From: Anaerolineales bacterium
GTDB taxonomy: Bacteria > Chloroflexota > Anaerolineae > Anaerolineales > UBA6663
Reading direction: 5' to 3'
DNA: 34,115 bases
NCBI GenBank assembly: GCA_020845955.1
Contig: JADLEU010000133.1
Location: 1 to 34,115, forward strand
The notes under the pieces were generated by a model, which saw only the letters and a program-made list of their open reading frames with translations, had not been told where the DNA came from and did no database searches. Below are positions 1-34,115 of this stretch, piece after piece. The position numbers and the translations under genes are program-made. Every line of letters begins with the position of its first letter. The stretch's first letter is position 1.

Positions 1-1520
1 GTGCGCGGCAGGTCCGCGGTGATGACCAATCGAGCCGGAATGGCATAGGCTGGCAGCCGCTGCGCGAGGTGCTCGAACAACTGGGCCGTGCTGACGCCCG
101 GTTGCGGCTTGGGAACCACGGCGGCCTCGATCTGGTTGCTGCCCATGCCATCTGGCACGGCGAAGACAGCCGCCTCTTCGACGGCCACGTGCGCCAACAG
201 CGCCACCTCGATCTCGTCCAGCTCGACCCGATAACCGCGCGTCTTGACCTGGCGATCCTTGCGTCCCAGGTATCTGAGATTGCCATCCGGTAACTGCTGC
301 ACCAGGTCGCCGGTGCGGTAGAAGGTGTCTTCCAGGTACTCGAGCGCCGGGCGCCTATAGAAGCCGCGCGCGGTCTTGTCAGGCTGGCCCCAGTAGCCGC
401 GCATGACGACGCCGCCACGGATGAGCAGTTCCCCGACCTCCCCCGGCAGCATAGGCCGGTCGTCGCCGTCCACCACCAGCGCCTCGATGTTGGCGCACGG
501 CCGGCCAATCGGCACCGGCTCGTCATTCTCGGGCTCGAGGGCCGGCACGTGATAGTAGGTGCAGACGTTCGTCTCGGTCGGCCCGTACAGATTGCTGAAG
601 CGTGCCTGCGGCAGCTGGGCCATCAGCTCCCGCAGGTGTTTCGTCGGGAACGGCTCGCCGGCGAAGAGCACCCAGCGCAGCGCGCCCAGGTCGCGCGCCG
701 CCAGATTGCCACGCTGGAGCAACTGGATGAGGGCAAACGGAACCGAGTACCACACGCTCAGCCGTTCCTGAGCCATCAGCCGGGACAACGACGGCGGCAG
801 CTTGGTGACTGCCTCGGGAACGATCACGGTCGTGGCGCCGGCAAGGGCCCCGGCGAAATAGTCAAAGGTCGACAGGTCAAAGTGCAGCGGCGCGTGGTTG
901 CTCAGCCGGTCGGAAGCCGTAAGCCCATACGTCTGGGCCGCCCACTCGGCAAAGCTCAGGCCGCTGCGGTGCGTGTGCATGATGCCCTTAGGCGTGCCGG
1001 TCGAGCCAGAGGTGTACAAGATGTAGGCCAGGTCTTGCTCGACAATCGCCAGGTCGAGCGGGTCGCCCGGCAGAGCGTTGACCGCCTCCCACGGAACCGC
1101 CCGCGCCGCCAGCTCGCCAGGCCCCAGGCCAAGCACACACTCCAGCGGCGAGCTCGCTGCGATGATCTGGCTCAGTGGGTCTCGCTTGGCCTCGGCGCTG
1201 ACCACGTGCCGGATGCCGCAGTCCTGGATTACGAAGCCCACCCGAGCCACCGGCGCGAGCGGGTCCAAGGGGACATAGGCGGCGCCGGCAGCCAGGATCC
1301 CGTAGATGGCGACTGTGGAGTCCAGTCCTTTGTTCAGATAGATACCGACCCGGTCACCGCGGCGGACGCCCTGGGCCCGCAGCATGCGCGCCAGCCGGTT
1401 CGAGCGCTCGAACAGCGCTTGGTAGCTCAGACTCTCGGCGCCGCAGCGGACGGCCTCGTGCTCCGGGGCCTGCTCGGCCGCGTGGGCCACGGCCTGGTGC
1501 AATAGATAGCGGCTGCGCAT
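1..1520 (-). CDS. Stand-alone adenylation enzyme, probable L-prolyl-AMP ligase (PltF/RedM/CloN4-like), C-terminus cut by window edge
   Basis: The frame is open from an ATG at 1520 to the left edge, giving about 506 residues. AGGAGAG lies just upstream of the ATG. Adenylation motifs appear in order: YTSGSTGTPKG at residues 169-179, YGPTET at 312-317, YRTGDL, and a hinge of the form RKDRQVKTRGYR. Only the end of the small C-terminal subdomain, with the catalytic lysine, is missing. Aligned by eye on the GrsA pocket, the specificity residues are D215, L216, F219, Y258, L285, A287, L311, V319 and C320. This is one change from the DLLYLALVC pattern I recall for prolyl-AMP ligases feeding pyrrole-2-carboxylate synthesis. 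The enzyme would load an amino acid onto a free carrier protein, which should lie left of the window. The next gene upstream is a matching dehydrogenase, 21 bp away. An alternative is the acyl-ligase family linked to exosortase-type loci. The adenylation fold is certain; proline as substrate is inferred. Confidence 0.85.
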   Translation of the reverse strand, partial: MRSRYLLHQAVAHAAEQAPEHEAVRCGAESLSYQALFERSNRLARMLRAQGVRRGDRVGIYLNKGLDSTVAIYGILAAGAAYVPLDPLAPVARVGFVIQDCGIRHVVSAEAKRDPLSQIIAASSPLECVLGLGPGELAARAVPWEAVNALPGDPLDLAIVEQDLAYILYTSGSTGTPKGIMHTHRSGLSFAEWAAQTYGLTASDRLSNHAPLHFDLSTFDYFAGALAGATTVIVPEAVTKLPPSLSRLMAQERLSVWYSVPFALIQLLQRGNLAARDLGALRWVLFAGEPFPTKHLRELMAQLPQARFSNLYGPTETNVCTYYHVPALEPENDEPVPIGRPCANIEALVVDGDDRPMLPGEVGELLIRGGVVMRGYWGQPDKTARGFYRRPALEYLEDTFYRTGDLVQQLPDGNLRYLGRKDRQVKTRGYRVELDEIEVALLAHVAVEEAAVFAVPDGMGSNQIEAAVVPKPQPGVSTAQLFEHLAQRLPAYAIPARLVITADLPR

Positions 1521-1541
1521 GGTGTCTCTCCTGGCCGGTTC

Positions 1542-2687
1542 CTACAGGCCCAACAGCCGGGCGACGATGTTGCGCTGGATGTCAGACGTGCCCGAATAGA
1601 GGGTCCCACCGACGGCGTCCCGCAGGTCGCGCTCCACGCCCTGCTCGGTCATATAGCCATAGCCGCCGTGAACCCGGATGGCGTCCAGGCTCGACTGTAC
1701 GAAGCTCTCGCTCAAATAGAGCTTGGCCAGGGCCGCCTCCATGGCAGCCGGCCGGCCGGACTTCTTGAGCCAGGCCACGCGGTATAACAGCAGCCGGGCC
1801 GTCTCGAGCCGAACTTTCATATCCACGATGCGGTTGGCGACAGACTGGAACTTGCCGATTGGCTGACCGAATTGCTCACGCCCGCGCGCATATTGTACGC
1901 AGGTCTCCAATTGATGTTCCATCGCGCCGATGTGGCTCGCCAGGATGCAGCTGCGCTCCCACTCCATTGAGTGGTTGAAGATCTTCAGACCGGCGCCCTC
2001 CGGTCCCAGGCGGTGTTCGTCGGGCGCGAAACAATCTTCGAAGATCAGCTCGCCCATTGGCGAAGTTCGCAGCCCCATCTTGTCCATCGTGCCGCTGACG
2101 CGAAAACCTGGCGTGCCTTTTTCCACCACAAAGGCCGTCACGCCCCACATGCCTTTAGCCGGGTCGACGGTCGCAAACACCACGGCCAGGTCGGCCACCG
2201 GCGCGTTGGTGACGAACATCTTCGTGCCGTTGAGCACGTAACCGCCCTCACGGCGCTCGGCGCGCATGCGCAGGCTGTAGGCATCCGAGCCTGAGCCCGG
2301 CTCCGACATGCCGTGCGCGCCGATCAGTGCGCCGCTGATCAGCCCCGGCAGGTACTTCCGCTTCTGCGCTTCTGTGCCGAAGGACAAGATCGGCATCTGC
2401 ACGCTCCACATTTGAGCGTTGATGCCGAAGATCAGCCCATTGTCGCGGCAGCCATAGCCCAGCCCCTCCATGGTCAGCATGGTGGTCAGGATGTCGGCCT
2501 CCGCGCCGCCGTAGGCCTCCGGAAACGACAGGCCCTGGATGCCGAACTCGGCGCACTTGTTCCACTTCTCGCGCGAAAAGCAACTCTCGCGATCGCCCTC
2601 GATGACCGCCCCGTTCAGGCTCCCTTGCGCGAACTCCACCACGGCCTTGCGAAAGGCCACTTGTTCATCGCTCCACGAGAAATCCAT
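1542..2687 (-). CDS. Acyl-CoA dehydrogenase-family flavoprotein, probable prolyl-carrier-protein oxidase (PltE/RedW-like)
   Basis: This is a complete 381-residue protein of normal length for the family, starting at an ATG preceded by GGAAAGGAAGG. Family motifs include SEPGSGSDAYSL (128-139), GREQFGQPIGKFQS (269-282) and the closing segment LYSGTSDIQRNIVAR (363-377). In medium-chain acyl-CoA dehydrogenases the catalytic Glu lies in a YEGTS motif; here that position is Ser365. A glutamate stands instead in the upstream helix, in SMEWERS (E242/E244). Isovaleryl-CoA-type enzymes and prolyl-PCP oxidases use that region. The ending SGTSD and the string SMxWERxC match what I remember of PltE-type proteins. 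The likely reaction is FAD-dependent oxidation of prolyl-S-carrier to pyrrolyl-2-carboxyl-S-carrier, acting after the neighbouring ligase. A conventional acyl-thioester dehydrogenase is the alternative. The 131 bp to its right hold no gene and no clear terminator. Confidence 0.88.
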   Translation of the reverse strand: MDFSWSDEQVAFRKAVVEFAQGSLNGAVIEGDRESCFSREKWNKCAEFGIQGLSFPEAYGGAEADILTTMLTMEGLGYGCRDNGLIFGINAQMWSVQMPILSFGTEAQKRKYLPGLISGALIGAHGMSEPGSGSDAYSLRMRAERREGGYVLNGTKMFVTNAPVADLAVVFATVDPAKGMWGVTAFVVEKGTPGFRVSGTMDKMGLRTSPMGELIFEDCFAPDEHRLGPEGAGLKIFNHSMEWERSCILASHIGAMEHQLETCVQYARGREQFGQPIGKFQSVANRIVDMKVRLETARLLLYRVAWLKKSGRPAAMEAALAKLYLSESFVQSSLDAIRVHGGYGYMTEQGVERDLRDAVGGTLYSGTSDIQRNIVARLLGL

Positions 2688-2818
2688 CGCCTTCCTTTCC
2701 AGCTACCGAAAGCGGCGTGACCCCGGCGCGGCTTGACCTGTCCCGGCCGGGCCAGGCAGGCACGGTCTTGAGAATTCACGCGGCCAGCGGCGCTCGCGTC
2801 GAACGACCGTCGGTGGGC

Positions 2819-4093
2819 TCAGCTGCCGCCCGGCCCTGCTACTGAGGCGGCGCTCAGCATCCGCTGGCGCCGATGCCAGATAAACCGGAACAACGGTGTC
2901 GTCATCAGCGTGGTCACCAGCGCCATGGCCACCATGATGGCAAACAGCGCCGGAGCAATCACGCCGCGCTCGAGGCCGATGTTGAGGATGATCAACTCGG
3001 TCAGCCCGCGGGCATTCATCAGCGTGCCGATTGCCAGCGCGCGGTGTTTGGGTTCGCCGCGCCAGAAAGCCGCCAGGCCGCAAGCCACGCCCTTGCCCAC
3101 GATCGCCACCAGCAGCACCACAAGCAGAATGGCCCACAGGCTGGGCTTGAGCGCGACCAGCCCCAGCTGGGTGTTCAAGCCGGAGTACACAAAGAAGAGC
3201 GGCAGCAGGAAGGTCCGCACCAGGGAGCTGAGCCGCCGTTCCAGCTCACGCGTCACAATGCCCCGCGGCATCGCCACACCCAGCACAAAAGCCCCAAAGA
3301 CGGCATGAATGCCGATACGATCGGTGAAGTAGGCGCCCAGCATTAAGAGCATGATCAGAAGCGTCATGGCCAGGGCGCCCAGGTCGTTGTTGCGCTTGGC
3401 GCGGCGCTCGACCCAGCGCAGCGCCGGCCGCAGGACCCCCAGCACCACCAGCACATACACCAGGGCGCCGGCAAAGGCCCACAGCGCCACTCGGGTGTCG
3501 CCACTGAAGCTAGCCAACACAATCGCCAACAGGCACCAGGCAACAACATCGTTGACCGCGGCAGCGCCGAGCGTCACGGTCCCGAGCGGCGTTTTGTCGA
3601 TCCCCAGTTCCTGGAGGATGCGCGCCAGCACCGGGAAGGCCGTAATAGAGATGGCCGCGCCCATGAACAGCATCGCCTCCCAGCGGCCGACGCTGGCCGG
3701 AAAAAGGCTGAGGTCGTCCAAGAGCAGCAGCGCCAGGCCGCCGCCCAGTACAAATGGAGCCAGGATGCCGGCCAGCGACACCGCGGCCGCGCGCCCCATG
3801 CGATCGCCAATCAGGCCAATCTGGAACTCGACGCCGACCAGGAACATGTAAAGCACCAGGCCGACCTGGCTGATGACGTACACCACGCCAATGGTTGCCT
3901 GCGGAAACAGGCGTGCCTGCGTTTCGGGGAACAGCCAGCCGAGCACTGACGGGCCCAAAACGATCCCGGCCACCATCTCGCCAATGACAACCGGCTGTCC
4001 TAGCTTTTGCGCCAGCCGCCCCATGGCGCCCACAGCCACGAGGATGACGGCCGCCTGGAGGAAGAAATACTGCGAGAACTCGGCATTCGACAC
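2819..4093 (-). CDS. CPA2/CHX-type monovalent cation:proton antiporter
   Basis: The protein is an integral membrane exchanger of about 424 residues with roughly 12 hydrophobic segments. Motifs typical of the Kef/CHX/NapA branch are visible: GQPVVIGEMVAGIVLGPSVLG near residues 32-52, ITAFPVLARIL at 150-160, and an Asn-Asp pair in AAVNDVVAW at 181-182. The ND pair resembles plant CHX and electroneutral exchangers rather than the DD of electrogenic ones. No ATG fits. The best starts are GTG at 4093 or TTG at 4099; the TTG overlaps the stop of the glycosyltransferase upstream, so translation is probably coupled to it. The open frame extends further upstream, but that part lies inside the neighbouring gene. 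There is no RCK or TrkA-N domain after the membrane part. Why an antiporter is embedded in a glycan operon is not clear; pH or cation homeostasis linked to an acidic polymer is one idea. Confidence 0.85.
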   Translation of the reverse strand: MSNAEFSQYFFLQAAVILVAVGAMGRLAQKLGQPVVIGEMVAGIVLGPSVLGWLFPETQARLFPQATIGVVYVISQVGLVLYMFLVGVEFQIGLIGDRMGRAAAVSLAGILAPFVLGGGLALLLLDDLSLFPASVGRWEAMLFMGAAISITAFPVLARILQELGIDKTPLGTVTLGAAAVNDVVAWCLLAIVLASFSGDTRVALWAFAGALVYVLVVLGVLRPALRWVERRAKRNNDLGALAMTLLIMLLMLGAYFTDRIGIHAVFGAFVLGVAMPRGIVTRELERRLSSLVRTFLLPLFFVYSGLNTQLGLVALKPSLWAILLVVLLVAIVGKGVACGLAAFWRGEPKHRALAIGTLMNARGLTELIILNIGLERGVIAPALFAIMVAMALVTTLMTTPLFRFIWHRRQRMLSAASVAGPGGS

Positions 4094-4095
4094 GG

Positions 4096-5208
4096 TCAAC
4101 TCATGGAGCCGAATGGCGTCTCGACCGCTGAGCGCCGGCGCAGCCCCATCTTCGCCTGCAGTGCCAGCCGGCACACGGCGGGGCTGGCCGCATAGAGGCG
4201 CGCTACCATACGCGCCCGCCAATCTCGGGGATCCAACGCTTGCGCTTCGGCCAGCCAGCGCCGGATGCTTTCGGCTCGGCCGCCGTGATACACCGCCTGG
4301 CTGGCCATTAAGCGGAACAGGCGGGCGCGCTCCTGCGCCGGCAAGGCGCGAAACTCCGGCCAGCGGGAGATGGCCTCCTGCCGCTCCGGATCCCCAGTCA
4401 ACAGATCAACCAGCAGGTCATAGAAGACATAGACGCGCGTCGCCAGCGAACAGCGGCTGAAGCCTGCCAGTTTGATGGCGTTTTCGCGGCAGCGCGCCAG
4501 AGAGAGCCGGCGGCGCGTCGCGCCGGCGGTCAGCGTGATGTTGGTCTGGTGCACTCGGTACAGACACGTCGGCTGATCGATGTAGCCGAAGCTGGCCCGC
4601 TCCGCGACGCGCGTGGTGAACTCCCAGTCGGGACCGATGACAATTCCGGTGTCGAAGCCCAGTTTCGCTTCAGTCACCACCTGCCGGCACAGCACAATGC
4701 AGATCGGCGGCCCGAAGACGTCGGACGCCCGGATGAGGGCCTCGAGCAGATCGCCCTCAAAGGGGCCGCGGCGATGCGCGGAGAGCTTTGCCAACCGCTG
4801 GCCGCTGCCCTCGACGTAGTAGCCATCGGTATACACCCCCGAGCGCTCGGGATGCCCACTCAGATAGGCGCGGGTCAGATGCAGATGATCGGGTAGCCAC
4901 TGGTCGTCGGCGTCCAGAAACGCCAGGAATTCGCCGCGCATGCAGCGCAGAGCCGCGTTCCGGGCTGCTGCTTCGCCCAGGTTTGGCTGGGTGTGCAGCC
5001 GAATTCGCTCATCTTGGTAGCCCGCGGCCACTTCGGCTGTGCCGTCCGTCGACCCGTCGTTGACGATGATCAACTCCCAGTCAAGATAGCTTTGAGCCAG
5101 AATGCTCTCAATGGCCGCTCCGATAAAGCGCTCGGCGTTGTAGGCCGGCATCATGATGCTGACCAGGCCGGGTTGGAATTGCTCGCTGGGCGGCATCGGG
5201 CCATTCAT
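4096..5208 (-). CDS. GT2 family glycosyltransferase
   Basis: This GT-A glycosyltransferase has about 370 residues and no membrane segment. The N-terminal catalytic domain begins at VSIMMPAYNAERFIG (16-30), continues with the nucleotide-binding VNDGSTDGT (49-57), and carries the metal-binding DADD at 99-102 in FLDADDQW. The C-terminal half is helical and basic, and probably binds the acceptor. The start chosen is the ATG at 5208, which overlaps the TGA of the upstream GT4 gene in an ATGA junction. A longer frame exists but runs inside that gene. A second Met at residue 5 is an alternative start. It probably transfers a sugar from a nucleotide donor to the lipid-linked glycan at the cytoplasmic face. 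Donor and linkage cannot be read from the sequence. Confidence 0.88.
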   Translation of the reverse strand: MNGPMPPSEQFQPGLVSIMMPAYNAERFIGAAIESILAQSYLDWELIIVNDGSTDGTAEVAAGYQDERIRLHTQPNLGEAAARNAALRCMRGEFLAFLDADDQWLPDHLHLTRAYLSGHPERSGVYTDGYYVEGSGQRLAKLSAHRRGPFEGDLLEALIRASDVFGPPICIVLCRQVVTEAKLGFDTGIVIGPDWEFTTRVAERASFGYIDQPTCLYRVHQTNITLTAGATRRRLSLARCRENAIKLAGFSRCSLATRVYVFYDLLVDLLTGDPERQEAISRWPEFRALPAQERARLFRLMASQAVYHGGRAESIRRWLAEAQALDPRDWRARMVARLYAASPAVCRLALQAKMGLRRRSAVETPFGSMS

Positions 5209-6458
5209 AGGCTGCGGCCATCCGGCTGGAAACCGCCCGTTACCCGCGCGAACACCTGCTCCAATTGCCGGGCGGTATGGTCCCAGCCATGACATTGCTC
5301 GGCTTCCAGCCGCGCCGCCTGGCCTAACCGCTGCCTAAGCCCCGCATCCTGCGCCAGCCGCACCAGCGCGTCCGCCAGGGCGTTTTCATCGCACGGTGGC
5401 ACAATCAGGGCCGTCCGCTCGTGACTGAGCGTCGCGGGCTTGCCATCCTGGCCGGAGGCGATAATGGCCAGCCCGGCTGCTTTATAGTCGAAGAGTTTCA
5501 AGCCCGAGAATTCCTTCCAGCCGCAATAGGGCGCTACACCGACGTCCGCCTGGGCCAGTTGGGCCGCAAAATCAGAGGCCGCCAGTTGGCCGAGCAAGGC
5601 CACCTGCGCCTCCAGCTGGCTCTCGGCAATTTGCTGCCGGGCCTCGGCCTCGCCAACGCCCGAGCCAATCAACACCAGCCGCAGCGCCGGGACCGCCCGC
5701 AACGCGCGCACGAAGGCCTTGAGCAAAATGCTCACCCCATGCCAGGGGTAGAAACCGCCCAGATAAACAATGGTGACCGGCCCCCGCTCGGGGCAGCCCG
5801 TTTGAAATGGCCGCAGCTGCTCACGGCGCAGCAGGCGCACCACGGCCGTGCCGTTCTCGACAACCGTGACTCTGGCAGGACTGGCCTGCCATTGCTGGAT
5901 GAAATGGTCGCGCCAGCCATCGCCGGTGGCGATGACGTGCGTGGCTCGGCGGGCAATGGCGCGCATAATGGCGACCGAGATCTGCCGCTGCACCCCGGTG
6001 GGCGCAATCCCTTTGGCTTCCAGGTCATGTAGGTGATCGCCGTTATATTCGCTGACCAGCGGCCGCCGCAGCCACGCGGCGGCCAGGCTGCCACCATAAC
6101 CCATCCAACTCATGCGCTCGAAAAACACGTCGCACTCCCGCAGCTCCTGGCAGCAGGCCAGCGCGAAGCGCCAGCTGTCAAACAGCGCCGCGTAGGGCAG
6201 CCTCAGCTCAGACTGCACCCGCCGCACGACCCGTTCGAACAGCCGCAGTGGCCCGGCATCCAGCCACTTCGGCGCTACCCGGTCAAACCGCGCCAGGTCG
6301 TCGCTGCGCCAGATCGCGCCCTCAAGGCCCGCGACCACCCGCACCTGGTGGCTGCGGCCGGCCAGTTCCGACAGGACTTCACGAACGTGGTTGGCTGGTC
6401 CATCGTATGGCGGGCGGCGGATTTCCACGCCCTGCTGCATAATGAAGCCGATCCTCAT
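5205..6458 (-). CDS. GT4 family glycosyltransferase
   Basis: This 417-residue GT-B glycosyltransferase has an N-terminal acceptor domain beginning MRIGFIMQQGVEIRRPP with a DGPANHV glycine-containing loop. The C-terminal donor domain starts near VTIVYLGGFYPWHGVSILL. The motif around the donor phosphates is E-F-S-G-L-K-L-F-D, a Glu-x7-Asp variant of the usual Glu-x7-Glu. Its ATG overlaps the TGA of the next upstream GT4 (ATGA), and its own TGA overlaps the following GT2 start, so three glycosyltransferases are translationally linked. No signal peptide or membrane helix is apparent. It is probably a cytoplasmic enzyme extending the polysaccharide repeat. The substrate is unknown. Confidence 0.88.
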   Translation of the reverse strand: MRIGFIMQQGVEIRRPPYDGPANHVREVLSELAGRSHQVRVVAGLEGAIWRSDDLARFDRVAPKWLDAGPLRLFERVVRRVQSELRLPYAALFDSWRFALACCQELRECDVFFERMSWMGYGGSLAAAWLRRPLVSEYNGDHLHDLEAKGIAPTGVQRQISVAIMRAIARRATHVIATGDGWRDHFIQQWQASPARVTVVENGTAVVRLLRREQLRPFQTGCPERGPVTIVYLGGFYPWHGVSILLKAFVRALRAVPALRLVLIGSGVGEAEARQQIAESQLEAQVALLGQLAASDFAAQLAQADVGVAPYCGWKEFSGLKLFDYKAAGLAIIASGQDGKPATLSHERTALIVPPCDENALADALVRLAQDAGLRQRLGQAARLEAEQCHGWDHTARQLEQVFARVTGGFQPDGRSL

Positions 6459-7441
6459 GCCGCCACTTGTTCGATGGTCTCGCGGATCTGGACCTTGATG
6501 CGGTCAACGTTGAAGTCCTCGGCAACCTTGGCGCGCAGCGCCTCCCGCCGCGCTCGCCGCTCGGCCTCGCCCGCCTGGCAGTATTCCAACACCTTCTCAA
6601 CCAGCTCCCGCTCGGTGTAGTACAGGCTGGCTTCCGGCAGAAGCTCATCGGCGCCGTCCCATTGGTGCGCCAGGCAATAAGCGCCGGCGGCTATGGCCTC
6701 CATGGGCGAGACCTGCAAGCCCTCGGAATAACTGTTCGAAATGAAGATGTCAATTTGGCTGTACCACTCTTCGGGCCGCGTGACCCGGCCATAGAACGTG
6801 ACCTGGTCCTGCAGGCCGAGCTTGCTGACCAGGCTCTGCAAGGCGTGCGGATAGTCTGGAAAGAGCGGATGCTCTCCGCCGCCGATGTGGAGGTGCAGAC
6901 CGGGCTCTCGGCGGTTCAGCTCGTAAAAGGCCAGGATGAGTTCGTAGACCCGTTTCCGCGGCGCCAAATTACATAGGATGCCCAGGTGTCCGCCAAACGC
7001 CCGCGGGTGCGGTTGGAAGCGCTCGAGCGAAACCGCTTCCGGGATCACAATGGCCTTCGCTGCCTGCTGGGGATACCGAGCCATGAACTCGCGTTGCTTG
7101 GCCCGGCTGACCAGGATAACTTTGTCGACAGCCTCCCAGTTAATCCCATCGGCCCAGCGGTACAGTTCGTAGCGGTGCAGCCGGGTCACGATGCCGCAGA
7201 CCTTGGGTAACTGGCTGGCAGCGCCCAGCAGCTCGCTCGCCCATTCAAAGAAGACGACGTCGCTCGAGCTCAGGAACCGGCGCAAATCCCGCTCACCCAG
7301 CGCCCGATTGAACCGCTCCTGGAAGAAAGGCAGGCTGGTTTGCCGGGGGTGAAACAGACGCGTCCGGTGATGGCGGGCGAGCTCGTCGTAGACCTCCTCA
7401 AAAAAGGCCCACGTCTCGGTAATGACGATGCCCAGGTTCAT
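6455..7441 (-). CDS. GT4 family glycosyltransferase
   Basis: The protein has about 328 residues from the ATG at 7441, where the sequence MNLGIVITETWAFFEEV starts a Rossmann strand and helix. An upstream ATG at 7480 in the same frame would lie inside the epimerase gene and is less likely. The donor domain has LGILCNLAPRKRVYELILAF followed by YGRVTRPEEWYSQIDIF. The Glu-x7-Glu motif is intact in SEGLQVSPMEAIAAGA. The N-terminal domain is short, so it is a compact GT4. It lies 11 bp after the epimerase gene and its TGA overlaps the next start by four bases. Substrate unknown; a cytoplasmic role in glycan assembly is inferred from context. Confidence 0.87.
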   Translation of the reverse strand: MNLGIVITETWAFFEEVYDELARHHRTRLFHPRQTSLPFFQERFNRALGERDLRRFLSSSDVVFFEWASELLGAASQLPKVCGIVTRLHRYELYRWADGINWEAVDKVILVSRAKQREFMARYPQQAAKAIVIPEAVSLERFQPHPRAFGGHLGILCNLAPRKRVYELILAFYELNRREPGLHLHIGGGEHPLFPDYPHALQSLVSKLGLQDQVTFYGRVTRPEEWYSQIDIFISNSYSEGLQVSPMEAIAAGAYCLAHQWDGADELLPEASLYYTERELVEKVLEYCQAGEAERRARREALRAKVAEDFNVDRIKVQIRETIEQVAA

Positions 7442-7452
7442 CGCCGCGGCGC

Positions 7453-8607
7453 TCACGCTTGGGCCACGAACTCCAGGCACTGGCCCGTCAGCAGCACGTC
7501 GACGATCCGCTCGGCGGCCCGGCCATCCCCATAGGGGTTGGTGGCCCGGGCCATGCGCTCATACACAGGTGGGTTGTCCAGCAAGCCGTTCACTTCGGCC
7601 ACCACGTGCCCTGGCTCGGTCCCGACCAGTTTTACGGCGCCGGCCTCCACGGCCTCCGGCCGCTCGGTCGTTCGGCGTAGCACCAGCACCGGCACGCCCA
7701 GGCTGGGCGCCTCCTCCTGGATGCCGCCCGAATCGGTCAGGATCAGTTTGCTGTGTCTCATCAGGTGTACCAGGCTGAGGTAATCGACCGGCGGCGTGAG
7801 CGTGATCCCCGGCACGCCGCCCAGCAGCGCGTGGACCGGCTCCCAGATGTTGGGGTTGCGGTGCACAGGGTAGACGATCTGGTATTCCGGCCGGGTGCGG
7901 GCCAATTCGCTCAGCGCCCGGCAGATCTGTTCAATGGGCTGCCCATGATTTTCGCGCCGGTGTGCCGTCACCAGGATCAATGCGCGGCCATGCCCGTTGA
8001 GTCTGTCAAGCAAGTTGAAATCCGTCAGGGTCTGTTCTGCGTCCCGATCCAGCGGGGCGGTGGCGGCCCACTGCAGGGCGTCAATCACTGTGTTGCCCGT
8101 GACGTGCACGTTCTGGGGATCGATCCCCTCGCGCAGCAGGTTGCCTCGGGCGATGGGCGTCGGGGCAAAATGCAGGTCGCACACATGGTCGGCCACCACC
8201 CTGTTCATCTCTTCCGGAAACGGGTTGGCGCGATCGTAAGTGCGCAGCCCGGCCTCGACGTGCGCCGCGCGCACCTGGCGGTGATGCGCGGCAATCGTGG
8301 CGGCCATCACGGTCGTTGTGTCGCCCTGCACCAGCAGCCAATCAGGCTGCCGGGCGGCCAGCAGCTCGTCCATTGCCAGGAGCACCCCGGCCGCAACCTG
8401 GCTGGGCGTCTGATTGGCACGCATCAGGTCAAGGTCATGATCCGGCACAATCTGGAACAGGCGCAAAACCTGGTCTAGCATTTGACGATGTTGGCCGGTT
8501 ACGCACACGGTCACCTCGGCCTGCTCAGGATAGCGCTGAAGCTGCCGAATGACCGGCGCCATCTTGATAGCCTCGGGTCGTGTGCCGATCACAATCAACG
8601 CTTTCAT
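7453..8607 (-). CDS. wecB: UDP-N-acetylglucosamine 2-epimerase, non-hydrolysing
   Basis: The 384-residue protein matches the family's usual length. It interconverts UDP-GlcNAc and UDP-ManNAc in the cytoplasm. Visible family motifs are GTRPEAIKMAPVI (8-20), QGDTTTVMA (94-102, with Asp96), HVEAGLRTYDRANPFPEE (116-133, with Glu118 and the Glu pair 132-133), VTGNTVIDAL, the histidine of TAHRREN, and the C-terminal SGGIQEEAPSLGVPVLVLR. All expected catalytic acids are present, so it should be active. Its ATG overlaps the TGA of the upstream GT4 gene. The result is a ManNAc donor for this glycan, or a precursor of ManNAcA, although no UDP-ManNAc dehydrogenase is in the window. The symbol mnaA would fit equally well. 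Confidence 0.95.
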   Translation of the reverse strand: MKALIVIGTRPEAIKMAPVIRQLQRYPEQAEVTVCVTGQHRQMLDQVLRLFQIVPDHDLDLMRANQTPSQVAAGVLLAMDELLAARQPDWLLVQGDTTTVMAATIAAHHRQVRAAHVEAGLRTYDRANPFPEEMNRVVADHVCDLHFAPTPIARGNLLREGIDPQNVHVTGNTVIDALQWAATAPLDRDAEQTLTDFNLLDRLNGHGRALILVTAHRRENHGQPIEQICRALSELARTRPEYQIVYPVHRNPNIWEPVHALLGGVPGITLTPPVDYLSLVHLMRHSKLILTDSGGIQEEAPSLGVPVLVLRRTTERPEAVEAGAVKLVGTEPGHVVAEVNGLLDNPPVYERMARATNPYGDGRAAERIVDVLLTGQCLEFVAQA

Positions 8608-9722
8608 GGTTGTCTGTCCAGCGCGCGCTCATAGGCGGCCAGCGTTGCCTCGCCGGCTCGTTTCCACGTATACCGTTCCAACACCCGCTCGCGCAGGCCG
8701 TTCGTGGCCTGCGCCTGGAGCGCGGCTTCCACGGACCTCCGGATCGAGGCCTGGTCATCGGGCCAGCAGTACCAGGCCAGATCTTCAAAATAATCGCGCG
8801 TCGAGCCAATCGCGGTCGTGACCACCCGGCAGCCCGCTGCCGCCGCCTCCAGGCTGACCAACCCCGGCGTCTCGCGCCAACTCGGCAGCGCATGGACCGA
8901 GGCCAGCGCGAAGATCCCCGGCAGCTCCTCGTGCGGCAGGTGGTCGACGAAGGTAACGTTGCCGCGCGCGGCGGCCCGCGCTCGCAGGCGGCTGCCATAG
9001 TCGCCAGCGGCCGCCATGGCCTGGCCGATGATGACGATGGGCACAGGCAGGTCTCGCAGCGCCTCGACCAATCCGAGCTGATTCTTCACCGGGTTGAGCG
9101 TGCCCACCTGCAGCACAAAATCCCTGACACGGTACTGATCCACAAAGGCCTGACTGCGCTGCGGGAGCTGGGCATAGTGCGTCGGGTCAATGCCGTTTGG
9201 CACAACGTCGCTCTTCTCCTCCAGGCGGCCACCGAGGGCGAACATCCGCTGCAGCAGGCGCGTCTCGGAGCGCGAGTTCGGCAGCAGGCGCGCCGCCGCC
9301 TGCAGCAAGCGCCGTTGCGCGCGCCAGCGCCGGTTGAGCGGCCCCTTCAGGTACTGCCAGGACACGTAGGCGCGCCGCGCCCGGCGCTTGCCCCACGCGC
9401 GCGCCAGCGCGCGCCAACGCGGCCGCTCGACCACGGCGGCCTCAAACCAGTAGGGATACATCGTCCAGAAGATCGGCGAGAGCACGACCGGCAGCCCTTT
9501 GCGCTGCAGCGCCTGGCAGACCGCCCAGGCCGGCTCGGCTTCCTGGATGTTGAAGACATGCGCGAGATCGCAGGCCGGCAAACGGTCCAGATCGTCGGGC
9601 GCCCGAGTTTCGACCATAACCCCCAGGCACTGCAGTGCTTCCAACGTTTTGCGTGCCTGCACGGTGTCCCCGCCGGGCAGTTGCGCTGCATCGGGCCGGC
9701 TGTTGACAAACAAAACACGCAT
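8604..9722 (-). CDS. GT4 family glycosyltransferase
   Basis: This is a 372-residue GT-B enzyme starting MRVLFVNSRPDAAQLPGGDTV, with a typical glycine loop in the acceptor domain. The middle is unusually rich in Arg and Trp (about residues 100-150), suggesting contact with membrane or with an anionic acceptor. The donor domain begins at FVLQVGTLNPVKNQLGLVEAL. The Glu-x7-Glu motif is complete in RETPGLVSLEAAAAG. Its TGA overlaps the epimerase ATG. The start has no strong Shine-Dalgarno sequence, and 66 bp separate it from the barrel protein gene upstream. It is probably a cytoplasmic glycosyltransferase; the sugar is not predictable. Confidence 0.88.
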   Translation of the reverse strand: MRVLFVNSRPDAAQLPGGDTVQARKTLEALQCLGVMVETRAPDDLDRLPACDLAHVFNIQEAEPAWAVCQALQRKGLPVVLSPIFWTMYPYWFEAAVVERPRWRALARAWGKRRARRAYVSWQYLKGPLNRRWRAQRRLLQAAARLLPNSRSETRLLQRMFALGGRLEEKSDVVPNGIDPTHYAQLPQRSQAFVDQYRVRDFVLQVGTLNPVKNQLGLVEALRDLPVPIVIIGQAMAAAGDYGSRLRARAAARGNVTFVDHLPHEELPGIFALASVHALPSWRETPGLVSLEAAAAGCRVVTTAIGSTRDYFEDLAWYCWPDDQASIRRSVEAALQAQATNGLRERVLERYTWKRAGEATLAAYERALDRQP

Positions 9723-9788
9723 CTGAGTTCTATGTCTGGAAGCCGTGAAAAAAGAGCGCGCCGCGTGCTGCCGGGACGCCCAAGGTCG

Positions 9789-11030
9789 TCAGCGCCGCGC
9801 CTCGGCCGCGGCCAGACCGGCCGGCGCCCCCAGGCGCTGGCGTTCGTCCATCAGCAGGCTGTCCGCGAAGAACTTAGCGGCCCAGTTCAATAGCCGGTAT
9901 GGCTCATATTCGCCGTATATCGGCTGCGATCCCCCAACCCCCCCTCGCAGGCCCGGTCGGGACGAGCGCGTGTTCTGCGCCTGCATCACGTGGCGGTTGG
10001 CCGTTCGAGCGGCCTGTTGGTAGCGCGCCTCACTGGTCAAGGCGTACAGCTCCAGCCAGATCTGAGCCATCTGCGCCGTGCCCGTCAGGCAGCTCCATTC
10101 CACGCTCGCGCGCCACCCGTTTCCATAGCGGCCGCGAAGGCAGCCGTCGGCTGTCTGCCGCGCCATGGCCGCGTCGGCCGCCCGGCGCGCGGCGCCAATC
10201 AGCGCCTCGTCGCCCAATAGCAGGCCGGCCTGGAGCACACCCTCAATCGTGTAGGCAATGGTGTGGGTCAGCGGGTCTTCCTCGGGCGTGAACCCGGCGT
10301 TGGCAAACCAGCCATCGGGCATCTGCTGTGCCAGCACCCAGCGCAGGCCGCGTTGCGCGGCGGCCTGATGGCCGGGATCGCCGGCAGCCTGGTGGAGCTG
10401 CAGCAGCGCCCAGGCCGTGCGCGCGTTATAGGTGTTGCCGTGGCCCAGCGGCGTGAACTGGCGCCAGCAGCCGTCTTTATCCTGGACGGCGGCCAGCCAG
10501 TCGCCGGCGCGCCGGGCAGCCGCCAGGTACTCCGCCCGGCCGGTTTCCGCGTGGGCGCGCACCAACCCTTGGATGATCTGACCCGTGTCGAACACCAATG
10601 GCGATCGTTCCCAATCGGGCCAGAGCGGCCCGATGGGGAAAGCCCCACCCTCCAACTGCACCGTCAACAGCCAGTCGGCCATCCGCAGCGCGCGCTCGCG
10701 AAACTCCGCCTTCCCGGAGAAGTCGGCAAAGTCCAGGAACGTCGGGATTATGTAGCCGGTGGTCTCCGGATAGAGCGGTCCCCACTCGCCGGTGCGCATG
10801 TCGTAGAAACTGGCAACACCCAGGTTGCCGGCTGCCTCCTGGGCGGCGCACAGCCACGCCAGACTGGCCCGCAGGTGATCGGCCGGGGCGCCGGCGGCGT
10901 GCGGCAGATTCCACTTGCCGCGCGCGACACCGGCCAGCACGGCCGCATCCCCACGGGTGCGCAGCGCCCAGACCGCATCCCGCCAGTGCCGGTCGACTCG
11001 CCGGCGCACAAGCTGCTTGAGCAGCATCAT
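9789..11030 (-). CDS. Cytoplasmic alpha/alpha-barrel protein, putative glycan-modifying enzyme (paralogue 1)
   Basis: The protein has about 413 residues from the ATG at 11030, which overlaps the TGA of the AsnB-like gene upstream in an ATGATG string. It is mostly helical, with repeated pairs of helices of the kind found in six-hairpin toroids. No signal peptide is seen. Conserved blocks shared with the gene at 16165-17316 are YPETTGY (87-93), VFDTGQ (146-151), PDGWF (238-242), a THTIAY segment, SCLTG (313-317), YGEYE (372-376) and NWAAKFF (382-388). The invariant acids, aromatics and histidine suggest an active cleft for a sugar chain. Uronate epimerases, lyases and glycosidases use this fold, but I cannot assign the reaction. 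Lack of an export signal means it acts before export, on lipid-linked glycan or a precursor. Confidence 0.8.
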   Translation of the reverse strand: MMLLKQLVRRRVDRHWRDAVWALRTRGDAAVLAGVARGKWNLPHAAGAPADHLRASLAWLCAAQEAAGNLGVASFYDMRTGEWGPLYPETTGYIIPTFLDFADFSGKAEFRERALRMADWLLTVQLEGGAFPIGPLWPDWERSPLVFDTGQIIQGLVRAHAETGRAEYLAAARRAGDWLAAVQDKDGCWRQFTPLGHGNTYNARTAWALLQLHQAAGDPGHQAAAQRGLRWVLAQQMPDGWFANAGFTPEEDPLTHTIAYTIEGVLQAGLLLGDEALIGAARRAADAAMARQTADGCLRGRYGNGWRASVEWSCLTGTAQMAQIWLELYALTSEARYQQAARTANRHVMQAQNTRSSRPGLRGGVGGSQPIYGEYEPYRLLNWAAKFFADSLLMDERQRLGAPAGLAAAEARR

Positions 11031-12916
11031 GCTGGCGACAGCTCCCTGGCCGCGCGCCGGCTGCCCGTGCGCACGCCGTCGACAAACTGCCGGTGCCACA
11101 GCTCGACCGACAGCAGCGCCCCCAGGCGCACGGCATGATCATCGCCAGACATGTGCGCCTGCACGAGCTGGCGCACATATTCGGCACTAAAATAGCCGCG
11201 CTCGAGGCAGCGCTGGCTGAGCAGCACGTCAGTCACCCAGGCGCGCAGTTCGGTCCGGAACCAGAGGTTGTAGTCCTTATAGGGCCGCTGTTCGGGGCCG
11301 GCCAGCCGGCCCAGGCCAACCCGGCGCAGGTGCCACCGGACCAGGCTTGCCGCCCGCAGGGCCACCTCGCGCGCGCAGGCCGTTTGCGGCAGATTGGTGG
11401 GCGTAACCGGCACCTGGGCGAACGCGGGAAACGCCTGCAGGAAGGCCTGCTTGACTAACTCCCGGCCATAGTGAAACCCCGGCGGAATGCGCAGGCTGAA
11501 CTCAACCAGGTCGTTATCCGCAAATGGCAGCCGCACCACGGCCCGAGGACGCACCATTTCGACGCCGTTGAGCGTCATGCGCGGCACGCGATTAGTCAGG
11601 TCGATATACAGCCGCTGAACCGCCAGCTGCGTCACGCCGCTTTCACGGATGGCGGCCTCATAGGCGCCCAGTGCCTCGTCCCCAATCGCCTGCTGGAACG
11701 CCGGAGTGAACAGGCGCGGGTGCTCGGGCAGGTCGAAGTCCAGCACGTCGTAGTCACGATAGGCTTCCAGATGGGTGCAGAGCCGGTCTTCGTCGGCGTA
11801 GTCGGCCCAATGGCGCGGCCGCAGCCCAAACCCGAACATGGCGTCGCCCATGAAACCTTTGAAGATGATCTGGGCGTGCTGGGCCTCGGCCTCCAGCGCG
11901 GCGGCCGCGTGCAGGTTGACGACGTTGCCCATGCCATCGCTCTGCCCGACGACGCGCTCGGCCTTGTCGAGCAGCCAGCTCGGCTTGAGTTCAAAGAAAT
12001 AATGGCGGGCGCCAGCCACCCGCGCGCACTCGGCCGCGTAGCGCACGTCGTCGGCGCCCGGGATACCCCAGGTAAACGTGGTCACGGGCTGTCCATTGCT
12101 GGCCTCCGCCATCAGGCCCAACAGCAGCCGTGAATCCAGCCCCCCGCTCAGCATCAGGCCCGCCGGGGCTGGCGTGTGGATCTGGCGCCGCACGGCCCGG
12201 CGCAGATGATGCAGCAATTCCTCCCGGAACTCGCCCTGGCTGCGGTGCGGATAGCGCTCGGGATAGCGCAGCGCATAGTAGCGCTTCAAGCGCACTTGTC
12301 CCTGGTGGTACGTCAGCACCGACCCTTGCGGCAGCAGCTGCACTGCCCTCATGAAGGTGCGCTGGCCCAGCACATGATCAAAGGTCAGGAACTGAGCGAT
12401 GGCGACTCGGTCCACGTCGCGCGGGACGTCAGGATCGGCCAGCACGGCCCGCACACCCGCTCCAAACACAAACCCATTGGGCAGGTGCGCGTAGTAGAGC
12501 GGATGCAAGCCCAGCCGGTCGCTGATCAACAGCAGCTTGCGCGCGCGGCGGTCCCAGATCACGGCTGAAAAAGCCCCGTTCAGCGGCGCGGCGAAATCGT
12601 CGCCGTATTCCAGGTACCGGTTCAGCAGAAACTCGGCCTGGCTGGCGTTGGCCGAGCCGCCCAGGGCCTGCCGCTGCGCCTCGAAGTCGTACAGCTCGCC
12701 GTCCATCACCAGCCCCAGGCTGCGGCCGTCGTTCCAGGCCGGTTGCGCTGCTGCGTTCACAATCCCGAGGCTAACCCGGCCGAAGCCGAACTCGGCCTCG
12801 TGGTGCAGCTCGCGCCGGAAACGGGCCTCGGGTTCAAGCTGCTGGGCCATGTCGGCCAGCAGCGCGCCCACGCCCTCGCCGTCCGTTTGTTTGAACAACC
12901 CGATCAGTCCTGGCAT
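11027..12916 (-). CDS. Asparagine synthetase-like protein with degenerate glutaminase and synthetase sites
   Basis: The 629-residue protein has the full two-domain layout of glutamine-dependent asparagine synthetase. The glutaminase-like half spans about 1-210 (MDGELYDF, SDRLGLHPLYY) and the ATP-pyrophosphatase half about 225-600, with the PP-loop LSGGLDSR (256-263). Two key features are missing. The nucleophilic Cys2 is Pro, in MPGLIGLF, with a strong GGGAGGAG ribosome site fixing this start. The usual GEGADE motif reads GFMGDA (354-359), losing both glutamates. The PP-loop is kept, so ATP binding and acyl-adenylation remain possible, as in beta-lactam synthetase relatives that also lack the cysteine. 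It probably cannot use glutamine. It is coupled by ATGA to the barrel protein downstream and follows a sulfotransferase gene. A role in amide or ester formation on the glycan is only a guess. Confidence 0.85.
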   Translation of the reverse strand: MPGLIGLFKQTDGEGVGALLADMAQQLEPEARFRRELHHEAEFGFGRVSLGIVNAAAQPAWNDGRSLGLVMDGELYDFEAQRQALGGSANASQAEFLLNRYLEYGDDFAAPLNGAFSAVIWDRRARKLLLISDRLGLHPLYYAHLPNGFVFGAGVRAVLADPDVPRDVDRVAIAQFLTFDHVLGQRTFMRAVQLLPQGSVLTYHQGQVRLKRYYALRYPERYPHRSQGEFREELLHHLRRAVRRQIHTPAPAGLMLSGGLDSRLLLGLMAEASNGQPVTTFTWGIPGADDVRYAAECARVAGARHYFFELKPSWLLDKAERVVGQSDGMGNVVNLHAAAALEAEAQHAQIIFKGFMGDAMFGFGLRPRHWADYADEDRLCTHLEAYRDYDVLDFDLPEHPRLFTPAFQQAIGDEALGAYEAAIRESGVTQLAVQRLYIDLTNRVPRMTLNGVEMVRPRAVVRLPFADNDLVEFSLRIPPGFHYGRELVKQAFLQAFPAFAQVPVTPTNLPQTACAREVALRAASLVRWHLRRVGLGRLAGPEQRPYKDYNLWFRTELRAWVTDVLLSQRCLERGYFSAEYVRQLVQAHMSGDDHAVRLGALLSVELWHRQFVDGVRTGSRRAARELSPA

Positions 12917-12931
12917 GGCTCCTCCCGCGGC

Positions 12932-13684
12932 TCAGGCGGCCTGTGGCACAAGCACCTCGTCAAACATGGCCGCATAGGGCGTGCCAGCATAGCGGCCGCG
13001 CAGCGCCTCGAAATTCAAAATGACCTCGCGTAGATCGTCGCTGGTGTGCTTCAGCGTCTTGCCCTCCACCGGCAGCCGATGGATGCCCAGAAAGTCAAAC
13101 ACCCCGCTGAGAGTTGCGTCGCGCCGCGTCAGCAGGTCCTCGTAGACCAGCTTGTGTTTAGGCAACTGCAGCCGGCTGACGTATGCCTCCAGCGTCTCGT
13201 CGGCCTGTTCGCGCTCCTGCAGGTATTGGTCGAATTGCGCCGGATCGACTTCTAATGGCGGCATGCGATCAGACTCTTTGTACAGGTTCCAGTTGCCCGA
13301 GGCGTCGTGCAGCCGCTTTGCGTTGATGCGTGAGACGACAGCCTTCACCCGGTTGCCCCGCTGCATCTGGATGACCCGGCAGCCCGTTTCGTGCAGCAGG
13401 CGCGCAAAGCCCTCCTTGTCGAGCACATCCACCAGCTTGGTCTTGAATCCCACGGCAGCAGCCCGGCCAACGAGCGGCGGCGTGAGGAACTCTCGCGCCC
13501 AGGCCAGCTGCTGCTCGGCGGTTTGACCCTCCTGCCTGAGCACGGCAAAGCGCTCGTAAATCGCCTGCACATCGGGGTGGTTTTCCAGCAGGCTCGTCAG
13601 GTACGTGCTGCCGTCACGCTCGATAAACAAGAGGACGTAGGACGTGACTTGATTTCGCAGAAAATAGCGAGGTAGACCAGCCAT
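12932..13684 (-). CDS. Small sulfotransferase-family protein (Stf0/NodH-like)
   Basis: The 250-residue protein begins at an ATG preceded by TGGAG. A beta strand (VTSYVLLFIE) is followed by the PAPS 5'-phosphosulfate loop RDGSTYLTSLLENHP (23-37), a variant of the common RSGSTxL. The second cofactor motif is RVIQMQRGNRVKAVVSRINA near residues 103-122, with the Arg and Ser expected to contact the 3'-phosphate. The C-terminal part has a KLVYEDLLTRRD segment typical of these enzymes. It has no signal peptide. It would transfer sulfate from PAPS to a hydroxyl of the glycan or glycolipid in the cytoplasm. It lies between a GT2 gene and the AsnB-like gene in the same transcription unit. A kinase-like or other P-loop role is unlikely given the motif order. 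Confidence 0.78.
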   Translation of the reverse strand: MAGLPRYFLRNQVTSYVLLFIERDGSTYLTSLLENHPDVQAIYERFAVLRQEGQTAEQQLAWAREFLTPPLVGRAAAVGFKTKLVDVLDKEGFARLLHETGCRVIQMQRGNRVKAVVSRINAKRLHDASGNWNLYKESDRMPPLEVDPAQFDQYLQEREQADETLEAYVSRLQLPKHKLVYEDLLTRRDATLSGVFDFLGIHRLPVEGKTLKHTSDDLREVILNFEALRGRYAGTPYAAMFDEVLVPQAA

Positions 13685-13713
13685 GATGAATGCTCCATCC
13701 TTTTCTCGGCAGC

Positions 13714-14850
13714 TTACCGGCCGGCCAGATACGATTTGACCAGAATGGCGAGCGCACCTCGATTAGCCAGCCAGGCTGGCTGCCGGCGCAGCGCATGCCA
13801 AACCGCCGCGCGCGCCTGCGCCAGCCGCCCTTGTCCATAGTTTCTATAGGCCAGTCTCATGGCTGCCTGGGCGATCTCCTGCCGGCCTCGACCCCGCAGC
13901 CCGCCAAACTCGGCCGGCAGGTGGTGATAGACGTTTTCCAAGAAACTGACCGGGTCACCAGTCTTGGGTAGCTCAATCCAGGCAGCAAAGTGCTGGGCCA
14001 GCAGCCGCCCCTGGTCGCTCAAAAGCGCTGGATGCAGCCGCGCTGCCTCGCGCAGGTGGGTCTGCCCCTGAGCGTACTGGTCAGCTAGGTAGCTTTGGGC
14101 AGCCGCGCGCAAGTGCGCCCGGCTGTAGGCCTGGTCGCGCCAGCGGCCCCAGGCGGCCGGCAAGTCCGCGCGGGCGAACAACTTGTCCAGGACGGCAAAG
14201 GTAGCCGCCGTCATCTGGGTGCCGTGCCGCGTCATCTGCGCCGTGTGAAAGCGATAGCGCGAGACAGGCTGTTCGATGCAGGCCATTGGGCATCCGGCCA
14301 CGGCCAGCCGCAGCCACATGTCCCAATCCTCGTAGGACCGCAGGTCCTCGTCGAAGTAGCCCACCTTCGCTTGCCAGTCCCGGCGCAGCAGCACGCTGCC
14401 CACGTGCAGCGGGTTGCCCAACACCAGTTCCGCCGGGTCGGCCGGCAGCCGCGAGGCAAACGGCTGCCCGGTCGGCTGGCCGGTCTCGTCGATCAGGACC
14501 GCCGGGCCGGCTGCCAGGCCCAGATCGGGCCGCTGGTCAAAGACGGCCGCCAGCCGGCTCAACTTCGCAGGCAGAAACTCGTCGTCCGAGTCAAGGAACG
14601 TCACAAGCGGGCCAGTCGAATTGCGCAAGCCGGTGTTGCGCGCCGCCGACAGGCCGCGATTGGGCTGGAACACGTACCGCACACGCGGATCCGCACAGCC
14701 CTGCGCCACCCGGGCCGTATCGTCGGTCGAGCCGTCGTCCACCACCACGACCTCGAAATCGGGGTAGGTCTGGTCAAGGGCGCTTTGGATCGCCAACCCG
14801 AGGTAGCGCGCCTGGTTGTAGGCCGGGATGATGACGCTGATTTGTGGCAT
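13714..14850 (-). CDS. GT2 family glycosyltransferase
   Basis: This is a 378-residue GT-A enzyme. It starts ISVIIPAYNQARYLG, followed by VVDDGSTDDT and RGLSAARNTG, with the metal-binding Asp triad in LDSDDEF near residue 93. After the catalytic domain comes VGYFDEDLRSYEDWDMWLRL, with the ED pair of the likely catalytic base. The last 150 residues form a helical, Arg/Ala-rich tail seen in many GT2 proteins of surface glycan loci. It resembles the GT2 at 4096-5208 in layout but is not a close copy. A soluble cytoplasmic enzyme is likely. It is separated by 78 bp from the membrane GT2 gene upstream. Confidence 0.88.
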   Translation of the reverse strand: MPQISVIIPAYNQARYLGLAIQSALDQTYPDFEVVVVDDGSTDDTARVAQGCADPRVRYVFQPNRGLSAARNTGLRNSTGPLVTFLDSDDEFLPAKLSRLAAVFDQRPDLGLAAGPAVLIDETGQPTGQPFASRLPADPAELVLGNPLHVGSVLLRRDWQAKVGYFDEDLRSYEDWDMWLRLAVAGCPMACIEQPVSRYRFHTAQMTRHGTQMTAATFAVLDKLFARADLPAAWGRWRDQAYSRAHLRAAAQSYLADQYAQGQTHLREAARLHPALLSDQGRLLAQHFAAWIELPKTGDPVSFLENVYHHLPAEFGGLRGRGRQEIAQAAMRLAYRNYGQGRLAQARAAVWHALRRQPAWLANRGALAILVKSYLAGR

Positions 14851-14928
14851 GGCGCCTATCGGCAGTGTCTCAGCGGAGAGCCGGCTTGGGCGTGCCCGTG
14901 TCCAGGAACCGGCGGCCGCGTCAGGGTT

Positions 14929-16122
14929 TCAGCGGGCGTCGCCGTGCGCGGTGCGGACCCAGGTGACGCCTCGGCGGCCGTAGCGCGCGCTCAGGGCCAG
15001 CCAGGTCCGCCAGACGACGAAGACCGGGCCGGTCAACATGACCAGGTAGGCGCTGGCAGGCGCCCGCTCCAGGGCCAGCCCGGCCAGCGGATAAATGAAG
15101 AGCACGCCCAGGACGCCTCCCCAGGCCCAGACCAGGCCGGGAGGAAACACGGGGCCAAAGTAACCGTTGATCAAGAGCTGTGCCAGGAACAGAGCCGCGC
15201 TGATGACCGTCACCGTCGAGAAAGACGGCAGGTAAGCCTGCAGCGCGCCGTCGATCAAGGCCAGGTCGCGCCGCTTAAGGCCATCCAGCAGCAGGCGGCG
15301 CGCCAGGGGCCGGCTGGCCTCGCGCGTGCCCCGCAGCCAGCGCGCGCGCTGGGCCCGCGCCTGCAGCCACGAGCGGGGCGCCTCACCGTAGCCCCGGGCT
15401 GCTGGCTCGTAGATGATCTTGGTGCCCTCCATCAGAAGGAGCTGCCGCATTTGGTAATCCTCAGTCAGGCCCTTGCCCCAACCTAGCTTCTGCAGCACTT
15501 CGGCGCGGAAGCAGATCGAATCGCCCATGTTCTTGGCCGACCACCCCAGGTTCGTGCGCCCGAGATTCTGAAAGCGGTTGTCGACCAGGAACATGGCCCG
15601 CGTTAAGGCCGGGAACCAGCCATCTTCGGGGTTGCTGATGATGTGCTGGCCTTGGATCACCTGCGCCCCGGCCTCCAGGCGGGCGTTCATGACCCGCAGG
15701 AAGCTGCCCTCGACGCGCGTATCCGAATCGAAGACCATCACGGCGTCGCACGAGCCGTCCAGAACCCGGCGTAACAGCCAGGCCAGCGCATCGCCTTTGC
15801 CCGTGCGCGGCCCTTCGTTGCGCTCGTGGGCGACCGCGCCCGCCTGCTGGGCCAACAGCGCCGTGTTGTCGGAGCAGTGATCGGCCACCACGTGGATGGC
15901 CAACAACTCCGGCGGGTAATCCTGTTGGCGCAAGTGCTCGACGGTGGCCGCAATCACCGACGCTTCGTCGTGTGCCGGAATGACGATTACGAAGCGGGTC
16001 GCGGGCGCGCGGTCAGCGCTGGCGGGCGCCGGCCGCGGCCTCACGGCAGCCACGGCCAGGAGCACGAGATAACCCACCGGCAACAGCACCAACCCCAGCG
16101 CGATTGCGGAAACAATGCCCAT
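14929..16122 (-). CDS. Membrane GT2 glycosyltransferase of the cellulose-synthase/hyaluronan-synthase type
   Basis: This 397-residue protein has one N-terminal membrane helix (about 4-26), a cytoplasmic GT-A domain, and about three C-terminal membrane helices (about 300-375). The processive-type signature is complete: an Asp pair region VVADHCSDNT (78-87), DSD at 132-134, TED at 220-222 and QRARW at 258-262. Enzymes with this D, D, D, QxxRW set polymerise or add sugars at the membrane and can pass the product through their own helices. Here an ABC exporter is encoded nearby, so it may instead start or cap the chain. It is shorter than cellulose synthases and lacks a PilZ domain. Substrate unknown. 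Confidence 0.88.
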   Translation of the reverse strand: MGIVSAIALGLVLLPVGYLVLLAVAAVRPRPAPASADRAPATRFVIVIPAHDEASVIAATVEHLRQQDYPPELLAIHVVADHCSDNTALLAQQAGAVAHERNEGPRTGKGDALAWLLRRVLDGSCDAVMVFDSDTRVEGSFLRVMNARLEAGAQVIQGQHIISNPEDGWFPALTRAMFLVDNRFQNLGRTNLGWSAKNMGDSICFRAEVLQKLGWGKGLTEDYQMRQLLLMEGTKIIYEPAARGYGEAPRSWLQARAQRARWLRGTREASRPLARRLLLDGLKRRDLALIDGALQAYLPSFSTVTVISAALFLAQLLINGYFGPVFPPGLVWAWGGVLGVLFIYPLAGLALERAPASAYLVMLTGPVFVVWRTWLALSARYGRRGVTWVRTAHGDAR

Positions 16123-16164
16123 ATTTGTGCCTAATCGGCCACCATGCCGCCAGCCCGGCCGCGC

Positions 16165-17316
16165 CTAGCCCGCGAAGCGCAGCGCCTCGCCGCCGCGCTC
16201 CACCTGGCGCAGCGCGAGCAGCGCATCGAGGAAGAACTTGGCGGCCCAGTTCGGATACTTGAGCCGCTCGTACCGCCCGTAGAGCGGGCTGGATCCGGCG
16301 ATGGCGCCGCGGATGCCGGCGTTGCCGCTGGTGAGGTTCTGCCGGGCCGCGACAAAAGCAATGGCCCGCCGGGCGCCCCGCAGATAGCGTTCCGACCCGT
16401 CACGCTGAAAGAAGACCAGCCACAGCCGCGCCAGCTGGCAATTCCCGGTGAGGCAGCTAGAGCGGCTCTGCGCACGCCAGCCAGGACCGAACGTGCCGGC
16501 CAGCCGGCCATCCGGTTTCTGCCGGTCGAGCAGCGCGTCGACCGTCCGCTGCGCCGCGGCCACGTAGCGCCGCTCACCCAGCAAACGTCCGCTCTCCAGT
16601 AGGCCCTCGGCGACATAAGCCAGTGTGTGCGTGAAGGGCGCCTCACGGGGCCTGAAGGCACACTGCTGGAACCAGCCGTCCGGCGTTTGCTCGCCCAGCG
16701 CCCACTCGAGATTAGCAACAGCCGCATCGCGATGAGCAGCCAGGCCCGTGCGCCGCCAAAGCTCCAGCAGCGCCCAGGCCACACGCGTGTCGATGACCTT
16801 GGTCACACCGAGATACTGGTGCGCTTTCCAGGCCCCTGAACCATCTTGAACGGAGGCCAGCCAATCGCCGGCGAGAGCGGCCATGCTCAAGTACCGCGGG
16901 TCCTGGCGGGCCTCGTGCGCCGCCAGCCAGCCGAAGATGACCTGGCCAGTGTCGAAGACGATGGGGGCGGCGCGCTGGTTCACCCAGTGGCCGACCGCGG
17001 CCTCAGGGCTCGCGGCAGCCACGAGGTCATCTGCCAGGCCAAGGGCCAGTGTTTCCAGGTCGGGCAGGCCAACAACCGAGGCGGCATTCAGCAGCGTGGG
17101 GATTGTGTACCCGGTCGTCTCGGGGTACCAGGGCGCCCAACGGCGGCGCACCAGGTCGTATCCCTTGGAGATGCCGGTTCCGCCCGCCGCGCGGTGGGCG
17201 CTGCGTATCCACTCGATCGCCGCCAGCAGGTGCGTTCGGTATCGCTCTGGATCAAAGGCCGAATCGTGCGCGCCGTTCGCGTGCACCGCGGCACGCGGGC
17301 GGGGTGTCTCTACCAT
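16165..17316 (-). CDS. Cytoplasmic alpha/alpha-barrel protein, putative glycan-modifying enzyme (paralogue 2)
   Basis: This 383-residue protein is the paralogue of the 9789-11030 product. The start is an ATG with GAGAGG upstream. Shared blocks in the same order are YPETTGY (64-70), VFDTGQ (120-125), PDGWF (212-216), THTLAY (229-234), SCLTG (287-291), YGRYE (346-350) and NWAAKFF (356-362). Between the blocks the two proteins differ widely, so they are old duplicates, probably with different substrates. There is no signal peptide or membrane helix. The helical repeats fit a six-hairpin or prenyltransferase-like toroid. It sits between the GT39 and membrane GT2 genes. Function not assigned; a lyase-like, epimerase-like or glycosidase-like action on a cytoplasmic glycan intermediate is inferred from fold type and context only. 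Confidence 0.8.
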   Translation of the reverse strand: MVETPRPRAAVHANGAHDSAFDPERYRTHLLAAIEWIRSAHRAAGGTGISKGYDLVRRRWAPWYPETTGYTIPTLLNAASVVGLPDLETLALGLADDLVAAASPEAAVGHWVNQRAAPIVFDTGQVIFGWLAAHEARQDPRYLSMAALAGDWLASVQDGSGAWKAHQYLGVTKVIDTRVAWALLELWRRTGLAAHRDAAVANLEWALGEQTPDGWFQQCAFRPREAPFTHTLAYVAEGLLESGRLLGERRYVAAAQRTVDALLDRQKPDGRLAGTFGPGWRAQSRSSCLTGNCQLARLWLVFFQRDGSERYLRGARRAIAFVAARQNLTSGNAGIRGAIAGSSPLYGRYERLKYPNWAAKFFLDALLALRQVERGGEALRFAG

Positions 17317-17343
17317 GCAGCCTCTCGTCTTCGTGCGTGTTGA

Positions 17344-17387
17344 GCAGCCAGGTCGCCAGCACAGGCCGGGCGCTGGCGCGCGGCTGC
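17344..17387 (-). other. Two-tier intercistronic hairpin between GT39 and barrel-protein genes
   Basis: Read on the plus strand, GCAGCC (17344-17349) pairs with GGCTGC (17382-17387), and CGCCAGC (17354-17360) pairs with GCTGGCG (17372-17378) around an 11-base loop. Four unpaired bases on one side and three on the other separate the tiers. On the transcribed minus strand it follows the GT39 stop at once and precedes the barrel-gene ribosome site. No T-run follows, so it is more likely an mRNA-stabilising or processing element than a strong terminator. Confidence 0.5.
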
Positions 17388-17391
17388 CAGT

Positions 17392-19011
17392 CTACGGCCT
17401 TGAGGCGAGCGCGTAAAGGGTACCGTCGGCGGTCCGCGCCGTTACCTGCAGCGCCAGCGTCTCGACCAGCTCGGCCTCGCTCGGGCCGGAGCTGCTGCGC
17501 ACGCCGGCAAAATAGACGACGAACCCGCCTTCGCCGAGCCTGCGTCGCATCTCGGCCAACTCCGCCGCATAGTCGCCATTCATCGTTTGGCTGACGGGGC
17601 TGAACTGCCGCGGTATCTGATAGGCGCCGCGACCAGTGTGCAGGTAGATCGCCTCGGGCGCATTAGAATACAGCACGCTGCCCTCCGGCAACGCTTGGAC
17701 TTTCATTAAGCTTGGCGATGCCTGCCAGGCCCGGCGATTGAAGCCGATCCCCTGCTCGTAGCCCGCGGCCAGCCAGCCCGCGCTGCGCACGGCCGACAGC
17801 GCCACAAAGGCCGCTGCCAGCGCCAGCAGGCCGGCCGCTGGCCAGCGGGCGCGCCTAGCGCTCGGCCAGGCGGCGCCGGCCAGCCACGCTGCCACGACCG
17901 CGCCGGCCGGGTACAGCGGGGACAGAATACGGTCGTCAAGCGGCGTGTTCGCATCAACCAACGAGATTGAGCCGGCAAGGAAAATCACGTAGACCACGCT
18001 GAAGAGTATCAGCTGCCAGATAAGGGCCGGCCAGGCGGCCAGCGCCGCACCCGGCCAGTTGCCGCGCACAGCGGCCCCCGCCTGGCGCCGATGCCAGGCC
18101 GCAATGGCCGCAATTCCCCCAACCAGCGCCAGTGGCACCCCCAGTTTAGCCGCCGTGCTGGCCTCCAGCGGGAGCAGCAGCCAGCCCGCCAGCGTATCCA
18201 GCGCCTGGCGCGCATGGCCCAGCCCGATCGGATGAAAGACGAGTTGGCGGCTGGTGGCCGACCCCGCCAGCGCCAGGTTGCGCGCCGACCAGGCCAGCAG
18301 TGGGGCCATGCTGACCGCGCCCAGCACCAGCCCCGCGGCCAACCGCGCCCGCCGCGGCCGGCCGGGCAGCGCCACCAGCGCCAAAACCCCCGCGGCCACG
18401 AAGGCCACGCCCGCGTAGCGCGTCAGTGTAACCAGGCCCAGGAGCGCCCCCGCGGCCAGCAGCGCCGGCCAGCGCCCTTGTTCCTGATAGACGGCCAGCA
18501 GCAGCAGCCCCGAGAAGCCCAGAAGCAAAAACAGGGGCTCGCTCCAGGCCATGCTGTGCAGGCTGACCATTGTTGGCGCGACCAGCAGCAGCCCCGCCCC
18601 GGCCAGCGGCGCCCAGCCGGCTGTCGAGCGGGTATTGGCAACCATCACCGCCGCCAGCAACACATTCGCGCCAAATAGGACCGCGGCCAGCCAGCGCGCC
18701 GCCGCGGCCGGACCGCCTACCGATTGGCCCAAACCGGCCAACAAGATCGGATACAGAGGCGGAAAGTGCGTCAGCGGGCCGTCCAACTGGCCGCCAAAGG
18801 GCACCGTCAGGCCCCGGCCCGACAGCAGGTTCTGGGCCGCGCCGATGTAGACCGCCGAATCGGGCGAAGCGCCGACGCCCCACCGGGTGCCTACCAAGAG
18901 CACCGCAGCACCTAGCAGTGCCACCAGACATACCAGCACCCAATGGGGCTGCCCAGCTAGGGTTCTTGATCCCGAGAACTGCCCGCGCGTCAAGGTGAGT
19001 TTATCAGCCAA
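17392..19011 (-). CDS. GT39/PMT-type membrane glycosyltransferase
   Basis: This is a 539-residue polytopic membrane protein with about ten to twelve helices, then a C-terminal soluble part of roughly 120 residues. After the first helix comes GVGASPDSAVYIGAAQNLL, whose Asp lies where PMT/ArnT-type enzymes keep the catalytic acid in the first outer loop. The LTHFPPLYPILLAGLG segment that follows is also typical. Such enzymes take sugar from a polyprenyl-phosphate donor and transfer it on the outer face of the membrane. No good ATG is present; a TTG at 19011 is used here, and it lies inside a small hairpin. The gene is separated by 155 bp from wzt. It may add a side sugar to the exported glycan or to a surface protein. 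Confidence 0.82.
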   Translation of the reverse strand: MADKLTLTRGQFSGSRTLAGQPHWVLVCLVALLGAAVLLVGTRWGVGASPDSAVYIGAAQNLLSGRGLTVPFGGQLDGPLTHFPPLYPILLAGLGQSVGGPAAAARWLAAVLFGANVLLAAVMVANTRSTAGWAPLAGAGLLLVAPTMVSLHSMAWSEPLFLLLGFSGLLLLAVYQEQGRWPALLAAGALLGLVTLTRYAGVAFVAAGVLALVALPGRPRRARLAAGLVLGAVSMAPLLAWSARNLALAGSATSRQLVFHPIGLGHARQALDTLAGWLLLPLEASTAAKLGVPLALVGGIAAIAAWHRRQAGAAVRGNWPGAALAAWPALIWQLILFSVVYVIFLAGSISLVDANTPLDDRILSPLYPAGAVVAAWLAGAAWPSARRARWPAAGLLALAAAFVALSAVRSAGWLAAGYEQGIGFNRRAWQASPSLMKVQALPEGSVLYSNAPEAIYLHTGRGAYQIPRQFSPVSQTMNGDYAAELAEMRRRLGEGGFVVYFAGVRSSSGPSEAELVETLALQVTARTADGTLYALASRP

Positions 19012-19026
19012 GGTCCGCAGGACCTT
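19010..19026 (-). promoter_or_regulatory. Hairpin over the GT39 start region
   Basis: AAGGTCC and GGACCTT form a perfect 7-bp inverted repeat around a 3-base loop. In the minus-strand mRNA this folds the TTG start and the AAGG that could act as its ribosome site into one stem. Such a structure could restrain translation of the GT39 gene until opened. This is seen in sequence; the regulatory role is inferred. Confidence 0.4.
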
Positions 19027-19034
19027 TCGGTGTC

Positions 19035-19058
19035 TGGCTCGCGGTCAGCACTGAGCCA
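19035..19058 (-). other. Second hairpin in the wzt-GT39 intergenic region
   Basis: TGGCTC (19035-19040) and GAGCCA (19053-19058) form a 6-bp stem with a 12-base loop, just upstream of the start-codon hairpin in the minus-strand transcript. It lies in the 155-bp gap after wzt. There is no T-run, so it is not a clear terminator. Confidence 0.35.
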
Positions 19059-19166
19059 CTACGCCTGGACGCTCGGCACGCTTGTCGGAATGGGCCATAC
19101 TTCGCGCTTGCGTCGATGGCGCGGAAACCATCCTGCCAGCCGATCTCGGCCACCGTAGGCGGCACA

Positions 19167-20444
19167 CTACACGTCACCGACACGTTGAGTTGTCCAATCC
19201 AGCAGCGGCCGCACAGCGCCTTGCTCTCGGCTATAACGAAAACCAGGCCGGGCGCCCGAATTGAGCACATCGAACGTCAGGGCTTCATCCAGTCGGAAGA
19301 TAACCTGGCCCGCGTTGCGCACAACCAAAAGTGTTAAGTGGTGTAAGCCTTCGTTGAGCAGGTTTGACGGCACGTAGCATACGCTTCGGTACAGTCCCGG
19401 CGGCAGCGGTTGGCTGTCGTTTTCCAGGCTCAGTTCGCTGGAGGCGGTTGTGAAGGCCACGGCTTGCTGCTCGGTCACGAAGCGCCAGCGAATGCCCAGA
19501 TGCGCGTCCGCCGACAGGCTCCAGTACTCCACTTCCACCGCCAGCGGCGTCTCCATCGTGATTGGATCGGCCGGCGTCCCGCCGCGCGGCCGGACGCTCA
19601 GCCGATGCAGCCGCACCTTGTCGTTCCCGGGCGCGGCCGATGGCTCGGGCCACATCTGCGCGGTGTTCGCGTGGCGCGCGGCCGACAAATACTCCGACAC
19701 CAGCTGGGCCGTTTCGCCGCAGCCAGCCATTCGCCCGTTGTGCAGCCAGATCGCCCTCTGGCATAGGCCCTGCACCGCCACCAGGTTGTGGCTCACAAAG
19801 ACCACCGTCCGTCCCTGCGTGGCCACATTGCCCATCTTGCCCAGGCACTTCTGCTGGAAAGCAGCGTCCCCCACCGCCAGCACCTCGTCCACCAGCAGGA
19901 CTTCCGGCTCCAGGTGAGCGGCCACGGCAAAGGCCAGCCGCACGTACATCCCGCTCGAATAGCGCTTCACGGGCGTGTCCAGAAACTTCTCCGTCTCCGC
20001 AAAGGCCACAATCTCATCGAACTTGCGCGCAATCTCTGTCCGCCGCATGCCCAGGACCGCCCCGCTCAGGTAGATGTTCTCGCGCCCCGTCAACTCCGGG
20101 TGAAAGCCCGTGCCGACCTCAAGCAGCGAGCCAACCCGCCCCGCAATGATCGCCCGGCCGCTGGTCGGCTCGGTGATGCGCGACAGGATCTTGAGCAGGG
20201 TGCTCTTGCCGGCCCCATTGCGGCCGATGACGCCAATGACCTCGCCTGGCCGCACCTCAAACGAAACACCCCGCAGCGCCCACAGGATCTCGTCCTCGGC
20301 TGGCGGTCGAAAAGTGCTGGCCAGGTAGCGAAAGGGCGCGGCCAGGCGGCCCAGCACCGCCTGGCCGCCGTTCGCGCTTTTTGGCGGAGCGCCAATCCGG
20401 TAGCGCTTGCTGAGGTCTTCGACGCGCAGGGCAAACCCGCTCAT
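19167..20444 (-). CDS. wzt: ABC polysaccharide exporter ATP-binding protein with C-terminal substrate domain
   Basis: The protein has about 425 residues from the ATG at 20444, which overlaps the wzm TGA in an ATGA junction. The longer open frame upstream is inside wzm. The ATPase domain shows the Walker A GRNGAGKST (74-82), signature YSSGMYVRL (162-170), Walker B VLLVDE (182-187) and switch His219 in VSHN. Residues from about 262 to the end form a beta-rich extra domain matching the Wzt C-terminal carbohydrate-binding module, as in exporters that recognise a capped non-reducing end (E. coli O8/O9a type). With Wzm it drives export of the lipid-linked glycan across the inner membrane. The extra domain implies that a terminal modification licenses export; candidates in this locus are sulfate, acyl or pyrrolyl groups (inference). 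Confidence 0.93.
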   Translation of the reverse strand: MSGFALRVEDLSKRYRIGAPPKSANGGQAVLGRLAAPFRYLASTFRPPAEDEILWALRGVSFEVRPGEVIGVIGRNGAGKSTLLKILSRITEPTSGRAIIAGRVGSLLEVGTGFHPELTGRENIYLSGAVLGMRRTEIARKFDEIVAFAETEKFLDTPVKRYSSGMYVRLAFAVAAHLEPEVLLVDEVLAVGDAAFQQKCLGKMGNVATQGRTVVFVSHNLVAVQGLCQRAIWLHNGRMAGCGETAQLVSEYLSAARHANTAQMWPEPSAAPGNDKVRLHRLSVRPRGGTPADPITMETPLAVEVEYWSLSADAHLGIRWRFVTEQQAVAFTTASSELSLENDSQPLPPGLYRSVCYVPSNLLNEGLHHLTLLVVRNAGQVIFRLDEALTFDVLNSGARPGFRYSREQGAVRPLLDWTTQRVGDV

Positions 20445-21274
20445 ATAATATCCACCACCGTGCGCTCTGTGCGGCGGAACACGTACGCGCCCGACACGAT
20501 GCCCACCAGCACGAGGCCCGCCGCCAGCGCGAACGCCGCGCCCGGGGCCTCGCCGCTGCCCAGTAGGGCCCAGCGGAAACCCTGGATCACGCCGCTCATG
20601 GGGTTGAGGGCGTACACGAAACTCAGCGATGGGGGCACAATACTGGCCGAGTAGATGACGGGCGACATATACATGAGGGCCTGCAGCAGGAAGTTCACCG
20701 CAAACGTCACGTCGCGGTACTTCACCGACAGGGTGGCCAGCCACAGCCCCGCCGCCAGCGCAAAGCCCAGGGCCACCAGCATGAACAGTGGCAGCCAGAG
20801 CATCTCCCAGCGCAGCGGCATGCGGTACAGCAGCAGCGTCGTAAAGAACACCACGAACGCCGCTGCCAGGTCGACCAGTCCCGAGGCCGCGCCGGCCAGC
20901 GGGATCACCAGCCGCGGAAAGTACACCTTGGAGATCAGGTGCATATTGTCAACCAGACTGCGCGATCCGCGCAGCACCGCGTTGGAAAAGAAGCCCCACG
21001 GCAGCAGGGCCGCCAGCGAGAACAGGGGGTAAGGGACGTCGTCGGACTTTACGCCCACCAGCCGCCCAAATACGAAAGTCAGCAGCAGCATATTCAGGAC
21101 CGGGCGCAGAAACAGCCAGGAGAGGCCCAACGCCGTCTGGCGGTAAACGCCTTGAGTTTCGCGGGCCACCAGGTACACCAACAGCTCGCGGTATTCCCAG
21201 ACATCCTTCAAGCCTAGGGAAGCCCAACCGCGCGACGGCTCGATGACCACCTGGTTGGCAGGCGCCGAGCTCAC
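20441..21274 (-). CDS. wzm: ABC polysaccharide exporter permease
   Basis: This is a membrane protein of about 277 residues with six hydrophobic segments, of the ABC-2 type. The N-terminal cytoplasmic part contains WEYRELLVYLVARE, and LGLSWLFLRPVLNMLLLTFVF follows, both typical of Wzm/TagG permeases. The first ATG in frame is at 21304 but has no ribosome site. A GTG at 21274 has a perfect AAAGGAG five bases upstream, so I place the start there. It forms the channel for the glycan with Wzt, encoded immediately downstream with a four-base overlap. Upstream by 61 bp is the BNR propeller gene in the same direction. Confidence 0.92.
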   Translation of the reverse strand: MSSAPANQVVIEPSRGWASLGLKDVWEYRELLVYLVARETQGVYRQTALGLSWLFLRPVLNMLLLTFVFGRLVGVKSDDVPYPLFSLAALLPWGFFSNAVLRGSRSLVDNMHLISKVYFPRLVIPLAGAASGLVDLAAAFVVFFTTLLLYRMPLRWEMLWLPLFMLVALGFALAAGLWLATLSVKYRDVTFAVNFLLQALMYMSPVIYSASIVPPSLSFVYALNPMSGVIQGFRWALLGSGEAPGAAFALAAGLVLVGIVSGAYVFRRTERTVVDII

Positions 21275-21279
21275 TGATA

Positions 21280-21286
21280 CTCCTTT
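21280..21286 (-). promoter_or_regulatory. Ribosome binding site that fixes the wzm start
   Basis: Read on the minus strand this is AAAGGAG, five bases before the GTG at 21274. It lies within the coding frame of the alternative ATG at 21304, so it argues for the GTG start. Confidence 0.65.
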
Positions 21287-21335
21287 AGTGGTGATGCTGG
21301 TCATTCAAAATACCGTGCCTTACTCATTCAAATGC

Positions 21336-22847
21336 CTATTTCCGCTTGGGCGTGCCAGCAAGGTAGGGCCGGCCGCTCTCATCCCGGCTGCGACGCAGCT
21401 GTTGGACGGCGAGCACGGCCAGGATGATTATAACGACTGGCACGACCGCCAGGTATACGTTGGTTCCTGGATTGGCTGCCTTGCCCGTCGTGCTGCCGCC
21501 GTTCACTTCTCCCACAACGCGCGTTGGCGCCGGGCTCGCCATGATCGCGGTGGGAGTGGCGGTTGCCAGGGCTGGCCATGCGGTGGGCTGCGCCAACGGC
21601 ACCACCGGCAGCTCGGGAGCATCCAGATGCAGATAGGCGTACCAGGCGCCGGTTAGATATTCGTTGTTGACGTTGTGCGCCCAGGTGGCCAGCAGCACGT
21701 TTCCCTGGCTCACGACCGCCCGCGGACAGCAGGGTCCGAAATCTGGCCTGCCAGGTCCTGAGATGATAGGCTCGAGAGGTGTCCAGACACCGTCGACCAG
21801 CTTGCTGTACCACATGCCATAGGTCTCCGGGCTCGGAAGGCGGTTACCGAGCACCATGTGGACCACGTTGCTGCTGTCCTTGACCAGGGCCGTGTATTCG
21901 TAGCCGCCCACATAAGGGAACGGGCGCACTGGCTCGCTCCAGGTCTCGCCGCCGTCGGCCGACTGCCGCACCCAGCGCGTGGCCGGATAGCTGTCCTGGT
22001 AGGCCACAATCAAGCGATCGTCGACCGAGATGATCGATCCCCAGCCCATGTTCTCCAGATCGGTTTCGCGCCCCGCCAGCAAGATCGGCTGGCTCCAGGC
22101 TGCCAGATCCGCGCTCAAACGCGCGTACAGGATCTCTTCTCCCTGGCCTCCCTCGTTCGCCACGTGCCAGACCGCGTGTACGCGCCCTTGCGTATCGCCC
22201 GTTAGCCAAAACGCAACCGGGGTGAGCCCGGGCGTGTCGGCCAGATCAACGGTGACCGGCCTCGACCAGGTCTGCCCACTGTCGGCCGAGTGGACTGCAT
22301 ACACACCCACGCCTTGGCCAAGGCCGGTGTACACGGCGACCAGCCGGCCAGGCCCAGCCGCGACCAGGGCGCCGGCGACGAGCGGCCCGGCGCTAGGCGC
22401 AATCTGCGCTGGCTCAGACCAGGCCGCCGCGCTGCCGGCGTTCGCCGCATACGCCCAGGTGTAGTAGATATTGCCTTGCGTTTCCTCGCCGCTGTAGAAG
22501 ATCATGTGAAAGCGCCCGCTGTCATCGAGCTGCACCCCCATCATGCCGGCCAGCCCTTCCCCAAAGAGCAGAATGTCAACGGGCGCCGACCAATCCCCGC
22601 TCACTGCTGACCAGCGGCGATAGACGATCACGTTCCCCCCGGCCGCCTTCTCCGCGTCAAAGGCGTGCACGGTGTGATTTTGGTCAGCCACCAGCGTGGG
22701 CGCTTTCAACAAGTTATAGTAGGCCGGAATGCGTCTGGGGCTCGACCAGGTCGTCGCCCCCTGCGCGCGGGCCAGGGGGCCGGGGATGACCAGAGCGGGC
22801 AAACTCAACACAAGTATCAGCCATAATCGCGTAATCCCGGTTCGCAT
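21336..22847 (-). CDS. Exported BNR/sialidase-like beta-propeller, C-terminally membrane anchored
   Basis: The 503-residue protein has a signal peptide (about 1-29, ending ARAQG), a beta-propeller of roughly 30-410, a Pro/Thr/Ala linker (about 412-445), one membrane helix (463-482) and a basic tail. Two clear Asp-boxes are SADSGQTW (187-194) and SADGGETW (296-303), with weaker WSxP repeats between. An RRIP at 38-41 recalls the RIP motif that starts sialidases, but I cannot confirm the remaining catalytic residues. The propeller therefore faces outside, tethered to the membrane. It may bind or trim the exported glycan. It is the first gene of the exporter run, 61 bp ahead of wzm, and shares its upstream region with a divergent lipoprotein gene. 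Confidence 0.85.
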   Translation of the reverse strand: MRTGITRLWLILVLSLPALVIPGPLARAQGATTWSSPRRIPAYYNLLKAPTLVADQNHTVHAFDAEKAAGGNVIVYRRWSAVSGDWSAPVDILLFGEGLAGMMGVQLDDSGRFHMIFYSGEETQGNIYYTWAYAANAGSAAAWSEPAQIAPSAGPLVAGALVAAGPGRLVAVYTGLGQGVGVYAVHSADSGQTWSRPVTVDLADTPGLTPVAFWLTGDTQGRVHAVWHVANEGGQGEEILYARLSADLAAWSQPILLAGRETDLENMGWGSIISVDDRLIVAYQDSYPATRWVRQSADGGETWSEPVRPFPYVGGYEYTALVKDSSNVVHMVLGNRLPSPETYGMWYSKLVDGVWTPLEPIISGPGRPDFGPCCPRAVVSQGNVLLATWAHNVNNEYLTGAWYAYLHLDAPELPVVPLAQPTAWPALATATPTAIMASPAPTRVVGEVNGGSTTGKAANPGTNVYLAVVPVVIIILAVLAVQQLRRSRDESGRPYLAGTPKRK

Positions 22848-22861
22848 GGCGCCAATCCTAC

Positions 22862-22890
22862 GCTCAAGTACGGTAACTGTGCGCTATAAT
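22862..22890 (+). promoter_or_regulatory. Candidate promoter in the divergent BNR/lipoprotein region
   Basis: A perfect TATAAT lies at 22885-22890 in the 101-bp gap between divergent genes, about 60 bases before the lipoprotein ATG at 22949. A good -35 box is not visible 16-18 bases upstream. The opposite strand reads ATTATA at the same place and could serve the BNR gene. The lipoprotein ribosome site GGTGGAGG ends eight bases before its ATG. Confidence 0.45.
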
Positions 22891-22948
22891 GCCCGCAGCC
22901 GCCAGTTGGGACGTTGAAGGATGCTGGGTTGTGGTGGAGGCCTGACAC

Positions 22949-23950
22949 ATGCGCAGCCGGTTTCTCTGGATAGTGGTCCTGTCGCTTGTGCTGGCAGCGT
23001 GTGGTGGCACGACCAGATCGAGCCCGCCAGCCCAAACCTCACAATCGCCCACCGCGCTTGCCTCCAGCCCAACACCGGCCTCGCCGCCCTCGCCAACTGG
23101 CGCCCGGCCCTCGCCCACCCGGCCGAGCGCCACCACCCCGCCTCCGACTCGCACCAACCTTCCGCCGTCCGCCACCGCCGTCGACACTGCCACACCCCGA
23201 CCAGAGGCCAGCGACGCCATTATCATCGATCAAGCGGCCGTGGCGGCCTTCGACCAATTGCCTGATGAGTGGATTGCGGCAGCAGCCCAGATCCGCTATT
23301 TGCACCGCGCCTCGTCGATCGGCTTCATCATCAACCAGATGCTCGATTGCCTGCAGGGCGACACGGGCGCCCGGCGCCCCAACTACTGCGGCGAAGTGGT
23401 AGACACGAAATACGACCGGAGCAACTGGGATTTCCAGGAACGTCCCAATCCAGGCTGGATCGCAAAAGTCGAAGACTTCATCGACCAGACCAATCTGCAG
23501 CACGACAGCTTCGACGCCTTCGGTTTCCTGGTTGATTACGTCGATGGCCAGGATGGCATAGGCTACCCCGTCATCTCAGACCCCGACAACTTTCGGACCC
23601 GTTACGTCGAGCCGCTGGAGGCGCTGGAAGCCGCCTACCCCGACAAGACCTTTGTGTGGTGGACCATGTCGCTGGCCCGCACGGGCTTTGAGAATGAGCA
23701 GGAGTTCAACGAAATCCTGCGCGCGTATGCCCGGTCGCATGGCAAGATCCTGTTTGATATTGCCGCGATCGAGTCGCACAGCCCTGAGGGGGTCAAAACG
23801 GTCGATGCCAACGGTCGTGAGGTGATGTACCCCAGATACACCGACGAGGACGTCGCCGGCCATCCGAACACTGAAGGCAGCCAGCGGCTGGCCAAGGCCG
23901 TGTGGGTCTTAATGGCCACGCTCGCCGGCTGGCCCGGGGCAGCCCCGTAG
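22949..23950 (+). CDS. SGNH-hydrolase-like lipoprotein (paralogue A)
   Basis: The 333-residue protein starts with a lipoprotein signal, with LAAC at 15-18 making Cys18 the lipidated residue. A Pro/Ser/Thr-rich spacer (about 22-86) precedes a globular domain. That domain is paralogous to the product of 25218-26249. Shared features are a probable nucleophile Ser123 in SSIGFIINQMLDCL, Cys134 and Cys147 as a likely disulfide, TMSLARTGF (239-247), HGKILFDIA (264-272), and a C-terminal AGHPNTEGSQRLAKAVWVL with His305. The order Ser, Gly, then late His with nearby acids fits the SGNH/GDSL esterase fold. Residue 126, Phe, replaces a Gly of the paralogue, and a block III Asn is not obvious, so activity is uncertain. 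It may remove acyl groups from the surface glycan. Only 5 bp separate its stop from the convergent sulfotransferase stop. Confidence 0.8.
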   Translation: MRSRFLWIVVLSLVLAACGGTTRSSPPAQTSQSPTALASSPTPASPPSPTGARPSPTRPSATTPPPTRTNLPPSATAVDTATPRPEASDAIIIDQAAVAAFDQLPDEWIAAAAQIRYLHRASSIGFIINQMLDCLQGDTGARRPNYCGEVVDTKYDRSNWDFQERPNPGWIAKVEDFIDQTNLQHDSFDAFGFLVDYVDGQDGIGYPVISDPDNFRTRYVEPLEALEAAYPDKTFVWWTMSLARTGFENEQEFNEILRAYARSHGKILFDIAAIESHSPEGVKTVDANGREVMYPRYTDEDVAGHPNTEGSQRLAKAVWVLMATLAGWPGAAP

Positions 23951-23955
23951 CCCTG

Positions 23956-24945
23956 CTAGCTGTTGGGCTGCCGCGACAGCCGTTCTCGCGCAACCGCCGA
24001 GAAGCGGCGCAGCATCGAGTACAGACCACCTGATTCTACCGGCTTGACGCTGGCGGGTGGCTGCGCCGGCGCCGCGCGGGGAGTAGCCTCGATCACCTCG
24101 GCCCAGCCCCTTAGCAGCTCTTGCGCCCGCCTCACCTCGGCTTCGATCTGGCGCAGATCAGCTGGCACTTGTCCGGTCACAGCTGCCTCCACCAGCAAGC
24201 CGTACGTCTCGGTGACATAGGGCAGCGCATACCCGTTTGAGCTCTCGTGATGGCGCAGCTCAGGACGCACATGCTGCGCCAGGCGATTGTGCAAGTCGAC
24301 GTCATCCTCCGGCCAGGGCAGACCCAAGGCGTGCACGACGGCCCGGCTTTGTCCTTCTAGGTCCGTGAACCAGCGGTCGAATTCAACCACGCCCCTAAGG
24401 ACGGCGCCGGTGTCCCGTAGCACGTCGAGGTTGTGCACCAGCCACAACAGCTGCGCCCGCGCGGGCGACAGCGCGTCCCGCTTCACGATCGAAGCCGCGA
24501 CCGCTTGCGGCCCCCGCACCGCCAAGAGGTAAAGCGGCTTCACACCTAGCTCACGGAAAATATCGTCCCAAAGGGGCAAGAAGCGCGAGGTCCGCGGATC
24601 CTTGAAGCCCCACAGGCCGCGAGCCTGTCTAAGCTCCTCCGCCACAATGCGGGTCAGTTGAGCCTGGATCGCCTTGGTCTCAGGTTTTTGCAGCCAGTCG
24701 GCCGGCAGCGGCAAGCTGCCCTTTGGTCCCGTCCAGCGCCGGTCCAGCTCGTCCAGTAGCTTCTGGTGCAATCGCACGATGCCGGCATGCTCAAAGTAGC
24801 CGGCTGTATTGTGGCTGTCGCCCGCGATAAGCTCGGTTCCCAAATTCACGCCGAGCTCGTGGAGCACGCTGCCCAGCAGCGAAGTGCCGCTGCGGTGCAT
24901 ACCAAGCACGACCACAACCTCGGAAACTCCTGAGCTTACCGACAT
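23956..24945 (-). CDS. Sulfotransferase-family protein
   Basis: The 329-residue protein starts at an ATG with AGGAG eight bases upstream. The PAPS-binding loop GMHRSGTSLLGSVL (15-28) opens the domain, followed by the HNTAGYFEH segment. GFKDPRTSRFLPLW comes near residues 113-126, and a YLLAVRGPQAVAASIVKRD motif holds the Arg and Ser that usually bind the 3'-phosphate. The C-terminal 70 residues are Pro/Ala-rich and then basic, and may contact the membrane. No signal peptide is present, so it acts in the cytoplasm. It differs clearly from the small sulfotransferase at 12932-13684. It stands alone on the minus strand between two plus-strand SGNH genes, which suggests it was inserted or is separately expressed. 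Confidence 0.85.
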   Translation of the reverse strand: MSVSSGVSEVVVVLGMHRSGTSLLGSVLHELGVNLGTELIAGDSHNTAGYFEHAGIVRLHQKLLDELDRRWTGPKGSLPLPADWLQKPETKAIQAQLTRIVAEELRQARGLWGFKDPRTSRFLPLWDDIFRELGVKPLYLLAVRGPQAVAASIVKRDALSPARAQLLWLVHNLDVLRDTGAVLRGVVEFDRWFTDLEGQSRAVVHALGLPWPEDDVDLHNRLAQHVRPELRHHESSNGYALPYVTETYGLLVEAAVTGQVPADLRQIEAEVRRAQELLRGWAEVIEATPRAAPAQPPASVKPVESGGLYSMLRRFSAVARERLSRQPNS

Positions 24946-25217
24946 AATCTAGCTCCTAATTATCTCTTGTGATCAACGTCGACGCATCGATGGCTGCCGC
25001 TGGGAAGCTCCACTCGGCCTAGACCCGGCCAAACTGAGCGAAAAGTTGTAAATCAGTTATGAGATAAGACATTGGTACGATTGTGTTTCGCCGCACATGG
25101 TGTTAGAAGGGGGACGCACGAACTGGTTGTATTCAGCTTACCCGCCGCCTCGGTGCCAGCCTCGTATCAGGTAGAATAGGCGAACGCCGGGCCGCAGGGC
25201 TACTTACGGGATGTGCT
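24946..25217. other. 272-bp divergent intergenic region
   Basis: No gene is seen here. It separates the divergent sulfotransferase and SGNH genes and must hold promoters for both. A relatively AT-rich block lies at about 25042-25072. A TAGAAT at 25172-25177 is a possible -10 box for the plus-strand gene, without a convincing -35. The plus-strand start has only a weak GGGA ribosome site. Confidence 0.5.
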
Positions 25218-26249
25218 ATGACCCTTCGCAAAGCGCTGGCTATTATCACCCTGTCGATCGTCGTCTTCGGCCTCGCGCTCCTGTCCGGGATTGAACCTTC
25301 CCCGACCCGAGTATTGGCCGCCCCCCAGGATACCCCTCAAAGCCTGTTCCTACCGCTGGCCTTCCGCCCGGCCGGCGCCACGCCGTCTCCCACGGCCACC
25401 ACCGCGGCCAATCCTACGGCCACGCACACGCAGGTCACCCCGGGTGACAACATCTACGTCGATCGCCACTCGGTTGCGCTCTTCGAGCAGATCCCCGAGC
25501 AGTACATCCAGGCGGCCGCCGCGCTGACGATGATGTTCTCCGACCGCTCGGTGGGCGGCAACATCAGCGAAGGCCTGAACTGCCTGAGCTACGACACCGA
25601 CGAGGCCGCGCCCAGCCACTGCGATTGGGGACCACACCCTAACCCCGCCTTCACGGTCGATCCGAGCGAGGTGAACTGGGACCGGCCGGGCGGTTACCCG
25701 CGCGACAATTGGGTCTACGTGTATCGTCAGGGCATGTGGCAAGATCTGACGGCTGGGTTCGTGCAGGACCTGGTGCCCGGCTTCGCGCCCACGACCACCG
25801 TGCTGACCTACCAGTTCAGCTATTTGAACGTCGACGCCGGCTCAGACATCGCCGATCCGCAGCGCGGCTATTTCGTCCCCCAGCCAACGCGCTGGGACGT
25901 CACCGACGTCGACGCGCTGGCCGCGCAGTACCCAAACAAGGTCTTCTTCTATTGGACCACCAGTCTGGCTCGGGGCATTGGCACTGCCGAGAGCGACGCC
26001 TTCAACGACCAGATGCGGGCCTACGCGATCGCCAACGACAAGATCCTCTTCGATGTGGCCGACATCCTATCCCACGACCCGGACGGCAACCCGTGCTACG
26101 ACAGCGACGGCGGCGGCCATCTGGCGATCTGCCAGCACTACACGACCGAGGCTAATGGCGGTCACCTGGGCTCTGTCTCCGCCGGAAAAATCCGTGTGGC
26201 CAAGGCCTTCTGGGTCCTGATGGCCCAGATCGCCGGTTGGAACCCCTGA
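25218..26249 (+). CDS. Exported SGNH-hydrolase-like protein (paralogue B)
   Basis: The 343-residue protein has an N-terminal hydrophobic signal (about 5-24, possible cleavage near VLAA-PQ), a short Pro/Thr linker (51-75) and an SGNH-like domain. The probable nucleophile is Ser111 in DRSVGGNISEGLNCL. Cys122 and Cys135 match the cysteine pair of paralogue A. TTSLARGIG (247-255), NDKILFDVADILSHDPDG (273-290) and GGHLGSVSAGKIRVAKAFW (314-332, with His316) follow. This copy keeps GGN after the serine and looks more intact than paralogue A. It has an extra segment with DSDGGGHLAICQH near 295-307. It is not a lipoprotein; it may be secreted or held by its uncleaved signal. A glycan or peptidoglycan esterase activity is likely; the substrate is unknown. 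Confidence 0.8.
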   Translation: MTLRKALAIITLSIVVFGLALLSGIEPSPTRVLAAPQDTPQSLFLPLAFRPAGATPSPTATTAANPTATHTQVTPGDNIYVDRHSVALFEQIPEQYIQAAAALTMMFSDRSVGGNISEGLNCLSYDTDEAAPSHCDWGPHPNPAFTVDPSEVNWDRPGGYPRDNWVYVYRQGMWQDLTAGFVQDLVPGFAPTTTVLTYQFSYLNVDAGSDIADPQRGYFVPQPTRWDVTDVDALAAQYPNKVFFYWTTSLARGIGTAESDAFNDQMRAYAIANDKILFDVADILSHDPDGNPCYDSDGGGHLAICQHYTTEANGGHLGSVSAGKIRVAKAFWVLMAQIAGWNP

Positions 26250-26351
26250 TCGAACCGAATCTCAGCCTGCTGAGCGCCGTACGATGCATGTCCGAGGGCG
26301 GACCGTGAGGTTGTGCTTGGTCACGAGCCGCAGCAAAGAAAAGGCTAGAAA

Positions 26352-29219
26352 ATGGTTAAGTTATTGATCGCCAAAATCGCGCGGCTGCTATTGTTAGGTC
26401 TGGCGCTGGTGGGTTGTTTCGTCCAGCCTGCTACGGCCTCGGCGGTGCCGGGGATCACACCGGTGTCCGTGCCTGTCCTCACCCCAACGGTGGCGGGCAA
26501 CAACCCGACCCGCGCCAGCGCAACGGCGTCAACCGCCCCCATCCCCCCGCCGACTGACTACCCTACCCTTACGGCTGATGCCACCACCGTCTTTCTCCCC
26601 GTGCTCACCCTGGCGCCAGAGCCTCCGCCGGCCTTGGACAGCTGGCCGACCGTGGCGGCCAATCCCCAGCGCACCTCCTGGACGCCCGAGGAAGTCAGCG
26701 GCAACCTGAACGTGGAGTGGTATCGCCCGATTGAGGCCTATATCCCGCAGAATGTGCAGCTCATCGCCAGCGACGGCCTCATCTTTGTCTCCACGGCCCG
26801 CGGGCTGTACGCGCTCGACGCGGCCACCGGCGCCGTGGCCTGGCGCTTCGACACCGAGCTCCCACTCGGCAACTCTCCCACGGTCAGCGACGGTGTTGTC
26901 TACGTCGGAGGCTACGATCGCAAGCTCCACGCCCTGCGCGCCGCCGATGGCGCGCATTTGTGGTCTTTCGACGGCGCTCGGGCCGGCTACAGCACCAATC
27001 CCCTCGTCGTCGACGGCCGCGTGTTCGTTGGCAACCGCGACGGCTGGATGTATGCCATTGGCGCGCACGGCACGCCTCAGCAAGGCCAGCTCCTATGGCA
27101 GTATCAAACCGACGGCCTGATCAGCCTGGCCGCGGCGTATCAAGACGGCGTGGTCTATTTCGCTTCCAACGACAATCACGCCTACGCCCTCGCTGCCAGC
27201 AGCGGCGCGCTGGTGTGGCGCTCAGAGTTGCTGCCGGGCGACGGCTACGAGTCTTACTGGCCGGTTGTGTACCGCGACAAGGTCATCTTCGCCGCGGCTT
27301 CCGGCTATCGTCACTCCGGCATCCCGGGCGGTAGCGGCCTCACCGACGAAGACGGCGACCCCTACGGCTCGGTTTTCCACGCCCAGCGTGAGAACTTGTT
27401 CTATGGCCAACCCGACGGCGCCATCATCGGGCCGCAGGTGGCCGACCAGCCTTGGGCTCACGGCAAACCCATCCTCGACGGCAGCCGCATCACCGAATAC
27501 CTAGAAGCCAACCCCAACCCCGACTTCAACCTGCACAAGCCCTACCGCCGCGTCATGATCGTGCTTAACCGCGGTGACGGCAGAGAGTACACCTTCGACA
27601 GCGATGGCGATGGCAACGCCGAGTACATGCCGGCCGGCTTGTGGGCCACCCGCTCGGGCAACCGCTACCCTGCCATCGTCGGGCCCGACGACACGCTCTA
27701 CTTCAGCAACGTCTGGCAGCGGTTCTTCATCCTGCAGGGCAAGGTCATGGGCTGGCTCATGGGCACGCCCTTCTTGAGCGTCGTCGGCGGTCAGGGCGCG
27801 GTTGACGAGCCCAACGCCATTTCGGCCGGGGGTAATCTCATCTACCGCACGATTTGTTGTGACCGCGTCGGCGACTGGTTCGCCATCGATTCCAACCGCC
27901 ACGGAGAATTGTGGCACTACGGAGAGCGCCTGACCGCGCTGGCGCCTGGCTATGACGTTATGTGGTACGGTGTCGAGCCCGACTTCATGGCCCGCCTGCG
28001 CGGTAACTACGGCACCCAGAACGGCATCTATCACAGCCACGGGGATCAGAACCCTATCATCCCCTATAACGGGCGGCTGTACGTGCACCGCAGCAATGCC
28101 GTCATCGCCTTCGGCCCCGGCAGCGGGCCCGGCCACTTGCCCCTGTTGGCCAGCGCGCCAGCCGCGAGCAGTTCTGCCCCGGTCTCAACCGCGACGCTCC
28201 AGAGCTGGCTGGAAGCGGCGGTCACCCGCATGCTCCAGGCCGGGCACCTCCGCCCCGGTTATTACAACGCCGGCCAGTTCTTCTTTGAGGGCCTGGTGAA
28301 CTACTTCGAGAACCCAGGTGACACCCTGTACACCTTGACCAGGGCGTACCCGCACCTGTCGCCTCAGGCGCAGCAGCAAACCCAGGCCTACCTGCGCGCC
28401 GAGTTCCAGGCGTACTTCGATCCCACCATGTATGCCCGGATTGGCTGGCAGGACGGCGCTGCCCGTGAGGCCATGCCGCTTCCGCCAGAAATCGACGCGG
28501 CCCGGGCCAAATACGCCAAAGCACTGCAGGCGGGCTCCGACTTCTCCTGGAGCTACCCGCCGCACAACTTCTACGCCATGTGGAAGTACGCCGAGATCTT
28601 CCCAGCCGATGCCGGCCAGGTCTACAATCTGGCCAAGAGCAAGCTGGTCGTGCCGGTGCCCTCGATGGCCACCGATCCTTATCTCATCCAGCGACCGTTC
28701 GAGGCCAACGCCTACATCGCCGGCTATCTGGGCTTCCTGAACCTGCAGGCCCTGGCCGGCCAGGCCGCGACTGACGCCGCCCTGCGCGCAACCGTCACTG
28801 CCGAGTACGACCGTCTGCTCACGCTGCGGGCCACGACCTTCAGCAAGGACACGCCCTACGTCGGCGACTACAGCGTTCCTCCCGGCTACCATCCGCGCGT
28901 GTTGAATATCTCGCGGAACTTCATCTTCCTGGTGCCCGAGCTCGGCGCCTATCTCGCCCAGAACGCGCTCGGCCCAGTCACGGCCGCCCTGGCCGAGTAC
29001 AACAGCACCGCGCCTTACTGGTTCGTGGCCCGCTACAATGCCGCCGTCAACGAGGGCGCCCGCCAGAACCTGTATGACTACCCGGCCATCTTTCAGGCCA
29101 AAGCCTTCATCCTGCATGAAAGCCGGGCTGAGCTGACTAAGTACCTCGACGTGCCTGCCTTCCAGCGCGGCGACCTGTTCTACATTCAGAACCTGGTTGC
29201 CGCGCTCGAAGCGCCCTGA
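26352..29219 (+). CDS. Large lipoprotein: PQQ-type beta-propeller fused to a helical C-terminal domain
   Basis: The 955-residue protein has a lipobox LVGC at 19-22 and a Thr/Pro/Ala spacer (about 25-95). A propeller built of PQQ-type repeats follows, for example GLYALDAATGAVAWRFD, KLHALRAADGAHLWSFDG and HAYALAASSGALVWRSE, within about 95-330. A further blade-like stretch lies near 555-590. Between them is DSDGDGNAEY (about 416-425), a calcium-binding loop. Residues from about 605 to 955 are alpha-helical, rich in Tyr, Phe and Trp, and resemble helical-hairpin glycan-binding or lyase domains, but I do not recognise the family. PQQ cofactor binding is not implied. A role as a surface glycan binder or enzyme fits the context. 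Its ribosome site is AAAAGG, and it lies 102 bp after SGNH paralogue B on the same strand. Confidence 0.85.
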   Translation: MVKLLIAKIARLLLLGLALVGCFVQPATASAVPGITPVSVPVLTPTVAGNNPTRASATASTAPIPPPTDYPTLTADATTVFLPVLTLAPEPPPALDSWPTVAANPQRTSWTPEEVSGNLNVEWYRPIEAYIPQNVQLIASDGLIFVSTARGLYALDAATGAVAWRFDTELPLGNSPTVSDGVVYVGGYDRKLHALRAADGAHLWSFDGARAGYSTNPLVVDGRVFVGNRDGWMYAIGAHGTPQQGQLLWQYQTDGLISLAAAYQDGVVYFASNDNHAYALAASSGALVWRSELLPGDGYESYWPVVYRDKVIFAAASGYRHSGIPGGSGLTDEDGDPYGSVFHAQRENLFYGQPDGAIIGPQVADQPWAHGKPILDGSRITEYLEANPNPDFNLHKPYRRVMIVLNRGDGREYTFDSDGDGNAEYMPAGLWATRSGNRYPAIVGPDDTLYFSNVWQRFFILQGKVMGWLMGTPFLSVVGGQGAVDEPNAISAGGNLIYRTICCDRVGDWFAIDSNRHGELWHYGERLTALAPGYDVMWYGVEPDFMARLRGNYGTQNGIYHSHGDQNPIIPYNGRLYVHRSNAVIAFGPGSGPGHLPLLASAPAASSSAPVSTATLQSWLEAAVTRMLQAGHLRPGYYNAGQFFFEGLVNYFENPGDTLYTLTRAYPHLSPQAQQQTQAYLRAEFQAYFDPTMYARIGWQDGAAREAMPLPPEIDAARAKYAKALQAGSDFSWSYPPHNFYAMWKYAEIFPADAGQVYNLAKSKLVVPVPSMATDPYLIQRPFEANAYIAGYLGFLNLQALAGQAATDAALRATVTAEYDRLLTLRATTFSKDTPYVGDYSVPPGYHPRVLNISRNFIFLVPELGAYLAQNALGPVTAALAEYNSTAPYWFVARYNAAVNEGARQNLYDYPAIFQAKAFILHESRAELTKYLDVPAFQRGDLFYIQNLVAALEAP

Positions 29220-29250
29220 TTCGCCGGATCGGCCACACCCGGCCTCCCGC

Positions 29251-29286
29251 GTGAGCCTGGCTGTGCCCACCGGCAGCCAGGCTCGC
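29251..29286. terminator. Bidirectional terminator hairpin between convergent genes
   Basis: GAGCCTGGCTG (29253-29263) and CAGCCAGGCTC (29274-29284) form a perfect 11-bp stem around a 10-base loop. The stem extends by a G-T and a G-C pair to 29251-29286. It sits in the 84-bp gap between the propeller lipoprotein and the convergent acyltransferase. A long T-run is missing, so efficiency is uncertain, but position and symmetry fit termination in both directions. Confidence 0.7.
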
Positions 29287-29303
29287 CTGGTTAATGCCGC
29301 GGG

Positions 29304-30350
29304 CTATCCAAATACGTAGCGGTGCGCTGCCGGGTTCGGCAAACGGCCGACGGCCGTCATCAGCAGTTGCGGCAAGCTCAATGTAACGAAGAACAGGCCC
29401 AGTGCCAGCAGCGACAACTGTGCGAAGGCCCAGGGCGCCAGTGCGTGCAGCCCGGCCAGGGCCAGGTTGAGCACGATCAGGTTCATCAAATACAGCGCAT
29501 ACGCCTTCTTGCCCAGTTGTTCCAGCCAATCGGCCCACGGAATCGCCTTGCGCTGGATCACTGGGAAGAGCAGAATCGCCGCCACCGGGCACAGGATGTC
29601 CGCCAGCGGCGCGCTCCACAGCGACAGGTCCTGCCCGACCGCCAGCACAAACAGCGCCACGGCCGCCAGCGCCAGCACCGGCCACAGTCTGCGCAGCCAG
29701 GGGGTCAAGCTGCGCCCGTGGAGCATGTACACCACCCCCAGTGGAAAGAAGAGGCCCCAGATTGCCAGGCTCACCCGCAGCGCCGGCAACGTCAGGTGCC
29801 AGGCCCACTGCGGAAACGCAACACCGAGCGCGCCCGGCTTGAGCACGTTGGCCACAAACAGCTGGTAAGCCCCGATCCCGGCCAGCAGCAGCCACGGGTG
29901 GCCCCTCCCGACGCGCACCAGCGCCGGCGCCAGGATATAGAAGAAGACCAGCAGCGGCACGAAATCGAAGGGATAGCCCACCGCCAGGTTCTTGAAATAC
30001 CCGAATGGGCTGTAGCGCTCGCCCTCCAGGAAATAGACCATAACGTAGAAAACGGCCGACCAGATCACGTAGGGCCAGACGACGTGTTTCAGACCATTCC
30101 AGATGACCTTATAAGCCACCCGCCAGGGCTTGCCCTGCACCGCGTAGACGATGAAACAGCCCGAAAGAAACAGGAAAGTCGGCACCGCGATCAGCCCAAC
30201 CTGCTTGAGCGCCACCAGCAACTGGCGTTCGAGCGCGGGCGCCGGGCTATAGCCGTACTTGCGCAGGGCCAGTAGGGCCAGGGTGATCGAGTGGTTCAAC
30301 ACAACCAACAAGATGGCCAGACCACGTAAGGCAGGAAATTGCCGATTCAT
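29304..30350 (-). CDS. Membrane acyltransferase, acyltransferase-3 family
   Basis: The 348-residue membrane protein has about ten hydrophobic segments and begins MNRQFPALRGLAILLVVLNHS. The Arg9 and His20 pattern (LRGxAILxVVxxH) marks the family that O-acetylates or O-acylates surface polysaccharides and lipids. No extra SGNH domain is fused to it. AAGAG lies upstream of the ATG. It follows the fatty-acyl-AMP-ligase-like gene by 30 bp in the same direction, so it may use an acyl group that this ligase activates, or simply acetyl-CoA. It would act at the membrane on the lipid-linked or exported glycan. The exact acyl donor is inferred. Confidence 0.88.
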   Translation of the reverse strand: MNRQFPALRGLAILLVVLNHSITLALLALRKYGYSPAPALERQLLVALKQVGLIAVPTFLFLSGCFIVYAVQGKPWRVAYKVIWNGLKHVVWPYVIWSAVFYVMVYFLEGERYSPFGYFKNLAVGYPFDFVPLLVFFYILAPALVRVGRGHPWLLLAGIGAYQLFVANVLKPGALGVAFPQWAWHLTLPALRVSLAIWGLFFPLGVVYMLHGRSLTPWLRRLWPVLALAAVALFVLAVGQDLSLWSAPLADILCPVAAILLFPVIQRKAIPWADWLEQLGKKAYALYLMNLIVLNLALAGLHALAPWAFAQLSLLALGLFFVTLSLPQLLMTAVGRLPNPAAHRYVFG

Positions 30351-30380
30351 CTAGCTCTTATCCCCACAAGGGCTTCCGGC

Positions 30381-32102
30381 TTAGCTGCTGGCGAATTGCC
30401 CATCGTTGCCGGCCAGGAACTTGTCGCGGTTGGCGGCGCGCGCCACCTTTCCGCTGCTGGTCTTGAGCACCCAACGGGGACCGACCATCTGGACCGCGCG
30501 CACGACCACATCGGAGCCACGGTTGATGTGCTGCCGGATGTTGCCTGCGATCGCGGCGCGTTCGGCTTCGTCCTCGCTGTCGGCTTCAGCCACCACCACC
30601 ACGTCTTCGGTCCCTAACTCGGCGTTGAACACCCCAAAGACCACCACCCGCCCAGGATGCACCCCCGGCACTTCGCTGGCCAGCATTTCCAGATCCTGGG
30701 GATAGACGTTCTTGCCCCCGACAATGATCAGATCCTTCATCCGTCCGGTGACGTACACCTCCCCGTCCGCCACATAGCCCAGATCGCCGGTCAAGTACCA
30801 GCCCTCGTGAAAGGCCTGCGCCGTCAGATCCGGCCGGTGGTAGTAGCCGGTCAGCAGGCAGTCGCTCTGCAGCGCTAACTCGCCAATCTGGCGTTCGGGC
30901 AGGTCGCGGCGCTGCGGGTCCAGCACGCGGATGCGCACGTTGGGCAGCGGCCGCCCGGCCGAGAGCAGGTGGACCACCTCGGGTTGGCTGCCGTTGGGCG
31001 CGGCCGCCGGCCGAGCGACCTGCTCGGAAATCAAGGCGCGCCGGTCGACCGGGTCCACCGCCACGGCCGCCTCGATGCCGCCCTGGGTCACCGCAAAGAC
31101 GTTCTCCGCCATGGCGTAGCAGGTGGCCAGGGCCTCGGGGCGCAGGCCGAAGGGCGCAAACCGTTCGGCAAAGGCCTGGTGGCTCTCGAAGCGCATCGGC
31201 TCGGAGCAATTGATCACCGCCCGCCACGAGCTCAGATCCACTCCCTGCAAATCGCGATCGCGCGTCTTCCGCGCGCAGAAGTTGTAGGCGAAGTTCGGCA
31301 GCCAGGACAGCGTGCCACGGTAGCGCGAGACCGCCTGCAGCAGCCGGTAGGGTGCCCGCACCCAATCGAAGGGCGACATGAGTGCCAGTGGCACACGCTC
31401 CAACAGGGGCATGACGAAACCCGCGATCAGGCCCATGTCGTGGTAGAGCGGGAGCCAGCTGACGACCACGTCATCGGCCGACAGACGGATCGCCCGCGCA
31501 TAGCTGGCCAACTGGTTGAGCACCGCCCGGTGTGACAAGGCCACCCCCTTCTGCAGCCCGGTGGTGCCGGATGAGTGCTGCAGCAGCACGAGATCATCGG
31601 GCGCGCCGGCCAATCCAGGCAGAGCCGCGAGGTCGGGCTGCGGCTGCGGGGCAATCGCGCTGGCCAGCAGGATCGCCCGCACCGGCGTGCCCGGCTCCAG
31701 CGCCGCGCGCGCCTCCGGCTCGAACGCGGGGTAGGTGACCAGGGCAGCCGGGCGCGTGATGGCGATCAGGGCGGCCAGTTCCTGCCGATACTTCTCCGGC
31801 GCTAGCTTCTCGGTCAGGAACGGCATGATCGCTGGGATCGCGCCGGCCAGCACCGCGCCCCAGAAGGCCGCCACCAGCGCCTCACCGTGCTGGAGGATGA
31901 GCACCACCACCTCGCCCGGCGCCAGCTCGGCCTGGGCATAGGCGCGGGCAAAGCCAGCCGCGCGGTCGAGCAGGTCGCGGTAGGTGAGCGTCTGGTCGGG
32001 CTGCTTGGGATGCAGCAGGTGCAGCGCGGGGCGCTCGGGGGCCTCGGCCAGGTGGGCGGCCAAAACGTGCGCGAGCGTTGGTGCGGCGGTGTCGGCGAGC
32101 AT
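30381..32102 (-). CDS. Fatty-acyl-AMP-ligase-like adenylating enzyme
   Basis: The 573-residue protein is complete for a stand-alone adenylate-forming ligase. The ATP loop is HSSGTTGLQKG (176-186). SWLPLYHDMGLI at 215-226 and the LPNFAYNFCARK and NCSEPMRF segments are hallmarks of FAAL-type enzymes. GDLGYVADGEVYVTGRMKDL and the hinge precede the probable catalytic Lys552 in TSSGKVAR. Such enzymes make an acyl-adenylate and pass it to an acyl carrier protein. No carrier gene is present in the window. It lies 24 bp after the NAD-synthetase-family gene, and the acyltransferase follows. A weak ribosome site at the ATG suggests coupling to the gene before. The substrate may be a fatty acid or a smaller carboxylate. 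Confidence 0.87.
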   Translation of the reverse strand: MLADTAAPTLAHVLAAHLAEAPERPALHLLHPKQPDQTLTYRDLLDRAAGFARAYAQAELAPGEVVVLILQHGEALVAAFWGAVLAGAIPAIMPFLTEKLAPEKYRQELAALIAITRPAALVTYPAFEPEARAALEPGTPVRAILLASAIAPQPQPDLAALPGLAGAPDDLVLLQHSSGTTGLQKGVALSHRAVLNQLASYARAIRLSADDVVVSWLPLYHDMGLIAGFVMPLLERVPLALMSPFDWVRAPYRLLQAVSRYRGTLSWLPNFAYNFCARKTRDRDLQGVDLSSWRAVINCSEPMRFESHQAFAERFAPFGLRPEALATCYAMAENVFAVTQGGIEAAVAVDPVDRRALISEQVARPAAAPNGSQPEVVHLLSAGRPLPNVRIRVLDPQRRDLPERQIGELALQSDCLLTGYYHRPDLTAQAFHEGWYLTGDLGYVADGEVYVTGRMKDLIIVGGKNVYPQDLEMLASEVPGVHPGRVVVFGVFNAELGTEDVVVVAEADSEDEAERAAIAGNIRQHINRGSDVVVRAVQMVGPRWVLKTSSGKVARAANRDKFLAGNDGQFASS

Positions 32103-32126
32103 CGGGCGGCGGGCGGGCGCGGCGGC

Positions 32127-33140
32127 CTAGCCCCGGCGCTGCACGTTCAGCACCGGCAGTCGTAGGTAATTCGTCGTCCGCTGCTTGCGGCCGATGTCGT
32201 CGCAGATGCGCTCCACCTGCTCCACCGTCAGCCCGGCCGCGGCCGCGATCTCAGCCGGCGGCGCCTGGCATTCGTGACCGGCCCACACCAGGTCCAGGAT
32301 CGCGAACGGAAGTCGGAAGAAGAACTCCTCCTGTGTGCTGCCCGCGCTGTAGGTGTCTGACGTCGGCGTCCGCGCCTGGATGGCGGCGGGGATGTCCAGC
32401 ACCCGCGCCAGCTGATACACCTGGCTCTTGAACAGGTGTAGGAGCGGGCTGAGGTCCACGCCGCCGTCGCCGTACTTTACAAAGAACCCCAGGTCGTGCT
32501 CGTTCTTGTTGGCCGTGCCTACCACCGCATAGTTGCGCAGCTCGGCGTGATAATACAGCATCGCCATGCGCGTGCGCTGCTTGAAGTTAGACGCGGCCAC
32601 AATCTGGAAGAACTCGCGCGGCGGGATGCGCTGGCGGTGCTCCTGCCCATCCGGGCTGACCACCGTCAGGTAAAAGACGTTCAGCGTCTCCTGGTCCAGC
32701 AGGCTGCCGGGCAGCGTGATCTTCGACTTCCATCCCGGGCCGAACTCGGGGAAGATGCGCCGCACCGCCTCGTCGCGCCGCCGGTAGCAGCCCGCCCCCT
32801 CCAGCGCCGCGCTGATGTCTTCCACCACCGTCTCCACGCCCAGTTGCCCCGCCAGTTGCTGCGCCAATCCGACGCTCTCCGGGCCCGATTCGCGCTCAGG
32901 CAGCAGCACGGCCAACACCCGCTGCGGCCCCAAGGCCCGCACGCACAGCGCCAGCACCACCGACGAGTCGATCCCGCCGCTGCAACCCACCACGGCGCCG
33001 CGCCGGTGCAGCTCGCGCAGAATGCCCTGCCCTAGCCAATCACTCAACGCCTGGGCCGTCGCGGCCGCGTCCAGGTCCAGCGCCTGGGCGTCGAATACTC
33101 GGTTGCCGTTTCCGCTCACGTCCACTCCGCTCATCCTCAT
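32127..33140 (-). CDS. NAD(+) synthetase-family ATP-pyrophosphatase, possibly a glycan-locus amidase paralogue
   Basis: The 337-residue protein has the NH3-dependent NAD synthetase core. The PP-loop is SGGIDSS (54-60), with GTANKNEHDLGFFVKYGDGGVDLSPL in the middle and PTSDTYSAGSTQEEFFFRLPF near the end. There is no nitrilase glutaminase domain, so ammonia must come from elsewhere. The family enzyme amidates nicotinate adenine dinucleotide through an adenylate. The location between an AsnB-like gene and an adenylating ligase, and the unusual STQEEFFFRLPF region, suggest a specialised paralogue that may activate or amidate another carboxylate. A plain housekeeping NadE cannot be excluded. The start is an ATG 10 bp after the AsnB-like stop; an ATG two codons later is an alternative. 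Confidence 0.82.
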   Translation of the reverse strand: MRMSGVDVSGNGNRVFDAQALDLDAAATAQALSDWLGQGILRELHRRGAVVGCSGGIDSSVVLALCVRALGPQRVLAVLLPERESGPESVGLAQQLAGQLGVETVVEDISAALEGAGCYRRRDEAVRRIFPEFGPGWKSKITLPGSLLDQETLNVFYLTVVSPDGQEHRQRIPPREFFQIVAASNFKQRTRMAMLYYHAELRNYAVVGTANKNEHDLGFFVKYGDGGVDLSPLLHLFKSQVYQLARVLDIPAAIQARTPTSDTYSAGSTQEEFFFRLPFAILDLVWAGHECQAPPAEIAAAAGLTVEQVERICDDIGRKQRTTNYLRLPVLNVQRRG

Positions 33141-33150
33141 TACGCCGGCC

Positions 33151-34115
33151 TCAGCCCGCCAACCCCACGCGCTGGCTCTGGCTCAGCAGGTCAACCAGCT
33201 TGCACTCCACCAGCTCGGCCGGCCCGCTGGCGCGGCCCTGGCCGCGCACGTACAAGTGATCCACCAGCTGAGTGGAAAGGATGCCTACTAGCGCCATCTC
33301 TTCCACCTCGCTCAGCGCCGCGCCGCCGGCCGCCTTCTTGCTCAGCTTCGCCACCGCCGCCGGGTTGAAGTATTCGGCCCGTCCCACCGCCTCGGGCGCC
33401 AGCAACTCGGCCACATACTCGAAATCGGCGCCCTGCTCGGCCGGGAAGAAGCTGCGCTGGATCGGCGCCCGGTACGGCCGCTTGGTGCGCTGCCAGATCT
33501 CGCTGGGGATCAGCTTGCGTCCCAATTGCTTCAGCAGCCACTTCTCCTTCAGCCCGCGCAGCTTCAGCCGCGCCGGCAGCCGGTTGCAGAACTCGACCAC
33601 CCGGTAATCCAGGAACGGGTAGCGCCCTTCCACCGAATGCGCCATCGCCACCCGGTCGCCCTGCGACGACAGCAGATAGGGCGAGAGGAAACTGGTGATC
33701 TCGAGATACTGCGCCTGGGCCAGCGCCGACCAGCCGGCGAAAGCGGCCGGCAGCGGCAGCAGCGCGGCCGGGTCGCCGCTGCGGGTCTGGCCGTTGCCGC
33801 CCCCGTTCTCGGCGGCCAAGAAGCGCCGCGTGCGCGCCGTGTTGGACCAGCGAATGTGATGCGAGTAGTACGGCGCCGCGGTCGCCTCCAGGTCCTGCCG
33901 GAAGAAGGCCGTCAAGAAAGCCCTGTTCTGGCTCAGCCGCGGGATGTCGGGGTAGAGCTTGCCAAACAGCAGCGGCCGCAGCTGCGACTCGGGCTGGCGC
34001 GCCCAAAAGCGCCGCACCTGCATCTCCTTGAAGATGTCGTACCCGGCCAGCATCTCGTCCGCGCCCTCGCCGGTCAGCACCACCTTGTACTGGTACGAGT
34101 GCACCAGCCCCGACA
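33151..34115 (-). CDS. Asparagine synthetase-like protein, C-terminal part only (gene runs off the window)
   Basis: At least 321 residues of the synthetase domain are present; the gene continues beyond the right edge, so the glutaminase half and PP-loop cannot be judged. The visible part starts SGLVHSYQYKVVLTGEGADE and keeps the intact GEGADE motif with MLAGYD. It later shows SSQGDRVAMAHSVEGRYPFLDYRVVEF, the conserved acceptor-site block, and KRPYRAPIQRSFF. It is thus closer to functional asparagine synthetases than the homologue at 11027-12916. In surface-glycan loci such proteins can amidate sugar carboxylates (WbpS-type, from family knowledge). It is followed by the NAD-synthetase-family gene in the same direction. 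Confidence 0.88.
   Translation of the reverse strand, partial: SGLVHSYQYKVVLTGEGADEMLAGYDIFKEMQVRRFWARQPESQLRPLLFGKLYPDIPRLSQNRAFLTAFFRQDLEATAAPYYSHHIRWSNTARTRRFLAAENGGGNGQTRSGDPAALLPLPAAFAGWSALAQAQYLEITSFLSPYLLSSQGDRVAMAHSVEGRYPFLDYRVVEFCNRLPARLKLRGLKEKWLLKQLGRKLIPSEIWQRTKRPYRAPIQRSFFPAEQGADFEYVAELLAPEAVGRAEYFNPAAVAKLSKKAAGGAALSEVEEMALVGILSTQLVDHLYVRGQGRASGPAELVECKLVDLLSQSQRVGLAG

Follow-up and report, generated by a model that had tools for sequence, protein, structure and literature searches.

The window, by which we mean the whole 34,115-nucleotide stretch that was analysed, is contig C133 of an Anaerolineales genome of 6.06 Mb in 431 contigs, and its base 1 is a contig end. Its kin were found among Anaerolineae MAGs (for example G001, of the same family), and all genomes compared were MAGs. 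The antiporter, glycosyltransferases, epimerase, amidotransferase and Wzt/Wzm genes all lie on the strand of the pair of genes at this contig end.

3..1520, minus strand: stand-alone L-proline adenylating enzyme (A), 506 aa, assigned by profile and specificity code
1542..2687, minus strand: predicted prolyl-ACP dehydrogenase/oxidase of the ACAD fold, AnaB/PigA-like, assigned by profile and structure-database matches
2819..4222, minus strand: CPA2-type Na+/H+ antiporter, which adjoins the cassette also in L125 and G017
4096-5295, minus strand: GT2a, first gene of the glycan core (whole core 4096..9722), the five genes of which are collinear in related loci
5205-6458, minus strand: GT1a, glycan core
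6455-7480, minus strand: GT1b, glycan core
7453-8607, minus strand: UDP-GlcNAc 2-epimerase-like, glycan core
8604-9722, minus strand: GT1c, glycan core
9789..11099, minus strand: (alpha/alpha)6-toroid protein, with a model similar to unsaturated glucuronyl hydrolase, GH76 and sugar epimerases
11027..19011, minus strand: AsnB-like amidotransferase, Sulfotransfer_3-like, two GT2, toroid-like and PMT_2-like genes, several matches being below Pfam cut-offs
19167..20444, minus strand: Wzt-type ATPase, matching O-antigen Wzt (6amx/6oih/8dku) and TarH/TagH
20441..21304, minus strand: Wzm-type permease
21336..22847, minus strand: BNR-repeat protein, which precedes wzm in all extended loci
29304..34113, minus strand: acyl module of AT3w, fatty acyl-AMP ligase (FAAL), NadE-like and AsnB-like genes, found also at cassette-free loci

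The C-terminal ~20-30 residues of A are missing, cut by the contig start. The enzyme matched the AMP-binding profile at 1.3e-88, AA-adenyl-dom at 400 bits (cut-off 317) and PltF (6o6e) at 351 bits. Its pocket code, D-LFSLALVC, agrees at 7/8 positions with the published consensus for stand-alone L-proline enzymes, L(L/F)YLALVC (PMC3874040), and of the 12 full A genes from cassettes, 11 carry DLFSLALVC and the other departs from it by a single change. Other codes, for example DMLSLGVQC, were carried by the A enzymes of the NRPS/PKS loci L069-L100, which stand beside many AnaB-like dehydrogenases, and the substrate there may be other than plain proline. The nearest solved relative of the window dehydrogenase was AnaB (4irn, 472 bits), and its scores lay below the NCBIfam equivalog cut-offs for both PigA (452 vs 500 bits) and RedW (414 vs 650 bits). 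In a tree it was split from the generic ACADs of the same genome with support of 100/100 and, judged from its sequence, it is a member of the prolyl-carrier clade. A single origin of the glycan-linked dehydrogenases was unsupported, their labels being spread over a Chloroflexota group of poor resolution. The original prediction had placed a proline-type ligase and a prolyl-oxidase-type flavoprotein beside glycan genes, and this was borne out by the profiles, the AnaB match and the shared strand.

Wzm, Wzt and glycosyltransferases are encoded in one cluster, as in an ABC-transporter-dependent polysaccharide locus. The nearest Wzm orthologues found (63-69% identity) come from G068, G070 and G072, where each shares contig and strand with the cassette. 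The structural model of the toroid protein (9789-11099) suggests a carbohydrate-active protein, and reading the SQH-like gene as a terpene cyclase was disfavoured by this predicted toroid fold. With respect to the neighbours, four loci (window 2819-4222, L125:11199, L104:5286 and G017), from two phyla, have a CPA2-type Na+/H+ antiporter next to a prolyl/halogenase cassette. Because halopyrroles may act as protonophores, the antiporter could conceivably be protective. The segment 22949-29219 holds opposite-strand w22949 and w25218, which match no Pfam family, and a PQQ beta-propeller, and these recur near several such loci. Relatives of the AT3w-FAAL-NadE-AsnB module were seen with an XrtA-type ligase and ACP in G072, G429 and G172, some of the loci being cassette-free. 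Matching the last 166 bp at the right end of the window against the other contigs gave no extension.

The genes sought beyond base 1 were found on two further contigs of the same genome. C342 encodes a free carrier protein (ACP1), a flavin halogenase (HAL), an AT3 acyltransferase, an Rv2949c-like chorismate lyase, a PaaK-like ligase, a second carrier (ACP2) and a fatty acyl-AMP ligase. The phosphopantetheine serine of ACP1 was invariant across 13 aligned carriers. HAL scored 417 bits against ChlB4, 410 against PltA and 406 against Mpy16 (Bmp2, about 165-175) and has the FAD (GxGxxG) and WxWxIP motifs; on these scores and motifs it is a predicted PltA-type carrier-dependent halogenase, and the predicted group in this genome is accordingly a halopyrrole. 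The end of C342 and the start of C207 share an exact 127 bp overlap, which is an assembler k-mer overlap, and C207 adds a second AT3 of the same family, GT2, GT4 and a Wzy-like gene. Joining C133 to C342 by overlap or frame failed, only 8 nt being common (CCGCGCAC), and the expected end of A, TSTGKINRREL, was not read in the first 171 bp of C342. We joined the two because of synteny, the single occurrence of each part in this genome and matching GC, leaving the base-level junction as a gap. A second aromatic acyl module was observed on C342/C207 (L036:3105-7094 and L192), consisting of the chorismate lyase, PaaK-like ligase, ACP2 and fatty acyl-AMP ligase, then AT3; it could add 4-hydroxybenzoyl groups, and no such module was seen in the other loci.

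A dehydrogenase scan of the genome contigs yielded 80 loci. In seven MAGs besides the window (G068, G070, G072, G076, G429, G242 and G017) a long locus was contained in one contig. The gene order around wzm/wzt and the glycosyltransferase core were those of the window, and the cassette had one fixed position, between this core and a GT2/Wzy block. Upstream and on the same strand were BNR-wzm-wzt, GT2, AsnB, GT1b, GT1a and GT2a, with sulfotransferase-like and PMT genes in most; downstream, most had a Wzy-like gene together with GT2, GT4 and the sugar epimerase Epi4. Wherever an Anaerolineae glycan locus extended far enough past A, the dehydrogenase and A were followed by ACP1 and AT3; halogenases numbered 0, 1 or 2 and AT3s three at most, and their order varied. 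The carrier protein and acyltransferase sought left of base 1 were found after the pair in related genomes and, in the genome studied here, on C342. In L061 the order was dehydrogenase-A-ACP1-HAL-AT3, the order of C133 plus C342. The whole window arrangement was present on one 98-kb contig of G017, a member of the same taxonomic order as the window, as NaH-A-ACP1-AT3-HAL with the closest HAL, except that the dehydrogenase was absent from the locus and one of 49% was encoded on another contig.

Four loci (G172, G309, G417 and G272) carried the core without the cassette, which suggests that the cassette is a modular decoration. Among 396 genomes of the class, the core marker GT1b was present in 14 and the dehydrogenase in 18, with both in 9 (Fisher p=1.5e-10, a value which overstates independence since the genomes are related), and the two were on one contig in 8 of these 9. 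The pair and the wzm/wzt glycan locus showed strong co-occurrence, which the original prediction had asked to be surveyed, and recurrence of the same order in many Anaerolineae MAGs argues against a chance neighbour of the glycan genes. Of the other 67 dehydrogenase loci, just four had an AT3: L048, L053 (the G023 locus), L060 and L063.

The genome has three AT3 genes in total. The donor with which AT3 proteins acylate carbohydrates of the surface is acyl-CoA. Its 3'-phosphate is bound in OafB by Arg14 of R-x10-H and Arg74 of RxxR, and His25 is at the thioester (PMC9833829), and a 2022 review favours acyl-CoA over ACP as the AT3 donor (PMC9558356). The AT3 of C342 matched PF01757 at 102 bits (cut-off 31). 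All cassette AT3s retain the TM1 catalytic His, and neither arginine motif was intact in any of them: every complete N-terminus has Asn, Met or Leu in place of Arg14, and the second Arg of RxxR was absent from every one. As controls, seven annotated plasmid AT3s had each motif intact in 5 of 7, one miss being a likely start-site truncation. Retention of the His with loss of both CoA 3'-phosphate arginines makes a carrier protein the likely donor, and ACP1 is encoded next door. A sequence search of the PDB with the AT3 gave no match; Foldseek with its model (pLDDT 92) gave HGSNAT as the only credible fold (probability 0.99, E weak). HGSNAT moves acetyl across the membrane onto a sugar amine. 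The membrane acyltransferase at 29304-30350, named in the original prediction as a candidate transferase, was discarded as the pyrrole transferase, as its FAAL/AsnB/NadE module also adjoins cassette-free cores. The AT3s encoded with the carrier protein, on C342 and C207, are the likely acyltransferases.

These data point to a modular, Dlt-like, AT3-based system which places (halo)pyrrole-2-carboxyl groups on an exported glycan, a reading to which we assign a probability of roughly 0.6; the pyrrolyl-decorated glycan envisaged at the outset is supported at the level of genes and their order. In the pathway we propose, A would load L-proline onto ACP1, as suggested by its family, specificity code and gene order, and the dehydrogenase would oxidise prolyl-ACP1 to pyrrolyl-2-carboxyl-S-ACP. 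In HAL-bearing loci, including this genome via C342, the PltA/ChlB4-type halogenase would then halogenate the tethered ring. The last step, transfer of the acyl group across the membrane or at it, would fall to the AT3s encoded with ACP1, the acceptor being a hydroxyl or an amine on a glycan that the neighbouring glycosyltransferases presumably assemble and Wzm/Wzt presumably export. For the narrower proposal, a class of AT3 that takes its acyl group from a dedicated carrier, not CoA, and installs halogenated pyrrole-2-carboxyl (perhaps 4-hydroxybenzoyl) on an exported polysaccharide, we consider the odds to be even.

An alternative is that the product of the cassette is a small natural product of the halopyrrole type, or a glycosylated metabolite, with its own acceptor, and that the glycan locus is a mere neighbour. 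Dehydrogenase relatives outside Chloroflexota are mostly in NRPS/PKS-type clusters, and in L048 and L063, both Chloroflexota, the order dehydrogenase-A-halogenase-ACP-AT3 was seen beside an NRPS with C, T and TE domains and not glycan genes, so the acceptor may be other than a glycan. We nevertheless consider this alternative unlikely, since the cassette holds one position in the seven MAGs and the window, neither the window nor the glycan loci that were mapped contained an NRPS/PKS with a C or KS megasynthase, and the core also occurs without the cassette.

It is less probable still that the transferred group is prolyl or dehydroprolyl, or that the substrate of the halogenase is a different acyl-ACP, for example 4-hydroxybenzoyl-ACP2. 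AnaB, the closest solved relative, forms dehydroproline and stops there, so that oxidation to pyrrole is not assured; ChlB4-type halogenases also use other ACP-bound aryl groups, and the chorismate lyase, PaaK-like ligase and ACP2 are also on C342. Against this, the halogenase adjoins ACP1, a pairing which recurs in loci without a chorismate lyase match, and PltA and Mpy16 act on pyrrolyl carriers. That C342/C207 derive from another locus or a contaminant, leaving the window pair as an incomplete cassette, is very improbable: C133 and C342 share no 127-bp k-mer overlap and genome contamination is 4.42%, but the genome holds a single prolyl A, a single such dehydrogenase and a single PltA/ChlB4-type halogenase, the two contigs supply the genes that come after A in intact loci, GC is 0.64 vs 0.66, and the G017 contig carries A, ACP1, AT3 and the closest HAL together.

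If the glycan-decoration reading is correct, thiotemplated secondary-metabolite chemistry of halogenated aromatic acyl groups is joined to surface-glycan assembly, AT3 proteins have a second donor type, and halogenated surface polymers are predicted in Anaerolineae. To our knowledge there is no other case of such surface chemistry, a halogenated-pyrrole coating of an exported glycan. A literature search, which was not exhaustive, gave no precedent for pyrrole-decorated polysaccharides or ACP-dependent AT3. The cassette AT3s also provide natural proteins for testing the argument over acyl-CoA versus ACP donors (PMC9558356).

With respect to known systems, the clorobiocin/coumermycin arm CloN1-CloN7 performs L-Pro activation, carrier loading, pyrrole oxidation and transfer to a sugar hydroxyl (PMC11218499), and the same pyrrole-2-carboxyl steps are predicted here. 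In those pathways, however, CloN2/CloN7 and a second carrier decorate an antibiotic deoxysugar with no membrane AT3, whereas the present cassette has membrane AT3s and lies in an export locus; the substrate of Clo-hal is the aglycone, whereas HAL is predicted to act on the tethered pyrrole. The trio of A, dehydrogenase and carrier is shared with anatoxin AnaB/AnaC/AnaD, PltE/PltF/PltL, RedM/RedW and PigA/PigI, which feed PKS/NRPS or related small-molecule lines and not, as here, AT3s and a Wzm/Wzt glycan locus. A similar ligase/ACP/AsnB module, like that of XrtA/exosortase EPS loci (TIGR03098 ligase, TIGR03108 amidotransferase), is present in the same Anaerolineae loci and is distinct from the pyrrole cassette. 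OafB, OatA, ExoZ, Asm19 and HGSNAT share the membrane fold, the catalytic His and acylation at the membrane with the cassette AT3s, but use acyl-CoA; the cassette AT3s lack the Arg of R-x10-H and the second Arg of RxxR. In teichoic acid D-alanylation, DltA, DltC and DltB are an adenylating enzyme, a small carrier and a membrane transferase acting on a cell-surface glycopolymer. The cassette shares this logic of A, ACP and membrane transferase, but DltB is an MBOAT and its cargo D-alanine, whereas here the transferase is a PF01757 AT3 and A has a proline code, so that the cassette is not itself a Dlt system; its cargo is, moreover, predicted to be modified on the carrier prior to transfer.
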